Shown piece by piece: positions 1-64,000 of a DNA stretch of 64,000 nt. The DNA comes from Allobosea sp. LC85 (GTDB lineage: Bacteria; Pseudomonadota; Alphaproteobacteria; Rhizobiales; Beijerinckiaceae). The stretch is from the NCBI RefSeq assembly GCF_000735605.1, contig NZ_JPKG01000007.1, positions 62,001 to 126,000 on the forward strand, written 5' to 3'. Within the stretch, counting starts at the first letter, position 1. Each line of letters opens with the position of its first letter. The position numbers and the translations under genes were made by a program. A model generated the notes under the pieces. That model was given only the letters and a program-made list of their open reading frames with translations, made no database searches and was not told the origin of the DNA.

Positions 1-325
1 TCCCCGGGAGCACGCTGTAATCGGCCGTGCTGACGAAGGCGAGGCGCAGGCTGCCGAGCTCGCCGCGCGAGAGGCGGCGGGCGGTTTCCGGCAGCCCGGC
101 GGCCTTGTCGAGGACGGCGCGCGCATGAGCAAGCCATTCCTTGCCGACAGGCGTCAGGGCGACGCTACGCTTCGTCCGCACGAAGAGCTGCACGCCCAAT
201 TCACCCTCCAGGGCCTGGATCGACTGGCTCAGGGGCGGTTGCGTCATTCCCAGGCGCTCTGCGGCGCGGCCGAAATGCAGTTCCTCTGCGACGGAAAGGA
301 AATGGCGGAGCTGACGGAGGTCCAT
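1..325 (-). CDS. LysR-family transcriptional regulator (N-terminal part)
   Basis: The reverse strand reads from an ATG at 325 off the left edge, giving about 108 residues. They begin MDLRQLRHFLSVAEELHFGR and continue with AAERLGMTQPPLSQSIQALE, the winged helix-turn-helix signature of LysR proteins; LFVRTKRSVALTPVG is the usual wing. The effector-binding domain lies outside the window. The gene is divergent from ilvD, with 114 bp between the starts, so it may control ilvD, itself or both; this is inferred from position only. The effector cannot be predicted from the part seen. Confidence 0.9.
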   Translation of the reverse strand, partial: MDLRQLRHFLSVAEELHFGRAAERLGMTQPPLSQSIQALEGELGVQLFVRTKRSVALTPVGKEWLAHARAVLDKAAGLPETARRLSRGELGSLRLAFVSTADYSVLPG

Positions 326-333
326 GAGGTCTT

Positions 334-356
334 CTAATATGCCACGCGACCTAATA
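334..356. promoter_or_regulatory. Direct repeat in the lysR-ilvD divergent promoter
   Basis: CTAATA occurs at 334-339 and again at 351-356, separated by 11 bp (17-bp period). A related ATTAGA lies at 379-384. The repeat sits about 10-30 bp upstream of the LysR start, in the AT-rich part of the divergent spacer. Repeated half-sites on one DNA face fit binding by a LysR tetramer, but the assignment is inference. Confidence 0.35.
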
Positions 357-439
357 GCGATGAAAAAGTATATTTCTCATTAGATTGGAGCCGCTCTAAA
401 ACGCGCTCACCACATCCGAATGCCGCCGACCGGGAGCAC

Positions 440-2119
440 ATGCCCATGCCCTTCAACGACCGTTCCAAGAATATCACCCAGGGCATCGCCCGCTCGCCGA
501 ACCGCGCGATGTATTACGCACTGGGTTACGAGAAGGCGGATTTCGACAAGCCCATGATCGGCATCGCCAACGGGCATTCGACGATCACGCCCTGCAATGC
601 CGGCCTGCAACCGCTGGCGGACGCCGCGATCGCGGCGGTCAAGGCCGCCGGCGCCAATCCGCAGGTCTTCGGCACGCCGACGATCTCGGACGGCATGTCG
701 ATGGGCACTGAGGGCATGAAATACTCCCTCGTCTCGCGCGAGGTCATTGCCGACTGCGTCGAAACCTCGGTGCAGGGCCAGTGGATGGACGGCGTGCTCG
801 TCCTCGGCGGCTGCGACAAGAACATGCCGGGCGGCATGATCGGCATTTTGCGGGCCAATGCGCCGGCGATCTATGTTTATGGCGGCACCATCAAGCCCGG
901 AAAATGGAAGGGTGAGGATCTCTCGATCGTCTCGGCCTTCGAGGCGGTCGGTGCCTTCATGGCCGGCAAGATGAGCCAGGAGGACTTTGACGGGATCGAG
1001 CGCAACGCCTGCCCGACGACCGGTTCCTGTGGCGGAATGTATACCGCAAACACCATGAGCTCTTCGTTCGAAGCGCTCGGCATGTCGCTGCTCTATTCCT
1101 CGAACATGGCCAATCCCGATCAGGAGAAGGTCGACAGCACCGCTGAATCGGCCCGGGTTCTGGTCGAGGCGGTGAAGAAGGGCATCAAGCCGCGCGATAT
1201 CGTCACGCGCAAGTCGATCGAGAACGCGGTTGCGCTGATCATGGCGACCGGCGGTTCGACCAATGCCGTGCTGCATTATCTTGCGATCGCCCATGCCGCC
1301 GAGGTGGAGTGGACGCTGGATGATTTCGAGCGCGTTCGCCGCAAGGTTCCGGTGATCTGCGACCTCAAGCCCTCCGGCAAATACATGGCAGTCGATCTGC
1401 ATCAGGCCGGCGGCGTTCCGCAGGTGCTGAAGGTGCTGCTCAATGCCGGCCTTCTGCATGGCGATTGCCTGACCATCACCGGGCGCACCATGGCGGAAGA
1501 GCTGGCCCATGTGCCGGATGTGCCGGGAGCCTCGCAGGAGGTGATCCGCCCGATCAGCGGAGCGCTCTACAAGGAGGGTCACCTCGCCATCCTCAGGGGC
1601 AATCTCGCCGAGGGCGGTGCGGTTGCGAAGATCTCGGGCCTGAAGAGCCCCGTCATCAGCGGTCCGGCTCGGGTCTTCGAGGACGAGCAATCGGCGATGG
1701 AAGCCATCCTCTCCGACAAGATCCGCCCCGGCGATGTCCTGGTCCTGCGCTATCTCGGACCGAAGGGTGGGCCGGGCATGCCTGAAATGCTGGCTCCGAC
1801 CTCGGCGATCATCGGCCGGGGCCTCGGCGACAGCGTCGGCCTGATCACGGATGGCCGCTTCTCCGGCGGCACCTGGGGCATGGTCGTCGGCCATGTCACG
1901 CCGGAGGCGTTCGAGGGCGGCACCATCGCACTCGTCCACGAAGGCGACCAGATCACGATCGACGCTCACAAACTGCTGCTGCAGCTCGATGTCGACGCGG
2001 CCGAGATCGAACGCAGACGGTCTTCCTGGACGCAGCCGGAGCCCCGCTACAAGCGCGGCGTTCTGGCCAAGTATTCAGCGCTCGCACGCTCCGCCAGCGA
2101 AGGCGCGGTGACGGGATAA
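440..2119 (+). CDS. ilvD: Dihydroxy-acid dehydratase
   Basis: This 559-residue cytoplasmic enzyme converts 2,3-dihydroxy-isovalerate (or -3-methylvalerate) to the 2-keto acid, the third common step of valine and isoleucine synthesis. The length is normal for the family. Visible Fe-S cluster motifs are TPCNAG (Cys about 52), GGCDKNMPG (Cys about 125) and [16 protein letters not shown] (Cys about 197), and the C-terminal [11 protein letters not shown] is the IlvD/Edd substrate loop. The start ATG at 440 gives [15 protein letters not shown], typical of alphaproteobacterial IlvD. It is divergent from a LysR gene and ends at a strong hairpin terminator. Many rhizobia carry more than one IlvD/Edd paralog, so a sugar-acid dehydratase is possible, but the motifs and length favour IlvD. 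Confidence 0.93.
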
Positions 2120-2154
2120 TTCCGAAGCGAATTTCGAAACGAACGCTTCTGATG

Positions 2155-2180
2155 ATGGCCGGGCTCGTCCCGGCCATTTT
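2155..2180 (+). terminator. Rho-independent terminator after ilvD
   Basis: A perfect 9-bp stem, ATGGCCGGG (2155-2163) with CCCGGCCAT (2169-2177), has a 5-nt loop and a short T-run. It lies 36 bp after the ilvD stop. The rest of the spacer to 2411, between the converging ilvD and aspD genes, shows no gene. Confidence 0.75.
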
Positions 2181-2411
2181 CATTCAGATTGCTCGCCGCG
2201 CACTCGCGCAATCGCTGAAATGTGTGCCGGCCGACGGATCCCCCGGCGCCTCCTTCGCGTTACGACAGTGCTGGGTTCCTTCGCGGGAACGTGCCAAGCG
2301 CCACACCTTACGTCTTGCCGCACCTGCGGGATTTGTCCGGAGCCATGTCGCGGCATCACCCCAAACCGAATGTTGCGGTCCGGGATGATGCGACCGCCGA
2401 TCGAAGTGTGA

Positions 2412-4079
<1,668 letters not shown>

Positions 4080-5765
4080 TCAGGCAAAGGCGACGACGAG
4101 GGGGCCCAGCAAGGTGAGGAAGACATTCGCCAGCGCGTAGGTGATCGCGAAGGGCGTGGTCGGGATGGAGTTGCCGGCCTTGTCGAGCACCTCGCCAAAG
4201 GCGGGATTGGCGCTACGCGAGCCTGAGAGGGCACCGGCGAAGATGGCGGTGTTGTCGTAGCGAAGGATATAGCGGCCAACCAGCATGGTGATGATCAGCG
4301 GCAGGATCGTCACGATGACCCCGGCGATGAAGATCGAAACGCCGCTTTGCATGACCGTGCTGACCGCCTGCAGGCCCGATTGCAGGCCGACGACCGCAAC
4401 GAAGCCCGCGAGGCCGAGGTCCCGCAGCAGGGTCGAGGCCGGCGTCGGCATGTTGCCGATCGTCAGGTTGCGGCTGCGATACCAGCCGAAGGCGAGGCCG
4501 GAGAGCAACGCGCCGCCGCCGCTGCCGAGAGTCAGCGGGATCGAACCGATGCGAATGACGAGGAGTCCGATCAGCAGGCCGACGACGAGGCCGCAGCCAT
4601 GGAAGACGAAATCCGTCTTGTCGCTGGGCAGGATGATGCTGCCGACGATCCGTGCCATGCGCTGTACATCGTCCGACGTGCCGTAGAGGGTGACGACGTC
4701 GCCGGGCTCGATCATCGTGTCGCCCTTCAGCACAATCGGCTTGCCGGCTCGTTTGACCTCGATGACATAGATGCCGTGGCGGAGCTGCCCCGCGGTTGCC
4801 GCATTGATCTCGGCGACCGTCTTGCGCACGAAATCGGGATTGGTGATCGCGACGTCGCGTGTGACGACGATGACATCCATGCCTTCCGAGGATTGCAGCT
4901 CGGGGCCGAGCTCGGGGGCCAGTCCGACGACGCCGACCCGTCGACCGATGACAAGGACGATGTCGCCGGCTGTCAATTGCAGTGAAGGCTGCACCGCGAT
5001 CAGGGCGCCGCCACGCTTGACGCGTTCGATACTGACGGGAGAAAGCGCCCTCCCTTCCAGGTCTGCAACCGTCTTCCCGGCTCCGGCCTCGATGCGGAAG
5101 ATGCGGCCGACGAGATCGGGAGCGGCGGCATGTTCGCCGGCTCCATAGATCCTGGCGCCGGCCAGAAGTTCGGTCTCGGCCTTGATCGCATCGTCGCGGA
5201 TGGTGCGCCCCATCAGCCAGGGCAGGACGTTGACGCAGATGATGATCGCGCCGAACGAGCCGAAGATATAGGTGACGGCATAGCCGACCGCGACATTGCC
5301 CTGCAGCCGCTGCACCTCTTCGGCTGCGAGGCCGAGCTTGCCGATGGCGGCGCTCGCAGTGCCGATGATGGCCGACTGGGTCAGGCCACCGGCCGCAATG
5401 CCGGCGGCGAGGCCCTTGTCCAGCCCCATCAGCCGCGCCAGCACGACGACGGTCGCCAGACCGCTGAGGGCGAGGACCGCCGCCATGACGATCTCGCGGA
5501 TCGATCGGCGGCCGAGGGAGCGGAAGAATTGCGGTCCGCTTTCGAAACCGACCGCGTAGATGAACAGGGCGAAGAGGACCGATTTGATGCCGTTGTCGAT
5601 GGAGACGCCGACCTGGCTGATCACCACGGCCACGAGCAGCGAACCGGCGACGCCGCCAAGCTGGAATTTCCCGAACTGGAACTTGCCGATCCAGTATCCG
5701 AGCGCCAGCGACAAGAAGAGCGCGATTTCGGGGGATTGGTTCAGGACAGAGTGAACCCAGGACAC
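4080..5765 (-). CDS. aspT: Aspartate:alanine antiporter
   Basis: A 561-residue inner-membrane exchanger of the AAE family. Hydrophobic segments cluster at about residues 10-200 and 390-560, separated by a cytoplasmic stretch containing two RCK_C (TrkA-C)-like domains (about 210-290 and 300-380). The end segments have the small-residue-rich GGLTQSAIIGTAS and GALSGSRSANPAFGEV motifs of the family. I chose the GTG at 5765 because AAGGAGG (minus strand, 5770-5776) sits 4 nt upstream; the reading frame runs further upstream but without family similarity. Electrogenic aspartate-in/alanine-out exchange, with the cytoplasmic decarboxylase consuming a proton, yields proton-motive force, as known for Tetragenococcus AspD/AspT. 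Confidence 0.92.
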   Translation of the reverse strand: MSWVHSVLNQSPEIALFLSLALGYWIGKFQFGKFQLGGVAGSLLVAVVISQVGVSIDNGIKSVLFALFIYAVGFESGPQFFRSLGRRSIREIVMAAVLALSGLATVVVLARLMGLDKGLAAGIAAGGLTQSAIIGTASAAIGKLGLAAEEVQRLQGNVAVGYAVTYIFGSFGAIIICVNVLPWLMGRTIRDDAIKAETELLAGARIYGAGEHAAAPDLVGRIFRIEAGAGKTVADLEGRALSPVSIERVKRGGALIAVQPSLQLTAGDIVLVIGRRVGVVGLAPELGPELQSSEGMDVIVVTRDVAITNPDFVRKTVAEINAATAGQLRHGIYVIEVKRAGKPIVLKGDTMIEPGDVVTLYGTSDDVQRMARIVGSIILPSDKTDFVFHGCGLVVGLLIGLLVIRIGSIPLTLGSGGGALLSGLAFGWYRSRNLTIGNMPTPASTLLRDLGLAGFVAVVGLQSGLQAVSTVMQSGVSIFIAGVIVTILPLIITMLVGRYILRYDNTAIFAGALSGSRSANPAFGEVLDKAGNSIPTTPFAITYALANVFLTLLGPLVVAFA

Positions 5766-5990
5766 GAGGCCTCCTTGGTATCGACAAAGTCTTCCGCTGA
5801 GGAATTTCGCAGCTTCGGCTGGGGTTGCAAGCAAAAAGTGCAAAAACGGCATAAGGCCGCCGCATCTGACATATGTTTGCGGAACGGGCTGTCTAAAAAG
5901 CGATGAATGTCGCTGTTCTTCTCGCCTTTCCCTAAAGTACGCCGGCATGCCGCAGGCTCGTGACGCTCAGGGTCAGTCCGCCGGCGATGC

Positions 5991-7647
5991 TCAGCGCACC
6001 GCGCGCGCTGCTTCCCGCCCGGCAATCCTGCCTGAGAACAGGCAGCCGCCAAGGAAGGTCCCTTCCAGTGCGCGGTAGCCGTGCAGCCCGCCACCTCCGA
6101 ACCCCGCCGCTTCTCCGGCGGCATAGAGGCCGGGCAGGGGCGCGCCATCGTCTCCCAGTACGCGCGAGGACAGGTCGCTCAGCAACCCGCCCAGCGATTT
6201 GCGCGTCAGGATGTTGAGGCGCACCGCGATCAACGGGCCATGGCGTGGGTCGAGGATGCGGTGCGGCCTCGCGGTTCGGATCAACCGGTCGCCGATATAG
6301 GCGCGTGCGCCGCGTAAAGCCGTTAGTTGCAGATCCTTGCCGAAGGCGCTCTCGGCCTCGCGGTCGCGGGCTTCGATCTCGGCGCGGAGACGCGCCTCGT
6401 CGATCAGGTTCTCGCCCGTCAGCGCGTTCATGCGGGCGCCGAGGTGCGAAAGCTCGGCTTCGACGATGAAATCCTCGCCCTTGTCCATGAACGCCTGAAC
6501 TGGGCCCGGAATGCCGGCCGTGGCGCGCTCGATCACCTTGCGCCAGCTCTTGCCGGTGAGATCGGGATTCTGCTCCGAGCCCGAGAGCGCGAACTCCTTG
6601 GCGATGATGCTCCGGTCGAGCACGAACCAGGAATAATCAAAGCCGGTCTTCACGATGTGCTCGAGTGTTCCGAGCGTGTCGAACCCGGGAAAGAGCGGCA
6701 CCGGCAATCGGTTGCCGCGCGCATCGAACCAGAGCGAGGAGGGGCCGGGAAGGAGGCGGATGCCATGCTTCGGCCAGATCGGGCTCCAGTTGTGGATACC
6801 CTCGACATAGTGCCACATCCGGTCGCTATTGATCAGGCGCGCACCGGCCGTTTCAGTGATCCCGAGCATCTTGCCGTCGACATGCTCCGGTACGCCCGAC
6901 AGCAGGCGCTTCGGCGGCGCGCCCAACCGCGAGGGCCAGTGCCGGCGCACCAGGTCGTGATTGCCGCCGATGCCGCCCGAACAGACGATCACCGCCTGAG
7001 CCTTCAGCGCGAAATCTCCCGCGACGCCGCGGGAACTCGCCTCTCCGCGAGCGGCCCGGCTCGGTTCGAGGAGTTCGCCCGCGACGCCCTCGATCACGCC
7101 CGCGCTCTTCGTCAGGCGGGTGACGCGGTGGCGAAAGCGCAGCGAAACCAGCCCGCTTGCCGCGGCCTCGCGCACGCGTCTCAGGTAAGGGCTCGAGCAG
7201 ACCGGGGCCGGTGCCCCATGTGACGTGGAAACGCGGCACCGAATTGCCATGCCCGGTGGCGAGATAGCCGCCGCGGTCGGCCCAGCCGACGATTGGAAAC
7301 CAGCGGATGCCCTGGCCGTGCAGCCAGGCGCGTTTCTCGCCGGCGGCAAAATCGACATAGGCTCCGGCCCAGCGGCGCGGCCACTCATCCTCCTCGCGGT
7401 CGAAGCCGGCCGAGCCGAATCAGTCGTGCAGCGCAAGCGCGCGCGAGTCGCGGATGCGCAGCCGGCGCTGCTCCGGCGAATCGACCAGGAAGAGCCCACC
7501 AAAGGACCAGAATGCCTGTCCGCCGAGCGACTGTTCCGGCTCCTGGTCGAGCAGGATGACTTTGCGACCGGCATCCGCAAGCTCTGCCGTGGCAACGAGA
7601 CCGGCGAGGCCTGCCCCTATGACGATGACGTCTGCATCGAGCGGCAT
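5991..7647 (-). pseudogene. FAD-binding dehydrogenase (KstD/fumarate-reductase flavoprotein type), broken
   Basis: The gene starts at an ATG at 7647 with a good Rossmann motif (DADVIVIGAGLAGLVATAEL). An in-frame TGA at 7420-7422, after ALALHD, stands where relatives usually have Trp. The same frame then resumes as recognisable protein (EWPRRWAGAYVDFAAGE, RWFPIVGWADRGGYL) until an extra T near 7188-7192 (GAGCCCTTACCTGAG) shifts the frame. The rest (YLRRVREAAASGLVSL to the FAD-binding C-terminus GLYAAGEAAGFGGGG and the stop at 5991) is intact in the new frame. Full length would be about 550 residues. Two independent lesions argue for a decaying gene, though either could be a sequencing error. 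It is convergent with nothing; recJ starts 115 bp away, divergently. Confidence 0.8.
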
Positions 7648-7761
7648 GATCAGCCCTTCGTCAGGCCATTCCCCGCCGGCCACTATCGCCAAGCCGTCTG
7701 CGGCGACAAGGCGGCCTGGTTCAGGTTGACGAATGGCCCGGGCTGCGCGAACCCCTTGAAC

Positions 7762-9564
7762 ATGAATCTCATTGCCCAGCGCCCCTTCCTCGGTGTCACC
7801 GGCTCGGCACTCGGCCGCATCTGGCGGGACCGGCTCGATGCTGCCGGGCTCGGCCGTGCCGAGGCACTCACGCAGATTGAAGGGCTTCCTGATATCGTGG
7901 CGCGGGTGCTCGCCGGACGCGGCGTCGGGGCTGCCGATGCCATGCGCTATCTCGAGCCGAAATTGCGCGATCTCCTGCCCGACCCCTCGACGCTGGTTGG
8001 CATGGATGCGGCCGCTGCGCGCCTTGCAAGGGCGGTCGCAACAAGGGAGGCCGTCGCGATCTTCGGCGACTATGACGTCGATGGTGCCTGTTCCTCCGCC
8101 CTGCTGGCGGGTTTCCTGCGCGATGCCGGCGCCCGGCCGCGCATTCATATCCCTGACCGGCTGATCGAGGGATACGGCCCCAACAGCGAAGCCATTCGCA
8201 TGCTGGCGGCCGAGGGGGCGACGCTCCTGGTCACGGTCGATTGCGGCACGACCAGCCATGAACCCCTGGCAGAGGCGCGCCGGCTCGGTCTCGATGTCGT
8301 CGTGCTCGACCACCACCAGGCACCCGAGCAGCTTCCGCAGGTCGAGGCGCTGGTCAACCCGAACCGCCAGGACGATCTCTCGGGGCTCGGCCACCTCTGC
8401 GCTGCCGGCGTCGTCTTCCTGACGCTGGTCGCGACCTCCCGCGAGCTGCGTCGGCACGGGCTCTGGGCCCAGCGTGGCGGCGAGCCCGATCTGCTCGCCG
8501 CGCTCGATCTCGTCGCGCTCGCGACCGTCGCCGATGTCGTACCGCTCAAGGGGCTGAACCGTGCCTTCGTCCGACAGGGCATCGCGATGCTGCGCGGCCG
8601 CACACGGGCGGGGCTCGCGGCGCTGCTCGACGTCGCCGGGCTCGATGGCCCCGTCCAGCCCTGGCATCTCGGCTTCCTGCTCGGGCCGCGCATCAATGCG
8701 GGCGGACGCATCGGTGATGCCGGCCTCGGCGCGCGGCTGCTGATGACCGCCGACGAGATCGAGGCGCGCAGCATCGCCGCCGAGCTCAACCGCTTGAACC
8801 AGGAACGGCAGGACATCGAGAAGCTCGCGGTCGAGGAGGCGGTGGCGCAGGCCGAGTTCGCATTGACGAAGGCTGAGGATCTGCCGGTCCTGCTGGCGCG
8901 TTCGGCGGACTGGCATCCCGGCATCGTCGGCCTCGTCGCGGCGCGCCTCAAAGAGCGTTTTCGCCGCCCGGCCTTCGCGTTGGCCCAGAACGGGGACGGT
9001 GGCGCCACCGGCTCGGGGCGTTCGGTCGCCGGCGTCGATCTCGGCCGCGCCGTCAGGCAGGCGGTGGATGCTGGCCTGGCGCTGAAGGGCGGAGGCCATG
9101 CCATGGCTGCCGGCGTCACGCTGGGGCCGGGGCAGGACGCGGCCTTCCACGCCTTTCTGGTCGAGCGCCTCGCTCCGGAGGTCGCCCAGGCGCGCGAATC
9201 GGAATCGCTGCTGGTCGATGCGGCGATGAGTGCGGGCGGCGCCAATCCCCGCTTGCTGGCCGAGATCGAGAAGGCCGGTCCCTATGGCGCCGGCTGCCCC
9301 GAGCCAGTCTTCGTCTTTCCCTCGCATCGCCTGGTCGATGCCGTCGAGATCGGCAGCGGCGGCCATGTCAGGATCAAGCTCCGCAGCGGCGATGGCGCCA
9401 CGATCGGCGGTATAGCCTTCCGCGTAGCGCAGGAACCGCTGGGGCGTGCGCTGCTGGCGGCACGCGGCGAGAGCGTGCATCTGGCCGCCAGCCTCACCCT
9501 TAACCGCTGGGGCGGCAAGGAAACCGTGGAAGTCCGGGTGATCGACCTTGCCCGCGCGGCGTGA
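7762..9564 (+). CDS. recJ: Single-stranded-DNA exonuclease RecJ
   Basis: This 600-residue 5'-3' ssDNA exonuclease acts in recombination and mismatch/base-excision repair. DHH-family motifs are present in order: FGDYDVDGACS (about 94-104), VTVDCGT, DHHQAP, the second-domain LGPRINAGGRIGDA, and the DHHA1 motif LKGGGHAMAAGVTL near residues 445-460, followed by the OB-like C-terminal domain. The open frame continues about 180 codons upstream, but that part overlaps the FAD-dehydrogenase remnant. I take the ATG at 7762 (MNLIAQRPFLGVTGSA), which matches the usual RecJ beginning. Confidence 0.95.
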   Translation: MNLIAQRPFLGVTGSALGRIWRDRLDAAGLGRAEALTQIEGLPDIVARVLAGRGVGAADAMRYLEPKLRDLLPDPSTLVGMDAAAARLARAVATREAVAIFGDYDVDGACSSALLAGFLRDAGARPRIHIPDRLIEGYGPNSEAIRMLAAEGATLLVTVDCGTTSHEPLAEARRLGLDVVVLDHHQAPEQLPQVEALVNPNRQDDLSGLGHLCAAGVVFLTLVATSRELRRHGLWAQRGGEPDLLAALDLVALATVADVVPLKGLNRAFVRQGIAMLRGRTRAGLAALLDVAGLDGPVQPWHLGFLLGPRINAGGRIGDAGLGARLLMTADEIEARSIAAELNRLNQERQDIEKLAVEEAVAQAEFALTKAEDLPVLLARSADWHPGIVGLVAARLKERFRRPAFALAQNGDGGATGSGRSVAGVDLGRAVRQAVDAGLALKGGGHAMAAGVTLGPGQDAAFHAFLVERLAPEVAQARESESLLVDAAMSAGGANPRLLAEIEKAGPYGAGCPEPVFVFPSHRLVDAVEIGSGGHVRIKLRSGDGATIGGIAFRVAQEPLGRALLAARGESVHLAASLTLNRWGGKETVEVRVIDLARAA

Positions 9565-9621
9565 ACGCATCTGGGCTGTGCATGACTGCTGCGAGGCAGC
9601 GAGAATTTGCCAAACTCAGGC

Positions 9622-9650
9622 TTGCCGATCCGGGAATGTCGCACTATAGC
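9622..9650 (+). promoter_or_regulatory. Probable sigma-70 promoter of tRNA-Glu
   Basis: TTGCCG (9622-9627) and TATAGC (9645-9650) are spaced by 17 bp, and the tRNA begins 45 bp further on. This is a good match to housekeeping promoter geometry; assignment rests on sequence only. Confidence 0.6.
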
Positions 9651-9695
9651 TCGCCCCGCTTCCGATGGGTTGCAACGAATTGCAACCGAAGCCCT

Positions 9696-9770
9696 GCGGC
9701 CTTCGTCTATCGGTTAGGACACCAGCCTTTCACGCTGGGGAGACGGGTTCGACTCCCGTAGGCCGCGCCA
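9696..9770 (+). tRNA. tRNA-Glu (anticodon TTC)
   Basis: A complete cloverleaf: acceptor GCGGCCT (9696-9702) pairs with AGGCCGC (9760-9766), followed by G and an encoded CCA (9768-9770). The anticodon arm CCAGC-CTTTCAC-GCTGG gives anticodon TTC, and the T-arm is ACGGG-TTCGACT-CCCGT. Downstream lies a gene-poor accessory stretch, which is common next to tRNA 3' ends, but I found no integrase and no second copy of the tRNA 3' end. Confidence 0.96.
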
Positions 9771-10248
9771 CACTCCATAGGGGTGTCAAACATCTGAAAT
9801 ATGACGATAACCAGCGACGGAAAATCGAGGGTGCCCCCCCACGATGTCCCCCATTTGTGTCTCCCAGCGCGGCGCTCTAACGCATGGCGGCCAATTCTAC
9901 CTACCGCCGACTCTGTCGATCGTTCGAGATCCCCGCCGGAATGACGACGAGCCCTGACACCACCTCGCGAGCATAAACGGCCAGAGCGTTCCCTATGGTC
10001 CGGGCAACCGCAAACCTGCGGGGGAGACTCTTTTCGCGGCGTGATCCAAGCATCTTCAGGTCGTGCAGCAGAGCGCGTATGCCTCCCTCGGGTCGCCTTT
10101 GAACTCGTAGATGCTCCATTCGTCGGATAGGGCGAGTCTGCTACCTAAGGCATTTTCCGTTCTGAGTACGTTCAGGTTCGCGGGTCGAAGTGGGAAACCC
10201 GTTAGCGTCCAGTACGTTGCCTGTGCACAACAGAAGGAGAACTGCGCG
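9771..10248. other. Gene-free stretch behind tRNA-Glu
   Basis: About 480 bp with no convincing coding frame. Short open frames exist on the minus strand (9901-10119 and 10056-10307), but they lack ribosome-binding sites and family resemblance. It may be residue of an old insertion at the tRNA 3' end. Confidence 0.4.
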
Positions 10249-10548
10249 ATGAAGCGCCTTGGCATCATGACCGCCTTATCTATCGCCGTCATCGGATGGG
10301 CCGGCATGGCCGCAGCCGATCCTTGGGAAGAGGGCGGAAAGAGGCGCTGGCGCGGTGGCTACGAACGTGACGACGACGGGTGGCGTGATCGCGGCTACGG
10401 CTACTATCGCGAGCGCCGCGCCTACAAGGAGGAGTACCGACACGGCGGCTGCAAGGTCAAGCGGAAGTGGGACGGCGACGAATACAGGGAAAAGGTTAAG
10501 TGCAAGCGTGGCTGGAACCCCCCGGCTTACGGCTATTATCGCTACTGA
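10249..10548 (+). CDS. Small secreted basic protein of unknown function
   Basis: A 99-residue protein starting at the ATG at 10249, 8 nt after an AAGGAGA Shine-Dalgarno (10234-10240). Residues 1-23 form a Sec signal peptide (MKRLGIMTALSIAVIGWAGM, cleavage after AAA). The mature part is very rich in Tyr, Arg, Gly and Asp (RDRGYGYYRERRAYKEEYR) and has two Cys in GGCKVKRKW and KVKCKRGW that could form one disulfide. A periplasmic or surface location is inferred. I do not recognise a characterised family; similar Tyr/Arg-rich exported proteins are common in rhizobia. Confidence 0.75.
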   Translation: MKRLGIMTALSIAVIGWAGMAAADPWEEGGKRRWRGGYERDDDGWRDRGYGYYRERRAYKEEYRHGGCKVKRKWDGDEYREKVKCKRGWNPPAYGYYRY

Positions 10549-10770
10549 CAATGTCGGTTGGGGTTCGTTGAAGCTGTCGTTCGGGTCCGCTACGGGGGAG
10601 TGCCAGCGGACGTTGCCACCCACGTGCTGTTGGCCCAAGCTAACATGCAGTTAATCGACCTAATAGCGGCGACCGAGTTTCGGTCTAACGATGACCTTAG
10701 GATACTTTATCGTTCAGTTTTTATTCACTTTTGACTGGTTACGTCTACCATCCACTTGATGGAGGGTGCC

Positions 10771-11088
10771 ATGGGTGCGTTAAACCGGACGAGTGTCGTT
10801 GGCCTTCTGGCAATAGGCTTATCTATAGCCTCGTTGCCTCTTTCGACTACCGCGCAGGCCCGTGATGGCTTCAACGGCGCATTGTTTGGCGGTTTAGCGG
10901 CTGGCGCTATCGTCGGTGGCGCAATCGCCGGTGCTGGTCGAGGGTATGCTCCGCGACCTTACTACGAGCCCGCGCCCGTTTACGTAGCGCCGCGCTATTA
11001 TGAGTCCGAGTGCTACGTCGTAAAGCGTCCAGTTTATGATAGCTGGGGCGATTTTGCTGGATACAGACGTGTCCGCGAGTGTGAATAG
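10771..11088 (+). CDS. Small secreted glycine-zipper protein
   Basis: A 105-residue protein. I chose the ATG at 10771, which has GGAGGG 5 nt upstream, over start codons at 10756 and 10759. A signal peptide covers about residues 1-31 (ending STTAQA). A glycine-zipper segment follows (GALFGGLAAGAIVGGAIAGA, about 36-55), then a Pro/Tyr-rich tail (PRPYYEPAPVYVAPRYYE) with two cysteines. Such proteins usually associate with the outer membrane or periplasm; no activity can be assigned. It ends before a hairpin at 11159. Confidence 0.75.
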   Translation: MGALNRTSVVGLLAIGLSIASLPLSTTAQARDGFNGALFGGLAAGAIVGGAIAGAGRGYAPRPYYEPAPVYVAPRYYESECYVVKRPVYDSWGDFAGYRRVRECE

Positions 11089-11158
11089 CTCGGAGCGTAT
11101 GTTGAACTTTTTGAGCTGAGGGCAGTTCGACACAGGCCCTCAAGCTGGTGAGCGAATA

Positions 11159-11184
11159 GGCCCCGGAAGTCACCCTCCGGGGCC
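11159..11184 (+). terminator. Hairpin, probable terminator
   Basis: A perfect 9-bp GC stem, GGCCCCGGA (11159-11167) with TCCGGGGCC (11176-11184), has an 8-nt loop. It sits 70 bp after the glycine-zipper gene and 39 bp beyond the stop of the minus-strand RNase HI remnant, so it could serve both directions. The T-run is weak. Confidence 0.5.
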
Positions 11185-11222
11185 TCAATTCAATGCCGCC
11201 ATACCGCCTAGGTGAAGTGACT

Positions 11223-11700
11223 TCACTCTTCGTCCCCACCCGGAACCATTGCCCGGTGCGCCCTGATCTTGTCCTTCAGGATCGCCTCACGGACCTCCGG
11301 ATTCTCCTCGCCAAGGGCCCGTTCCGCTGCCTGCCGGTAAGCCCCGAGGATGCCCTTCAGGGCCTTGCTCCGTGACCCGTCGTACTCCTCATCGCCATCT
11401 GTCAGCTCTGGATTTGACCCGGTTCCGTGAACAGTCCACGGAACCGGGTCAACGTACCAACTGCTCCGGCTGAGACGCCGTTTCAGCTTCAAGGCTTCTG
11501 CCTTAGCCAGCCCATCGACCTCCTCATTCCGGAGGTGACCGGCATGAACCCTTTTGCCAACGCCATTCGAGCTTGGCCGGTTTCTCCGCCAGATCCACGC
11601 GCTGAAGCCAGAGGTCGCGATTGCTGACGGGGCTGATCGCCCGTGTTCACAACTGAACGTGAAGCGCAGCCAAGCCTTCTCAATTGCGAGCAAGCTCACC
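11223..11700 (-). pseudogene. Ribonuclease HI-like remnant, frameshifted
   Basis: On the minus strand, AISPVSNRDLWLQRVDL...LEWRWQKG (about 11640 to 11550) matches the C-terminal half of RNase HI (NRDLW, EWxWVKGH). The next conserved block, VHAGHLRNEEVDGLAKAEAL, is in another frame. Removing one T from GGGTTCATGCC near 11546-11551 restores WQKGHAGHLRNE. In the first frame a TGA lies just upstream of the NRDLW block, and the N-terminal catalytic Asp/Glu region is not recognisable. The C-terminal extension after the RNase H fold (ending MVPGGDEE, stop at 11223) stays open and hydrophilic. The fragment is therefore a decayed gene, not a functional nuclease. Confidence 0.6.
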
Positions 11701-12017
11701 GGGGTGTAACTTCAGCGAGCGCCCAAAGTGCTGCGCAATTGCCGTTCCGCACGCCTGTTTCGGTCGGAATGATGCACGGAAGACAATTGCGCCGTGTCAG
11801 TCAATCACCTGCCAATCGCCGATCCGCGCTGGCTGCCTTCAGCACGATCAGGTCGGCCTGGAGGACCGGTTCAGCATGGCGCTTGCGATCCCGGGTGTGC
11901 CCGAGGTCGTCAGGCCGACGAGCGATGAGCATGCGGGCCAGGCTCGATGTTCTAGTGTGGCCTAACACGTGAAGGTTTCGCGATGTCTCGATAGCGCGCC
12001 AACCGCAGGAAGCGCTG
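11701..12017. other. Stretch without a recognisable gene
   Basis: About 320 bp between the RNase HI remnant and the next gene. Open frames here look accidental. It may hold more of the decayed RNase HI region, but I could not align any of it. Confidence 0.3.
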
Positions 12018-12515
12018 ATGGCGATCAAGGCCAGTTTTGAAGCTGACGAATGGAAACTGCTCCTCGGCAGCCCCCTGTTGGCCGGCATGGCTGTCACGCT
12101 TGCCGAACCCAACGGGCTGTGGGGCGTGTTCAAGGAGAGCCTGGCCAGCGGCCGCGCGCTTCTGAGCGCCAAGAGCGACGCGGACGCAGGCGAGCTTGCA
12201 AAGGCCATTGTCGCGGACATGGAGAGTTCCGAAGGTCGCGGTGAGGCGCGCGAGTCGCTTCGCGCCGAGCTGGCCGGTATATCCCCGGCTGATGCCAGGC
12301 AGAGCATTCTGGCGATGCTGACGCATGTCGCAGAGATCGTCGACGCCAAGGCTCCGGCCGAGGCTCCCGCGTTCAAGACATGGCTGTCGCATGTGGCGAA
12401 GACGGCGGCGGAAGCCGCGAGCGAGGGCGGTTTCATGGGATTTGGTGGAACCCAGGTCAGCGCAGCGGAGAAAGCCACCCTGGCGGATGTGTCCAAGGCG
12501 CTGCGCGCCGCCTGA
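12018..12515 (+). CDS. Conserved hypothetical protein (cytoplasmic, helical)
   Basis: A 165-residue acidic, alanine-rich protein with no signal peptide and no membrane segment, predicted mostly alpha-helical (repeated ADAGELAKAIVADME and ARQSILAMLTHVAEIV patterns). The ATG at 12018 has AGGA about 8 nt upstream. The C-terminal FMGFGGTQVSAAEKATLADV is the most distinctive segment. I do not recognise a named family. Codon-position composition is that of a real gene. It stands alone between a remnant and a small secreted-protein gene. Confidence 0.75.
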   Translation: MAIKASFEADEWKLLLGSPLLAGMAVTLAEPNGLWGVFKESLASGRALLSAKSDADAGELAKAIVADMESSEGRGEARESLRAELAGISPADARQSILAMLTHVAEIVDAKAPAEAPAFKTWLSHVAKTAAEAASEGGFMGFGGTQVSAAEKATLADVSKALRAA

Positions 12516-12725
12516 GTGAGGCGCGTCACGCAAGCGCGCGCGTGAATGAGATAGGAGATCGACTGGGGCGCCAGGGAGCGCTGCGCAGCAGCGTAGCCCA
12601 TGCGCCCTTTGAAGGGCGGGAGAGTTGGCCTGGGTGCAATCCGGCCCGCGGCGCGATGAATCGAAACCATCATCGCAGGCTTCGGGGCGACAGTGCCCAG
12701 GCGATCAGTTCGCGAGGATGGGCCA

Positions 12726-13226
12726 ATGAAACATGCGCGAAGCTGCGGGCTGCTCATCATTGGTATGACCAGCTTCCTTCTGGTGCCACCCGCCCAATCC
12801 GCCGGTCTCCTGGATGACCTGGCGCGCGCGCTGTTCGGGCGACCTCAGCCGCCGCCCCAAGTCTATTTCGTTCAACCCGAGCCGCTGGCCGTGACCATTC
12901 GCCCCAAGCGGCGGCAGCAGCCGCGCAAACTCGTAGCGTCCAAGCCGACGCCACCCGTGGTCAAACTCGATCCGGCAGTTGATCAATACTGGTATCTGGA
13001 TGACCCGACCTTGCGGCGCGGCGATATCATCGTGACCCATGCGGATGTGCTGGTCTTCGAAGGGCGCGCCGGCCAAAGCCATCGCGCCAACGATTTCACG
13101 GCCCTCAGCCGCTCCAAGCTCGTGTCGAAGGCGACGCAGCAGCGGGTCGGGGCGGCTGCCCGTGGCCACACGCCCGTGCTGCCCGCGGGCGTTCGAACGA
13201 TGGCGGCTCGAGATCCGGCGGATTGA
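12726..13226 (+). CDS. Secreted hypothetical protein
   Basis: A 166-residue protein from the ATG at 12726. A signal peptide covers about residues 1-25 (KHARSCGLLIIGMTSFLLVP, cleavage near AQSA). A proline-rich region with basic runs (PKRRQQPRKLVASKPTPP) follows, then a conserved-looking core, YWYLDDPTLRRGDIIVTHA and GRAGQSHRANDFTALSRSKL. Periplasmic location is inferred. Proteins with this RRGDI...F.G..G.SH...DF core occur in other Rhizobiales but have no known function. The frame is open 11 codons further upstream, but the chosen start gives the better signal peptide. Confidence 0.75.
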   Translation: MKHARSCGLLIIGMTSFLLVPPAQSAGLLDDLARALFGRPQPPPQVYFVQPEPLAVTIRPKRRQQPRKLVASKPTPPVVKLDPAVDQYWYLDDPTLRRGDIIVTHADVLVFEGRAGQSHRANDFTALSRSKLVSKATQQRVGAAARGHTPVLPAGVRTMAARDPAD

Positions 13227-13769
13227 TCCGTAGTCACTCGTAGCGTTGTTCGCGGTCGCGCCCGGCGCATTCAATATCCTGCTGCGCAGTTCGTGGCCCG
13301 CGCAGGCCGCTGAGGCTCCCTCTCCGAGCCGCTAGGTGCGGTGATCGGCTGGCGGGCAGTCACAAGACTGCGACGGTCCGGAAGGCCTCGTCCTAAGGCA
13401 TCGGCCCGAAAAGTGGAATGCGGTTTTCGGGAAAGCCGATGCAAACACAAAAAGGTTAGATCATCGGACCGGATGCGATATCCGGTCCGATGATCTGGCT
13501 ACGCCGCCGGGGGCGCTGCCTTGGCGTCGAAAACCGTGTAGGATGATAATGCCTCCACCCCGGCATGACCCTCTTGACTGTCATCATGCCGCGTACGGGT
13601 GAGCGCCCGCCGCTCCGACCTCATTGGCTCCCGGAGTGCGCGCAAAACTGCGCGTTACACTTCCTCTGGAGTAAACCCAAATCTTGCACTAATAGTCTTC
13701 GTGTTCTTGGTGTGAAGCGATCGTTGAAGTCGTCGGGACGCAGACGATCTGAGTGCAGGAAGCTTGGCA
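13227..13769. other. Gene-free stretch containing one dispersed repeat
   Basis: About 540 bp between two secreted-protein genes. Apart from the 98-bp two-hairpin repeat at 13398-13496, I see no gene, terminator or obvious promoter. Confidence 0.4.
13398..13496 (+). repeat. Two-hairpin dispersed repeat, copy 1
   Basis: Hairpin 1 pairs GCATCGGC with GCCGATGC, and inside it CCGAAAA with TTTTCGG. A spacer with AAAGGTTAGATC follows, then hairpin 2, a long near-perfect palindrome AGATCATCGGACCGGAT / ATATCCGGTCCGATGATCT. Four other copies lie at 27881, 39997, 47485 and 47839. Architecture and size resemble rhizobial intergenic mosaic elements (RIME). This is the only copy far (171 bp) from an upstream stop codon. 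Confidence 0.9.
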
Positions 13770-14264
13770 GTGCTCCGGACATGCATCGTGTTGGCGGCTA
13801 TGATGGTCGCGATCCCAGTCAGCGCTCGCGAAACCGTTACCTATAAGGGAGATGCGTCACCAGGCGCCATCGTCATCAAGACAAAGGAGCGCCGGCTTTA
13901 CCTGGTGCGAGGAGACGGAACTGCCATCCGCTACCGCGTCGCTGTCGGGAAGTCATCCAAGCAATGGCTCGGCGAGGTCGAGGTCGAGGGTAAGCATGTC
14001 GAGCCTGCCTGGTCGCCTCCCGATGAAATCAGGCGCGACAACCCAAATCTGCCGGACGTCATCCCCGGAGGCTCCCCACGAAACCCGATGGGAGCGCGCG
14101 CGCTCACATTGTCCGGCGGCGGTCAGTACGCAATCCATGGCACCAACAGGCCGGATTCCATCGGTACCTTCGCGTCTTATGGCTGCTTTCGCATGTTCAA
14201 TGACGATATCGTCGATCTGTTCGATCGCGTCGGCGTCGGCACGCCCGTCATTGTCATGCGCTGA
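13770..14264 (+). CDS. L,D-transpeptidase (YkuD/ErfK family), exported
   Basis: About 164 residues. A signal peptide (LRTCIVLAAMMVAIPVSA) precedes a YkuD domain with the active-site signature HGTNRPDSIGTFASYGCFRM; the catalytic Cys is in SYGC and the partner His in IHGTN. These enzymes form 3-3 crosslinks in peptidoglycan or attach proteins to it, in the periplasm. The usual family pattern is SHGCIRM, so Tyr replaces His next to Gly-Cys and Phe replaces Ile. The GTG at 13770 is preferred because AGGAA lies 8 nt upstream; a TTG at 13764 is the alternative. It converges with a possible NlpC/P60-like gene. Confidence 0.88.
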   Translation: MLRTCIVLAAMMVAIPVSARETVTYKGDASPGAIVIKTKERRLYLVRGDGTAIRYRVAVGKSSKQWLGEVEVEGKHVEPAWSPPDEIRRDNPNLPDVIPGGSPRNPMGARALTLSGGGQYAIHGTNRPDSIGTFASYGCFRMFNDDIVDLFDRVGVGTPVIVMR

Positions 14265-14344
14265 CTGGCGCGCACGCGGCGGTTTCCGGCATCACCGGTT
14301 GCTCGTGGCGCACGCGCCAGCGAGCAACTGAGCGACGCCCCCGG

Positions 14345-15052
14345 CTATTGCTGGAGGGACGCCGGCGCGGTGTCGTCCCTGGCGCGCCCGCTATTGATGG
14401 CGCGCAGGCTGGCAATGTACTCAGGCGGGTAGAGCAGGGTATTGTCAGGGGCCTTCAGCCCCATGTACTGCGCAATCTCGCCAACCCATCTGTTGCAGTT
14501 ATAGAGCACTGCGTGCCAGGCCGTCGGCTTCCGCTGCTTCTGCCTGATATAGGCCGCGACGCGGCGGTACTGCGCTTCAGTCAGCAGAACCCTGTATCGC
14601 GCCGAGATGTATTCATCCTCCAGGTCGCCATCGCTGGGGCCTGTCTCAGCTGGAACGGGAAGGACATGCCCGACAGACCAGAGTTGGGGGCCTTCGCCAG
14701 CCGGATGCAGGCCGGCGACCTGTTCCGCCCTGACCTGGCCGACCTCGCCCCGCGCATTCAGCCGGCCGTGGACGACAAAGGTATGGCCGTAACTGAGCGC
14801 ATAGCGCGACCGGAACTCGACGAAATACTGACCGCTTCGCTGGTCAGCCTCCCGTCGCGACGCCCGGGTCGGCTTGCCGATCGAGCCGGTCGGCCGGGGA
14901 TCCGGCGCGATAATCTCCTCGGAGGTCTCGGGAGGCGGCGCGTAGCGATCCTCCTGGGCACTCGCCGGGGCCAGCCAGAGAGACGATGAAATTGCAGCGG
15001 CACAAGCAAACAGAATGCTAGCGCGCGCTCGATTGTTTGAATCAAACCACAC
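14345..15052 (-). CDS. Exported hypothetical protein, possible permuted NlpC/P60-like fold
   Basis: A 235-residue protein with an N-terminal signal peptide (about 1-32, ending PASAQ) and a Pro-rich linker. The core has SRYALSYGHTFVVHGRLN (His near 90) and, about 90 residues later, WHAVLYNCNRWVGEIAQYMG. The order His first, then Cys in an NCN-type motif, is that of circularly permuted NlpC/P60 (YiiX-like) proteins. That assignment is inference from two motifs; it could be an unrelated conserved hypothetical. A periplasmic peptidoglycan or lipid role would fit the neighbouring L,D-transpeptidase. Confidence 0.7.
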   Translation of the reverse strand: MWFDSNNRARASILFACAAAISSSLWLAPASAQEDRYAPPPETSEEIIAPDPRPTGSIGKPTRASRREADQRSGQYFVEFRSRYALSYGHTFVVHGRLNARGEVGQVRAEQVAGLHPAGEGPQLWSVGHVLPVPAETGPSDGDLEDEYISARYRVLLTEAQYRRVAAYIRQKQRKPTAWHAVLYNCNRWVGEIAQYMGLKAPDNTLLYPPEYIASLRAINSGRARDDTAPASLQQ

Positions 15053-15154
15053 CGCAGAGCTCCGATTTCCGGAAGAACAACAGCCTCGGCGTTAGGCCCG
15101 ACAACAGCGGCAGCCGTGTCATTAAACTCCCGGAAGGGTTACAAATCAAATGAA

Positions 15155-15184
15155 GAAAACGGCCGGATTGATCCGGCCGTTTTC
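15155..15184. terminator. Bidirectional hairpin terminator
   Basis: GAAAACGGCCGGAT (15155-15168) and ATCCGGCCGTTTTC (15171-15184) are perfect inverse complements, giving a 14-bp arm pair with A and T runs at the ends. It lies 13 bp after the stop of the small lipoprotein gene on the minus strand and would also stop + strand transcripts. Confidence 0.85.
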
Positions 15185-15197
15185 AGTATATTGGGTG

Positions 15198-15323
15198 TCA
15201 GCCCTTCGTAACGATCGGAGAAGCAACTGGAGGCGGGGCCTTCCCCTTGCCCTTGCCAATAGCGGCACAGCCACCGACGCCTACCAACGCCACTGAAACG
15301 GCCAAGATCATAAGCTTTTTCAT
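15198..15323 (-). CDS. Tiny lipoprotein
   Basis: A 41-residue protein: MKKLMILAVSVALVGVGGC is a lipoprotein signal peptide with lipobox VGGC, followed by a short Gly/Lys/Pro-rich tail (AIGKGKGKAPPP). GAGGG lies 8-12 nt before the ATG at 15323. The clean terminator right after the stop supports it as a real gene. Small entericidin- or envelope-stress-like lipoproteins are similar in size, but no family is assigned. Confidence 0.65.
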   Translation of the reverse strand: MKKLMILAVSVALVGVGGCAAIGKGKGKAPPPVASPIVTKG

Positions 15324-15926
15324 CGATTCGCCCTCGTTGAGAACATTCCAACTATGACTGAAACAAGTTCGCCTACTAGTGCGGATGCGCAACACCAAAC
15401 CCACTTCCTTGCCCCCGGATAGCGGCAGTGCGGCACGACATCGAGTATTCCAAATATCCTCAGCACTTTCAATCGGCTAACGCCGCATCCTGCTGGAGCG
15501 AAGTCGTTCGTGGTTTCCGGGGGCTGAACCGGTCGAAGGTGCTCTAGCGTTGTCGATGCTTCGCTCGCCACTTACCGAGCGACGTCTCCGGCGTCGGGAG
15601 CGCATTCCTCGTCCGAGTACAATCGAACTCTGCAATTCTGGAATGGGATAGTTCTGTGCGACCGCCCGATCCCTGGTGGATTCTTGGGTTCCGTCGCTTC
15701 AGAACGTATTGACTGCACCAATATCGATCATTAGCCGGAAATGATCGCTGCGCCTGTCACGTGAACTTCAGCGATCGGTCCTGCCGGCCAGTCGCAGCGG
15801 CGGTCCCGCCGACGTACTTTGCAGGTGGTCAGCCGGAGCCCTGCCTCCTCCGTCGCGCCGCCCCATAGGGCCGAGCGCGCGACGGAGCCATGCGAACACG
15901 CAGGTCGCGAGACTGTGACCTGGCGC
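15324..15926. other. Gene-free stretch
   Basis: About 600 bp with only scattered short frames. It should contain the promoter of the small lipoprotein gene near 15340-15400. No repeat copy or RNA structure stands out. Confidence 0.35.
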
Positions 15927-16514
15927 TCAGGCGTGGAATCTTGGCATGACGCGACCCGTCCGCGCCATGTAGTCGCCGTACTCAGTACCGAACGCGTCGA
16001 GCATCAGGCGCTCCTCCTGACCGACGCGGAAGAAATACAGCGTTCCAAAACCGACCAGGCCGGACAGCCCGGCGATGAAGTTGGGCAGCAGGAGAGCCTG
16101 GGCTATCGCCCAAAGCCAGAACGCCGAATACATGGGATGCCGGACATATCGGTACACGCCCTCTGTCACGAGGCGATGGCTCTCGCGGAGGTCCAGGGAC
16201 ACGGACCAGTTGCGGCCGAGAGCCCGGTGCGTGAGATGGAACAGGATGAGAGCCGCGATCGCGACAAGGGCGCCGAGCCAGGCAAGTGCCGGCTGAAACG
16301 GGTAGTTCGCAAAGCGCGGGAACCCGGTTGCGACATAGATGAAGGGCAGGAGTCCGAGGCCCGTGAAGGAAATGCTCAGCAGGATGATTTCCCGGAGTCC
16401 GCGAGCGCTCCGGGAAACCGGTGTCCGGCGGGCGCGCCGCTCATGCGGGATACGAATGATGTACCAGCCAATGGCAAGCAGGGCGTAGATCGCCTTGGCG
16501 ATGCTCAGGGTCAT
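15927..16514 (-). CDS. Isoprenylcysteine carboxyl methyltransferase/PEMT-family membrane methyltransferase
   Basis: A 195-residue integral membrane protein with about five hydrophobic segments. The C-terminal half has the ICMT/PEMT signature LVTEGVYRYVRHPMYSAFWLW and, near the end, QEERLMLDAFGTEYGDYMART, which bind S-adenosylmethionine in this family. Bacterial members methylate small isoprenoid, thiol or lipid substrates; the substrate here is unknown. It overlaps the upstream hydrolase gene by 4 bp (ATGA), so the two are translationally coupled. Confidence 0.88.
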   Translation of the reverse strand: MTLSIAKAIYALLAIGWYIIRIPHERRARRTPVSRSARGLREIILLSISFTGLGLLPFIYVATGFPRFANYPFQPALAWLGALVAIAALILFHLTHRALGRNWSVSLDLRESHRLVTEGVYRYVRHPMYSAFWLWAIAQALLLPNFIAGLSGLVGFGTLYFFRVGQEERLMLDAFGTEYGDYMARTGRVMPRFHA

Positions 16515-17740
16515 CGCTTGGCGACCTCGGTGGAATGATCGCCCGTCAGGGCAGGGGAGTGCGTATCGCGAAATCGACCGTCGGCATCGAGTGCTTGCAT
16601 GGCACCTTCCTTGGAATTGACCAGTTGTTCTGCATAGAGCGGCCCGCAGACGAACATGAAATAATCATACGGCGCGCGTCGATCATTGCCCCTGACGAAC
16701 TGGCAATGCATCCGGTACCAGTTCCTGCGAATGCGGGGATAGCGGGCCGGATCAATCATGCGCCTGATGCTGACGCTGCGAATGACCGGGGAACCCGTGG
16801 CAGCCAGGCCCATCAGCGGCAGAGGATCGGCCCGGTAGAAATTCATGACGTCCGAGCGAGCCTGGTAGTCCGCCCAGAGCACGGCGCGGCAGGAACTCAC
16901 CCGTCCGACGGCGGCGCGAAATCGACTTGCTGCGCGATGAAGCCCGATCTTGAGGGTCGAAGATCCCACGGAGAGAAAGGCCAGGCGGGGACAACCGTCC
17001 TGCTCGCCCAATCCGAGCTTCATCGCGTGGTCGATGAGATCGATGGCAAGCACGGCTCCAAGGCTATGCCCGACAATCAGGATCTCGTCCGCGGAGCCGC
17101 GACGCTGAGCCTCGACAAGATCGGCCGCCATGCGTTGCAAGCGCCCTTCGAGGATCGGATCGCCACGCCGGATGTACTGCCGGGCAAAGATCCAGTCATC
17201 AAAGAGAAGCCCGAGATAGACCCAACGGTCGGCGGCGAGAAACAGGAGGAGGAAAGCGCCAATCGCTGCCACTGTTCCCAACGTGCTCGAGTCCGTGGCT
17301 CGCGCCAAGGCCGCCCCACCAGCGAGCGAAAGCGCAGCAATGACCGCCAGTATCAGAAATGGGTAGAGAAAGAACATCGCGTAGCGCCAACTGGCGCGCA
17401 GATAGCCCCAGAGCGCTCCGGCAAGGGTAAAATCGACGAAGGCGAGGAGGCCCTGGGGAATGCGCCACCACATCGGGCGTCTGTTCGTGGCTTCGACCAC
17501 ATCGTCCCATCGGATCGCGCAATACTCGGTTTCAACCCGCCAGTTGGGGCCGGTCGTGCACACTTGCCAGGTCGACACGTCATCGCTGTTGGTGGCCTCC
17601 GACGAAACCGCGGAAGCCGCCCACACACGCTCAAAACGTCGCGCTTCCCTGACGAAGCGACCATGGACGACCTCCGGCTGCGCATGATCGTAGCCGCCGA
17701 GGTGATATACGCGACGTCTGAAAACACTCGAATCCGCCAT
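16511..17740 (-). CDS. Membrane-anchored alpha/beta-hydrolase-like protein
   Basis: A 409-residue protein. Two or more membrane segments lie at about 95-140 and 155-180. A lipase-type nucleophile elbow, ILIVGHSLGAVLAIDLIDH, puts the likely catalytic Ser at about 226. The catalytic Asp/His partners are not clear to me. The first 90 residues look soluble and have no recognised domain. It is cotranscribed with the PEMT-family methyltransferase downstream (4-bp overlap). A lipid- or ester-modifying pair is plausible but unproven. Confidence 0.8.
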   Translation of the reverse strand: MADSSVFRRRVYHLGGYDHAQPEVVHGRFVREARRFERVWAASAVSSEATNSDDVSTWQVCTTGPNWRVETEYCAIRWDDVVEATNRRPMWWRIPQGLLAFVDFTLAGALWGYLRASWRYAMFFLYPFLILAVIAALSLAGGAALARATDSSTLGTVAAIGAFLLLFLAADRWVYLGLLFDDWIFARQYIRRGDPILEGRLQRMAADLVEAQRRGSADEILIVGHSLGAVLAIDLIDHAMKLGLGEQDGCPRLAFLSVGSSTLKIGLHRAASRFRAAVGRVSSCRAVLWADYQARSDVMNFYRADPLPLMGLAATGSPVIRSVSIRRMIDPARYPRIRRNWYRMHCQFVRGNDRRAPYDYFMFVCGPLYAEQLVNSKEGAMQALDADGRFRDTHSPALTGDHSTEVAKR

Positions 17741-18269
17741 CGCCGGCTATCCTGCTCCCAATGCGTGGCCTGCTCTTTTTGTTAGTGGATCGCCAGCGCT
17801 TGCGCCAGCGAGCAGCCATTCTGCCGAGCACGCATGTGGATGACCGGGACGGTCGCGTTGGCTGCCGCGAAAGGCCATTTGCCCGTTCGCTCGAGCAGAG
17901 CCATCGATTTTTCCTCGGCAGGGAGAGGTTCTCAGTCGAGCCATCGACATGTGCAGGGCGCGATCGTCAATGAAGTCCTCGACGAAGGGGGGCACCGTCC
18001 ACGGGCCTACACTCGGAATCGGCTTGGCAAAACTCGTTCCACCAATTCGCAATGCGGGCCCTTTTTCAAGTCGTGTCTCCGCCCCAGGTTGCGGAGAGTG
18101 ACGCTCCATCACGGCCACTGCCTTTCGTGACTGCAGCCCCGGCCACCGCGCCACGGCCAATCAGCGCGGATCGCCTCGCCTGGTCACGCGCGAATGTGAA
18201 ACCCAACCCAGATCGGCCGATTCGTTGGATCGTCGCGCCTGGTTCTTCCGGGGCGAGGCGTATGAGGCG
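17741..18269. other. Gene-free or degenerate stretch
   Basis: About 530 bp between the hydrolase start and the IclR stop. A 40-codon minus-strand frame ending at 17782 (beginning MALLERTGKWPFAAANATVP) is the most protein-like piece, but it has no recognised family; gene debris is possible. Confidence 0.35.
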
Positions 18270-19025
18270 CTATCGCCCAGTTCCGGCATAGCCGAGCCCG
18301 CGCGATATCTCGTCTGCCGCCTCCACGACCTGCTCCGCCATCAGTGTGATCATCTCGGGTGTCAGCCGGGTCGAGGGCCCCGAGATGCCGACCGCCGCCT
18401 CGATCATGCCATCGGCACGCCTGATCGGGGCCGCCAGGCCATAGACGGTGCCGCGCCATTCGCCGAGATTGACGGCATAGCCCTGCGAGCGGATCGCAGA
18501 TAGCTCATGCTGGAGCGCGTCAAGGCTATTGATGGTCCGTGGCGTGAAGGCGAGAAGATGCCGACCGATCTCTTCGACGACATGCGAAGACTGAAACGCG
18601 AGAATCGCCTTTCCGATCGCAACCGCATGGGCTGGAGCCTTGCCACCGATATCGGAACTGGCATGAAGTGGTTCGGGACTATCGATCTTGTCGATATAGA
18701 TCACATCGGCCCCGGTGAGGACCGACAAATGCACGGTCTCGCGCGTGCGCAGGGCGAGTTCGGAGAGGTGGCGTTGCGCTTTGCGCTTCAGCTCAAGCCG
18801 GGCGAACAAGCCGACTCCCAACCCCCACAATTTCAGCGATAGCCCGCATCGTCCCGTGACGGGCTCACGAGCGAGATAGCCCGCATGTTCGAAGACGTCC
18901 AAAGCACTTTGAACGTGGCTTTCGCTCAGTTCGGTCTGCTCCGCCAGATCGCTAACGCTTCTCGGCTGAACGCTTTTGGCCAAGGCTTCAAGAATTATCA
19001 GGCCGTCTTGAAGTGTTCTGTCCAT
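18270..19025 (-). CDS. IclR-family transcriptional regulator
   Basis: A 251-residue regulator, starting at the ATG at 19025 (MDRTLQDGLIILEALAK); an upstream ATG at 19085 is open but less IclR-like. The N-terminal winged helix is SVSDLAEQTELSESHVQSAL. The C-terminal GAF-like effector domain includes VYIDKIDSPEP, APAHAVAIGKAILAF and the closing AAPIRRADGMIEAAVGISGP. It stands alone on the edge of the polysaccharide locus; the nearest gene on the same strand is the glycoside hydrolase 313 bp upstream. Target and effector are unknown. Confidence 0.9.
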   Translation of the reverse strand: MDRTLQDGLIILEALAKSVQPRSVSDLAEQTELSESHVQSALDVFEHAGYLAREPVTGRCGLSLKLWGLGVGLFARLELKRKAQRHLSELALRTRETVHLSVLTGADVIYIDKIDSPEPLHASSDIGGKAPAHAVAIGKAILAFQSSHVVEEIGRHLLAFTPRTINSLDALQHELSAIRSQGYAVNLGEWRGTVYGLAAPIRRADGMIEAAVGISGPSTRLTPEMITLMAEQVVEAADEISRGLGYAGTGR

Positions 19026-19338
19026 AGGGCGGGGTACCAGACTCCCAAATCGAAACGGCATTCCAGACGTCAGGGCGCGTGTCACGCACGCTCTTCTGCC
19101 GATTTCAGTCAGTATTCATGTCTGCAACAGCATGAAACGTGCCCGAAACAACAGTGGAGGGCAAGGGCGCCGACGTGGCGCGCGAGCGTCCCGTGATCCG
19201 GTCGTTTGGCTGCGTCCAGCAACCGTTCCGTGCACGAAGATGTGGTGACCGGCGGTGTTGAACCGGCGAAGAACGGTTTCAGGTCCAGGCGTTCGACGCG
19301 GACCCACACGCCCAGGGCCAGCGGACTGGACAGGGATG

Positions 19339-21540
19339 CTAGCCGCCTTCCAGGAGTTCCAGGAGGAAATAGGTTGTCGGCCCCGTCGGAAGGTCGTTCG
19401 AGAGGCGGAATGAAACCGGACCTGTGCCGCTGGTCATCGGCGGTCTCACCGTTCCATCGAGGGAGACAGGTGAGACCTGCCATCGCGGCGCTGTTCTGCT
19501 GATCCGCAGATCGACCTGCCCCTTGCGGATCAGGACCGGAAGCCGGCCGAAATCCTCGATCACCTTCTCCTGCCGGTCGCGGAACGTCATGCCGGTATTG
19601 CGGGCATCCGTGGCGAAGATCAGCAGGAAGCGGCTGCCCTTGGCGAGTGAGGCCGGCCTGTCGAGCGAGGCCAGGGCGACGAGGCCATCTCCCTCCGCAG
19701 CTTCGACGCTCATCGTCCCGAGCCTGGCCGGCAGGCTCTGTGAGGAGAAGGCGAGGGCTTCTGTCGCGGGGGTCGAAACGCGCAATTGCCGGTTCGGGCG
19801 GTTCAGGACGATCTCGCCCGTATCGCTCTGGTAGCGTCCCGCCGCAATGTCGGTGGTGTTTCCTTGTGGGAGTGCGCCGCTCTTCTTCAGCCTGTCGATG
19901 ATCGCGGCCGCACGATTGGCGTCGCGGGGCTGAACGACGGCGATCTGTTCGCCGATGCGGTCGGTAGCCTGCAATCCGATCCGCCCGATCAGGGCCAGGT
20001 CCGTCAGATTTTCAGGTTCCCGTGCCTGCATGTCCCGGCCCAGGTCCTCCTCGCCGCGAACCGCGAACGGGATCGTGATCTGGGAGGTGGAGACATCGCC
20101 GCGCCTGAACAGAAGTGCGGAAAGGGTCTCGCCCGCGCGGGCCACCGGATCGAGTGCGATCGCGTAGGGCAGCATGGCCCGCTTGTGCGGATAGGGCTCG
20201 CCATAGGCGAGGATGATCGGGCCGTGGGCGTGCCGGCAGAGCACGTCCCAGCCCTGCAGCGCGGCATAGGCCGGAAAGACCAGCCCGCCCTCGTAGCGAT
20301 AGCGGTTCCAGAACAGGTGATCGTATTCGCTGACGACGAAGGGCTTTCCGAGCCAGCGCGCCGCCGCGATCATGCGCATGGCATTGGCGCCGTCGGCGAC
20401 GGAACTCTGCTGGAGCAGCTTGCTGCCGGGCGCGTAGCCCCCGATCCAGTCGTGATAGGTGTTCATCGTCACGGCTTCGAGGCCGCGGCGGCTGAGGGCG
20501 GTCTGGATCGTCGGCCAGTTGTTGTAGGTGCTGATCAGGCCCCTGTAGCCAAGCGCGCGAAGCGCCTGGCTTATCTTTGCCGCGGATTCGGTCTCGACCT
20601 CAGTAAAGAAAGCCTGCAGGTCGCGCATGCGCGCGCTGTCGGCGTAACGGTCGCCGGGCAGTGCGATCGAGCCATTCTCCAGGCGCTCGGTCCAGCCGAG
20701 ACCGCCCCAGGCCTTTGAAAGAGCGGCCGTCGACACATAGCGCTTCGCCAGCCAACGATTGAAGGGGGCCGCGAGCATCGCGTCGTAGGGTGGTTTGCCG
20801 GGGCGATCGTGCACGACGCCGTCGAACTCTATGCCGTTCTCATTGGCCAGGATGACCAGCGCCAGCGCGTCATCGTCGATCGGGGCGACGCCGGTATGGG
20901 GATTGACGCGCGCGAGAAATTTCTCAGTGAAGGTCTTCCAATGGACGAAAGCGGCGTCATCGAGATGCAGCGCAAGCTTGAGGTTGCCGGCCGGGTCCCA
21001 GCGGTCGTCATAGCCGCCATAGGCGCCGCGCCACGAGGTCATCCCGTCAATGATCCAGTAGATGCCGTTCCGCTTCAGCGCGGCGAGCAGATAATGGACG
21101 CGGTCGAGCGTGTTGGGGTCGAAATCGAAATCCCTGCCGCGGCCGGACATCAGCGACGCATCAAGGAAGGTCAGCCGTGCGATGTTGTAGCCGTGGCGCG
21201 CGAGTTGCTGCGCGTAGCGGTCGGCTCCGGCGCGATCAGGGAAGCCGCCCGAGGCCGGGCTCCAGGCGAGCGAGGCGCAGAACAGGCGCGCCGGCTGCTC
21301 AGGCGCGTGGGCGAAGGCGAGACGGCCGTCTTGCCGCGCCACCACGCGTTGACCTGCGCCCATGGTGCTCCTCGGCCCGATGGCCCGGTTGGGCAGCAGC
21401 GCGGAGAAGTCGAGCGGGCTGCCGGGGCGGATCTCCAGCGACACCTCGCGAACCGGCAGCCATTGGTCAGAGGCGACGGCGCACGGCGCGGTGGCGCTCA
21501 GCGCCAGCAGCGTGGCCAGTGAGGAAAGCAGTCTTTTCAT
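19339..21540 (-). CDS. Secreted glycoside hydrolase (clan GH-A-like)
   Basis: A 733-residue protein with a signal peptide (KRLLSSLATLLALSATAPCA, residues 2-21). A TIM-barrel-like region covers about 75-450: YNIARLTFLDASL, GIYWIIDGMTSW, an acid/base candidate in ALVILANENGIEF (Asn-Glu) and a nucleophile candidate in KPFVVSEYDHLFWN. A C-terminal beta-rich region of about 250 residues follows. Sub-family (GH5-, GH39- or GH42-like) cannot be settled by eye. Export plus position at one end of the polysaccharide genes suggests trimming or degrading the polymer. The ATG at 21540 has AGGGGGG upstream. Confidence 0.85.
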   Translation of the reverse strand: MKRLLSSLATLLALSATAPCAVASDQWLPVREVSLEIRPGSPLDFSALLPNRAIGPRSTMGAGQRVVARQDGRLAFAHAPEQPARLFCASLAWSPASGGFPDRAGADRYAQQLARHGYNIARLTFLDASLMSGRGRDFDFDPNTLDRVHYLLAALKRNGIYWIIDGMTSWRGAYGGYDDRWDPAGNLKLALHLDDAAFVHWKTFTEKFLARVNPHTGVAPIDDDALALVILANENGIEFDGVVHDRPGKPPYDAMLAAPFNRWLAKRYVSTAALSKAWGGLGWTERLENGSIALPGDRYADSARMRDLQAFFTEVETESAAKISQALRALGYRGLISTYNNWPTIQTALSRRGLEAVTMNTYHDWIGGYAPGSKLLQQSSVADGANAMRMIAAARWLGKPFVVSEYDHLFWNRYRYEGGLVFPAYAALQGWDVLCRHAHGPIILAYGEPYPHKRAMLPYAIALDPVARAGETLSALLFRRGDVSTSQITIPFAVRGEEDLGRDMQAREPENLTDLALIGRIGLQATDRIGEQIAVVQPRDANRAAAIIDRLKKSGALPQGNTTDIAAGRYQSDTGEIVLNRPNRQLRVSTPATEALAFSSQSLPARLGTMSVEAAEGDGLVALASLDRPASLAKGSRFLLIFATDARNTGMTFRDRQEKVIEDFGRLPVLIRKGQVDLRISRTAPRWQVSPVSLDGTVRPPMTSGTGPVSFRLSNDLPTGPTTYFLLELLEGG

Positions 21541-21587
21541 TCCGGCGCGCCCCCCTTTTCGGCGATCGCTGGACGATTGTTGCGCAT

Positions 21588-22271
21588 TCAGGGCCGCGAC
21601 GGGCCGTGCAGGGTGTAGGATTTGGTGAGGCCGGCGATCTTCTCCCGAACCAGGTTCGCCTCGGGCGCATAGGAGCGGAATTCCTTCAGCGTCAGAATCT
21701 GAATCTCCTCGAAATACTCCCGGATGTGCTCCTCGGACGGCTTGGACAGGAAACGCCACGGCGACAGCCTGACGGCATGGCGGGCGAGCGAGCGCGGCAG
21801 CCAGTGGAGGGCAGGGCAGAAGAAGTGCGGCTCGATGGGGAATACGAAGGCCGGTGTCTGGATGAAGTAGTAGTTCGAGACGCGGTTGATCTCGCGCACG
21901 AGATTGGCTCGCTTGGCCGGCGGCACGTGTTCGATCACCGAGTTGCAGACCGCCACGTCGAACGACTTGTCCTCGAAGGGAAGGCGGTCGCCGTCATAGA
22001 CGATGACCTTGACGTCGCCGAACGTGCCGGTGAACGAGCGCGCCTGACCGTCGTCGCGAATGTTGACCAGCGTCAGGTCCTTGGGAACATCGACAGGGTC
22101 GAGCTTTTCCCAGAAATGCCGCGAGCCGCCGACGTCGCAGATCTTGAGCGAGGTGAATTCGGGGATGGTCTCGCGAAACAAGCCGCCGCGCTTCCTCCGG
22201 AAATATTCCGACGAGGAATGCACGATCCGGTCCCAGAGCGAAACGGTCTTCTCCGCAGTGTCGTCGGTCAT
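21588..22271 (-). CDS. SAM-dependent class I methyltransferase
   Basis: A 227-residue soluble protein. Motif I is LKICDVGGSRHFWEKL, the acidic motif is VKVIVYDGDRLPFEDKSFD, and motif IV is VAVCNSVIEHVPPAKR, as in Methyltransf_11. A CAGGAAAG sits upstream of the ATG at 22271. It lies between the glycoside hydrolase and a GT2 gene, so methylation of a sugar residue or of a lipid-linked intermediate is the likely role; the substrate is unknown. Confidence 0.88.
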   Translation of the reverse strand: MTDDTAEKTVSLWDRIVHSSSEYFRRKRGGLFRETIPEFTSLKICDVGGSRHFWEKLDPVDVPKDLTLVNIRDDGQARSFTGTFGDVKVIVYDGDRLPFEDKSFDVAVCNSVIEHVPPAKRANLVREINRVSNYYFIQTPAFVFPIEPHFFCPALHWLPRSLARHAVRLSPWRFLSKPSEEHIREYFEEIQILTLKEFRSYAPEANLVREKIAGLTKSYTLHGPSRP

Positions 22272-22313
22272 GAAGGGAGCTTTCCTGAGGTGTTCGTAGC
22301 TCGGTTGCGCCCG

Positions 22314-23324
22314 CTAGGCGGCCGTTCTCGCCGGTTCATGGATGATGCGGCTTTCGATGGGTGCGGCAGGTGGCTGCCGCCGCCGCAGGAAGCCCACAGG
22401 CAGCGCCGCGGCATGGAAGAACCAGGCGATGACGATATAGAGACCCATGCCCAGCCCGCCCTTGCGAAGGCTCATCAGCCCCACGATGCCGGCAAAGAGG
22501 GCGAGGACCAGCCCGAGAGCCAGCGCCTTGTCGGGAAGAAACAGCAGTATCGCGATGGAGAGCCCCCACCAGAGATAGACCGCGCTCCATAGCTTGAGCT
22601 CGGGGAGCTCGCGCAGGAGTTGGAAGAAATAGGGCTTGCCGAGCGATGCGCGCAGCAATTCGCCGACGCCGTGCAGATACTTGTTCTTCCAGCGCCTCGT
22701 CAGGAGCCGGTAGGAATTGAGCGTATGGCCGAAATGCTCGACGAAGCGCCGGTCGAGCCGATGCAGTTTCCATCCACCGCTCCTCAGGCGGATGCCGAGA
22801 TCGATCTCTTCATGGCCATGCAGATTGCGGTCCGAGAGATAGCCGGCCTGCTCGATCGCGCTGCGCCGGTAGAGCCCGCCACCATTCATCCGGTCGATCG
22901 GGCCGGTTCGGCTCTCGGGCCCATTGCGCTGTACCCGTCTGGCATATTCGAGATTGGAGACCTGCATTTCCTCGACATGTCCGGTGACGCCGGCCACGGC
23001 AGGGTTCTCGATGAGAAAATGGACGGCAGCATCGAGAAAGCCGGGGTCGACCAGCATGTCGCCGTCGATCAGGCAGATGTACTCGTGGCGGGAATGCTGG
23101 AAGCCGAGTTGCGGCCCGATCCCGCAACTCGGACGCGCCGGCGGAACGATCTGGGCAATCACCACCGGGTAGCCCGAAGCGATCTCGATGGTGCGGTCGG
23201 ACGAGCCGCTATCGGCGATGATCACCTCGCCCTGCAGGGCGGCAAGCGCCGCCAGGGCGCTCTCGATCGTCGCGGCGATGCGCTTCTCTTCGTTCAGGGT
23301 CTTGATGATGATGGAAACGGCCAA
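22314..23324 (-). CDS. Family 2 glycosyltransferase, membrane-anchored
   Basis: A 336-residue GT-A enzyme. AVSIIIKTLNEEKRI opens the domain; GEVIIADSGSSDRTIEI and YICLIDGDMLV (DxD-like) bind the nucleotide sugar; GHEEIDLGIRLRSGGW is the ED acceptor motif. Two or three hydrophobic segments lie at about 240-310. I chose the TTG at 23324 because GGAGG lies 5 nt upstream; the longer frame would run into the upstream gene. It probably adds one sugar to the lipid-linked repeat unit at the inner face of the inner membrane. Confidence 0.88.
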   Translation of the reverse strand: MAVSIIIKTLNEEKRIAATIESALAALAALQGEVIIADSGSSDRTIEIASGYPVVIAQIVPPARPSCGIGPQLGFQHSRHEYICLIDGDMLVDPGFLDAAVHFLIENPAVAGVTGHVEEMQVSNLEYARRVQRNGPESRTGPIDRMNGGGLYRRSAIEQAGYLSDRNLHGHEEIDLGIRLRSGGWKLHRLDRRFVEHFGHTLNSYRLLTRRWKNKYLHGVGELLRASLGKPYFFQLLRELPELKLWSAVYLWWGLSIAILLFLPDKALALGLVLALFAGIVGLMSLRKGGLGMGLYIVIAWFFHAAALPVGFLRRRQPPAAPIESRIIHEPARTAA

Positions 23325-23361
23325 TCGGGCCTCCAGTATCAGTATGGTCGGTGCCGCGACG

Positions 23362-24519
23362 TCAGAAATCCGTGAGCAGCCTGCTCCAGCTTTCCGATGC
23401 AAGCCCGCCGATATAGATCTCGTTGCGTAATGCGGCGTCCTTGATCTCGGCATGGCGTGTGACCATGCAGAAATAGCCGCGGTGCTTGAATGACAGCCAG
23501 CGCTGCCGCGATATCGCGTTCATCAGGAAAGGCTGCGCTATCCCGCTCGCCTGGGCATAACCCTCCCTGTCCAGGTGCGAGAACATCTGGCCTGTGACGT
23601 CAAACTCGTGGCCGGCGGCGCACAGGACGTTCAGAACAGTGGCTTCCCGGCCTTTCCTGCCAAAGAAGAGGAATGCCCCGATCACGCTGCCGTCCTCGGC
23701 GATCACCGTCCGGTATTGCAGGGAGCCGAGGCTCTGGTTCAGCGAGGCGACGCTGACGAGCCAGTCGAATTCGGGCTTTGACCAGGTCGGACGGATCGGA
23801 AAGCGTTCCATCATTGCGCCGGCGCAGCGGAAGAACTCCTCCGGGCTGGCCCTGTTCGTCCGGCACCCCGCTGCTGCGACCGGGACCAGCGATGGCCTTT
23901 GCCGGCGCAGCAGGCCATCGAACCAGCCGAGAAGGCCGAGGACGCCACGGGAGTGCGACAGCGGCAGGTAGCGGCCGCACGCGATGGCTCCGGCGGCGAG
24001 CGGCCGGAATGAACGCTGCCATTCGAGGCTCTGGATCGGCAGAACCGCACCGCCCCCCGCAACCCAGTGATCGGCGCTGACCGGGGAGGAGTTGTCGGAG
24101 AAGCACAGATCCTGCCGGGTCGCGCGCATCTGGCGGGCAAGACGCGCCGCTCCTGCCGCGCCGTCCTTCCCGTCCGCCATGAAGGCGCAGAGAAGCTTGG
24201 CGATGATCGGGCGGCCGTGGACGGTGAACTCCATGGGGACGGCGAGGATGGCGCTGGCAACGTCGCCTGAACCGCCCTCATAGACGATGCTGCCATGCTC
24301 CGGCCGGTAATGCGGGCTGCCGAAGAAGACCGTCTCGAGATAACCTTCCAGATCAGGCGCCACCTCGCCCTTTCGGTCACGGAAGGCTTTGCTGAACAGC
24401 CGCGCAACGGTGGGAATGTCGCGCTTCGTCATCGGACGCACGCCACAGGTGCGCGGAGGGCTCTCGGCGCCAATGGTCGCGGGGGACGGGCTCAGATCCC
24501 GTTGCAGGTCAGCGTCCAT
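23362..24519 (-). CDS. GNAT-like acyltransferase, paralog A
   Basis: A 385-residue protein. An N-terminal GNAT-like region (PMTKRDIPTVARLFSKAFRD, then GDVASAILAVPMEF) is followed by a second half that may be another GNAT fold (GSVIGAFLFFGRKGREATVL). It is clearly related to the gene at 26764: both open with DIPxVxxLFxxxFRDR and close with GGLASESWSRL / NGLAGEHWNRL. The start at 24519 overlaps the flippase stop by 11 bp, so it is in one operon with it. Acyl or aminoacyl transfer to a sugar is a reasonable guess; no substrate is shown. Confidence 0.75.
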   Translation of the reverse strand: MDADLQRDLSPSPATIGAESPPRTCGVRPMTKRDIPTVARLFSKAFRDRKGEVAPDLEGYLETVFFGSPHYRPEHGSIVYEGGSGDVASAILAVPMEFTVHGRPIIAKLLCAFMADGKDGAAGAARLARQMRATRQDLCFSDNSSPVSADHWVAGGGAVLPIQSLEWQRSFRPLAAGAIACGRYLPLSHSRGVLGLLGWFDGLLRRQRPSLVPVAAAGCRTNRASPEEFFRCAGAMMERFPIRPTWSKPEFDWLVSVASLNQSLGSLQYRTVIAEDGSVIGAFLFFGRKGREATVLNVLCAAGHEFDVTGQMFSHLDREGYAQASGIAQPFLMNAISRQRWLSFKHRGYFCMVTRHAEIKDAALRNEIYIGGLASESWSRLLTDF

Positions 24520-25831
24520 GCGCGATTCCCGCCGCGAGGCCTTGCTTGCGCGCCTCTTCCCTGTCCCTGTTCACGACATGCAGGAGCGCGCTCCAGGCCG
24601 CGGCCACCATGGCGACCTCGATGACATAGAAAGAAACGAAGGTGCCGGTTGGTGGCGCATACCAGGTCGCACAGGCGGCAACCGCGGCGCCGATGATGCT
24701 GCCAAGCCCCATGACGGCGGCGCGGATCGGCTGATGGCCCGATGCTCCGAGCGCTTCCACCGCCACGGACCACATCGCCAGCGGAATCACCACCCAGCAC
24801 AGAATCCTGATGAACGAGACGAGCGACACGTAATCCCTTCCGAACAGATAGGGCAGGACCGGCGCCAGAATGAAGACGGCGACCGCGGCTGCGATGCTGA
24901 TCGCGGTGGCTGCAACGAGAACCTTCCTGACGCGGGGCAGGGCATGCTGCAGGCCGGCGGCCGTCGCCTTGGCCGAGCCGGGGTAGACCAGGCGATTGAG
25001 CGCCTCGACCGAGAGATAGCTGCTCTCCAGCATCCGTCGTGCGACGCTGTAGCTCGCGACGATTTCGGCTGTCGCGACAAGGCTGAGCACGAGCAGATCG
25101 GCATTCTGCCGGACCGCCCGCAGGATGAAGGGAATGCTGAAATAGAGCCCGAGCGGTAATTCTTCCCGCACGATCCGGTATTTTGGCTGGCCCAGCCCCC
25201 GGATGGCGTGCCGGCATGCCAGTGCAACGAGCACATGGCAGGCGAACTGCCACAGCGCCCAGGTCGCGACCGTGGAAACACCGAAGACGATGCAGGCAAG
25301 GCAGGCAGCGATCGTCCGTGCCATGGCAAAGCCGACCACGACGGTGTTGGCCGAGCCGAAATCGGAATGGGCGATGAAGATCTGCTCGGCCAGCACGATG
25401 ATACGAACCAGCATGATGTTCGTGACGAGCATCAGGGTGATCACCGCGACATTCGTCGCCGGATCGCTGGAGAGCGTGAAGAAGAAGGGCAGAACCACTG
25501 CGCCCAGGAGAACCAGAAGGATACCGCTGGCAGCTGTCAGGATGATGTTGTGCCCGAGCATGTCCGGATAGAGCGCCCGGTCACGCGCCACGCGGCGAAC
25601 CAGGCACTCCATGGCGCCGAGCCCGCACATATGGACCGCGATATTCGAGATCGCGGTGATGGCGACGAAAAGGCTGAACTCATGGACGCCGAGCCAGCGG
25701 GCCAGGATGGCGAAGGTCAGAAGTTGTGCGGCGGAGCTGATGACGAGGCTGCCGCCGGACGCGGCATAGGACATGAGCATAGGCAGAAATGCTCTGCGGC
25801 TGCTCGATCCTTTCGCGTTATCCGAAGCCAT
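24509..25831 (-). CDS. Polysaccharide flippase (Wzx/MurJ-type, MOP superfamily)
   Basis: A 440-residue integral membrane protein with about twelve hydrophobic segments, beginning SYAASGGSLVISSAAQLLTF and including GLGAMECLVRRVARDR, typical of polysaccharide_synt exporters. It would move lipid-linked repeat units across the inner membrane for Wzy polymerisation. The ATG at 25831 (MASDNAKGSSSRRAFLPML) is preferred; the frame is open 25 codons further. The C-terminal end overlaps the next gene by 11 bp. Confidence 0.88.
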   Translation of the reverse strand: MASDNAKGSSSRRAFLPMLMSYAASGGSLVISSAAQLLTFAILARWLGVHEFSLFVAITAISNIAVHMCGLGAMECLVRRVARDRALYPDMLGHNIILTAASGILLVLLGAVVLPFFFTLSSDPATNVAVITLMLVTNIMLVRIIVLAEQIFIAHSDFGSANTVVVGFAMARTIAACLACIVFGVSTVATWALWQFACHVLVALACRHAIRGLGQPKYRIVREELPLGLYFSIPFILRAVRQNADLLVLSLVATAEIVASYSVARRMLESSYLSVEALNRLVYPGSAKATAAGLQHALPRVRKVLVAATAISIAAAVAVFILAPVLPYLFGRDYVSLVSFIRILCWVVIPLAMWSVAVEALGASGHQPIRAAVMGLGSIIGAAVAACATWYAPPTGTFVSFYVIEVAMVAAAWSALLHVVNRDREEARKQGLAAGIAHGR

Positions 25832-26020
25832 CCGGTCCTGCCTTTGACAACAACCGAGATAGCGGCACTCGGTGGCGTCCACCATCGACAATACGGCCAG
25901 TAACACGCAGAAATGATTGTGCGGTTAACACCGCCTGATCGCTGCATTTCAGCGTCCGTTTACCTGAAGGCCATAGTTTTGCGCGGATGAACAAGGCGCT
26001 CAGCAAGGGAAGGGGCGTTC

Positions 26021-26767
26021 ATGCCGCACACAGCGTTGGATCTCGACGGCAAGCCTCGGCCCGGCCTGCATCGCTTCATGGGCGTGAGCCTGGAGCTGGC
26101 GCCCGATGTTCTCGTGCCGCGCCAGGAAACGGAGCTCCTCGGCCAGAGTGCAGCCGCGATCCTGCGTGATCGCCAGTCCGAGATTGCCGGTGTCGCGGGC
26201 CCGGTGGTGATCGACATGTGCTGCGGCTCCGGCAATCTCGGACTGGCGATCGCAGCCGAAATTCCGTCGGCGCGGGTCTGGGCTGCCGATCTGACCGACA
26301 GCACCGTCGCGCTCGCACGTCGAAATGCGGAGCGCCTGGCTCTTCAGCATCGCGTCACGATCCGGCAGGGGGACCTGTTCGCTGCGTTCGCGGAAGACGG
26401 GTTGGAGGGGGGCGTCGACCTGATCGTCTGCAATCCGCCCTATATCTCCACCTCGCGCCTCGAAGGGGAAAGCGCCCATTTGCTCGCGGCCGAACCGCGC
26501 GAAGCCTTTGACGGCGGACCCTATGGCATCTCGATCCACCAGCGGGTGATCCGGGACACCGTAGCCTTTCTCAAGCCGGGCGGCTGGCTGCTGTTCGAGT
26601 TCGGCGAGGGCCAGGATCGGCAAGCGGCTGCGCTCATCGCTCGGACCAAAGCTTATGAACCCGTGACCTTCGCCTCGAATGAGGCCGGTACACCGCGGGT
26701 CGCCCTTGTTCGCAAGCTCCCGGAGTTCGGACAGGCATCGACCGAAGCGACAGGTCGCCCGGCATGA
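26021..26767 (+). CDS. PrmC/HemK-like methyltransferase
   Basis: A 248-residue protein. VLVPRQETELLGQ and the substrate-binding motif VCNPPYIS are those of N5-glutamine methyltransferases, and VVIDMCCGSGNLGLAIA is the SAM-binding loop. It lacks the N-terminal helical domain of true PrmC, so release factors are unlikely substrates. It overlaps the downstream GNAT-like gene by 4 bp (ATGA). The pair runs against both neighbouring groups, inside the polysaccharide locus, so methylation of a polymer decoration or of its carrier is a possible role. Confidence 0.85.
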   Translation: MPHTALDLDGKPRPGLHRFMGVSLELAPDVLVPRQETELLGQSAAAILRDRQSEIAGVAGPVVIDMCCGSGNLGLAIAAEIPSARVWAADLTDSTVALARRNAERLALQHRVTIRQGDLFAAFAEDGLEGGVDLIVCNPPYISTSRLEGESAHLLAAEPREAFDGGPYGISIHQRVIRDTVAFLKPGGWLLFEFGEGQDRQAAALIARTKAYEPVTFASNEAGTPRVALVRKLPEFGQASTEATGRPA

Positions 26768-27879
26768 GCGAGATCCGCCCGCTGGGCGCCGCCGATATCC
26801 CGGCGGTTACGGGGCTCTTTCAAAGGATATTCCGGGATCGCGGCGTGCCTCCTCCGCCCGCGCTCGCCACATATCTGCGCCGACACTATCTCGAAGCTCC
26901 GGGTTGCGATCCGGAGATCGCCCCCCTGGTCCATGTTTCGGGTGAGGGCGACATTTCGGGCTTTGTCGGCGTCAACGTGCTGCCGATGAGCCATGGCGGG
27001 CGCAAGCTGCGCGCGGCAATCTGCGGTTCGCTGATGGTCGAGAGGCGGGCGAGCGACCCGATGGCAGGTGCGCGGCTGCTCAAGACCTTTCTCGCCGGGC
27101 CGCAGGATCTCTCCTTCAGCGAAACCGCCAGCGAGGTCTCCGCGCAGATGTGGACGAGACTGCGCGGGATCGCCCTGCCGCAGTACAGCCTGGACTGGGT
27201 CCGTATCATCCGGCCATCGGCTTTCATGCTCGATCTGGCTGCGAGCCGAAGCGGCGCGGTGCGGTTGCTGAGCTCGCTCTCCAACGGATTGGATCGTTAT
27301 TGGCGCGGCCGGATGCAGGATAACGATCTGCGCTGGTCGGGCGTGCCGGCGAACTGGAGTGTCAAGGGCGGCCTCAAGGTTGCCGAGATCGATCAGTCCG
27401 GCTTTGCAGCCCTCGTTGCTCCACTGACAGAACAGTTCGCGCTGCGTCCGGATTGGTCAGGCCAGCAACTCGCCCACATCATCGCCGAGGCGTCCGAGAA
27501 GCCGGAATATGGCGAGGCCGTGTATGCGTCGGTCACCTCGGCCGGCGGGGCGCCGATCGGCGCCTTTCTGTATCACGCCCAACCGGGACGGATCGCGCGC
27601 GTCCTCCAGATCCTTGCCAGGCCCGGGCAGGCAGGTCCGGTCATCGATTGCCTGATTGGTCACGCGGCCGCGCGCGGCGCTGCGGGACTGCGCGGCCGCA
27701 TTCAGCCTGCCCTGCTGGAAGCCATGCTGGGTCGACGCATCGCCTTTAGCCACATCGCATCGACAGTCGTGCATTCCCCCGATGAGGCGCTCATCCAGGC
27801 CTTCCGCAACGGGCAAGGTTTCCTGAACGGACTGGCGGGCGAGCACTGGAACCGCCTGAACGGCGGCAGCTTCGATTAG
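26764..27879 (+). CDS. GNAT-like acyltransferase, paralog B
   Basis: A 371-residue paralog of the gene at 23362. The N-terminal domain (IRPLGAADIPAVTGLFQRIF, then GDISGFVGVNVLPM) and the second half (GGAPIGAFLYHAQPGRIARV) suggest a tandem GNAT arrangement. It is coupled to the PrmC-like methyltransferase by a 4-bp overlap. The stop TAG (27877-27879) directly abuts repeat copy 2 and may be part of it. No substrate is evident. Confidence 0.75.
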   Translation: MSEIRPLGAADIPAVTGLFQRIFRDRGVPPPPALATYLRRHYLEAPGCDPEIAPLVHVSGEGDISGFVGVNVLPMSHGGRKLRAAICGSLMVERRASDPMAGARLLKTFLAGPQDLSFSETASEVSAQMWTRLRGIALPQYSLDWVRIIRPSAFMLDLAASRSGAVRLLSSLSNGLDRYWRGRMQDNDLRWSGVPANWSVKGGLKVAEIDQSGFAALVAPLTEQFALRPDWSGQQLAHIIAEASEKPEYGEAVYASVTSAGGAPIGAFLYHAQPGRIARVLQILARPGQAGPVIDCLIGHAAARGAAGLRGRIQPALLEAMLGRRIAFSHIASTVVHSPDEALIQAFRNGQGFLNGLAGEHWNRLNGGSFD

Positions 27880-27880
27880 A

Positions 27881-27978
27881 GCATCGGCCCGAAAGGTGGA
27901 TTGCGGTTTTCGGAAAAGCCGATGCAAACACAGAAGGTTAGATCATCTGACCGGGTACGCTATCCGGTCCGATGATTT
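27881..27978 (+). repeat. Two-hairpin dispersed repeat, copy 2
   Basis: Same structure as copy 1: GCATCGGC...GCCGATGC, a GGTTAGATCATC spacer, then a palindrome ending CCGGTCCGATGATTT. It starts 2 bp after the stop of GNAT paralog B and fills most of the space before the converging NadE-like gene, where it may also act as a transcript end. Confidence 0.9.
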
Positions 27979-28025
27979 AACTTTCGCGCATCGGAGACGG
28001 GCAGGCCATCGCCGATGCGCTGGCC

Positions 28026-29033
28026 TCACCGCGCGATTTCGCCCACCGGGCAGACGAGCTGGGGGCCCAGATGCAGGTAACGGGTCGCCTTGCGCTTGGC
28101 TGCTATATCGGCCCAGACCCGCTCGACCTCGACAGCCGTCAGTTGCGTCGCCATGCCGACCTGTTCGGCTGTAAGGCCATGATTGAGCCCGTAGAGGCAC
28201 AGGTCCATGCGGTCATAGGGCAGCGAGAAGTAGAACTCCTCCTGCGTTTGCTCGAGGGTGTAGGTGTCGGTCGTCGGCGGTCGCCTGCGGATCTCCTCGG
28301 GAATGCCGAGATGAGCTGCCAGTGCATAAACCTGGCTCTTGTAGAGATGGGCGATCGGCTTCACGTCGGCGGCTCCGTCGCCGTTCTTCACGAAGAAGCC
28401 CTGGTCGTATTCGAGCCGGTTTGGCGTGCCGAGCACGGCAAAATTTAGTCGATCGGCGTGATAATATTCGATCTGCTTGCGCGTGCGCTGCTTCATGTTG
28501 GTGGCGGCGACGATGCCGAGATAGACGGTGGGCGGCATGCGCAGCTTCGTCTGCCGGCCTTCGGGGTCCTGAACGACCAGATACGAGATGTTGTAGCCAT
28601 CGCCCGAGAGCGAGTTGGCGATGACGATCTTGGAAGCCCAGCCCGGCCCATACTCGGGTACGAGTTCGCGGATGAAGCCGTCGCGTCGTTCATAGCAACC
28701 CATGGCCTGCAGCGTCGGGCCGATATCCTCGACCGCGGCCTCGATCCCGAAGGTCTCGGCGACCAGCCGGCCGAGCCGGAGGCTCTCAGGATCGGAATCG
28801 TTCTCCGGCATGAACAGGCAGAAGACGTTCTTCGCGCCGACGGCGCGAACCGCCAGCGCGACAGACACGCTGGAATCGATGCCGCCGGAGAGGCCGAGCA
28901 CGAGCCCGCGCTTGCGCATGCCGCGCAATTGCCCCCGCAGTTCGGCGACGATCCGGTCCGTCTCCACGGCATTGTCGATCTTCAGCGTCTCTGCGGAGAA
29001 GGCGAGCGTGCTCGGGGAAGGGGCGATGTTCAT
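28026..29033 (-). CDS. NAD synthase-like PP-loop amide ligase
   Basis: A 335-residue protein with the ATP-pyrophosphatase loop LVLGLSGGIDSSVSVALA (SGGIDSS at 49-55) and the NadE-type GDGAADVKPIAHLYKSQVYA. It has no nitrilase (glutaminase) domain. Several NadE positions differ: the QTDExELG region reads EQTQEEFYFSL, and the usual Thr-Ser-Asn-Lys-x-Glu is GTPNRLEY. NadE would amidate deamido-NAD with ammonia; here the enzyme is translationally coupled (4-bp overlap) to an acyl-AMP ligase and sits with an ACP and an AsnB, so amidation of another adenylated acid is at least as likely. It could still be the cell's NadE; other genome regions would have to be checked. Confidence 0.85.
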   Translation of the reverse strand: MNIAPSPSTLAFSAETLKIDNAVETDRIVAELRGQLRGMRKRGLVLGLSGGIDSSVSVALAVRAVGAKNVFCLFMPENDSDPESLRLGRLVAETFGIEAAVEDIGPTLQAMGCYERRDGFIRELVPEYGPGWASKIVIANSLSGDGYNISYLVVQDPEGRQTKLRMPPTVYLGIVAATNMKQRTRKQIEYYHADRLNFAVLGTPNRLEYDQGFFVKNGDGAADVKPIAHLYKSQVYALAAHLGIPEEIRRRPPTTDTYTLEQTQEEFYFSLPYDRMDLCLYGLNHGLTAEQVGMATQLTAVEVERVWADIAAKRKATRYLHLGPQLVCPVGEIAR

Positions 29034-30577
29034 TCCGCTGCTCCCAGCGTTTCGGCTGCCAGCCTGCGGCTGACCTTGCCGGTATCCGTCTTCGGCAGTT
29101 CGGTGCGGAACTCGATGATCCTCGGCACCATGAAGTCCTCGAGATGGGCGGCGCAGTGGCGAATGATGTCCCGCACGCTCAGGCTCTCGTCCGACAGGAC
29201 GACGAGGGCGGCAATGGCCTGGCCGAGCACCGGGTCAGGCACACCTATCACCACCGCTTCCGCAATGCCGGGATGGCCGTGCAACACCGTTTCGACCTCC
29301 TTCGGGGCGACTTTCTCGCCGCGCGTCTTGATGATGTCGTCCTTGCGGCCGACGAAATAGAGGAAGCCCTCCTCGTCCGTCTGGAAGAGGTCGCCGGTAT
29401 GAAGCCGCTTTTCCCAAGGATTCGGGCCGGGGCGCAGCATCTGCGCCGTCGCCGCCTCATTGCGCCAATAACCCTGCATCACATGCGGACCGCGGATCAC
29501 CAGCTCGCCCGGCACTCCCGAAGGCACACGGTTGCCCTCATCGTCGACAACCAGGGCCTCGGTGTTTGGAATGGCGATCCCGACCGAACCCGGCCGACGG
29601 TCGAGCTCTTCCGGCGGCAGATAGGTGCAGCGCTTGCACTCCGTCAGGCCATACATCGAATAGAGCCGCACGCCGGGGAACAGTTCACGCAGGCGGGCGA
29701 TATGGGCGGGCGGCAGGGCCGCGGCCGTGTTCGAGAGGTAGCGCAGGCTCGGCAGGAAGCCCGGCTCCAGATCGCGCATCTGCAGGATCATCGCGGCCAT
29801 CGTCGGCACGAGCGGGAAACCGGTGACATTCTCAGTGCGAATGCGCTCGAAGACCGCTTGCGGGAAGGCGAAGGATTTCTCCAGGACGAGCGTCGCCCCG
29901 AGCTTCATCGCCATGAGGAACTGGTAGAGACCGTAGTCGAAGGCCAGCGGCAAGACGTTGAGGATGATGTCGTCGGGCGTATTGCGCAGATAGGTCGTGA
30001 TCGAGCCGGCTGCCGCGTCGATATTGCGATGCGTCATCATCACGCCCTTGGGCCGTCCGGTGGAGCCCGAGGTGTAGATCAGCATGGCAAGATCGATATC
30101 GATGCCGCCGTGGCCGACAGGATCGGGCGGCCCCTCCAGGCAATCCTCGAAGGACACAGCGCCTTCGAGCGGCCGGCCGTCCGGTGGCTGCGTCGAGGCG
30201 ACGAAGACCGTCCGCCCGGGCAGCAGCGCCCGCGCCTGTGTCACGACCGGCAGCAGCTTCGCCTGGGTCAGGACCGCGGCGGCCTCGCAATCCCCGATGA
30301 CATAGGCGAGCTTGTCGGCCTTGGTCGACGCGTTGATCGGGCTGAAGGTCGCCCCGGCCTTGAGGACCGCGAAGATCGAGACGGCGGCTTCCCAGCAATT
30401 ATCCATGAAGACGAGGACGCGGTCGCCCCGCTTCACGCCGTTTGCGGCGAGCGCGGCGGCGAGCCGGCTGGAAAGGTCATCCAGCTCGTCATAGCGCAGC
30501 CGCTTCTGGTCGGTGACCAGAGCCGTCTTCGCAGCCTGTGCAGCGGCGTTCGTGACGAGGAATTGCTCGATCCGCAT
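29030..30577 (-). CDS. Acyl-AMP ligase (ANL superfamily)
   Basis: A 515-residue adenylating enzyme. Core motifs are MLIYTSGSTGRPKGVMMTH (P-loop, about 165-183), LYSMYGLTECKRCTYLPPE (A5), LHTGDLFQTDEEGFLYFVGR (A7/A8) and PKTDTGKVSRRLAAE (A10 with the catalytic Lys). It activates a carboxylic acid as acyl-AMP and loads it on CoA or, as the adjacent acyl carrier protein suggests, on the ACP. Similar ligases are known from exosortase-associated polysaccharide clusters, but no exosortase is in this window. The cognate acid is unknown. Confidence 0.92.
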   Translation of the reverse strand: MRIEQFLVTNAAAQAAKTALVTDQKRLRYDELDDLSSRLAAALAANGVKRGDRVLVFMDNCWEAAVSIFAVLKAGATFSPINASTKADKLAYVIGDCEAAAVLTQAKLLPVVTQARALLPGRTVFVASTQPPDGRPLEGAVSFEDCLEGPPDPVGHGGIDIDLAMLIYTSGSTGRPKGVMMTHRNIDAAAGSITTYLRNTPDDIILNVLPLAFDYGLYQFLMAMKLGATLVLEKSFAFPQAVFERIRTENVTGFPLVPTMAAMILQMRDLEPGFLPSLRYLSNTAAALPPAHIARLRELFPGVRLYSMYGLTECKRCTYLPPEELDRRPGSVGIAIPNTEALVVDDEGNRVPSGVPGELVIRGPHVMQGYWRNEAATAQMLRPGPNPWEKRLHTGDLFQTDEEGFLYFVGRKDDIIKTRGEKVAPKEVETVLHGHPGIAEAVVIGVPDPVLGQAIAALVVLSDESLSVRDIIRHCAAHLEDFMVPRIIEFRTELPKTDTGKVSRRLAAETLGAAE

Positions 30578-30602
30578 GAGCCTGTTGCTCCACCCCTAAC
30601 CG

Positions 30603-30869
30603 TTACGCCGTGACCGGCGCGGCTACTTTGGACGCGATGAAGGCCGAGATGCGATCAAGCGAATCCAGGTTCGCGGGCACGATATCGGCATCGGCCACGG
30701 TAATCCCATAGCGATCCTCGATGAAGGCCACGAGTTCCAGAACCCCGGTCGAATCGATGACCCCGTTCTCGATCAGCGAGTCCGTGCCCACGAGCACATG
30801 GCTGGTATCGCCGAACAGGAAGTTCTCGACGACGAATGCCTTCACGCTGTCCCTGATTGTTTCGCTCAT
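30603..30869 (-). CDS. Acyl carrier protein
   Basis: An 88-residue acidic protein from the ATG at 30869. IENGVIDSTGVLELVAFIED contains the phosphopantetheine Ser (about 40) in DST instead of the common DSL, with the four-helix ACP pattern around it. It lies 25 bp from the acyl-AMP ligase and 23 bp from asnB on the same strand. It should carry the acid activated by the ligase to an amidotransferase or acyltransferase of the locus. Confidence 0.9.
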   Translation of the reverse strand: MSETIRDSVKAFVVENFLFGDTSHVLVGTDSLIENGVIDSTGVLELVAFIEDRYGITVADADIVPANLDSLDRISAFIASKVAAPVTA

Positions 30870-30892
30870 GTCTTTCCCTTTCCTGGCCGGTT

Positions 30893-32830
30893 TCAGGCGG
30901 CCTCTGATCTGCTGCTGCGCGCGCCGGTGAATGTCTGCAGCCAGAGCTGCGTCGAGAGGATGCCGACGAAGGCCGCGTTGTCGCGAAAGCCGGAGGCCGG
31001 GCGGGCGCTGCATTTCTCGTGCAGCTTTGCCACGGCCTTGGGATTGAACAGACCACCGGCCGCGACCTGCGCTTCACCCATGGCGGACTGGACATAATCG
31101 GCTGCGCCCGCCCCGACAAAGGAGTGACTGTCCGGCGCTCGATAGGGCTGCTTGCTCCGCCGGCTGATCGAGGGCGGCAGCAGGTCCTTGGTTGCCTCCC
31201 GCAGGATGTGCTTCTCGACGAGCCCCTTCAGCTTCATCTCGGGGGGGAGTCCGGCGGCGAACTCGACCAGTCGATGGTCGAGGAAGGGAAAGCGCCCCTC
31301 GATGCCATGGGCCATCGCCATGCGGTCGCCCTGGCTGGACAGGATATAGCCGGGGAGCAGGAAGCGGGCTTCCAGATACTGCGCCTGATGCAAGGGGTGC
31401 CACCGGGCGAAGGCCTCAGGCAGGCGCGAAGCGAGTTCCTCGGCCGCGTCGTATCCCGATAGCGTGGCGCGCAGGTCGCCCGAGAAGAACAGCTTCGTCG
31501 CCGCCGTGCCGTCGAGCCGCGGCCGATGGGAGAATAGCGGATCGTCGAGTGCCCCGCTGCCGGCCCCGAAAAAGGATGCGAGATATTCTGCGGATTGCTG
31601 CCTCAGGCCCGGCAGATAGGGGTAGAGCTTGCGGAACAGATGCGGCCTGATCCGGGAGTTGGGCTGCCTGCCGCAGAAGCGGCGAACCCGCGCCTCCTTG
31701 AAGATGTCGTAGCCGGCAAAGACCTCGTCCGCGCCTTCGCCCGTCAGCACCACTTTCAGCCCGGCCTCGCGCACAAGGCCTGACAGTTTGAAGAGCGGAG
31801 CAGGCGCGGTTCTGAGGATAGGCCGCTCGGTGAAACGGATGACCTCGGGAAAGACCGCGGCGATATCACCCTCGCCGCAGGCGACGGAACTGTGCTGCGT
31901 CCCGAGCGCCCGGGCCATTTCCAACTGGAAGACGCTCTCGTCATGCTCGGCGCTGTCGAAGGTGACGGAAAAGGTCCTGAGACCGCCGGGCGCCATGCCG
32001 GCAGCAAGCGCCGACGTGATCGAGGAATCGAGCCCGCCGGAGAGATAGGCGCCAACCGGGACATCGGCCCGCATGCGAATGCGGGTCGCCTCGGTCAGCA
32101 GGGCGCGCAGTTCCTCGGCCACAGCGCGCTCGTCGTTGTGCCGCGACGGCTCATCCCGATCGGGATAGTCCAGGCTCCAATAGGGCCGCGTCGAGACGCT
32201 GCCCTCCTCGACGATCATGAGATGCGCTGGTTCCAGTTCGAAGATGTCGCGGAAGGCCGTGCGCGGCGCGATCGGCGCCCATAACGTGAAGATCTGGTCG
32301 AGGGCGAGCGGATCGATCTCTGCGCTGACGCCGGGGACCCGGAGAAGCGCCTTGACCTCCGAGCCGAAATAGAACCGGTCCCCCTGCCTCGTATAGAACA
32401 GCGGCCGGACGCCCATGCGGTCGCGAGCCAGAACCATGCGGCGACGCCGACCATCCCAGAGCGCGAAGGCGAAATCGCCATTGAGGACGGACAGGCAGTC
32501 CTCTCCCATCTCGTCATAGAGATGCAGGATCACCTCGGTGTCGCTCGATGTCCTGAAGCGGTGGCCCTTTGCGCGCAGTTGCTCGCGCAATTCGACATAG
32601 TTGAAGATCTCGCCGTTGAAGGCGATCGTCAGTTCACCCGTCGCATCGGACATGGGTTGCTGGCCATCCCCCAGGCCGACGATGGACAGTCGGGCATGAC
32701 CGAGGCCTGCGTCTTGTGCGGTGAAGAGCCCTTGCTCGTCGGGTCCGCGATGCGCGATCGCAGCCGTCATCCGTTCAAGGAGCGCCCTCCCATCCCGGAC
32801 TGCGCCGAAATAGCCCCCAAATCCGCACAT
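30893..32830 (-). CDS. asnB: Asparagine synthase-type amidotransferase
   Basis: A 645-residue protein starting MCGFGGYFGAV, with Cys2 as the glutaminase nucleophile. The class II glutaminase domain spans about 2-210 (AIAHRGPDEQG, FNGEIFNYVELREQLRAKGH, SSDTEVILHLYDEMGED). The synthase domain has the PP-loop VGAYLSGGLDSSITSALA (264-270) and TGEGADEVFAGYDI. Exopolysaccharide-linked AsnB paralogs amidate sugar-acid or other carboxyl groups rather than making asparagine. Its position beside the ACP and ligase supports such a role. The upstream-extended frame (to 32890) would put residues before Cys2 and is rejected. Confidence 0.92.
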   Translation of the reverse strand: MCGFGGYFGAVRDGRALLERMTAAIAHRGPDEQGLFTAQDAGLGHARLSIVGLGDGQQPMSDATGELTIAFNGEIFNYVELREQLRAKGHRFRTSSDTEVILHLYDEMGEDCLSVLNGDFAFALWDGRRRRMVLARDRMGVRPLFYTRQGDRFYFGSEVKALLRVPGVSAEIDPLALDQIFTLWAPIAPRTAFRDIFELEPAHLMIVEEGSVSTRPYWSLDYPDRDEPSRHNDERAVAEELRALLTEATRIRMRADVPVGAYLSGGLDSSITSALAAGMAPGGLRTFSVTFDSAEHDESVFQLEMARALGTQHSSVACGEGDIAAVFPEVIRFTERPILRTAPAPLFKLSGLVREAGLKVVLTGEGADEVFAGYDIFKEARVRRFCGRQPNSRIRPHLFRKLYPYLPGLRQQSAEYLASFFGAGSGALDDPLFSHRPRLDGTAATKLFFSGDLRATLSGYDAAEELASRLPEAFARWHPLHQAQYLEARFLLPGYILSSQGDRMAMAHGIEGRFPFLDHRLVEFAAGLPPEMKLKGLVEKHILREATKDLLPPSISRRSKQPYRAPDSHSFVGAGAADYVQSAMGEAQVAAGGLFNPKAVAKLHEKCSARPASGFRDNAAFVGILSTQLWLQTFTGARSSRSEAA

Positions 32831-33173
32831 GCCGAGATGCTTCCAAGTCCGTCGTGTCCGCTTGAACCATAGCCAGTCTGGGGCGAGCAAGCGTTAACGC
32901 TCGGGGATATCCATGCGAATGGTAAATTCGAAGTGCCCGGCGAAGCCCCAAGTTCTTGGTTAGACTTCGGGTCAAGGCCGAAGATCGTGCGCCCGCAGGC
33001 CTTGGTGACGCAGATGGACTTTGCCTTGGACCAGGGCGACCTCAATCGTTCCCCGGAACGGCGTTTCTGCTGCGATTAACGTAAAATTCAGGGGCGGAGC
33101 ATACCCCTAGGGCATGTTTACGGGGGATAGGCGCGTCTCTTCCGTCTAGAGTTGCGTGCTGAGGGCGAAGCGG
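32831..33173. promoter_or_regulatory. Divergent promoter region between asnB and wzz
   Basis: A 343-bp AT-richer spacer between the two divergent halves of the polysaccharide locus, so it should hold promoters for both. An imperfect dyad, CATACCCCTAGGGCATG, lies at 33100-33116, and a TAAAAT (33082-33087) could be a -10 element for wzz. No regulator gene is adjacent. No coding frame is convincing here. Confidence 0.45.
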
Positions 33174-34724
33174 ATGTACGGGCCGAAGGAGTCGGAGCAG
33201 CGACAAGCGCCTCTGCCGACAGGTCATTCCCGGCTTCGCTCGGAAACGCTGCGCGATGACGCAGCTTCTCCCGGCACACGTTCAGATCCATTGCACCGGT
33301 CCCCGCAGTCGAGCCGGGGGCAGGGTTCTTTCGAGAGCGGAAGTCCGATTGCCCGTCTCCGCTTGCTCGGTGATGTCGGGGCCGATGACATCCTGATCTG
33401 GTTGCGGCGTGGAATCGGCTGGATCGTTGCCGCCATCGTCATCTGCGTCGCTGCGGCGCTGGTCTATGCGGTCACGACGCCGCCCCGCTATACCGTCTAC
33501 ACCGATATCCTCATCGATCCCTCAAACCTGAACGTGGTCCGGGACGACGTCTTCACGACAAATCCGCAGCGAGATGCGCAATTGCTCGAGGTCGAAAGCA
33601 AGCTCAGGGTCCTGACCTCGCGAAACGTCCTGGCACGGGTGATAGACCGGCTCGATCTGACGAACGACCCGGAATTCGTGCAGCCCGGCTATCTCTCAGC
33701 GCTCAGGAGCCTGATCTCGTCCAGGGATGCCAGTCAGGACAATCGCCTTGCCGTGATGCGTGCGTTGGCTGAACGGGTCGAGGCGCGGCGCGAGGAACGC
33801 TCCTTCGTCGTGGTCATGAAATTCTGGGCCGAAGATCCCGACAGGGCCGTCACCATATCGAATGCGATCGTCGATGCCTTCGAGGCCGAGCTTTTCCAGT
33901 CGGCGGCCGAAAGCGCCGGCCGGGTAGTGAAGAACCTCAATAACCGCCTGGACGAACTGCGCCGCAACGTGACCGAGGCGGAGAGGAGGGTCGAGGATTT
34001 CCGGCGCGCGAAGGGGCTGCAGTCCAATAATGGCGAGCTCGTCAGCACGCGGCTTTATAGTGAGCTCAACACGCAGGTCCTGGATGCCCAGCAGCGCTTC
34101 ATCCAGGCGGAATCGCGCTACAGGCAAATGAGCGCAGCGATCGCAGAGCGGCGGGCGGCCAGCGCGTCGATCTTCGATTCCGCGACCATGACGAGCCTGC
34201 GGGCGCAGTACAATACACTGCAGCAGCAGATCGGATCGATCAGGGCGACCTTCGGTGCGCGGCATCCGCAGCTGATCACCGCGCTGTCCGAACAGCAGGT
34301 GCTCGAGGGAGCCCTGTCCCGGGAAGCGCGCCGCATCCTGGAAGGCGCGAAGGCTGACTTCAATCGGGAGCAGACGACGCTCAGGATGCTGCAGGACAAG
34401 GCGGGCGATGGAAAATCGAACGTCTTCACCGACAACGACGCCGAGGTGCAGCTGCGCGACCTGCAGCGCGATGCACGGGCCAAGGCGGCGATCTACGAGA
34501 CCCATCTGGCGCGTGCCCAGCAGATCGGTGAGCGCCAGCAGATCGACACCAGCAATGTCCGTGTCATCTCCTCGCCGATGCCCCCCAAGGCGCGCAGCTG
34601 GCCGCCGCGTACGTTGATCCTGCTGGCGGCGGCGGCCATGCTGGGCCTCATGTTCGGGGTTGCAGCAGCCCTGGCGCGTGGAGCCTGGATCCATATCCGT
34701 GATCCACGGCCCGCGACTACTTGA
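33174..34724 (+). CDS. Polysaccharide co-polymerase (Wzz/GumC-type chain-length determinant)
   Basis: A 516-residue inner-membrane protein. A Pro/Ser-rich N-terminal tail of about 70 residues is followed by the first membrane segment (GWIVAAIVICVAAALVYAV), a long periplasmic coiled-coil region (about 180-430) and a second membrane segment (TLILLAAAAMLGLMFGVAAA). The Pro-rich motif SSPMPPKARSWPPRTL precedes it. No cytoplasmic tyrosine-kinase (BY-kinase) domain is present, so it is a GumC/PCP-2b-like protein that controls chain length. The ATG at 33174 has GAGGG about 9 nt upstream. It heads a + strand run of polymer genes. Confidence 0.9.
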   Translation: MYGPKESEQRQAPLPTGHSRLRSETLRDDAASPGTRSDPLHRSPQSSRGQGSFESGSPIARLRLLGDVGADDILIWLRRGIGWIVAAIVICVAAALVYAVTTPPRYTVYTDILIDPSNLNVVRDDVFTTNPQRDAQLLEVESKLRVLTSRNVLARVIDRLDLTNDPEFVQPGYLSALRSLISSRDASQDNRLAVMRALAERVEARREERSFVVVMKFWAEDPDRAVTISNAIVDAFEAELFQSAAESAGRVVKNLNNRLDELRRNVTEAERRVEDFRRAKGLQSNNGELVSTRLYSELNTQVLDAQQRFIQAESRYRQMSAAIAERRAASASIFDSATMTSLRAQYNTLQQQIGSIRATFGARHPQLITALSEQQVLEGALSREARRILEGAKADFNREQTTLRMLQDKAGDGKSNVFTDNDAEVQLRDLQRDARAKAAIYETHLARAQQIGERQQIDTSNVRVISSPMPPKARSWPPRTLILLAAAAMLGLMFGVAAALARGAWIHIRDPRPATT

Positions 34725-34733
34725 GAGGCGGCC

Positions 34734-36065
34734 ATGAGAAGCGCCGCCAAGGGGGAGGCAGATGGAGGGGAGAGGCTGAGGAAGACCGTCGGCACCGTCC
34801 TGTTCATGGCGATCTTCCTGTTCTTCTGGATTTCCCTCAATCCCTTCGTCGACCTGACCGGAGAGGCCGTGCTGGACCCCAGCGCCGGCAACTCCAATCT
34901 GATGAACCAGATCGCATCGCTGCTGCTATTCGCAGGCATGCTCGCTTACGGTCTGCTTCATCCGATGCGCAGCGTGATCCTGCAGCCGCGCGTGCTGCTC
35001 GGCCTGCTGTTCGCCTGGTTCTTCCTTGTTTCGCTGATCTCGACCTATCCCATGCTCGGGATCAAGGGGACCGTTCTCGCCGTCATGGTGACGTTCAACG
35101 CCAGCATCTACCTGCTGCTACCAGCCTCCGAGAGGCACTTTGCCAAGATGCTCGGCATCGGCACCCTCATCATGCTGGGGGTCAGCTATTACGGCATCCT
35201 GTTCAAGCCGCTGCTGGCAATCCACCAGGCCTCCGAGCTGCGCGAGCCGATGAATGCCGGTTTGTGGCGTGGACATTTCCCGCACAAGAACAGCGCTGCA
35301 GCAGCCATGGTGATCGCTGCATTCTTCGGCCTCTTCGTCATGAATGCCTGGTCGCGGATCGCCGGCATGGCGATCCTGTGCCTGTCGTTCCTGTTCCTGA
35401 TCAATACCGGCGGCAAGACCTCGACGGCCATGCTGCCGGCAATCCTCCTGCTCGCATGGGTCTTCGAGAAGGTTCGCTTCCTGCGCATTCCGATCGTGAT
35501 CGGCGGCGTCGGGGCGTTCAACGTCTTTGCGATCGGGGCCGCGGTCTTCAGGCCGCTGGGCGAGTTCATCGATCAGCTCGGGATCGATGCCACCTTTACC
35601 AACCGGTCGGATATCTGGCGCTTTGCCGTCGCTGAGCTCGCGGAGCGGCCGCTGACAGGGTACGGTTTCAAGGGCTTCTGGCAGACATCGGAACTCGTCC
35701 ACAGCGGCGGTTCGGTCGAGACCTGGGCGGTCGCCGCAGCAAACGGGCACAACTCCTATCTCGATGTCGCATTGATGACGGGTATACCCGGACTTTTCCT
35801 GACGCTGGTCTGGATCATCGTGCTGCCGCTCCGCAACATTTCGCGACTGGAACCGGACGCCGAGCATTCGCATCTGACGCGGCTCTTCACCCGCATCTGG
35901 CTCTACGCGATTTTCAATGCCGGTCTCGAGAGCCTGTTCTTCGAAGGCGGGAACTCGCTCTGGTTCACGTTGCTGTTCGCGCTCTATGGCCTGTCCCTGC
36001 AGGCCTCAGCCGCGCTGGCGCCGGTGCCGCGGACCAGGTCGGAAGGGGCTGTCGCGCATGCCTAG
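34734..36065 (+). CDS. O-antigen ligase/Wzy-type polymerase
   Basis: A 443-residue membrane protein with ten or more hydrophobic segments. The Wzy_C/O-antigen ligase signature is the periplasmic loop around residue 183, GLWRGHFPHKNSAAAAMVIA, and AANGHNSYLDVALMTGIPG near residue 340. The likely role is joining repeat units at the outer face of the inner membrane, working with the Wzx flippase and the Wzz protein encoded just upstream (9-bp gap). A ligase role cannot be excluded. Confidence 0.88.
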   Translation: MRSAAKGEADGGERLRKTVGTVLFMAIFLFFWISLNPFVDLTGEAVLDPSAGNSNLMNQIASLLLFAGMLAYGLLHPMRSVILQPRVLLGLLFAWFFLVSLISTYPMLGIKGTVLAVMVTFNASIYLLLPASERHFAKMLGIGTLIMLGVSYYGILFKPLLAIHQASELREPMNAGLWRGHFPHKNSAAAAMVIAAFFGLFVMNAWSRIAGMAILCLSFLFLINTGGKTSTAMLPAILLLAWVFEKVRFLRIPIVIGGVGAFNVFAIGAAVFRPLGEFIDQLGIDATFTNRSDIWRFAVAELAERPLTGYGFKGFWQTSELVHSGGSVETWAVAAANGHNSYLDVALMTGIPGLFLTLVWIIVLPLRNISRLEPDAEHSHLTRLFTRIWLYAIFNAGLESLFFEGGNSLWFTLLFALYGLSLQASAALAPVPRTRSEGAVAHA

Positions 36066-36819
36066 CCTATCCGAACGCCTTGGGGCGAAGGTCGACAGGT
36101 TGAGCAACCGGCTGATCTGGGGGCTCGCAGGGTCCAGGCGTCGCCTGGAGACGGACACCCCGCTGGTCTCGTTCACCTTCGATGATGTTCCAGATTCTGC
36201 CCGCAGCGAGGGAGCATCGATCCTCGAGAAATATGGCGTGCGCGGCACGTTCTACATCGCTGGAGGGCTCGCGGCGCAGGTTGAGCCAGGCCGGGTGCTG
36301 ATCGCGCCTGAAGGATGCCGGGATCTGGCCGAACGCGGTCACGAGATCGGTTGTCACACCTTCTCGCATCGCAGAATCCGCGACATCCCCGGCGCCGAGT
36401 TGTCGCGCGATCTGGACCGCAATGCCGACTATCTCGCGGGGGCCGGAATTTCGCCGCCGCCGACTAATTTCGCCTTTCCATACAATGCGGCATGGCCCCT
36501 GGCGCGCCCCGAATTCCGCCGGCGCTTCCGCACATGCCGCGGGGCCGGCGAGGCGATCAATCGCGGAACGGTCGATCCCCTCATGCTCAAGGCCGTCGAG
36601 ATTCGCCAGCCCGACCTGGAGGCGCGCGTCCTGACGCGCTGGATCGACGAAGTCGTCGACATGCCCGGCTGGCTCGTCTTCTTCACGCATGACATCGCGC
36701 CCAACCCGACACCCTATGGCTGTACGCCGAGCACGTTCGAGCACCTGGTGCGCCACGCGGTCGAGCGCGGATGCGCGGTCCTGCCTGTCGACCGAATGCT
36801 GGATCGGATCGGCTGGTGA
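36058..36819 (+). CDS. Polysaccharide deacetylase (NodB/CE4 family)
   Basis: A 253-residue protein. The NodB motifs are SFTFDDVPDSARSEGA (motif 1, with Val where Gly is common), GHEIGCHTFSHRRI (zinc-binding His-x3-His) and a late VFFTHDI. There is no signal peptide, so it may act on cytoplasmic, lipid-linked sugars, or be exported in an unusual way. The ATG at 36058 overlaps the Wzy-like gene by 8 bp, which shows an operon. It would remove N- or O-acetyl groups from a sugar residue. Confidence 0.88.
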   Translation: MPSLSERLGAKVDRLSNRLIWGLAGSRRRLETDTPLVSFTFDDVPDSARSEGASILEKYGVRGTFYIAGGLAAQVEPGRVLIAPEGCRDLAERGHEIGCHTFSHRRIRDIPGAELSRDLDRNADYLAGAGISPPPTNFAFPYNAAWPLARPEFRRRFRTCRGAGEAINRGTVDPLMLKAVEIRQPDLEARVLTRWIDEVVDMPGWLVFFTHDIAPNPTPYGCTPSTFEHLVRHAVERGCAVLPVDRMLDRIGW

Positions 36820-36830
36820 GGAGCAGCGAC

Positions 36831-38075
36831 GTGGCAAGACCACAACCTGCCGGCAAGCGCCTGCTGGCGATCAATAACTATTTCTACCGCCGCGGAGGGG
36901 CGGAGGCGGTCTTCTTCGACCAGATGACCATGTTCGGCAGGATCGGCTGGGATGTCGTCCCCTTTGCCATGCAGCACGAGAGCAATGAGCCATCGCCATG
37001 GTCAGGCTATTTCGTGTCGGAGATCGAATATGGTCGCAGGACGAGCCCGTTGCGAAAGGTCGTCCAGGCGGCAAGCATCATCTATTCGCTCGAGGCCCAG
37101 CGAAATATCGCGCGACTGATCGAGCAGGCGCGCCCCTCGGTCGCCCACGCCCATAACGTCTACCACCACCTCTCCCCGGCGATCTTCTCCACCTTGAAGT
37201 CGGCTGGCATTCCGGTGGTGATGACGGCGCATGACCTGAAGCTCGCCTGCCCGTCCTACAAGATGCTGCGCGACGGAAAAGTCTGCGAGGATTGCCGCGG
37301 CGGGCACATCTACAATGTCCTGCGCCATCGCTGCATCAAGGAATCCGTGCCGCTCAGCGCCGTGGTCCTGGCGGAAACGATGGTGCATCGCTCGCTTGGC
37401 CTGTACCGGGAGAAACTCGACCGCATCGTCGTTCCCAGTCGCTTCTATCTGGAGAAACTGGTCGAATGGGGCTGGCCCCGCGAGCAACTGGAATACATAC
37501 CGAATTTCGTCGATGTCGAGCGTTACCGCAGCGACTGGGAGGAGGGCGATTATTTCGTCTTTGCCGGCCGCCTTGCGCCCGAGAAGGGGCTGGCGACATT
37601 GATCAGGGCCGTCGCTCTCTCCAAGCAGCGGCTTGTCGTGGCCGGCACGGGGCCGGATGAGGCGGTCCTTCGTCAATTCGCCAGCGAAACCGGCGCGGAT
37701 GTGCGTTTCGTGGGGCATCTGTCGGGGCAGGACCTGCACCGCCTGATCGGGCAATCCCAGGCCCTGGTGCTGCCCTCCGAATGGTATGAGAACGCGCCGA
37801 TCAGCATCCTGGAAGCCTATGCACTGGGACGTCCCGTGGTGGGCGCCGCCATCGGCGGCATACCGGAGATGATCCGGGAGAGAGAAACCGGAATGCTGGT
37901 GATCTCAGGGGACGCGCATGATCTCGCGCAGAAGCTGGCGGAGCTCGCTGCGCTTCCTGCTGCCGAGCGAGCCAGGATGGGAGCGGCGGGGCGGCAATGG
38001 ATCGCCGCGGGCTTCTCCGCCACCGCCTTTCGCGACCGGACGTTGAGCCTCTATGCCGCGCTTGGAGCGGCCTGA
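36831..38075 (+). CDS. Family 4 glycosyltransferase
   Basis: A 414-residue GT-B enzyme. The N-terminal half has NNYFYRRGGAEAVFFDQM and VAHAHNVYHHLSP; the donor-binding half has FAGRLAPEKGLATLIRA and the GT4 E-x7-E motif LPSEWYENAPISILEAYA. An inserted VCEDCRGGHIYNVLRHRC has three closely spaced cysteines and could bind a metal. I use the GTG at 36831, 7 nt after GAGGAG; another GTG is at 36816. It starts 11 bp after the deacetylase stop. Confidence 0.9.
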   Translation: MARPQPAGKRLLAINNYFYRRGGAEAVFFDQMTMFGRIGWDVVPFAMQHESNEPSPWSGYFVSEIEYGRRTSPLRKVVQAASIIYSLEAQRNIARLIEQARPSVAHAHNVYHHLSPAIFSTLKSAGIPVVMTAHDLKLACPSYKMLRDGKVCEDCRGGHIYNVLRHRCIKESVPLSAVVLAETMVHRSLGLYREKLDRIVVPSRFYLEKLVEWGWPREQLEYIPNFVDVERYRSDWEEGDYFVFAGRLAPEKGLATLIRAVALSKQRLVVAGTGPDEAVLRQFASETGADVRFVGHLSGQDLHRLIGQSQALVLPSEWYENAPISILEAYALGRPVVGAAIGGIPEMIRERETGMLVISGDAHDLAQKLAELAALPAAERARMGAAGRQWIAAGFSATAFRDRTLSLYAALGAA

Positions 38076-38110
38076 ACAACCTCGAGATAAAAGTGTCGTA
38101 AAGGTTAATA

Positions 38111-38138
38111 AATAGAAAACACCCGGAGTGCCGGGGTG
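38111..38138. terminator. Weak hairpin between the two GT4 genes
   Basis: CACCCGG (38120-38126) can pair with CCGGGGTG (38131-38138) with one bulge. On the minus strand it is followed by a T-rich run, on the + strand not. The 252-bp AT-rich spacer around it probably also carries a promoter for the second GT4 gene. Confidence 0.3.
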
Positions 38139-38327
38139 ACTATTGCGAATGCCCGCCTGCGTTCTGTAAAATTCATCGAAATCAGGTAGAGGGATTTCCC
38201 GAGCACTGAAGTTCGATCTCTATCTTCCCAAGAGAAATCTCTCCGAGGTCGGGGGCTGAACTGGAAACACGATGGTTTTCAACATTGTCGTTCCAGACCG
38301 GCCGGGCAGCAATCGGCGGAGGCGTCA

Positions 38328-39500
38328 TTGACCACTCTTCCCATCGAGGTGCCTCCCGGACGGCCTGCGGCTATGGCAGATCAGGATATTCGACGGCGTG
38401 TCATCTTCCTCGGACTGCGCGGCATCCCCAATGTTCAGGGGGGCGTGGAGAAGCATGTCGAGATGTTGGCCGGCGAAATGGCGGCATGCGGCTGGAACGT
38501 CGAGGTCATCGGCCGGCACCGCTACCTGCCGTCTGTGCCAACTCCCGCGAACGGTATCCGCGTCTTCTCCCTCTGGGCGCCCCGCAAGATGGCGCTGGAG
38601 GCCATCGTCCATACCTTCCTTGGCGTTTGTTTCGCGGCGGTGCGCCGGCCTGACATCCTGCACATTCATGCGATCGGCCCGGCACTGATGGTGCCCCTCG
38701 CACGGCTCCTGGGCCTGAAGGTGGTCGTTACCCATCACGGCTACGACTACGACAGGCAGAAATGGAGCAGCCTTGCCCGGCGCGTGCTGAAGCTTGGCGA
38801 GTATCTCGGCATGCGCCTGTCCCATGGGCGGATCGCGGTCTCAAACCAGGTCGCCCAGGCCATGAGCTCCCGATACGATGCTCCCGTCAGCTTCGTGCCA
38901 AATGGTGTGGCCATTCCCCAGGGCGCGCATCCCACCGGGGTGCTGACGGAGTTCGGCCTGCAGCCCAAGCGCTATGTCCTGCTTGCCGCCCGCCTTGTGC
39001 CGGAGAAGCGGCAGACGGACCTGATCGAAGCATTCGCCAGGAGCGGCCGATCCGACCTTCGCCTGGTCCTTGCGGGCGGGGCGGAGTTTGAAACCGCCTA
39101 TTCCCGCCAGGTCAGGGAGATGGCCGAGGCCGTGCCCGGCGTCGTATTGACCGGCTTCCAGTCCGGCGACCGGCTTGCCGAACTCTTCGCCAATGCAGCG
39201 CTCTTCGTCCTGCCTTCGAGCCATGAGGGGATGCCGATCGCGCTGTTGGAGGCCATGGCGTCCGGTCTCCCCGTCCTCGCCAGTGATATTGCGGCGAACC
39301 GCGAACTCGACCTGCCTTCGGAGGATTACTTTCCGCTTGGAAATATCGATGCGCTCGCGGCGGCCATGACGACAAAGATCGCCAATCCGCTCAGCGAGGA
39401 GCAGGCCCGTTCCCAGATGAAACGGGTGGAGCTGGCCTATAGCTGGCCGAACGTCGCCCAGAAGACGCTGGAGGTCTATCGGGCGCTGCTGGCGAAATAG
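38328..39500 (+). CDS. Family 4 glycosyltransferase
   Basis: A 390-residue GT-B enzyme. VIFLGLRGIPNVQGGVEKHV is the N-terminal glycine-rich loop, HIHAIGPALM follows, and the donor site is LAARLVPEKRQTDLIEAF with the E-x7-E motif LPSSHEGMPIALLEAMASG. The TTG at 38328 has CGGAGG 5 nt upstream; an internal ATG at 38373 is the alternative. A 252-bp spacer separates it from the previous gene, so it may have its own promoter. It probably adds another sugar to the repeat unit. Confidence 0.9.
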   Translation: MTTLPIEVPPGRPAAMADQDIRRRVIFLGLRGIPNVQGGVEKHVEMLAGEMAACGWNVEVIGRHRYLPSVPTPANGIRVFSLWAPRKMALEAIVHTFLGVCFAAVRRPDILHIHAIGPALMVPLARLLGLKVVVTHHGYDYDRQKWSSLARRVLKLGEYLGMRLSHGRIAVSNQVAQAMSSRYDAPVSFVPNGVAIPQGAHPTGVLTEFGLQPKRYVLLAARLVPEKRQTDLIEAFARSGRSDLRLVLAGGAEFETAYSRQVREMAEAVPGVVLTGFQSGDRLAELFANAALFVLPSSHEGMPIALLEAMASGLPVLASDIAANRELDLPSEDYFPLGNIDALAAAMTTKIANPLSEEQARSQMKRVELAYSWPNVAQKTLEVYRALLAK

Positions 39501-39576
39501 GCGGGCTTCCATTGTGATCGAGAGCGCGCGATAGAGCGCTCGCAGCTCGCCGCCCACAGCCAGAGATCGACGGACC

Positions 39577-39954
39577 ATGACATTCAGGAGAGTTCTACGT
39601 GCTCTGGCATGGTTCACGCTCGCCTTCATCACTTACGTAACCCTGTCCGCGATAGAGCTTCGTCCGCGAATGGGCGATGCCGTTCATCTCGAACGCTTCG
39701 GCGCATTCGCGCTCCTGGGTTTCCTGTTCGCCGCCGCCTATCCCAAGCGGATTGGGATCGTTCTCCTCCTGACCGTCATGATCGCGGTGGGGCTGGAGTT
39801 CTTCCAGTTGCTGTCGCCCGACAGGCATGCCCGGCTGGGCGATGCGCTGGTCAAGATTGGCGGAGGCGTGTGCGGCATCGCGGCGAGTTGGCTTGCTGCC
39901 CGGCTGCTGCCGGGACTTACGGTCTTCCTGGATCGGAAGCGCCGCACGAGGTAG
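39577..39954 (+). CDS. VanZ-family membrane protein
   Basis: A 125-residue protein with about four hydrophobic segments and the VanZ-like pattern HLERFGAFALLGFLFAAAYP ... GLEFFQLLSPDRHARLGDAL. In exopolysaccharide loci such proteins are common but their role is unknown. It is the last gene of the + strand polymer run; repeat copy 3 starts 42 bp after its stop. Confidence 0.85.
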   Translation: MTFRRVLRALAWFTLAFITYVTLSAIELRPRMGDAVHLERFGAFALLGFLFAAAYPKRIGIVLLLTVMIAVGLEFFQLLSPDRHARLGDALVKIGGGVCGIAASWLAARLLPGLTVFLDRKRRTR

Positions 39955-39996
39955 GCAGCCTTGCTGCGCGGCGAAATCATCGATCAGAATGCTAAA

Positions 39997-40094
39997 GCAT
40001 CGGCCCGAAAAGTGGATTGCGGTTTTCGAGAAAGCCGATGCAAATACAAAAGGTTAGATCATCGGACCGGATACGATTTCCGGTCCGATGATCT
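39997..40094 (+). repeat. Two-hairpin dispersed repeat, copy 3
   Basis: Full-length copy: GCATCGGC...GCCGATGC with inner CCGAAAA/TTTTCG, then AGATCATCGGACCGGAT / TTCCGGTCCGATGATCT. It lies between vanZ and the next + strand gene, ending 21 bp before that gene's start. Confidence 0.92.
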
Positions 40095-40115
40095 ATCGTA
40101 TTGGGGAGGGTGACG

Positions 40116-40901
40116 ATGCTTTCGGTGATACAACTGATTGCAGCCCATTCGGACGCAGTGATCCTGATCATCTGCGGATTGTCGACGGCGGCACTGGCGG
40201 TATTGCTCGCCTCCATTGCTCGTCGCCTGTGGTTTGCCCCGCGCCAGGACGCTATTGAGGAGCCCAACAAGCTCGCCGAGGTCGTTCACGGCAGCCTGCT
40301 GGCTTTTTCGGTTTTCGTGCTTGCCCTGATGCTCGCGGATGTCCGTGTCAATCTGGGGCGGGCTGATGATGCGGTCTCGCGTGAAGGCTCCTATATCGCG
40401 CGCCTCGATCGGGATCTCGCGAGTCTCGGCGGGAGCGAGGCCGAGGCGGCGCGGAAGGCCCTACGAGACTATGTCGGTGCCGTGACCCGCGACGAGTGGC
40501 ATTCCCTTTCAACTGAGGACGCTGGGCTCTCGGCTAGCGCGGATCGTGCGCTCGCTGCCTTGGTCCTGCAGGTGCGCAAGGTTGCGGCGGAGCAGCCGGA
40601 TTCTGCCTCCTCACTGCGCGGATTGCTGGACAGGCTGGAGGAATATCGCCAGGGGCGGCTCGAAACTGCGACCAAGAGCGTGCCGGGGATTTTCTGGTGG
40701 ATGATCCTGGTCTTTCTGCTCGGCGCGATGCTGATGAATGGCCGCTTTTACCTGAGCCGTGCCGCTCTGGCCCTGATCGCCGCCCATATGGGCGCAATCG
40801 GCATGGTGCTCGGCCTCATCATCGTCATGGATGAACCGTTCAGAGGCGAAACGAGCATTTCATCGGCGCGGGTGAGCCAGGCCATCAAGAGCCGGCAATG
40901 A
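40116..40901 (+). CDS. DUF4239-like (bestrophin-like) membrane protein
   Basis: A 261-residue protein with four hydrophobic segments: about 13-35 and 55-75 at the N-terminus and about 190-210 and 215-240 at the C-terminus. A charged helical stretch in between contains REGSYIARLDRDLASLGG. This arrangement matches the DUF4239 family, which is distantly bestrophin-like; the function is unknown. GGGAGGG lies 6-10 nt before the ATG at 40116. It starts just after repeat copy 3. Confidence 0.75.
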   Translation: MLSVIQLIAAHSDAVILIICGLSTAALAVLLASIARRLWFAPRQDAIEEPNKLAEVVHGSLLAFSVFVLALMLADVRVNLGRADDAVSREGSYIARLDRDLASLGGSEAEAARKALRDYVGAVTRDEWHSLSTEDAGLSASADRALAALVLQVRKVAAEQPDSASSLRGLLDRLEEYRQGRLETATKSVPGIFWWMILVFLLGAMLMNGRFYLSRAALALIAAHMGAIGMVLGLIIVMDEPFRGETSISSARVSQAIKSRQ

Positions 40902-41032
40902 GAGGCAAGGCGCTCCCAGGCGGTCCTGGACGCGCGATTTGCAAGCCAGGCGCTCCATTCCCCCAGGTGCAGATCGACTGGCGACTCCGTCTGTGCTGCA
41001 GTGCGCCGGGGGCTCAGTGGGAGGAGTGCGTC

Positions 41033-41323
41033 ATGGCTACCTATGTCGTCCTCGCGAACTTCACCGATCAAGGCATCCGCAACGTCAATGATAGCGTAAA
41101 GCGCCTGGAGGCGTTCAGGGAGATGGCCAAATCCAAGGGGATCACCGTCAAGGACGCCTATTACACGCTCGGCAAATATGACGTCCTGGTCACCCTGGAT
41201 GCTCCCGACGAGATGAGCGCCACTGCGCTTAGTCTTGCCGTTGCCAAGCTCGGCAATATCCGCAACCAGACGATGCGGGCCTTCACGCCAGCCGAGATGA
41301 CGACCATCCTCGGCAAGGTCTGA
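41033..41323 (+). CDS. GYD-domain protein
   Basis: A 96-residue soluble protein that begins MATYVVLANFTDQGIRNVND and has the family's YYTLGKYDVLVTLDAPDE in the middle, a small ferredoxin-like fold. Function is unknown; members are common in rhizobia. GGGAGGAG sits about 6 nt before the ATG at 41033. It converges with hpaR (23 bp apart). Confidence 0.88.
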   Translation: MATYVVLANFTDQGIRNVNDSVKRLEAFREMAKSKGITVKDAYYTLGKYDVLVTLDAPDEMSATALSLAVAKLGNIRNQTMRAFTPAEMTTILGKV

Positions 41324-41346
41324 ACGGGCTGGAGCGCGGCGCGTCG

Positions 41347-41928
41347 TCAGCTCGCGCTGCGCTTTCGTTTCAGAGGGATCCTCCGCTTCTTCCGCCTTGT
41401 TTCCACTGGCGGGGGCGGCTTAACCGCGCTCTCCTCATGGGGCGCGACGGCGCTGGCGACATCCTCCAGTTCGCGCAGCAGGGCCTGCAGATTTGCGAGT
41501 TTCTCGTCGCCGAACCGGCTGGTGATGTCGCGGTAGATCGCTTCCGAGACCGGCGTCACCGTTTCGATCAAACGGGCGCCGGCCGGGCTGATCGAGATGA
41601 TCGCGCGACGCAGATCGCGCTGATCGGCAGCACGCGTGATGAGTTGCCTGGCCTCGAGATCGACGAGGATGCGCGACAGGCTCGGCGCGAGCAGGAAGGT
41701 TGCGCGCGCGAGGTCGGTCACTTCGAGGCTGGGAACCGAGTTCAGCGCCCGCAGCACCCGCCATTGCTGCTCGGTGATCTCATATTGCCGCAGCGACGGG
41801 CGGAAGCAGCGCATCACCGCTTCGCGCGCCCGCAGCAGCGACATCGGCAGGGATTTCGAGAAATGGCGAAGATGGACGCGCGTCCCACCTGGCGAGGAAT
41901 CATCTGGAGGTGGTGCGGGGCTTCTCAA
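41347..41928 (-). CDS. hpaR: MarR-family regulator of homoprotocatechuate degradation
   Basis: A 193-residue winged-helix repressor. LPMSLLRAREAVMRCFRPSL and YEITEQQWRVLRAL are close to the HpaR/HpcR signature, and VTDLARATFLLAPSLSRILV is the recognition helix. An unusual lysine/arginine-rich tail ends the protein (RRKKRRIPLKRKRSAS). It is divergent from hpaFED with 131 bp between, containing an AT-rich dyad (42009-42036), so it most likely represses the hpa genes until 4-hydroxyphenylacetate or homoprotocatechuate is present, as in E. coli. Confidence 0.88.
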   Translation of the reverse strand: MRSPAPPPDDSSPGGTRVHLRHFSKSLPMSLLRAREAVMRCFRPSLRQYEITEQQWRVLRALNSVPSLEVTDLARATFLLAPSLSRILVDLEARQLITRAADQRDLRRAIISISPAGARLIETVTPVSEAIYRDITSRFGDEKLANLQALLRELEDVASAVAPHEESAVKPPPPVETRRKKRRIPLKRKRSAS

Positions 41929-42008
41929 ACTCGGTCCCTTCCGGGCGGGTGGCGCTGGATCAGAGCAACACGTTCATTCTAGCCGTTTGCGCCGGTGATC
42001 GCTTGCTC

Positions 42009-42036
42009 AAATTAATTTAACACGTTAATTTAATTT
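42009..42036. promoter_or_regulatory. Probable HpaR operator
   Basis: TTAAC-AC-GTTAA (42017-42028) is a perfect dyad inside a longer AT-rich symmetric block with TTAATTT repeats. It stands 24 bp before the hpaF start and 81 bp from the hpaR start. MarR proteins bind such palindromes; direct evidence is lacking. Confidence 0.55.
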
Positions 42037-42059
42037 CGAAACACGAGACGGGTGCGCAG

Positions 42060-42458
42060 ATGCCGCATATCATCGTCGAATATTCAGCCAATCTTGAGCC
42101 GGCGCTGTCGCTTCGCCGGCTGGTCGACGAACTGCACCGTACAGCGCTTGCAACGGGCGTTTTCCCCCTTGGCGGCCTGCGGACGCGGGCTGAGCGCCGC
42201 GATATCTTCGCGATCGCCGATGGCGACCCTACTCATGGTTTTGTTGCCGTCCTGGCCCGGATCGGGGAGGGGCGGGATGCTGCGACGCGCCGGCGGGTCG
42301 CCGAGGCACTGATCGCGACGCTCGAGGCGGAAACCGCGGACCTGTTCAGCAAGATCGGGCTCGGCCTCACGGTTGAGGTCCAGGAGATCGACGGGACGGC
42401 CTCGCTCAAGACCAACAACTTGCATGAACGCCTCGCGCGCAAGGGAGGCCCCGCATGA
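42060..42458 (+). CDS. hpaF: 5-carboxymethyl-2-hydroxymuconate delta-isomerase
   Basis: A 132-residue tautomerase-like enzyme with catalytic Pro at position 2 (MPHIIVEYSANLEPALSL). RTRAERRDIFAIADGDPTHG and the C-terminal SLKTNNLHERL are typical of the CHMI family. It converts 5-carboxymethyl-2-hydroxymuconate to the 5-oxo form in homoprotocatechuate degradation. It overlaps hpaE by 4 bp. Confidence 0.9.
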   Translation: MPHIIVEYSANLEPALSLRRLVDELHRTALATGVFPLGGLRTRAERRDIFAIADGDPTHGFVAVLARIGEGRDAATRRRVAEALIATLEAETADLFSKIGLGLTVEVQEIDGTASLKTNNLHERLARKGGPA

Positions 42459-44005
42459 ACCGGGCCATCGATGCGAAATTCGCCGGCAATCTGATCGGGG
42501 CAGAGCGCGCCATGGAGCGCTTCCTCAACGGTGGGATTGTTCCACATGTCATCGCCGGGGAGCGTGTGCTCTCTGTCACGGGCGCAACGTTCGAAACGCT
42601 CGATCCGACCACCAACCGACATCAATGCACCGTCGCTTCCGGCGGTGCGGCGGAGATCGACCATGCTGCCCGCGCTGCCGAGGCGGCCTTCAAGGTCTGG
42701 CGTGATGTTCCGGGCGCGGCGCGGCGCAAGATCCTGCATGCGATCGCGGATGCGATCGAGGCGCGAGCCGAGGAGATCGCTTTCGTCGAATGCTGCGATA
42801 CGGGCCAGCCGATCCGCTACATGGCGAAGGCTGCACTGCGCGGCGCCGAGAATTTTCGCTTCTACGCAGATCGCGCGAGTGAGGCGGGCAACGGGCTTTC
42901 GCTGCCCGATACCGACCATATCAACTACACCATCCGCCAGCCGATTGGTGCCGTCGGCGTGATCACGCCGTGGAACACGCCCTTCATGTTGTCGACCTGG
43001 AAGATCGCGCCGGCGCTCGCGGCCGGTTGCACCGTCGTCCACAAGCCGGCCGAATGGTCACCGCTATCCGCGGTCATCCTGATCGAGATCATGGATGAGG
43101 TGATCCGCGCCCATGGATTGCCCGCAGGCGTCGTCAATCTGGTGCACGGCCTCGGCGAGGAGGCAGGCAAGGCGCTGACCGAGCATCCTGCGATCAGGGC
43201 GATCGCCTTCGTCGGCGAGACGACAACGGGCTCGCACATCATGGCTCAGGGTGCGAAGACGCTGAAACGCGTGCATTTCGAACTCGGCGGCAAGAACCCG
43301 GTGATCGTCTTCGACGACGCCGACCTCGACCGGGCGCTCGACGCCGTGCTGTTCATGATCTACTCGCTGAACGGCGAACGCTGCACGTCGTCCTCGCGCG
43401 CGCTGGTCCAGCGCTCGATCCATGACGCCTTCAGCGAAAAGGTCGCCGAGCGCGTCCGGCGTATCAAGGTCGGTCACCCGCTCGATCCGGCAACCGAGAT
43501 CGGGCCGTTGATCCACCCGCGCCATGCCGAGAAGGTGCTGTCCTACCCTGCGCTTGCGCGCGAGGGCGGCGCGCGCGTCGCTTGCGGCGGCGGGCGGGCG
43601 ATGGGGGGCGCCGGTAATTACGTCGAGCCGACGCTCTATGTCGACGCTGCAACCGGAATGCGGATCGCCCAGGAGGAGATCTTTGGTCCTGTCCTGACCA
43701 TGATTCCCTTCGAGGACGAGGCCGATGCGGTTCGGGTCGCCAATGATGTTCGCTACGGGCTCGCCGGCTATCTCTGGACCCGCGATATCGGCCGTGCGCA
43801 CCGTGTCGCCCGCGATCTCGAAGCCGGGATGATCTGGGTGAACTCCGAGAATGTGCGGCATTTGCCGACGCCGTTCGGAGGGATCAAGAATTCCGGCGTC
43901 GGCCGTGATGGCGGCGACTATTCCTTCGATTTCTACATGGAAACGAAGAACATTGCCGTCGCCTATGACAGCCACAAGGTCCCGAGGCTGGGGATCGGAA
44001 GCTGA
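42455..44005 (+). CDS. hpaE: 5-carboxymethyl-2-hydroxymuconate semialdehyde dehydrogenase
   Basis: A 516-residue NAD-dependent aldehyde dehydrogenase. GVITPWNTPFMLSTWKIAPA contains the catalytic Asn, HFELGGKNPVIVFDDADLDR the general base Glu, and LNGERCTSSSRALVQ the nucleophile Cys. Length and N-terminal region fit HpaE/HpcC. It oxidises the ring-cleavage semialdehyde from HpaD. The gene lies in the hpaF-hpaE-hpaD run, with 121 bp before hpaD. Confidence 0.92.
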   Translation: MNRAIDAKFAGNLIGAERAMERFLNGGIVPHVIAGERVLSVTGATFETLDPTTNRHQCTVASGGAAEIDHAARAAEAAFKVWRDVPGAARRKILHAIADAIEARAEEIAFVECCDTGQPIRYMAKAALRGAENFRFYADRASEAGNGLSLPDTDHINYTIRQPIGAVGVITPWNTPFMLSTWKIAPALAAGCTVVHKPAEWSPLSAVILIEIMDEVIRAHGLPAGVVNLVHGLGEEAGKALTEHPAIRAIAFVGETTTGSHIMAQGAKTLKRVHFELGGKNPVIVFDDADLDRALDAVLFMIYSLNGERCTSSSRALVQRSIHDAFSEKVAERVRRIKVGHPLDPATEIGPLIHPRHAEKVLSYPALAREGGARVACGGGRAMGGAGNYVEPTLYVDAATGMRIAQEEIFGPVLTMIPFEDEADAVRVANDVRYGLAGYLWTRDIGRAHRVARDLEAGMIWVNSENVRHLPTPFGGIKNSGVGRDGGDYSFDFYMETKNIAVAYDSHKVPRLGIGS

Positions 44006-44126
44006 GCGATGCTGCGACGGATGTAGGTGGGAATGGCGGTCATGGTCACCGCCGCGTTGCCGCCTTCATAGCCTCAAGGCCTCGAAAAGCAGGCCGGCAC
44101 CAGAAAAATGCCAAGGAGGAAGTCCT

Positions 44127-45107
44127 ATGCCTGTCCCGCAGCCGGTGTTGAACCCGCCCTTCCAAGTGGTGCGGCTCAATCACGTCGTCCTGACCGTGAA
44201 CGATCTCGCGGCGTCGCGAGCCTTCTGGTCCGACACGCTCGGGCTGCAGGTGACGGACAAGAGCGAGACCCGCCTCTATATGCGTGCGATGGAGGAGCGT
44301 GGACACCATTGCATCGTGCTGGAACAGGATGAAAGCCCGGTCGCGAAGGTGCTCGGCTTCAAGGTTTTCTCCGAAGAGGACCTGGACAGGGCGCATCATT
44401 TCTTCCGGGCAAACGGGCTGCCGGCCCGGTTTGTCGAAGAGCCGTTCCAGGGCCGTACGCTCAGGGCGACCGATCCGCTGGGCGTCCCGCTGGAGTTCTA
44501 CTTCAGCATGGACAAGCTTCCGTCGATTCACCAGAAATACGCGCTCTACAAGGGCGTGAAGCCGCTCCGGATCGACCATTTCAACTGCTTCTCCGACGAT
44601 GTCGATGCGTCCGTCGCGTTCTATAACGCGATCGGGTTCCGGACGACCGAATACACGGTGAACGAGGATGGCAGCCGGCTCTGGGCGGCCTGGATGCACC
44701 GCAAGGGCGGCGTTCACGACATGGCCTTCACCCATGGGGTGGGGCCGCGCCTCCACCATGTTGCCTTCTGGGTGCCGACGCCGCTCAACATCATCGACCT
44801 GCTCGATCTGATGGCGACCACCGGCTATGTCACCAATATCGAGCGCGGCCCCGGGCGGCACGGCATCTCGAATGCCTTCTTCCTCTATATCCGCGACCCC
44901 GATGGTCATCGGATCGAGATCTATTGCTCTGACTACCAGACGGTCGACCCCGACCACGAACCGATCCGTTGGGATCTGCGCGACCCGCAGCGCCAGACGC
45001 TCTGGGGTGCACCTGCTCCGCGCTCCTGGTTCGAGGAGGGCACGCTCTTCGCCGAGACGCCGGTGCGCCAGCCTTCCTTTCAGGCTTCCCCCATCATCGC
45101 TGCGTGA
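44127..45107 (+). CDS. hpaD: 3,4-dihydroxyphenylacetate 2,3-dioxygenase (VOC type)
   Basis: A 326-residue extradiol dioxygenase with two vicinal-oxygen-chelate modules. Likely metal ligands are His in LRIDHFNCFSDD, His in RLHHVAFWVPTP and Glu in DGHRIEIYCSDYQ. It opens homoprotocatechuate between carbons 2 and 3. AAGGAGGA sits 7 nt before the ATG at 44127. This is the Fe/Mn VOC-type HpaD (as in Arthrobacter/Brevibacterium), not the two-subunit LigB-type form of E. coli. Confidence 0.92.
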   Translation: MPVPQPVLNPPFQVVRLNHVVLTVNDLAASRAFWSDTLGLQVTDKSETRLYMRAMEERGHHCIVLEQDESPVAKVLGFKVFSEEDLDRAHHFFRANGLPARFVEEPFQGRTLRATDPLGVPLEFYFSMDKLPSIHQKYALYKGVKPLRIDHFNCFSDDVDASVAFYNAIGFRTTEYTVNEDGSRLWAAWMHRKGGVHDMAFTHGVGPRLHHVAFWVPTPLNIIDLLDLMATTGYVTNIERGPGRHGISNAFFLYIRDPDGHRIEIYCSDYQTVDPDHEPIRWDLRDPQRQTLWGAPAPRSWFEEGTLFAETPVRQPSFQASPIIAA

Positions 45108-45395
45108 GTTCCGATGCAACAGAACGACAATGTCGCCTTCGCCGGCCCATTCGGCTGGACGGCACGACCGCTTGCTTTCCTGGCTCAGTGCGATGTCGTC
45201 GAGGGCCAGATCGAAGGCTTCGGAAACCTGGGGAACAGCTTTGTCGACGAAGCCGGCGCGACCGCGAGACAGCGTCATGCCGCTTCGTCGACATGAGTGG
45301 AGTTGAGAGCAGCGCCAGCCCGCGGGGCGCGGGGGCTGCTCTCGAGGTGACGTCGTGGCCTCTTGGGGCCGTCTGCAGGACAAGGTGAGGCGGAT
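45108..45395. other. Spacer with a possible gene fragment
   Basis: 288 bp between hpaD and the ThDP enzyme. A 60-codon + frame (45114-45296, MQQNDNVAFAGPFGWTARPL) and an antisense frame (GFVDKAVPQVSEAFDLALDD) both look somewhat protein-like, but neither matches a family I recognise. Gene debris is possible. Confidence 0.3.
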
Positions 45396-47039
45396 ATGGT
45401 GAGAGCGACTGGCGGCGAGGGACTCGTGTCCGGGCTTATCGATCATGGCGTCGATACTGTCTTCGGTCTCCCCGGGGTGCAGATCTACGGCCTGTTCGAC
45501 GCGCTCGAACGGAACAAGGACAAGATCGCGACCATCGGTGCGCGTCACGAGCAGGCCTGCGGCTACATGGCCTTTGGCTATGCGCGATCCACCGGGCGGC
45601 CCTCCGTCTGCACCGTTGTGCCCGGCCCCGGCATCCTCAATGCCGGGGCGGCCCTGTTGACGGCCTTTGGTGGTAACGAGCCGGTGCTCTGCCTGACGGG
45701 GCAGGTGCCAACCCCTTTCCTCGATCGCGGTCGCGGGCATCTGCACGAAATGCCGGACCAGCTTGCGACCCTGCGCGGCTTCACCAAATGGGCCGAGCGT
45801 GTCGAGCATCCTGCGCTGGCGCCGACCGCCGTGTCCCGGGCCTTCCAGGCGATGCTCTCGGGGCGGCGCGGTCCGGCGGCGCTGGAGATGCCCTGGAATG
45901 TCTTCGCCCAGCAGGCGGAAGTACCGGCAACGACCGTGCTCGATCCCTTGCCGCCGCCGCCCATCGACGCCGAGGCCATAGACCGCGCCGCGAGACTGAT
46001 CTCGGAGGCGAAGGCGCCGATGATCTTCGTCGGCAGCGGCGCGTTCGATGCCGCGGATGACATCCTGCAACTGGCTGAACTGATCGACGCGCCGGTCGTC
46101 GCCTTCCGCAGCGGGCGCGGCATCGTGTCGAATGACCATGAACTCGGCCTCACCATGGCTGCGGCCTATGAGCTCTGGCCGCAAACCGATCTGCTGATCG
46201 GTATCGGCACGCGTCTGGAACTGCCGGGCTGGCGCTGGTCGCATACGCCTCCGAACCTGAAATCGGTTCGCATCGATATCGATCCGGTCGAGATGCGCCG
46301 CTCTGTTCCGGATGTCGCGATCCTGGCCGATGCGCGTGCTGCCACCGCTGCGCTCGCCAAGGCCGCCGGACGCCTGCCGCAGAGCCGCCCCGGCCGTCGC
46401 GCCGTGATTGCCGAGGCGACCGCGACGGCTGAAGCCAAGATCCAGGCGATCCAACCGCAGATGGCCTATTTGCAGGTCCTGCGCGCGGTCTTGCCGAGAG
46501 ACGGCATCGTCACCGACGAAATGTCCCAGGTCGGCTTTGCCTCCTGGTACGGCTTCAAGGTCTACGAGCCCAGGACCTATCTGTCCTCCGGCTATCAAGG
46601 CACGCTCGGCTCCGGCTTCCCGACGGCGCTTGGCGCGAAAGTGGCATGGCCGGACCGGCCCGTGGTTGCGATCACTGGCGATGGCGGCTTCATGTTCGCC
46701 GTTCAGGAACTGGCGACGGCCGTGCAGTACGGCATCGGCGTCGTCACGCTGGTCTTCAACAATGGCTCCTACGGCAATGTCCGGCGCGACCAGCTGACGG
46801 GTTTCGAGGGCCGGCTGATCGGCTCGGAGCTCGTGAACCCTGACTTCGTCCAGCTCGCCCGCTCCTTCGGAGTCGAGGCAGCGCGGGTCGAGACACCCGA
46901 GGCCTTCCGCCCGGTGCTGGAGAAGGCGCTGGCCGATGATCGTCCCGCCTTGATCGAGATCACCATTCCGCGTGGCACTGAGGCAAGCCCCTGGCCGTTC
47001 ATCCATCCGGCTCCGCCGGCGGCGCGCCAGGGAGCCTGA
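45396..47039 (+). CDS. Thiamine-diphosphate-dependent enzyme (acetolactate synthase-like)
   Basis: A 547-residue enzyme with all three ThDP domains. The catalytic Glu is in IGARHEQACGYMAFGYARST. The Mg/ThDP motif is ITGDGGFMFAVQELATAVQY followed by VTLVFNNGSYGNVRRDQ. The middle domain is short and lacks the FAD site usual for biosynthetic AHAS, which in any case needs a small subunit not found here. It could be a decarboxylase, a carboligase or a benzoylformate-type enzyme; the hpa neighbours suggest an aromatic or side-chain 2-oxo-acid substrate, but this is inference. Confidence 0.85.
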   Translation: MVRATGGEGLVSGLIDHGVDTVFGLPGVQIYGLFDALERNKDKIATIGARHEQACGYMAFGYARSTGRPSVCTVVPGPGILNAGAALLTAFGGNEPVLCLTGQVPTPFLDRGRGHLHEMPDQLATLRGFTKWAERVEHPALAPTAVSRAFQAMLSGRRGPAALEMPWNVFAQQAEVPATTVLDPLPPPPIDAEAIDRAARLISEAKAPMIFVGSGAFDAADDILQLAELIDAPVVAFRSGRGIVSNDHELGLTMAAAYELWPQTDLLIGIGTRLELPGWRWSHTPPNLKSVRIDIDPVEMRRSVPDVAILADARAATAALAKAAGRLPQSRPGRRAVIAEATATAEAKIQAIQPQMAYLQVLRAVLPRDGIVTDEMSQVGFASWYGFKVYEPRTYLSSGYQGTLGSGFPTALGAKVAWPDRPVVAITGDGGFMFAVQELATAVQYGIGVVTLVFNNGSYGNVRRDQLTGFEGRLIGSELVNPDFVQLARSFGVEAARVETPEAFRPVLEKALADDRPALIEITIPRGTEASPWPFIHPAPPAARQGA

Positions 47040-47162
47040 ATGTACAAGCAAATGCGGACCCTGTGCATGTCAGGGCAGGGGGTTCCGCGTTCTTAACGCT
47101 TACCGTGCGACAGGCTTGCCCATGGCTTTGCGGCGAAGGCTGCGATGGGAGGGGCCTCGATC

Positions 47163-47483
47163 ATGAGCTGGTTCAGATTTCGCTTGGGGATCATTGCAGC
47201 GGCCTCGATCACGGCAGCCGGACTGATGATTGCACCAGGGGCGTCCGAGCTACGGACGTCCCCGCTCGATGACTGCGCCGCCTGCCACGGTGCAGACGGT
47301 ATCGCCCGCGACACCGAGGTGCCGCATCTGGCGGGGCAGAATGAGCGCTATCTTTTCAACCAGATGATGGCCTTTCGCACCGGCAAGCGCGCGCACAAGG
47401 AGATGCGCTTTATGGCCCGGCATATGTCGGTGAACGAGATTGCTGCGATCGCAGCCTATTACGCGGCGCTGCCGCCGCGTTAA
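47163..47483 (+). CDS. Small class I cytochrome c
   Basis: A 106-residue periplasmic protein. A signal peptide (about 1-31) precedes the haem motif DDCAACHGADGIA. GQNERYLFNQMMAFRTGKR and MRFMARHMSVNEIAAIAAYY match cytochrome c553-type proteins, with an axial Met in the latter. GGGAGGGG (47146-47153) lies 9 nt before the ATG at 47163. It could accept electrons for a dehydrogenase; the partner is not evident. Its stop TAA abuts repeat copy 4. Confidence 0.88.
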   Translation: MSWFRFRLGIIAAASITAAGLMIAPGASELRTSPLDDCAACHGADGIARDTEVPHLAGQNERYLFNQMMAFRTGKRAHKEMRFMARHMSVNEIAAIAAYYAALPPR

Positions 47484-47484
47484 A

Positions 47485-47582
47485 GCAGCGGCCCGAAAAG
47501 TGGATAGCGGTTTTCCGGAAAGCCGATGCAAAAACAAAAGGTTAGATCATCGGGCCGGGCACGATATCCGGTCCGATGATCT
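47485..47582 (+). repeat. Two-hairpin dispersed repeat, copy 4
   Basis: GCAGCGGC...GCCGATGC (one mismatch), then a palindrome ending TATCCGGTCCGATGATCT. It begins 2 bp after the cytochrome stop; the TAA itself fits the CTAAAGC consensus start of the element. Copy 5 follows 257 bp further on. Confidence 0.9.
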
Positions 47583-47664
47583 AGCGGAACATCCGCACCG
47601 GTTTTCAGTTACACTCTGGATTGGGTCAGCCTCTTTCGTGGCCCGGGCGCAATGCGGGGCCGTG

Positions 47665-47832
47665 ATGAAGCAGCCGATCGTGATCCACACCGACGAAGAT
47701 TATGAGCAAGCGCAGCTGCGTGTCGCGGAGCTTCAGGCAGCATCCGATTCCAGCGCCAAGGAACAGGAACTGCAGGCGCTCGCCGAGGCGATGCTCGCTT
47801 GGGAGCTGCGGCGCGAAACAGCCGAGGATTGA
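47665..47832 (+). CDS. Small HigA-like antitoxin fragment
   Basis: A 55-residue protein, MKQPIVIHTDEDYEQAQLRV, then SAKEQELQALAEAMLAWELR. This matches in spacing the N-terminal helix region of HigA-type antitoxins (IRTDEDYxxAxxRxxEL...EGxELxxLxxLVxxYE), but the C-terminal XRE DNA-binding domain is absent and no HigB toxin is next to it. It is either a truncated gene or a small autonomous relative. It lies between repeat copies 4 and 5, 82 bp after one and 6 bp before the other. Confidence 0.6.
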   Translation: MKQPIVIHTDEDYEQAQLRVAELQAASDSSAKEQELQALAEAMLAWELRRETAED

Positions 47833-47838
47833 CGCTCA

Positions 47839-47902
47839 GCATCGGCCCGAAAAGTGGAATGCGGTTTTCGGGAGCCGATGCAAACACAGAAGGTTAGATC
47901 AT
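47839..47902 (+). repeat. Two-hairpin dispersed repeat, copy 5 (truncated)
   Basis: The first hairpin is complete in form (GCATCGGC...GAGCCGATGC, four bases shorter in the loop side), then the spacer AGAAGGTTAGATCAT, after which the similarity stops. The second palindrome is missing. The last bases, TCA at 47899-47901, form the stop codon of the minus-strand ROK gene. Confidence 0.88.
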
Positions 47903-49089
47903 GCGCCTTGCAGCTGCGCTTCGAGCGCCTTGCTGAGCAAGGGCGCCGCTGCCCCCTGGACTTCATATTGGCGGCTCGAGCGGTCGCTGACGAGTTCAGG
48001 CATCATCAGCCCGTGCATCGTGCCCTCCGCCCTGAACAACGCGTCGAAATGCGCCCATAGCTGTGCATTGGCAACGAATGGGCCAGTCACGATGATCCGG
48101 GTCGGGAAGAGCAGGCGGCTCGCATTGGCGAGTGCGCGCGCCAGCAACTGCGCCGCCGTATCGATCTCGGGCAGGCTGGTCAGGTCACAACGCGCCAGTT
48201 GCCGGTAAAGCCGGTTCTCGTCCTCTGCGAGATCGGGCCAGTGCCGGCGCATGTCGGGCAGGAGCGACCAGAGCGCTGCGCCGGTTTCGAGACAGGCGGT
48301 GTTGCCGCAGCCGCAGCGGCGGCCATCGAGCGCCGCGAAGCGCCAGTGCCCGACTTCTCCGAAGGAGCCGCCAGGCGGCGCGAGCGAGCGTCCTCCGATG
48401 GCGTAACCCAGCCCGATGCCCCAACCCCAGTGCAGCAGAAGCGCACCGTCCGAAAACTGCTCGGAATCCTGCGCCATGCGCGCGCGCAATTCGGCATCGA
48501 GATTGCGGCAGACCACGACAGGTCTGGCGACGTCTCCGAGCGCGGTTCCGACATCGAGCCCGCGCAGGTTCGGCCAGCGTGACGACATCAGCCATTGCTT
48601 CCGCCTGAGATCGAGCAGGCCTGAGAGCGAGACGGCGGTGCCGGCATGTTCCATGCCGCGCGGCATGGCGGCGAGCAGCTCTGCACCAATCGTGGCCATT
48701 ACCTTGGCGATGAGGCTGTTATCTGCGTCCGAGGCAATCTCAACGACGCGTTCCTCCAGCAACTGGCCGTCGAGATCGACCAGAGCGCCGACCAGCGATT
48801 GGCTCGCCACATGGATGACGGATGCGCCGATGCGGCGTGGATTGGCAATGAGAAGGCCGGCCGGACGGCCGCGGCCAGCTTTCTGCCCCGCGGTTTCCAA
48901 CAGCAGGCGGCGTTCCACCAGATCGCCCACGAGGCGCGATGTCGTCGTCGAGCGCAGTCCGAGCGCTGCGCCGATCTCAGGTCGGGAATGGGCTTGGCCT
49001 TGTGCGACGAGCGCGAAGGCGCGCGCGCGGTCGCTGCCGTGCCCGTCAGAATACTGCATCTGGTCGATGGCTGGCAGTGTCATGGGCAT
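47899..49089 (-). CDS. ROK-family transcriptional repressor (NagC-like)
   Basis: A 396-residue protein. An N-terminal MarR-like helix-turn-helix ([20 protein letters not shown], wing GRPAGLLI) is followed by a ROK domain with the zinc motif [16 protein letters not shown] and a sugar-binding GEVGHW. It is divergent from nagB, and a dyad, AGAACC-tggc-GGTTCT, lies just upstream of its start. It should repress the amino-sugar genes until GlcNAc-6-P or a relative binds. Starts at 49089 or 49083 are equally good. Confidence 0.9.
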
Positions 49090-49095
49090 CCATAT

Positions 49096-49117
49096 TTTAG
49101 AACCTGGCGGTTCTGAA
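49096..49117. promoter_or_regulatory. Probable operator of the ROK repressor
   Basis: TTTTAGAACC-tggc-GGTTCTGAAA (49095-49118) is a near-perfect dyad 6-28 bp upstream of the ROK gene and about 85 bp before nagB. A related half-site, GGTTCAGAAA, lies at 49188-49197 at the nagB start. The pair could let one repressor close both divergent promoters. Confidence 0.6.
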
Positions 49118-49201
49118 ATTGAGATTGCATTTTACAAAGGCGCTCATAAGCTTGATCCAGGAATTTTGAAACAATTTGCTCTGTTCGGGTTCAGAAATAG
49201 C

Positions 49202-49945
49202 ATGATCGACATCAACATCGTCGCCGACAAGGAGACACTCGGCGTTCAGGCTGCAGCCCGTGGCGCTGCGGCCATTCGCGAGGCGCAGGCGCGTCACGGC
49301 CAGGCAACGATCATCGTCGCGACCGGGGCCAGCCAGTTCGAGATGCTGAATCACCTCGTCATTGCCGAGGGCATCGACTGGTCGAAGGTCACCGCCTTCC
49401 ACCTCGACGAGTATGTCGGTCTCGGCCAGGAGCACCCGGCGAGCTTCCGTCGCTATTTGCAGGAGCGCTTTGTCGCCCCGCTGGGTGGCAAGGTCGAGTT
49501 CATCCCGGTCGATGGCGAGGGCGATGCCGAGCAGGAGGCACGCCGGCTCGGCGAGCTGATTGCGGGACGGCGCATCGATGTCTGTTTCGCCGGCTTTGGC
49601 GAGAATTGCCATCTGGCCTTCAACGACCCGCCGGCCGATTTCGAGACGGAAGAGCCCTATATCGTGGTCAAGCTCGATGATGCCTGCCGCCAGCAGCAAT
49701 TCGGCGAAGGCTGGTTCCCGAGCTTTGACGCCGTGCCGGAGCGCGCGATCTCGATGAGCATCCGCCAGATCCTGAAGAGCGAGTTGATCGTCCTTTCGGT
49801 GCCGGACGAGCGCAAGGCGAAGGCGACGCGCGATGCGCTGGAAGGTCCGGTGAGCCCGCTCTACCCGGCCTCGATCCTTAAGACCCACAAGAACACGGTG
49901 CTGTTCCTCGATCCGCCGGCCGCCTCCTTGCTCAAGCGCGGTTGA
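49202..49945 (+). CDS. nagB: Glucosamine-6-phosphate deaminase-like isomerase
   Basis: A 247-residue NagB/RpiA-fold protein. FHLDEYVGL carries the general-base Asp. The motif that reads GVDGHIAFNEP in E. coli NagB is [14 protein letters not shown] here: the catalytic His is kept, but Asp141 is Asn and Glu148 is Asp. Such GEN-H/FND variants occur in a NagB subgroup in sugar operons, so activity on GlcN-6-P or a related amino-sugar phosphate is likely but the substrate may differ. It lies 19 bp before nagA in one operon. Confidence 0.85.
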
Positions 49946-49964
49946 TAGTGAGAAAGGCGCGATC

Positions 49965-51014
49965 ATGCTGACGGCCGGCCTCGTCGATCTCCAGGTCAAC
50001 GGCTTTGCGGCCGTCGACTTCAACTCAGACGCTGTGACGGCGGCCGAGATCGACCGGGCGCTGGAGGCGATGCTTCGGACGGGCGTGACCACTTGCCTGC
50101 CGACGGTGATCACCGCCCATCCGCATGAACTGGCAGAGCGTTTGCGCGCGCTCGATGCGGCGATCTCGGCGAGCCGCCTCGGCCCGCTGATGTGCCCGGG
50201 CTACCATCTCGAAGGGCCCTTCCTGAACCCGGCAGACGGCTATTCCGGCTGCCACCCGGCGGCTGCGATGACCACCGCCGATCCAGGCCTCGTCGATCGC
50301 CTGGAGGCAGGGCTCGACCGGCCGATCCTGATGGTGACGGTCGCCCCCGAGGTCGAGGCCGTGCCGGCCCTGATCGCGGCGCTGCATAGCCAGGGAAGGA
50401 TCGTCGCCCTCGGTCATACCGCGGCTGATTTCGAACAGGTCGCTGGCGCTGCAGAGGCGGGTGCGACCCTGTCCACGCATCTCGGCAACGGCATGCCGCA
50501 GGTCACGCACAAGCTTGCCAATGCGATCTTCGCTCAGCTTGCCGAAGACGGGCTATGGGCGAGCTTCATTGCCGACGGAATTCATGTCCACCCCAAGGCC
50601 CTGAAATCGCTGCTGCGTGCCAAGGGCCTTGCTCGTTCGATCCTCGTCACCGACGCGGTTTCGGCCGCGGCCGCCGAGCCCGGCAACTATCCCTTCGCCG
50701 GCATGAGCGTGGAGCGGAAGGCCGACGGTTCCGTGCGCCAGCCGGGAAGCGTCTCGCTCGCCGGCTCGGCGCTCTGCCTCGATCAGGGCGTGCGCAATGT
50801 CGTGGCCTGGGGCCTGGCGACGCCTGAGGAGGCGGTCGCAATGGCGTCGAGCCATCCGCTGGCGGTGCTGGAGCCTGCCTTGCAGGCGAGGGGGCTGGTG
50901 CTGCCGCAAAACGAGGTCGAATGGTCCGAAGATCTCGCCGTTCGGCGCGTGAGAATCGGGCCCGAGGAACGCCGCTACGACGCGGATGTGCTGAAAACCC
51001 ACCGATCAGCCTAA
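49965..51014 (+). CDS. nagA: N-acetylglucosamine-6-phosphate deacetylase-like amidohydrolase
   Basis: A 349-residue amidohydrolase. The metal Glu is in GYHLEGPFLNPADG, the metal His residues in RIVALGHTAADF and LSTHLGNGMPQVTH, and the catalytic Asp in SILVTDAVSAAAAEPG. The N-terminus begins directly at the barrel (MLTAGLVDLQVNGF): the 50-60 residue small beta-domain strand set that precedes it in E. coli NagA is absent, so the protein is about 30 residues shorter. It would deacetylate the sugar phosphate before nagB acts. The next gene starts 17 bp downstream. Confidence 0.88.
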   Translation: MLTAGLVDLQVNGFAAVDFNSDAVTAAEIDRALEAMLRTGVTTCLPTVITAHPHELAERLRALDAAISASRLGPLMCPGYHLEGPFLNPADGYSGCHPAAAMTTADPGLVDRLEAGLDRPILMVTVAPEVEAVPALIAALHSQGRIVALGHTAADFEQVAGAAEAGATLSTHLGNGMPQVTHKLANAIFAQLAEDGLWASFIADGIHVHPKALKSLLRAKGLARSILVTDAVSAAAAEPGNYPFAGMSVERKADGSVRQPGSVSLAGSALCLDQGVRNVVAWGLATPEEAVAMASSHPLAVLEPALQARGLVLPQNEVEWSEDLAVRRVRIGPEERRYDADVLKTHRSA

Positions 51015-51031
51015 CCAAAGAGGGAGAGACC

Positions 51032-52225
51032 ATGAGCAAGGATTTCACGGGGATTGACCGCCGCACCGTGCTGGGCGGCCTGGCTGCGATGGCGTCGGGA
51101 GCGCCGGCGGCTTTTGCGGCTTCGCCGCCGCTGCCGACCTCGCCGGTCGGCATCAACATCATCGATGTCGGCGGTGCGCTGGCCTTGATGCAGAAGGCGT
51201 TCGAGGATTATCGCGCCGCCAATCCGAAGCTGGTCTCGCGCATCACCTTCGTGAAGGCGCCGGCTCCGGAACTCGCCAGCAAGATCAAGGCGCAGCAGGA
51301 GGCCGGCCGCGCCGATCTCGATCTCGTGCTGACCGGCAGCGATGGCCTTGCCGCCGGCCTCGAGCAGAAGCTCTGGCTCAAGATCCTGCCTGATTTCGCC
51401 GACAAGTTCCCGAATATCGAGGAGAACTACGAGCCGGCCGCGCTCAACCTGCACCGTGTGCAGGGTGATGGCTTTGGCGTCGTGGTCAACTACTACCCCT
51501 CCGGCCCGCTGCTCGAATACGCGCCGGAACGCGTCAAGAACGTGCCGACCACGGCGGAGGAACTGCTCGCCTGGGCCAAGGCCAATCCCGGCAGGTTCAT
51601 GTATGCGCGCCCGACCAATTCCGGCCCGGGCCGCACCTTCATGATGGGTCTGCCCTATATCCTCGGCGACAAGGACCCGCAGGATCCGGTCGGCGGCTGG
51701 GACAAAACCTGGGCCTATCTGCAGGAACTCGGCCAGTACGTCGACTACTATCCTGCCGGCACCGGCGCGACGATGAAGGAGTTCGGCGAGGGTTCGCGCG
51801 ACATCATCATCTCGACCACCGGCTGGGACATCAATCCGCGCGCGCTCGGCATCGTGCCGAAATCGGCGATGGTCGGCACGTTGAAGGGCTTCCACTGGGT
51901 TTCGGACGCCTTCTTCATGTGCGTGCCGAAGGGCGTCCCGAACGACCGCCTCGCCGTGGTGCTCGATCTGATGGCCTATGTGCTGACGCCGAAGGCCCAG
52001 GCCTATGCCTATGACGAGGGCTATCTCTATCCCGGCCCGGCGGTGAAGAACGTGCCGCTGTCGCTGGCGCCGGAGAGCAGCCAGAAGGTGATCGCCGAAT
52101 TCGGCCGGCCGGAATATGCCGACCTGATCGCCAAGAACCCGATCGAGCTGCCCTTGAAGCCCGACAAGATGGTCGTGGCCTTCCGCAAATGGGACGAGTT
52201 GGTCGGCGCCAAGCGCGCCCGCTGA
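51032..52225 (+). CDS. Tat-exported extracellular solute-binding protein, paralog 1
   Basis: A 397-residue ABC-type binding protein (family 1-like). A twin-arginine signal, DRRTVLGGLAAMASGAPAAF, is cleaved near residue 30. The mature protein shares long blocks with the gene at 54435, for example MGLPYILGDKDPQDPVGGWD and WDINPRALGIVPK. It is in the nag operon (17 bp after nagA). No permease or ATPase gene is nearby, so it must use a transporter encoded elsewhere or have another role, such as delivering ligand to a sensor. Confidence 0.88.
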   Translation: MSKDFTGIDRRTVLGGLAAMASGAPAAFAASPPLPTSPVGINIIDVGGALALMQKAFEDYRAANPKLVSRITFVKAPAPELASKIKAQQEAGRADLDLVLTGSDGLAAGLEQKLWLKILPDFADKFPNIEENYEPAALNLHRVQGDGFGVVVNYYPSGPLLEYAPERVKNVPTTAEELLAWAKANPGRFMYARPTNSGPGRTFMMGLPYILGDKDPQDPVGGWDKTWAYLQELGQYVDYYPAGTGATMKEFGEGSRDIIISTTGWDINPRALGIVPKSAMVGTLKGFHWVSDAFFMCVPKGVPNDRLAVVLDLMAYVLTPKAQAYAYDEGYLYPGPAVKNVPLSLAPESSQKVIAEFGRPEYADLIAKNPIELPLKPDKMVVAFRKWDELVGAKRAR

Positions 52226-52267
52226 GCGAGGGGCGGTCGAACGCGACGGTTCGGCATACGACAAGGA

Positions 52268-52369
52268 CATCCCGGGCGCCCCCAGGGCGACCCGGGATCC
52301 AGGTCCGCTTTCTTGCGGGATTCGCCCCGGCATGGGATCCCGGATCTCTGCTTCACAGCGTCCGGGATG
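52268..52369. repeat. Nested inverted-repeat element
   Basis: CATCCCGG (52268-52275) pairs with CCGGGATG (52362-52369), and inside it CCGGGATCC (52292-52300) with GGATCCCGG (52335-52343). The element fills the spacer between two converging operons and differs from the two-hairpin repeat. Dispersed palindromes of this CCCGGGATCC type are frequent in rhizobial genomes. It could end transcription from both sides. Confidence 0.7.
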
Positions 52370-52403
52370 CCATGATGGGTCGATAGGGCTGTCGCCCGCC
52401 GCT

Positions 52404-53408
52404 TCAGCGCCTCGCGGCGGCGAGGATGTCATCGACGAGGCGCTGGGATGCCAGCGCCTCGTTGCCCGTCACGACGGGGTCGCGGCCGGTCGATACCGCC
52501 TCCAGGAAATCGGCGATCACGGCGCGGTGGGCATCATGGGGGAAGTCCATGATATTGGCGCCGCTGCCGGTGCTGCCTTCCGCCTCCACGACCTCCTTGC
52601 GGCCATCGAGGAAGGAGAGGCTGAGTGTGCCGCCGATCAATGTGGCGAAGCCCTGGGTTCCGATGATCTCGATGCGCTCGGGATGGCCGGGATAGGCGGC
52701 CGTCGTCGTCATCAGCGTGCCCGGTGCGCCATTGCCGAGTTCGAGCAGCGCAGAGGCGAAATCCTCGCTCTCCATGCGGTGCAGTTTCGTGGTCCGCGCC
52801 TGCGCCGCGACCACGCGGGATACGCCGACCAATGAGCGGAACAGGTCGAGTGAATGGATAGCCTGGGTTAGCAACACGCCGCCGCCGTCACGCGCCAGCG
52901 TGCCGCGGCCCGGCTCGTCGTAATAGGCCTGGGGGCGCCACCACGGCACGCTGAGGAATGCAGCCTCGACGGTTCCAAGTTCGCCAGCGGCCAGCGCGGC
53001 CTTGAGGCGCAGGCTCGCGGGCCGGAGCCTGTGCTGCAGCACGACCCCGAAGACCTTGCCAGCACGACGCGCGGCTTCGACCAGTGTCTCGCCGCGCGCG
53101 ACTGTCAGCTCCAGCGGCTTCTCGACCAGCACGTGTTTGCCATTCTCGAAACAGCGCGCGGACACGTCGAGATGGCTGCTCGGCGGGGTCAGCACGATGG
53201 CGGCCTCGACCGTCGGATCAGCCAGCACGGCCTCGAGATCGGTCGTCACCGCAAAGGGGAATTGCTTGCGGTAGGCCTCGGCTCGCTCCGCTGAACGACT
53301 GACTGCCCAGCGAACGTCGACGCGCTCCGCAAGGTCGATCAGGCTGTGGGAATGCGGCAGGGAGGCTGGCCCGAGGCCAATGATGGCAACGCCGATCTTG
53401 CGGGTCAC
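52404..53408 (-). CDS. Gfo/Idh/MocA-family oxidoreductase
   Basis: A 334-residue NAD(P)-dependent enzyme. The Rossmann region is GVAIIGLGPASLPHSHSLID, the family motif is HVLVEKPLELTVARGE (Lys in EKP), and the C-terminal domain has GGGVLLTQAIHSLDLFRSLV with the catalytic His. The GTG at 53408 overlaps the upstream gene's stop by 4 bp, so both oxidoreductases are coupled. It probably oxidises a sugar or inositol derivative; the substrate is unknown. Confidence 0.9.
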   Translation of the reverse strand: MTRKIGVAIIGLGPASLPHSHSLIDLAERVDVRWAVSRSAERAEAYRKQFPFAVTTDLEAVLADPTVEAAIVLTPPSSHLDVSARCFENGKHVLVEKPLELTVARGETLVEAARRAGKVFGVVLQHRLRPASLRLKAALAAGELGTVEAAFLSVPWWRPQAYYDEPGRGTLARDGGGVLLTQAIHSLDLFRSLVGVSRVVAAQARTTKLHRMESEDFASALLELGNGAPGTLMTTTAAYPGHPERIEIIGTQGFATLIGGTLSLSFLDGRKEVVEAEGSTGSGANIMDFPHDAHRAVIADFLEAVSTGRDPVVTGNEALASQRLVDDILAAARR

Positions 53409-54433
53409 GAAGCTTTCCTTTCGCTCGCGCGGGCGGGCAGCCGCACTGCTTTCGCCTGCGCCTCCAGCGCCAGCCGGCAGACCGTGAAGGCGTGCTGCTG
53501 AGACATGGCGGTATCGGTCCTGCCGGCGATATCGGCGACCAGATTGCGGAAATAGGTCAGCGGCTCGCCGGAGGCATCGATATGGCGGGTGCCCTTGCCG
53601 TCGACGAGGAAGAGATGGTCGGTGCCCGGCCGGCCGGCGATATCGATATATTTGCGCAGCTCGATCGTGCCGTCCGTCCCGAGGATGGTCAGCCGCCCGT
53701 CGCCCCAGGTCGGAAGCCCGTCGGCGGTGAACCAGTCGACGCGGATATAGCCGCCGGCCTGCGGGCTGCGCAGCAGAATCTCGCCGAAATCCTCGAAATC
53801 CGGCAGCTCTGCGCTGCCGAAATGACCCGTTCCCGATGCAACGATGTCCGCATCGCGCGAACCGGTGAAGTGCAGGAACTGGTCGATCTGGTGCGAGGCA
53901 ATGTCGGTGAGGATGCCGCCGAAATAGCTTGGCTCGAAGAACCATGACGGCCGGATCGCGCGGTTGAGGCGATGCGGGCCGAGGCCCAGGGTCTGCACCA
54001 CGCGCCCGATCGCGCCGTCGGCGATGAGCTTGCCGGCGACGATCGTCGAGGGCACCAGGAAGCGCTCGGAGAAGCAGATCGAGAAGATCCGCCCGGTCCG
54101 GGCGACCGTCGCCTCGACATCGGCAAGCTGCGCGAAGGTCGTCACGCCCGGCTTGTCGACCATGACGTCCTTGCCGGCCTGCATTGCCCTGATCGCGATC
54201 GCAGCGCGCTCCGAGGGAATGGCGGCGCAGACGACGAGATCGATCGACGGATCCTCGATCAACCGGTCCGCGTCCATGGCCTGGAGTTGCGGAAAGCGCT
54301 CGCGGAAGCCCGCGAGGACACGCTCGTCACTGGTGCGCGGATCGAAGCCGGCGCAGACAGCGCCGGCTTCGAGGAGGCCTTCGACCATGTTGTAGATATG
54401 GCGGTGGTCGAGGCCGATGGCGGCAAAGCGCAT
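53405..54433 (-). CDS. Gfo/Idh/MocA-family oxidoreductase
   Basis: A 342-residue protein from the ATG at 54433, which is 1 bp after the stop of the solute-binding protein gene; an ATG at 54460 would overlap it. The Rossmann start, MRFAAIGLDHRHIYNMVEGL, has a His-rich loop in place of the classic GxGxxG. DVMVDKPGVTTFAQL has DKP instead of EKP, and GGILTDIASHQIDQFLHFTG is the substrate loop. It acts with the downstream oxidoreductase in the same operon, probably on one sugar pathway. Confidence 0.88.
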   Translation of the reverse strand: MRFAAIGLDHRHIYNMVEGLLEAGAVCAGFDPRTSDERVLAGFRERFPQLQAMDADRLIEDPSIDLVVCAAIPSERAAIAIRAMQAGKDVMVDKPGVTTFAQLADVEATVARTGRIFSICFSERFLVPSTIVAGKLIADGAIGRVVQTLGLGPHRLNRAIRPSWFFEPSYFGGILTDIASHQIDQFLHFTGSRDADIVASGTGHFGSAELPDFEDFGEILLRSPQAGGYIRVDWFTADGLPTWGDGRLTILGTDGTIELRKYIDIAGRPGTDHLFLVDGKGTRHIDASGEPLTYFRNLVADIAGRTDTAMSQQHAFTVCRLALEAQAKAVRLPARASERKAS

Positions 54434-54434
54434 G

Positions 54435-55625
54435 CTATTGCGGCGCCCCGTGACCGACACCGATCTCCTGGTCCCAGCGCCGGAAGGCGGCGACGAGCCG
54501 TTCCGGAGTCAGCGGCGGACGGGTCGGCAGCTTGGCGATCAGCTCGTCATAATGGGCCCGCCCGAACTCCTTGACGACGTCGCGGCTTTCCTGCGGCGCC
54601 ATCGCCAGCGTCACGCCCTTCACGGCCGGCCCGGGATAGAAATAGCCCTTGTCATAGGTGGCGGCCTGCGGCTCGGGCTTCAGCATGAACGACATCAGCG
54701 CCAGGATGACAGCGACCTTGGCCTCCGGCACGCCCTTGGGAATGCACATGAACTGGGTATCGGGAATCCAGTGGGTGTTCTCCAGCGCGAAGACCTCGGC
54801 CTCCTTCGGCACGATGCCGAGCACGCGGGGGTTGATGTCCCAGCCGAGCGTCGAGACGATGACGTCGCGGGTGCCTTCGCCGAGTTCCTTCATCGTCGCG
54901 GCCGTGCCGCCAGGGTAGTAGTCGATGCCGGTGCCGAGCTCCTTGAGATAGGCCCAGGTCTTGTCCCAGCCATTCATCGGATCGCTCGGATCCTTGTCGC
55001 CGAGGATGTAGGGCATGCCCTGGAGGAAGGTCCAGCCGGGACCGGAATTCAGCGGGCGGGCATAGGTCAAGCGCTTGGGATTGGCCTTCACATAGGCCAG
55101 CAGGTCGGCAGCCGTCTTGGGCACGGTCTTCAGGCGGGCTGGGATATACTCAAAAAGCGGTCCCGACGGCGAATAGACGACGGCGACACCTTCGTTCTGA
55201 CCGAAATTGCGCTGCATCATCAGCGCCTGCTCGTGATAGACCTCTTCGGCCTTCGGCAGTTGCGACGGGTAGGACTTCCAGACGTCGATCCACAGCCCTT
55301 GCTGGATGCCGTCCGACATCGCGCCCGGGCCCGTCAGCACGAGGTCGAGATCGACCCGGTTGGCCTGCTGCTGTGCCTTGAGCTTCGCCGGCAGTTCCGG
55401 CGAGGGCGCCCGCGAGAAGTTCACCCGCGAGATCAGTTTTGGGTTTTCCCTCACGAAGCGTTCGATCGAGGCCTGGGTCAGCTGCAGATTGCCGGCGACA
55501 TCGATGATGTTCAGCGCGACCGGGCTGGAGGGCAAGGGCAGGCCCTGGGCGAAGGCGCCCGTCGCCTGGAGAGCGGCAAGGCTGGCTGCTCCATGCAGCA
55601 CGCCGCGGCGTGTGATTTCGGTCAT
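54435..55625 (-). CDS. Tat-exported extracellular solute-binding protein, paralog 2
   Basis: A 396-residue paralog of the gene at 51032. The Tat signal is TRRGVLHGAASLAALQATGA. Shared blocks include QGMPYILGDKDPSDPMNGWD and WDINPRVLGIVPKEAEV. It heads an operon with two Gfo/Idh/MocA genes. A symmetric TGTA...TACA site lies 65 bp upstream. No transporter subunits accompany it. Confidence 0.88.
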   Translation of the reverse strand: MTEITRRGVLHGAASLAALQATGAFAQGLPLPSSPVALNIIDVAGNLQLTQASIERFVRENPKLISRVNFSRAPSPELPAKLKAQQQANRVDLDLVLTGPGAMSDGIQQGLWIDVWKSYPSQLPKAEEVYHEQALMMQRNFGQNEGVAVVYSPSGPLFEYIPARLKTVPKTAADLLAYVKANPKRLTYARPLNSGPGWTFLQGMPYILGDKDPSDPMNGWDKTWAYLKELGTGIDYYPGGTAATMKELGEGTRDVIVSTLGWDINPRVLGIVPKEAEVFALENTHWIPDTQFMCIPKGVPEAKVAVILALMSFMLKPEPQAATYDKGYFYPGPAVKGVTLAMAPQESRDVVKEFGRAHYDELIAKLPTRPPLTPERLVAAFRRWDQEIGVGHGAPQ

Positions 55626-55689
55626 GGTCTCTCCCTGGATAGGCCTGCTATCCGCGCAACCCGACCGGCCGCGCGCCGAGGCCTTAACA

Positions 55690-55703
55690 TGTATACTAGT
55701 ACA
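55690..55703. promoter_or_regulatory. Candidate operator upstream of the solute-binding protein operon
   Basis: TGTATACTAGTACA has symmetric ends (TGTA/TACA) in an AT-rich patch 65-78 bp before the start at 55625. It resembles GntR- or LacI-type sites in size, but no such regulator is in the window; the ROK repressor's dyad is different. Confidence 0.4.
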
Positions 55704-55896
55704 CCAATCCAGGGCCGACTAGCGGATGGAGCTGGACCTTAAGGAGGGGGACGGCTTCGCGGAGAGCATGGCGGCGCGCAGGCAGCCCCGAGGCTGACTG
55801 ATCGTCGGATCGTGACGATCGCGGGTCGGCGGCGGCCGGCTCAGAGCACCGGCGCCTGGCTTTCCGCGATTATGTCCCGGCCGTTAGCAGGTGATC

Positions 55897-57390
55897 TCAC
55901 GTTTCTCCGACATAGCGTCGGCGCAGATGCGCCTTAAACACTCCGGCATCGAGCGGGCGGCCGGTGGCGCGGGTCAGCAACTCGTCTGTCTCGTGGAGCG
56001 AGCCCTGGCTGTGGATGTTGGTTCGCAACCAGTCGAGGAGCGGTGAGAAGTCGCCGCCTCCGATGGCGGGCAGGATCTCGGGCTGGGCCCGGCAGGCCGC
56101 ATCGAAGATCTGCGCCGCCGTCATCGCGCCGAGCGTATAGGTCGGAAAATAGCCCCAGCCGCCGCTCGGCCAATGCACGTCCTGCAAGCAGCCGAGCCGG
56201 TCGTCCGGCGGCGTGATCCCGAGCAACTGCCGCATCTGCTCGTTCCAGGCCGAGGGCAGCTCCGAGAGCGGCATCGCGTCCGCGATCAGGGCCTGTTCCA
56301 GCCGGTAGCGCAGGATGACATGGGCGGGATAAGTGACCTCGTCGGCATCGACGCGAATGAAGCCCGGCTGGACCCGCGTCGCATTGCGCCACAGCGCCTC
56401 GGCTTCCCAGCCCGGTCCGCTCGCGCCAAAGGCCTCCCGCATCAGCGGTGCGGCGAAGCTCATGAACTCGGGGCTGCGGCAGGCCTGCATCTCGATCAGC
56501 AGCGACTGGCTCTCGTGCAGGCTCATGCCGCGCGCATGGCTGACCGGCTGGCTCAACCAGGTCTGCGGGCGGCCCTGCTCGTAAAGGGCATGGCCGGTCT
56601 CGTGCAGCACGCCCATCAGGGCCTTGGTGAAGTCGCCTTCATCATAGCGGGTGGTGATACGGACATCATTGTCGGCGCCCCCGCAGAAAGGATGCGTCGA
56701 GATGTCGAGCCGGCCGCGTTCGAAATCATAGCCGAGCGCCGCCATCATCTTCAGGCCCAGCGCGCGCTGCGCCGCGATCGGAAAGGGCCCTTCCAGTCTC
56801 GGGGCCGGAGATCGCCTGGCCTGTGCTGCCAACGCCTCCTGCGTGAACCCGGGCAGGAAGGCGGCGAGGTCGTCGAACAGCCCGTCGATCCGCTGCGAGC
56901 GGCCGCCGGGCTCGTAATCATTCAGCAGCGCATCATAGGGCGAGAGCCCGAGCCGCTCGCCCTTGGCCCGCCCGATCTCGCGCTGAAGCTTGAGCACCTC
57001 GGCGAGAAAGGGCAGCAGTCCGGCAAAATCGGAATCGACCCGGGCTTGGCGCCAGCGCATCTCACAAGCCGAAACCGCCTTGCTCGATGCCTCGACCAGG
57101 TCGCTGGGCACCGCCGTCTCGACCGTCCAGCTGCGCCGGATCTCACGCAGATTGGCCTGCTCCCAGGCGCCAAGCGCCGTATCGGCCTCGGCTGCGGCCA
57201 GCCAGTCGCCGATCCGGGGCTCGGTGACCATGCCGTGGCGCAGCACATGCAGCAACGCCATGCTGTCGGCCCGCGTATCGGCCGCTCCCTTCGGCATCAT
57301 CGCGTCATTGTCCCATTGGAGGATACCGATGGCATTGGACAGGGCGGCGACGCGGCCGAAATGGGCGGAAAGCTCGGCATAGGCAGTCAT
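55897..57390 (-). CDS. Carboxypeptidase Taq (M32 metallopeptidase)
   Basis: A 497-residue cytoplasmic zinc carboxypeptidase. The metal-binding motif is MGVLHETGHALYEQGRP (HETGH at 263-267), followed by HESQSLLIEMQACRS with the third ligand Glu. The N-terminal ILQWDNDAMMPKGAADTRAD is typical of the family. It removes C-terminal residues from short peptides. I use the ATG at 57390; another at 57405 is possible. It lies alone between operons. Confidence 0.92.
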   Translation of the reverse strand: MTAYAELSAHFGRVAALSNAIGILQWDNDAMMPKGAADTRADSMALLHVLRHGMVTEPRIGDWLAAAEADTALGAWEQANLREIRRSWTVETAVPSDLVEASSKAVSACEMRWRQARVDSDFAGLLPFLAEVLKLQREIGRAKGERLGLSPYDALLNDYEPGGRSQRIDGLFDDLAAFLPGFTQEALAAQARRSPAPRLEGPFPIAAQRALGLKMMAALGYDFERGRLDISTHPFCGGADNDVRITTRYDEGDFTKALMGVLHETGHALYEQGRPQTWLSQPVSHARGMSLHESQSLLIEMQACRSPEFMSFAAPLMREAFGASGPGWEAEALWRNATRVQPGFIRVDADEVTYPAHVILRYRLEQALIADAMPLSELPSAWNEQMRQLLGITPPDDRLGCLQDVHWPSGGWGYFPTYTLGAMTAAQIFDAACRAQPEILPAIGGGDFSPLLDWLRTNIHSQGSLHETDELLTRATGRPLDAGVFKAHLRRRYVGET

Positions 57391-57514
57391 GGCGGAAACT
57401 CGCAATCCGGTAGCCGTAGAGGGCAGGGCGCAAAGTGGTGCGTCATTCCCGCGGCTTGATCAAGCACGCGGGAGCGGACGGCGCCTTGCGGTCCGGGACT
57501 GCGGGAGGCCAGCC

Positions 57515-59053
57515 TCACGTCGCGGGGGCGATACGTGCGTCCGCGGTCGTGGTCATGAAGGCGTCCAGTGTCCGGGCCCCGGCCTCCGACAGCCTCAGGC
57601 CGAGCTTGCTCCGGCGCCAGAGCACATCCTCGGCCCTCTCGGCCCATTCCGCGCGCATGAGATAGCGGACTTCGCGTTCGTAGAGATCGGCACCGAAATG
57701 CTGGCCAAGATCAGCGAGCGAGCCTGCGCCATCAAGGATGTCGCGGGCCCTGGTGCCGTAGGCACGGGCGAGCCGGGTGACCGTCTCGCGCGGCAGCCAC
57801 GGATGCGCGGCACCGAGCGAGGCGACGAGCGTATCGAAGCCGGTGACCGGAAAGTCGCCGCCCGGCAAGGGGTCGCGGATTGTCCAGCTGGGCTGCTTGG
57901 CCCAGCCCGCATGCGGCGCCAGGCGCTCGATCGCAGCTTCCGCCAGCCGGCGATAGGTGGTGATCTTCCCGCCGAACACAGACAGCAGCGGTGCCTCCCT
58001 TTCGGGCGCGTCAAGTGTCAGGACGTAATCGCGCGTTGCCTCCTGGGCCATCGAGGTGCCGTCGTCATAGAGCGGGCGGACGCCGGAATAGGTCCAGACT
58101 ACTCCATCACGCGTCACCGGCTGCTTGAAATACTCGCTTGCCGCCGTGCAGAGATAGTCGATCTCCTCGGCCGTGGCCGAAGCGGTCGCCGGGTCGCCGT
58201 GGTAGTCGCGGTCGGTCGTGCCGATCAGCGTGAAGTCGCGCTCATAGGGAATGGCGAAGACGATCCGGCCGTCGGAGTTCTGGAAGATATAGCAGCGATC
58301 ATGCTCGTAGAGCTTGCGCACCACGATATGGCTGCCCTGGACCATGCGCACGGCGGCCTGCGTGTTCGAGCGGACGATGCCGCTCAGCACCTGCCCGACC
58401 CAGGGGCCGGCCGCGTTCACCAGGGATTTGGCGCGGACGCTGTTGCGCACGCCGTCGCGCACGGTGGTGATCCGCCAAGTGTCGCCGTCGCGCTCGGCAT
58501 GGAGCACCTTCGTGCGCGTGTGGATCTCCGCGCCGCGCGCTGCCGCGTCGGCTGCGTTCAACACGACGAGCCGCGAATCCTCGACCCAGCAATCCGAGTA
58601 TTCGAAGGCCTTCACCAACCCCGGCTTCAGCGGCTGGCCCTGTGGGGCTTGCCGGAGGTCGATGGTGCTGGTCGGCGGCAGGAGCTTTCGGCCGCCAATA
58701 TGGTCATAGAGGAAGAGGCCAAGCCGCAGCAGCCAGGCCGGGCGCAGGCCCTTATGATGCGGCAGCACGAAACGCAGCGGTCGGATGATGTGTGGCGCGA
58801 GCTGCCAGAGCACCTCGCGCTCCATCAGCGCCTCGCGCACCAGCCGGAACTTGTAGTGCTCGAGATAGCGCAGCCCACCATGGATCAGCTTGGTCGAGGC
58901 CGAGGAGGTGGCGCTGGCGAGGTCATTCTGTTCGAACAGGACGACAGAGGCGCCGCGGCCGGAGGCGTCGCGTGCGATGCCGCAGCCATTCACGCCACCG
59001 CCGATGATCGCGAGATCATATGGCTGGGCAGCATTTTCGGGAACGGCGGTCAC
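57515..59053 (-). CDS. glpD: Glycerol-3-phosphate dehydrogenase (FAD)
   Basis: A 512-residue membrane-associated flavoenzyme that passes electrons from glycerol-3-phosphate to quinone. The FAD motif is YDLAIIGGGVNGCGIARDAS, and SSASTKLIHGGLRYLEHYKF and GKITTYRRLAEAAIERL are typical GlpD. The GTG at 59053 has GGAGAG 5 nt upstream; the frame is open 40 codons further, but that part contains the GlpR operator. Repression by GlpR is likely. Confidence 0.95.
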   Translation of the reverse strand: MTAVPENAAQPYDLAIIGGGVNGCGIARDASGRGASVVLFEQNDLASATSSASTKLIHGGLRYLEHYKFRLVREALMEREVLWQLAPHIIRPLRFVLPHHKGLRPAWLLRLGLFLYDHIGGRKLLPPTSTIDLRQAPQGQPLKPGLVKAFEYSDCWVEDSRLVVLNAADAAARGAEIHTRTKVLHAERDGDTWRITTVRDGVRNSVRAKSLVNAAGPWVGQVLSGIVRSNTQAAVRMVQGSHIVVRKLYEHDRCYIFQNSDGRIVFAIPYERDFTLIGTTDRDYHGDPATASATAEEIDYLCTAASEYFKQPVTRDGVVWTYSGVRPLYDDGTSMAQEATRDYVLTLDAPEREAPLLSVFGGKITTYRRLAEAAIERLAPHAGWAKQPSWTIRDPLPGGDFPVTGFDTLVASLGAAHPWLPRETVTRLARAYGTRARDILDGAGSLADLGQHFGADLYEREVRYLMRAEWAERAEDVLWRRSKLGLRLSEAGARTLDAFMTTTADARIAPAT

Positions 59054-59092
59054 GGCTTCTCTCCGGCTGACGGGGGGCGGATTCAGGTGGAA

Positions 59093-59138
59093 TTTCGTTT
59101 TTAGGATGATTTTTGAATAGGTGAACCTAAAAACGAAA
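59093..59138. promoter_or_regulatory. Probable GlpR operator of glpD
   Basis: TTTCGTTTTTAGG (59093-59105) and CCTAAAAACGAAA (59126-59138) are perfect 13-bp inverse complements, 20 bp apart. They lie 40-85 bp upstream of the glpD start. TTTCG-based repeats are typical of DeoR-family GlpR sites in alphaproteobacteria. Confidence 0.75.
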
Positions 59139-59197
59139 GCAATGGCCCGGCCAGCGAAGCCAGGCGAGCGCACGTCAGGCGGGCGTGCTGACGCCGT

Positions 59198-59974
59198 TCA
59201 ATCCCGGCGGCCGACTTCGACGAGTTGGACGGCTTCACCTTTGCACAGGGTTCGCAGTCCGGGTGAGGGCAGTTCGTCGGTGACGAAGACGTCGACCTCG
59301 GAAAGATGTCCGATGCGGATCGGGGCCGCCCGCTCCAGCTTCAGCCGGTCGGCGACCAGCATCACCCGACGCGCATTGTCGATGATCGCGCGTGAAATCT
59401 TGACCTCCCGGAAGTCGAAATCGAGCAGCGCGCCGTCCTCGTCGATGGCCGAGGCGCCGATCACGGCATAATCGACCTTGAACTGGCTGATGAAATCAGC
59501 CGTGCTCGAGCCGATCAGCCCGCCATCCGTGCGCCGGACCGGCCCTCCAGCCAACACCACGTCGATCCTGGGCTGCCGGTACAGCAGCGTGGCGACATTC
59601 AGGTTGTTGGTGATGACCATCAGGCCCTCATGCTGCATCAGGGCGCGCGCGACCTCCTCGGTCGTGGTGCCGATATTGATGAAGAGCGAGGCGTTGTTTG
59701 GAATCAGCCGGGCAGCCGCTTCGCCGATGGCGCGCTTTTCAGCCTGCGCGATGAAGCGGCGGGCCTCATACGCGACGTTCTCGACTCCCGAAGCGATAAC
59801 GGCGCCACCATGGATGCGCGTCATCAGCCTGCGGTCGCAAAGCTCGTTGAGATCCTTGCGAATGGTCTGCGGGCTCACGTCGAAGCGAGCTGCCAGCTCG
59901 TCGACGCCGACCTTTCCCTGCAGTCGCGCGGTGGCCAGAATCTCGGTCTGCCGAGGGGTGCTGAGCTGATCCAT
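59198..59974 (-). CDS. glpR: DeoR-family regulator of glycerol-3-phosphate metabolism
   Basis: A 258-residue repressor. The helix-turn-helix is VDELAARFDVSPQTIRKDLN with the conserved RIHGGAV wing. The sugar-phosphate domain (DeoRC) has SLFINIGTTTEEVARAL and VVLAGGPVRRTDGGLIG. It lies upstream of glpD on the same strand, and the inverted repeat between them is the likely binding site. Position and motifs fit GlpR, with glycerol-3-phosphate as inducer. The 282 bp upstream hold nothing recognised. Confidence 0.9.
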   Translation of the reverse strand: MDQLSTPRQTEILATARLQGKVGVDELAARFDVSPQTIRKDLNELCDRRLMTRIHGGAVIASGVENVAYEARRFIAQAEKRAIGEAAARLIPNNASLFINIGTTTEEVARALMQHEGLMVITNNLNVATLLYRQPRIDVVLAGGPVRRTDGGLIGSSTADFISQFKVDYAVIGASAIDEDGALLDFDFREVKISRAIIDNARRVMLVADRLKLERAAPIRIGHLSEVDVFVTDELPSPGLRTLCKGEAVQLVEVGRRD

Positions 59975-60256
59975 GGGCCCGTTGTCGCCAGCGTGATTGC
60001 GATTGGCTTTCAGTTTGCAACAGAATCACGCAAAATGTGAATAGCTGATTGCGCTGCGCCGGCCGCGCTATGGCAGATCAGCGATATCGCCGAGGAAGCG
60101 CCGAAAGTGACTGGTCCGGCATCAGGATGCCGATACTGACGCCTGATAGGTTCTCCTTCGCGGCATCGCCGCTCCGATGGCCTGCCGGGCACGCTGCTTC
60201 AGGCGTTGCCCACCGCTCATTGATCGAGGCGCGACCGAGTGGCCTCAGATCTCCAT

Positions 60257-61522
60257 TCAGCCGCGATCGGTGAAGCGTTCGGCGGCGTAGGGACGCGGGT
60301 CGGTGAACGGTTCTTCGCCGGTCATCATTTCCCCGAGCAGGCGCCCCGTGACGGGCCCGAGCGTAAAGCCGTGATGGGCGTGGCCGAAGGTGAACCAGAG
60401 CCCGTCATGCCGCGGCGCCTTGCCGATGATCGGCTTCATGTCGGGCAGGCACGGACGCGCCCCGCGCCAGGGTGCGGGATCGATCGCCTTGCCGAGCGGG
60501 AAGATGCGCCGTGCGATCTGCTCCGCCTGCTTCATCTGCCGCATATCGGACGGGGCGTCGCGGGCGGCGAGTTCGATGCCTGTGGTCAGGCGGATGCCGC
60601 GCATCATCGGCGACAGCACGAAGCCGGCCTCCGCATCGCAGATCGGGTGGTTCAGCACAGCGTTGCCCTGTGCCTCATAATGCATGTGGTACCCGCGCTT
60701 GTAGGCGAGCGGGAAACGGTAGCCGAAACGTCGGCAGAGATCGTCCGACCAGGGACCAAGCGCGACGACGGCCGCGCCGGCGCGGTGCCGCGCGCGCGGC
60801 GTGGCGATCGTCCAGGCGGCACCTTCCTGTTCCAGGCCATTGGCATCGCCGGTCACGAGCTCGCCGCCACGCGCCGTAAAGAGATTTGCATAGGCGCGCG
60901 TCACGGCGCCGGGGTCACTGACGGTGACAGGGTCGCGCCAGTGTAGCGCACCGGCGATATCGCCCTGCAGGGAAGGCTCCCTGCGTCCGAGTGCCTGGCT
61001 GTCGAGGACGTCATAGGACAGTTGGAACGGACCGAGCTCGGCCGCGCTTTCGGCCGCGCGTTCGAAACTGCGAACCGAGCGGTAGTACTCGATCCAGCCC
61101 TCGCGACGCATCAGCGGCTCGACCTCGGCCGGACCCGCGAAATGCTCGTGTTCGCCGATGCAGCGCTCGATCAGCGGCAGCATCTCCCGGGCGGCGCGGT
61201 TCAGCCGTTCACTTGCCGAGTTCCACCAGTAGCGGGCGAGCCAGGGCAGGATGCGCGCCAGAAAATCCGGCTGATAGCGCACCGCGACCGAGCGGTTCGA
61301 GGCATAGGCCAGGATCGTGGTCAGGTCCCGCGGGAAGGCATAGGGGATCACCGAGGAGCGCTCGATCAGGCCGGCATTGCCGTGGCTGGTTTCGGCACCG
61401 GGCAGGCCCTTGTCGATCAGCGTGACCGCGCGGCCCCGGGCCTGCAGATGCAGCGCCACGCTGACTCCGACGATGCCCGCGCCCAGCACGATGACGTCGG
61501 ATTGCTTGATCGTTTGGCCCAT
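60257..61522 (-). CDS. DadA-like FAD-dependent D-amino-acid oxidoreductase
   Basis: A 421-residue flavoprotein of the DAO family. The FAD site is SDVIVLGAGIVGVSVALHLQ. LGPWSDDLCRRFGYRFPLAY and PWRGARPCLPDMKPIIGKAP, with GLWFTFGHAHHGFTLGP near the end, resemble D-amino acid dehydrogenase small subunit (DadA). It is divergent from an RpiR regulator and a peptide/opine binding protein, suggesting uptake and oxidation of a D-amino acid or opine. Exact substrate unknown. Confidence 0.88.
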   Translation of the reverse strand: MGQTIKQSDVIVLGAGIVGVSVALHLQARGRAVTLIDKGLPGAETSHGNAGLIERSSVIPYAFPRDLTTILAYASNRSVAVRYQPDFLARILPWLARYWWNSASERLNRAAREMLPLIERCIGEHEHFAGPAEVEPLMRREGWIEYYRSVRSFERAAESAAELGPFQLSYDVLDSQALGRREPSLQGDIAGALHWRDPVTVSDPGAVTRAYANLFTARGGELVTGDANGLEQEGAAWTIATPRARHRAGAAVVALGPWSDDLCRRFGYRFPLAYKRGYHMHYEAQGNAVLNHPICDAEAGFVLSPMMRGIRLTTGIELAARDAPSDMRQMKQAEQIARRIFPLGKAIDPAPWRGARPCLPDMKPIIGKAPRHDGLWFTFGHAHHGFTLGPVTGRLLGEMMTGEEPFTDPRPYAAERFTDRG

Positions 61523-61635
61523 CGCTCCTCGGCGGCATCAGTCGCGTCGCGCTCGACCCAGTTGGCAGCCGACCTGTTCGAGAAGCCTCATATTTCGGCA
61601 ATATGCAAGAAAAGAAAAATCGTTTGACACCATGA

Positions 61636-61649
61636 AAGAAAAATTTCTT
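61636..61649. promoter_or_regulatory. Probable RpiR operator
   Basis: AAGAAAAATTTCTT (61636-61649) is a dyad with AAGAAA/TTTCTT arms; a related AAGAAAAGAAAAAT lies at 61607-61620. Both fall in the spacer between the oxidase start (61522) and the RpiR start (61676), where a regulator of both would bind. Confidence 0.5.
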
Positions 61650-61675
61650 GATTGCGCCATCAACCGGGCAAACCC

Positions 61676-62554
61676 ATGACCCAGACGCTGCGCCAGAGAT
61701 TGCAGGCTTGCCTTGAGGACGGCTCCAAGGCCGACAAGGCGCTGGCGAGCTACATGCTGGCACGCCTGAGCAGCGTGCCCTTCGAGACCGCTGGCAGCCT
61801 GGCCGAGAAGGTCGAGGTCAGCGAGCCGACGGTTGGGCGCTTCTGCCGTTCGCTCGGCTACAAGAGCTTCAAGGATCTCAAGGAGCAGCTCAGGCAGGAT
61901 ATCGGCGATCGGCCCTGGCTGATCAGCGACCGCCTGCGCGATTTCCAGCAGCGCAGCCTGGCCGGCGAGGACCAGCTCGCCCGCGGCCTGCAGCTCGAGA
62001 TCTCCGGGCTGGTGGCCATCTACGAGCTGGCCCAGACGGATGAATGGAAGCGGGTCGCCAGGCGGCTCGCCGCGGCCTCGGCTGTCTATGTCACGGGGTT
62101 CCAGACCGAACGGGGCCTCGCCCAGTATCTCGCCAATCAGCTGCAATATCTGCGCGAGGGCGTCCATCTGGTCGACCTTGCGGGAGGAAATTTCGCCGAG
62201 CTGCTGCTCTCGGGCGGGCCGTCGCCCTGTCTCGTGATCTTCGAGGCCCGCCGCTATTCGCGCATGGCCAAGCTCCTGGCCCGCGAGGCGAAGCAGGCCG
62301 GCATCCGGACCACGCTCGTGACCGACGCGTTCTGCGACTGGGGCCGGGACCTCGTCGACGAAGTGCTCGTGGTCTCGACCGAGTTCAACCAGTTCTGGGA
62401 CTCGACCGCGCAGATGGCGAGCCTCGGCAGTCTCCTGGTCAACAGCGTCTTCGTCGAGCTCGGCCCGTCCGTCGAGGAGCGCTTGAACAGGATGGCGACG
62501 CTTTACGGCCGATTCACGGGGCATGTGGGGGATGGTTCAGGCCCCGTCGAGTGA
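61676..62554 (+). CDS. RpiR/MurR-family transcriptional regulator
   Basis: A 292-residue regulator. The N-terminal HTH_6 domain (KALASYMLARLSSVPFETAG, VSEPTVGRFCRSLGYKSF) is followed by an SIS domain (VYVTGFQTERGLAQYLANQL, then CLVIFEARRYSRMAKLLARE). SIS domains bind phosphosugars, but members next to amino-acid genes also occur. The ATG at 61676 is used. It lies 41 bp before the binding protein gene and is divergent from the oxidase. Confidence 0.9.
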   Translation: MTQTLRQRLQACLEDGSKADKALASYMLARLSSVPFETAGSLAEKVEVSEPTVGRFCRSLGYKSFKDLKEQLRQDIGDRPWLISDRLRDFQQRSLAGEDQLARGLQLEISGLVAIYELAQTDEWKRVARRLAAASAVYVTGFQTERGLAQYLANQLQYLREGVHLVDLAGGNFAELLLSGGPSPCLVIFEARRYSRMAKLLAREAKQAGIRTTLVTDAFCDWGRDLVDEVLVVSTEFNQFWDSTAQMASLGSLLVNSVFVELGPSVEERLNRMATLYGRFTGHVGDGSGPVE

Positions 62555-62595
62555 ACGAAGACCCATCAGCAATCAAAAAAGAGGGGAATGGCGTC

Positions 62596-64000
62596 ATGAC
62601 GAAGATGAAGGTGAGGGGAGCAGCACTCGCTCTCGCGCTGGCCGGGACGGCGATCTCGGGAGCGCTGTCGGCTGTCGTCGCGCAGGAGGCGACCTTCGTG
62701 CTGACGGCACGCTGGGTTGGCGCACCGACCTACAACCCGATCAAGGCGACGAAGCTGAACACGGCGACGACGCTGATCTATGACCGGCTGGTCGTTCAGG
62801 ATGCCGACCAGAGCTTCCACGGCCAGCTCGCGACGTCGTGGGAGACGACGGCCGACGGCAAGCAATGGACCTTCAAGCTCAAGCCGGGCGTGAAATTCCA
62901 CAATGGCGAGCCCTTCAACGCCAAGACGATCGAATGGTGGGTGCCGCAGTTCAAGGGCACGGAGAACGCCTTCACGGTCGAGGCGATCGAGCGCGTCGAG
63001 GTCATCAACGACCTCACCGTGCGCTTTCACATGAAGAACCCTGATCCGAACCTGCTTTCGAACCTCGCGAGCTCGTTCATGTGCATTCCCGAGCCGAAAT
63101 CCTATCAGGCCCTGGGCGACAAGTTCGGCGTCAGCGAGGCTGTCGGCACCGGCCCCTACAAGCTGCAGCAGTTCACGGTCGGCCAGCAGACCGTGCTGGT
63201 CCGCAATGACGACTATGCCTGGGCCTCCGACCTTTCGAAGAACCAGGGGCCGGCCAAGTTCAAGAAGCTGACCTTCCGCGAGATCGCCGAGGAATCGACC
63301 GCCTATCTCGAGCTGAAGACCGGCGGCGCGGACCTGATCGTCGCCGTCCCCACCGATTTCCTGCCGCGCATGCAGGCCGACAAGTCGATCAAGGTGGTGA
63401 CCATCCCGGGCACCGAGCTGGTCTACATGCCGATCAACACCAACGTGGAGCCCTTCACCGACATCAAGGTCCGCGAGGCGACCGCCTTCGCCGTGAACCA
63501 GGCGGAGATCATGAAGAGCCTCTATGGCGGGCTCGGCCAAGTGGCCGACACCTTCCTGATCTCGTCGCTGCAGGAATCGAAGGTCGATCCGAAATACAAG
63601 ATCAACTATGACCCCGAACGCTCGAAGCGGCTCTTCGACGAGGCCGGCTGGAAGCTTGGCCCGAACGGCATCCGCGTCAAGGAGGGCAAGCCACTCCAGG
63701 TCAAGTTCTGGGCCCAGAATGGCACGGAATTCAAGCGACTGGCCGAGGTTCTTCAGGCCCAGCTCAAGGCGGTCGGCATGCAGGCCGACATCACGATTCT
63801 CGATTCCAGCACCATCAACTCGCAATACCGCAAGAAGACCGACCATCAGCTCGCGGTCCGCGCCTATCTCTGGACCAATGCCGATATCGTCGACTGGTTC
63901 TTCAGCGCCAAGCGCCTCGGCTATCCCAATGTCTCGATGTTCAACGATCCCGAAGCCGAGAAGCTGAACGACACCGCCATGAACAGGTCGCGCAACTGGG
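62596..64000 (+). CDS. ABC transporter substrate-binding protein (SBP_bac_5), cut by window end
   Basis: The first 468 residues of a periplasmic dipeptide/opine-type binding protein. A Sec signal peptide (RGAALALALAGTAISGAL) precedes the mature part; LATSWETTADGKQWTFKLKP and VGTGPYKLQQFTVGQQ are family hallmarks. About 30-60 residues remain beyond the window. It opens an operon whose permease and ATPase genes probably follow. With the divergent DadA-like oxidase, the ligand may be a D-amino acid peptide or opine. Confidence 0.93.
   Translation, partial: MTKMKVRGAALALALAGTAISGALSAVVAQEATFVLTARWVGAPTYNPIKATKLNTATTLIYDRLVVQDADQSFHGQLATSWETTADGKQWTFKLKPGVKFHNGEPFNAKTIEWWVPQFKGTENAFTVEAIERVEVINDLTVRFHMKNPDPNLLSNLASSFMCIPEPKSYQALGDKFGVSEAVGTGPYKLQQFTVGQQTVLVRNDDYAWASDLSKNQGPAKFKKLTFREIAEESTAYLELKTGGADLIVAVPTDFLPRMQADKSIKVVTIPGTELVYMPINTNVEPFTDIKVREATAFAVNQAEIMKSLYGGLGQVADTFLISSLQESKVDPKYKINYDPERSKRLFDEAGWKLGPNGIRVKEGKPLQVKFWAQNGTEFKRLAEVLQAQLKAVGMQADITILDSSTINSQYRKKTDHQLAVRAYLWTNADIVDWFFSAKRLGYPNVSMFNDPEAEKLNDTAMNRSRNW

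Follow-up and report, generated by a model that had tools for sequence, protein, structure and literature searches.

Several described systems contain parts of the gene set analyzed here. In Dlt-type D-alanylation, the ligase DltA loads the carrier DltC, and the group is later transferred to a cell-surface polymer. XrtA/exosortase EPS clusters encode an AsnB-type amidotransferase together with an acyl-AMP ligase. WbpS, an AsnB-type glutamine amidotransferase of the P. aeruginosa O-antigen system, makes uronamides and so serves a surface glycan, and disruption of a WbpS-like gene in EmbRS-null Rubrivivax alters aggregation and colony form (PMC3684757). Searches of the open-licence PMC literature yielded no paper describing the full set that we examine.

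That set lies in a 64,000-nucleotide stretch of the Allobosea sp. LC85 genome, hereafter the window. On the minus strand, positions 28026-32830 hold a four-gene cassette, asnB-ACP-acyl-AMP ligase-NadE-like, which sits inside a polysaccharide island of the Wzx/Wzy type that spans about 20 kb (19339-39954). All gene positions given in the original prediction for this locus proved accurate. The features of the island are:

19339..21759 (start uncertain), minus strand: probable glycoside hydrolase, so annotated in its S. meliloti ml46 island homologue (68%)
21588..22271, minus strand: SAM methyltransferase (Methyltransf_11), 92% to Bosea sp. WAO (L054)
22314..23453, minus strand: glycosyltransferase family 2 (PF00535), 76% to the S. 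meliloti ml46 island
23362..24519, minus strand: GNAT-family paralogue GNa, 385 aa, adjoining the flippase and clustering with GNb
24509..25906, minus strand: Wzx-type flippase (PF01943)
26021..26767, plus strand: PrmC-like methyltransferase, 248 aa, TIGR03534 below cut-off, NPPY motif
26764..27879, plus strand: tandem-GNAT protein GNb, 371 aa, from an AF2 model; usual partner of the core
28026..29033, minus strand: NadE-like PP-loop amide ligase, 335 aa, NF002048/PRK00876 match, without a glutaminase domain
29030..30577, minus strand: acyl-AMP ligase, 515 aa, PF00501 (AMP-binding) and PF13193 (AMP-binding_C)
30603..30869, minus strand: acyl carrier protein (ACP), 88 aa, DST motif, start set by homologues
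30893..32830, minus strand: AsnB-type glutamine amidotransferase, 645 aa, Cys-2, TIGR01536 over cut-off
33156..34724, plus strand: Wzz/GumC-type co-polymerase (PF02706, PF13807)
34734..36065, plus strand: Wzy/O-antigen-ligase-type protein (PF04932)
35917..36819 (start uncertain), plus strand: polysaccharide deacetylase (PF01522), 66% to S. meliloti ml46
36771..38075, plus strand: glycosyltransferase family 4 (PF00534, PF13439)
38328..39500, plus strand: glycosyltransferase family 4 (PF00534, PF13439)
39577..39954, plus strand: VanZ-like small protein, 49% over 123 aa to an S. meliloti ml46 VanZ family protein

The protein at 19339..21759 had no Pfam match, and for the methyltransferase at 21588..22271 the stretch of S. 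meliloti that was searched gave no match. The deacetylase ORF overlaps the Wzy-type ORF that precedes it.

The cassette resembles the Dlt system in that a ligase would charge a carrier protein, whose cargo would later move to a surface polymer. Unlike Dlt, it encodes two amide-forming enzymes, and a GNAT-fold protein is the likely transferase; no MBOAT family was present among the scanned island proteins. The AsnB-type protein begins MCG at 32830, and therefore has the glutaminase Cys-2, a residue also found in 18/18 homologues listed (starts chosen by script). It belongs to TIGR01536 (asparagine synthase, glutamine-hydrolysing), scoring 510 bits against a cut-off of 267.1. The XrtA-associated models were matched well, but neither protein is a member by score: AsnB reached 436.3 against TIGR03108 (amidotransferase, cut-off 816.9) and the ligase 461.5 bits against TIGR03098 (cut-off 592.35). 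As had been noted from the window alone, there is no exosortase. None of the 20 cassette genomes had a TIGR02602 score over the cut-off, and this one gave no match to the model. (A single weak match below the cut-off was seen in another genome, G090.) The NadE-like enzyme and tandem GNAT tied to the window set further distinguish it from the XrtA/exosortase clusters. What sets the window AsnB apart from WbpS is its tie to three partners (ACP, ligase, and NadE-like enzyme), and no uronic-acid-forming enzyme was recognized among the scanned island proteins.

The best solved matches of the ligase are NRPS adenylation domains, which score above solved fatty acyl ligases. The position equivalent to NRPS D235, which we take to be the Asp used by A domains for the alpha-amino group, is D in 16/20 aligned ligases and G or S in the other 4, a mixed pattern that would fit either an aminoacyl or another acyl group. 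The ACP is weakly similar to PF00550 (E 0.018 for the window ORF) and falls below the cut-offs of NF052616 and NF058660. Its top-scoring NCBIfam model is NF052616, an ornithine-lipid ACP (54.6 bits, cut-off 130), and we assign it as a carrier protein on the motif serine, which is kept in 19/19 homologues (D-S in 18, N-S in L037). A longer ACP ORF reaching 31013 was rejected as mechanical: it overlaps asnB and its start is unlike those of the homologues.

The NadE-like ATG (29033) overlaps the ligase stop (29030) by 4 bp, the coupling that had been predicted. The enzyme belongs to the NF002048/PRK00876 subfamily (525 bits, cut-off 313), as do 20/20 proteins of the NadE-like alignment. In its AF2 model (pLDDT 85.1) it shares its fold with the NH3-dependent NMN/NAD synthetases 3fiu, 1xng, and 2e18, its best solved matches among those listed (Z about 28), and it retains the PP-loop motif. 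Unlike these synthetases, it is cassette-bound and has about 50 extra residues within positions 113-180, as judged by HMM alignment to 2e18, the best-scoring solved NadE; it was also HMM-aligned to two canonical NadE. The extra segment lies between two conserved halves and contains invariant positions. A second, canonical nadE is present on another contig (582-aa frame, 196.2 bits, cut-off 63.65). The window copy is therefore not the sole nadE and need not serve NAD synthesis. Another locus of the genome likewise encodes a canonical PrmC, which makes both window copies, the NadE-like and the PrmC-like, extra ones.

GNa and GNb are paralogues, as originally proposed (28% identical, in a single cluster), and neither has a Pfam family at E <= 0.001, nor GNb an NCBIfam family at that threshold. 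At E <= 10, the sole Pfam match was Acetyltransf_9 for GNa (E 0.0039, 17.6 bits, cut-off 25). The GNb AF2 model (pLDDT 92.8) has two GNAT domains over its full length, the arrangement of N-myristoyltransferase and Eis, with Z 18.7-19.7 to these proteins within the best 50 matches listed. GNb differs from them in its identity of about 10%, its lack of a Pfam or NCBIfam family, its bacterial origin, and the ACP nearby. The truncated PrmC-like protein is indeed coupled to GNb, by a 4-bp overlap. It matches the PrmC profile from position 53, lacks the N-terminal part, and scores 172.8-173.8 against TIGR03534, below the cut-off of 199.1, which places it outside PrmC proper. The NPPY motif, presumably the mark of amide N-methyltransferase chemistry in PrmC-type enzymes, is kept in the window protein and in 7/7 homologues.

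The original prediction treated these genes as a module, and their distribution strongly supports that idea. Gene membership and its conservation, the co-occurrence of the families, the protein folds, and the catalytic motifs are all observed here. Among 80 named loci retrieved with the NadE-like alignment alone, 79 had matches to all four core genes, and the remaining locus ends at a contig end. GNb was found in 65 of the 80 and the PrmC-like gene in 37. Within the order, we compared 20 cassette genomes (the window's own and 19 others over the NF002048 cut-off) with 277 lacking the cassette. The NadE-like, ligase, and ACP genes are adjacent in all 19 others, with asnB beside them in 18, and this adjacency indicates that the grouping is not due to chance. 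In the nineteenth (G295), an AsnB with 73% identity to that of the window lies on another contig (L202) in a polysaccharide cluster, flippase-GNa-Wzz-Wzy-GT. Outside the order, the core was complete in 4/4 loci, with AsnB about 2.4 kb off in one (L145). Gene order varies while membership is constant: we observed GNb-asnB-ACP-ligase-nadE, nadE-asnB-ligase-ACP, and, in Azospirillum, ACP-ligase-asnB-nadE-GNAT. Pairwise distances of the core proteins correlate (r 0.78-0.91, without a housekeeping control), and the GN family tracks the cassette, occurring in 14/20 cassette genomes versus 13/277 others (Fisher p = 1.7e-12, uncorrected for relatedness). In many soil and root-nodule bacteria the cassette genes stay together, and GNb is their usual companion. 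The window gene is not the only nadE and the families do co-occur, the two points on which the module idea had been staked.

In this window, the cassette probably decorates the exported polymer of its own island. Nearly the whole island is also found on Sinorhizobium meliloti pSymB, and in S. meliloti 1021 we located the core, GNb, PrmC-like, flippase, GNa, and Wzz genes. (A 2009 paper by Jofre and Becker is said to concern SMb21506, a gene that may or may not belong to the S. meliloti island.) The GNa homologue adjoins a flippase homologue in S. meliloti (L134) and in two further loci (L191 and L202). In Azospirillum thermophilum, a sugar transferase, an O-antigen ligase, three glycosyltransferases, and a deacetylase are followed on one strand by ACP, ligase, AsnB, NadE-like, and GNAT genes. 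In Shinella, as on a plasmid labelled Roseateles, a flippase and three glycosyltransferases adjoin the cassette; one further locus (L043) has a sugar transferase along with a Wza-type protein, and another (L044) a Wzy. We also took a census of 108 loci with a home-made codon-usage gene caller that undercounts short genes (the ACP was called in 56). The clusters present in at least 18 loci were the core, GN, PrmC-like, Wzz, GT4, Wzy, flippase, and one deacetylase-like cluster; the last has no window match and was named by eye, as were other such clusters, from a start like that of polysaccharide deacetylase. An ABC-ATPase-like cluster came next, in 14 loci, and the cassette's neighbours may therefore include a transporter.

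How general is the link to polysaccharide? At least one window-type polysaccharide gene was present in 37/80 named loci (some matches weak) and three or more in 28, whereas 43/80 had none within at most 10 kb on each side (less at contig ends). Among the genomes of those 43, window-type Wzy was absent from 20 at E <= 1e-40; the other 23 have one, which in 14 is only 29-33% identical. Window-type Wzy occurs in 8/20 cassette genomes versus 25/277 others (p = 4.9e-4), and the window flippase in 2/20 versus 4/277 (p = 0.055). Neighbour tallies around 15 distant loci and 15 control stretches gave no support to the link as a general rule. The tally used the 15 of 19 order loci that had a control stretch from the same contig. 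For the near set, 153 neighbours were predicted, 148 had at least 120 aa, and 146 were scanned (two long ones dropped); ORFs overlapping core, GN, or PrmC matches of more than 60 bits were excluded, and hence further ligase-like ORFs as well. For the control, 237 proteins were predicted, 225 had at least 120 aa, 138 were taken at random, and 136 were scanned (two longest dropped). No glycosyltransferase family was among the 25 commonest in either set, and rarer ones may occur below that rank. The sugar-nucleotide-type Epimerase PF01370 occurred in 5/146 near proteins and was not among the control's 25 commonest. Placement of the group on a sugar of an exported polymer, as first proposed, is thus supported in this window, S. 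meliloti, Azospirillum, and the split genome G295, and the loci and tallies just described speak against it as a universal role. The data strongly support the module idea and give no support to a general polysaccharide role.

These same data bear on what else the cassette could make. The 43 loci and the tallies would suit a small diffusible molecule, such as a signal or another amide natural product, made on the ACP, with the island location a coincidence of mobile genes. A thioesterase-domain protein (PF00975) directly before nadE in L038 and L044 is also consistent with such a product; this family accounts for 4/146 neighbours and was not among the 25 commonest families of the 136 control proteins. 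Extra ligase-like matches, 27-31% identical, near the cassette (e.g., L045, L049, L050, L051, and L147) point the same way. However, the commonest clusters of the census are the core, GN, PrmC-like, and polysaccharide types, the separated AsnB of G295 stays within a polysaccharide cluster, and Azospirillum holds the whole set inside an EPS-type run. We therefore regard a diffusible product as unlikely.

The target could instead be a membrane lipid or lipid A, with the tandem GNAT acting as an N-acyltransferase. The ornithine-lipid family is the best NCBIfam match of the ACP and GNb shares the N-myristoyltransferase fold, yet the ACP match is under its cut-off, no lipid-modifying partner was recognized among the clusters in at least 18 of the 108 loci, and the ligase scores higher against NRPS adenylation domains than against solved fatty acyl ligases; we find a lipid target distinctly improbable. 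The cassette is most improbably a chance gathering of spare housekeeping copies (a second NAD synthase, an asparagine synthase, and PrmC). Public records do annotate the NadE-like protein as NAD(+) synthase and AsnB as asparagine synthase, and the PP-loop is kept, but conservation of the four core genes in 79/80 loci already contradicts this idea, as do constant membership under shifting order, the invariant positions in the extra NadE-like residues, and the missing front of the PrmC-like protein.

We favor, with moderate confidence, the reading that the cassette is a portable pathway. Usually joined by GNb, and in some lineages by the PrmC-like methyltransferase, it would build an acyl group (possibly aminoacyl) that bears an amide and place this group on a surface glycan, here the product of the island's Wzx/Wzy system. 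Our proposals for the acid, the step order, and the acceptor come from the chemistry of the families. The ligase would adenylate a small carboxylic acid and then load the ACP phosphopantetheine. AsnB would form a carboxamide with glutamine nitrogen, and the NadE-like enzyme would adenylate another carboxylate and join it to ammonia or another amine. Where present, the PrmC-like protein may methylate a planar amide nitrogen. GNb would take the acyl group off the ACP and, ahead of export, place it on an amine of a sugar precursor. A more specific version, which we put forward only tentatively, is a new amide-glycan route: a NadE-fold enzyme outside NAD synthesis and AsnB would act as successive amide ligases on an ACP-bound acid, a PrmC derivative would N-methylate the product, and an NMT-like tandem GNAT would transfer it to an amino sugar.

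If the glycan-decoration reading is right, the public names "NAD(+) synthase", "asparagine synthase", "class I adenylate-forming enzyme", and "hypothetical protein" are misleading for these genes, which together define a pathway for glycan decoration in rhizobia, S. meliloti 1021 included. An amide or methylamide on a surface glycan could affect attachment and recognition by plants.

The genes for AsnB, an ACP, an acyl-AMP ligase and a NadE-like protein form a module. The original prediction listed these and neighbouring genes, all of which were found in the window, where its stretch is a portion of a bigger island.

Features of the window island (19339-39954)
First half: probable glycoside hydrolase, methyltransferase (21588), GT2, GNa, flippase, PrmC-like methyltransferase, GNb
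Second half: NadE-like protein, ligase, ACP, AsnB, Wzz/GumC, Wzy-type protein, deacetylase, two GT4, VanZ-like protein
23362-24519, minus strand: GNa, paralogue of GNb
26764-27879, plus strand: GNb, tandem-GNAT protein
28026-32830, minus strand: cassette of the four core genes; asnB starts at 32830 and its protein begins MCG
30603-30869, within the cassette: ACP, 88 aa (start corrected)

Elsewhere in the window, an aspartate 4-decarboxylase adjoins an aspartate-alanine antiporter (2412-5948), a proton-motive pair. Amino-sugar catabolism may be encoded at 47899-51014, where a ROK-family protein lies on the minus strand and a NagA-like deacetylase on the plus strand (195 bits with TIGR00221, under the cut-off of 225.65).

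Co-occurrence of the families had been proposed as a check. The NadE-like alignment alone was scanned against the genome_contigs collection (one genome per species, 84,980 species), giving at least 575 relatives at E <= 1e-3, and the best 80 loci of these were taken; they are the nearest relatives among the matches listed and include many close kin. All four core genes were matched together in 79/80, a few cut by contig ends; in the remaining locus, L113, the contig ends just before the ligase. The same held for 4/4 loci outside the order. Our sample of the order (297 genomes) contains 19 other genomes over the cut-off of the NadE-like subfamily; NadE-like protein, ligase and ACP are adjacent in 19/19, with AsnB beside them in 18/19. 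The exception, genome G295 (cassette at L050), encodes AsnB elsewhere (L202; 73% identical to the window AsnB) in the run AsnB-flippase-GNa-Wzz-Wzy-GT4-GT4-GT2. Gene order varies among lineages and cassette membership is constant. Pairwise distances of core genes correlate across the order loci (r 0.78-0.91), part of which shared descent alone could yield. Two records bear doubtful-looking names: one named Bacillus subtilis SK6B4 (L114), whose locus resembles that of Pseudochrobactrum (L118), and one named Roseateles and marked UNVERIFIED_ORG (L230), with the Shinella arrangement.

Are these mere housekeeping genes? The answer is no: the search for a second, canonical nadE found an NAD synthase (582-aa frame, 196 bits, over cut-off) on a different contig of this genome, and a separate PrmC over its cut-off lies elsewhere (247.7 bits). 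NCBIfam places the window NadE-like protein in subfamily NF002048, at 525 bits. This model matches 293/297 genomes of the order at E <= 0.001, and only 20/297, including this one, exceed its cut-off, as do 15/398 genomes of the phylum sample. The subfamily reaches archaea, since our control genome, the methanogenic archaeon Methanosarcina acetivorans, also exceeds the cut-off.

The NadE-like protein was said to differ from NAD synthases at its substrate loops. About 68 residues lie between the two NadE-conserved halves, versus about 15 in P. horikoshii NadE (2e18), and P126, W132, K135 and R165 are invariant inside the extra part. Its model (pLDDT 85.1) matches NMN and NAD synthetases 3fiu, 1xng and 2e18 (Z about 28), and a Pfam scan found no glutaminase domain. 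The new substrate also envisaged is likely. The solved structures scoring highest with the ligase are NRPS adenylation domains. At the position of the NRPS Asp that binds the alpha-amino group, D stands in 16/20 aligned ligases and G or S in 4/20, so the acid may or may not be an amino acid. The ACP motif keeps its serine in 19/19 homologues and D-S in 18/19. A thioesterase-domain gene (PF00975), not seen in the window's own cassette, directly precedes nadE at L038 (8465-9604) and L044 (8483-9529), both ordered nadE-asnB-ligase-ACP. Several loci carry a second ligase-like match near the cassette, 28-31% identical to the window ligase.

Second ligase-like matches
L043: 15357-16625
L045: 7444-8664
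L049: 3769-5208
L050: 4184-5716
L051: 6990-8381
L147: 2569-3972

GNa and GNb are paralogous, as predicted, and form one family (GN) that no Pfam or NCBIfam model matches at E <= 0.001. With the GNb AlphaFold model (pLDDT 92.8), Foldseek places N-myristoyltransferases on top (TM about 0.48). Among the 50 matches listed by a second aligner, N-myristoyltransferases and Eis-type acetyltransferases score alike (Z 18.7-19.7; 285-306 residues, rmsd 3.5-5.8). At E <= 1e-10 the family occurs in 27/297 genomes, 14/20 with the cassette and 13/277 others (Fisher p = 1.7e-12, uncorrected for relatedness), and GNb accompanies the cassette in 65 of the 80 loci. GNa adjoins the flippase in the window, L191, L202 and S. 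meliloti; the L191 genome is not among the 20 cassette genomes. Some genomes that lack the NadE-like cassette still have GN members (L184-L188, L190, L193-L196), those of L184-L188 being alike (44-45% to GNa). The PrmC-like protein is truncated, as originally described, aligning to the PrmC profile from position 53 of 253 on. Its gene is present in 37/80 loci, 34 of them also with GNb; among the 19 order loci, 7 have it and 11 have GNb, and no locus carries both. NPPY is kept in 7/7 homologues. PrmC-type enzymes act on planar nitrogens, those of glutamine amides for example, and such methylation would fit a cassette with two amide-forming enzymes.

Does the module decorate a polysaccharide, as originally predicted? 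The window island, S. meliloti and Azospirillum favor this. S. meliloti pSymB carries nearly the entire island: strain 1021 (L134) has the core, GNb, PrmC-like gene, flippase, GNa, Wzz and a portion of Wzy within the stretch, and strain ml46 has counterparts of the deacetylase, GT4s, VanZ, GT2 and glycoside hydrolase. No counterpart of the methyltransferase at 21588 was found in the S. meliloti stretch searched, and the core lies ~10 kb from the remaining island genes, with minCDE in between. NadE-like matches on S. meliloti and S. medicae plasmids (H83, H84) are shortened (coverage 81% and 79%), possibly broken copies in single strains. In Azospirillum thermophilum, a sugar transferase, O-antigen ligase, three GTs and a deacetylase precede ACP-ligase-AsnB-NadE-GNAT on the same strand, with a 'lipopolysaccharide biosynthesis protein' on the opposite strand; identity between this GNAT and GNb is only 22%. 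Shinella, the plasmid labelled Roseateles, the separate AsnB of G295 (L202), L043 (sugar transferase and Wza-type protein) and L044 (Wzy) also count toward the link. L044 further encodes a weakly matching PqqD-like protein (15048-16436), a TPR protein (16720-18525) and NTP_transf_5 (18600-19748), a combination found in exosortase-linked EPS clusters; no exosortase matched in its genome.

An AsnB-type enzyme has precedent in glycan work in WbpS (PMC3684757). The full combination had been described as not known to be characterized, and we found no description of the gene set in the open-licence literature searched. The parts come from known families, and the proposed kind, carrier-based surface-polymer decoration, is itself known.

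Against a general polysaccharide role, 43/80 loci have no window-type polysaccharide gene within the stretch examined (up to 10 kb each side, less at contig ends), at least one is present in 37/80, in some cases as a weak match, and three or more in 28/80. Also against it, the 25 commonest families near the cassette, tallied for 15 of the 19 order loci, include no GT family, and the window's flippase is rare (6/297 genomes, 2/20 with the cassette). In favor of the link, window-type Wzy occurs in 8/20 cassette genomes versus 25/277 others (p = 4.9e-4); of the 43 genomes without such a gene near the cassette, 23 have it, 14 of these at only 29-33% identity. The cassette is therefore portable and either works for various glycans or has another role in some hosts.
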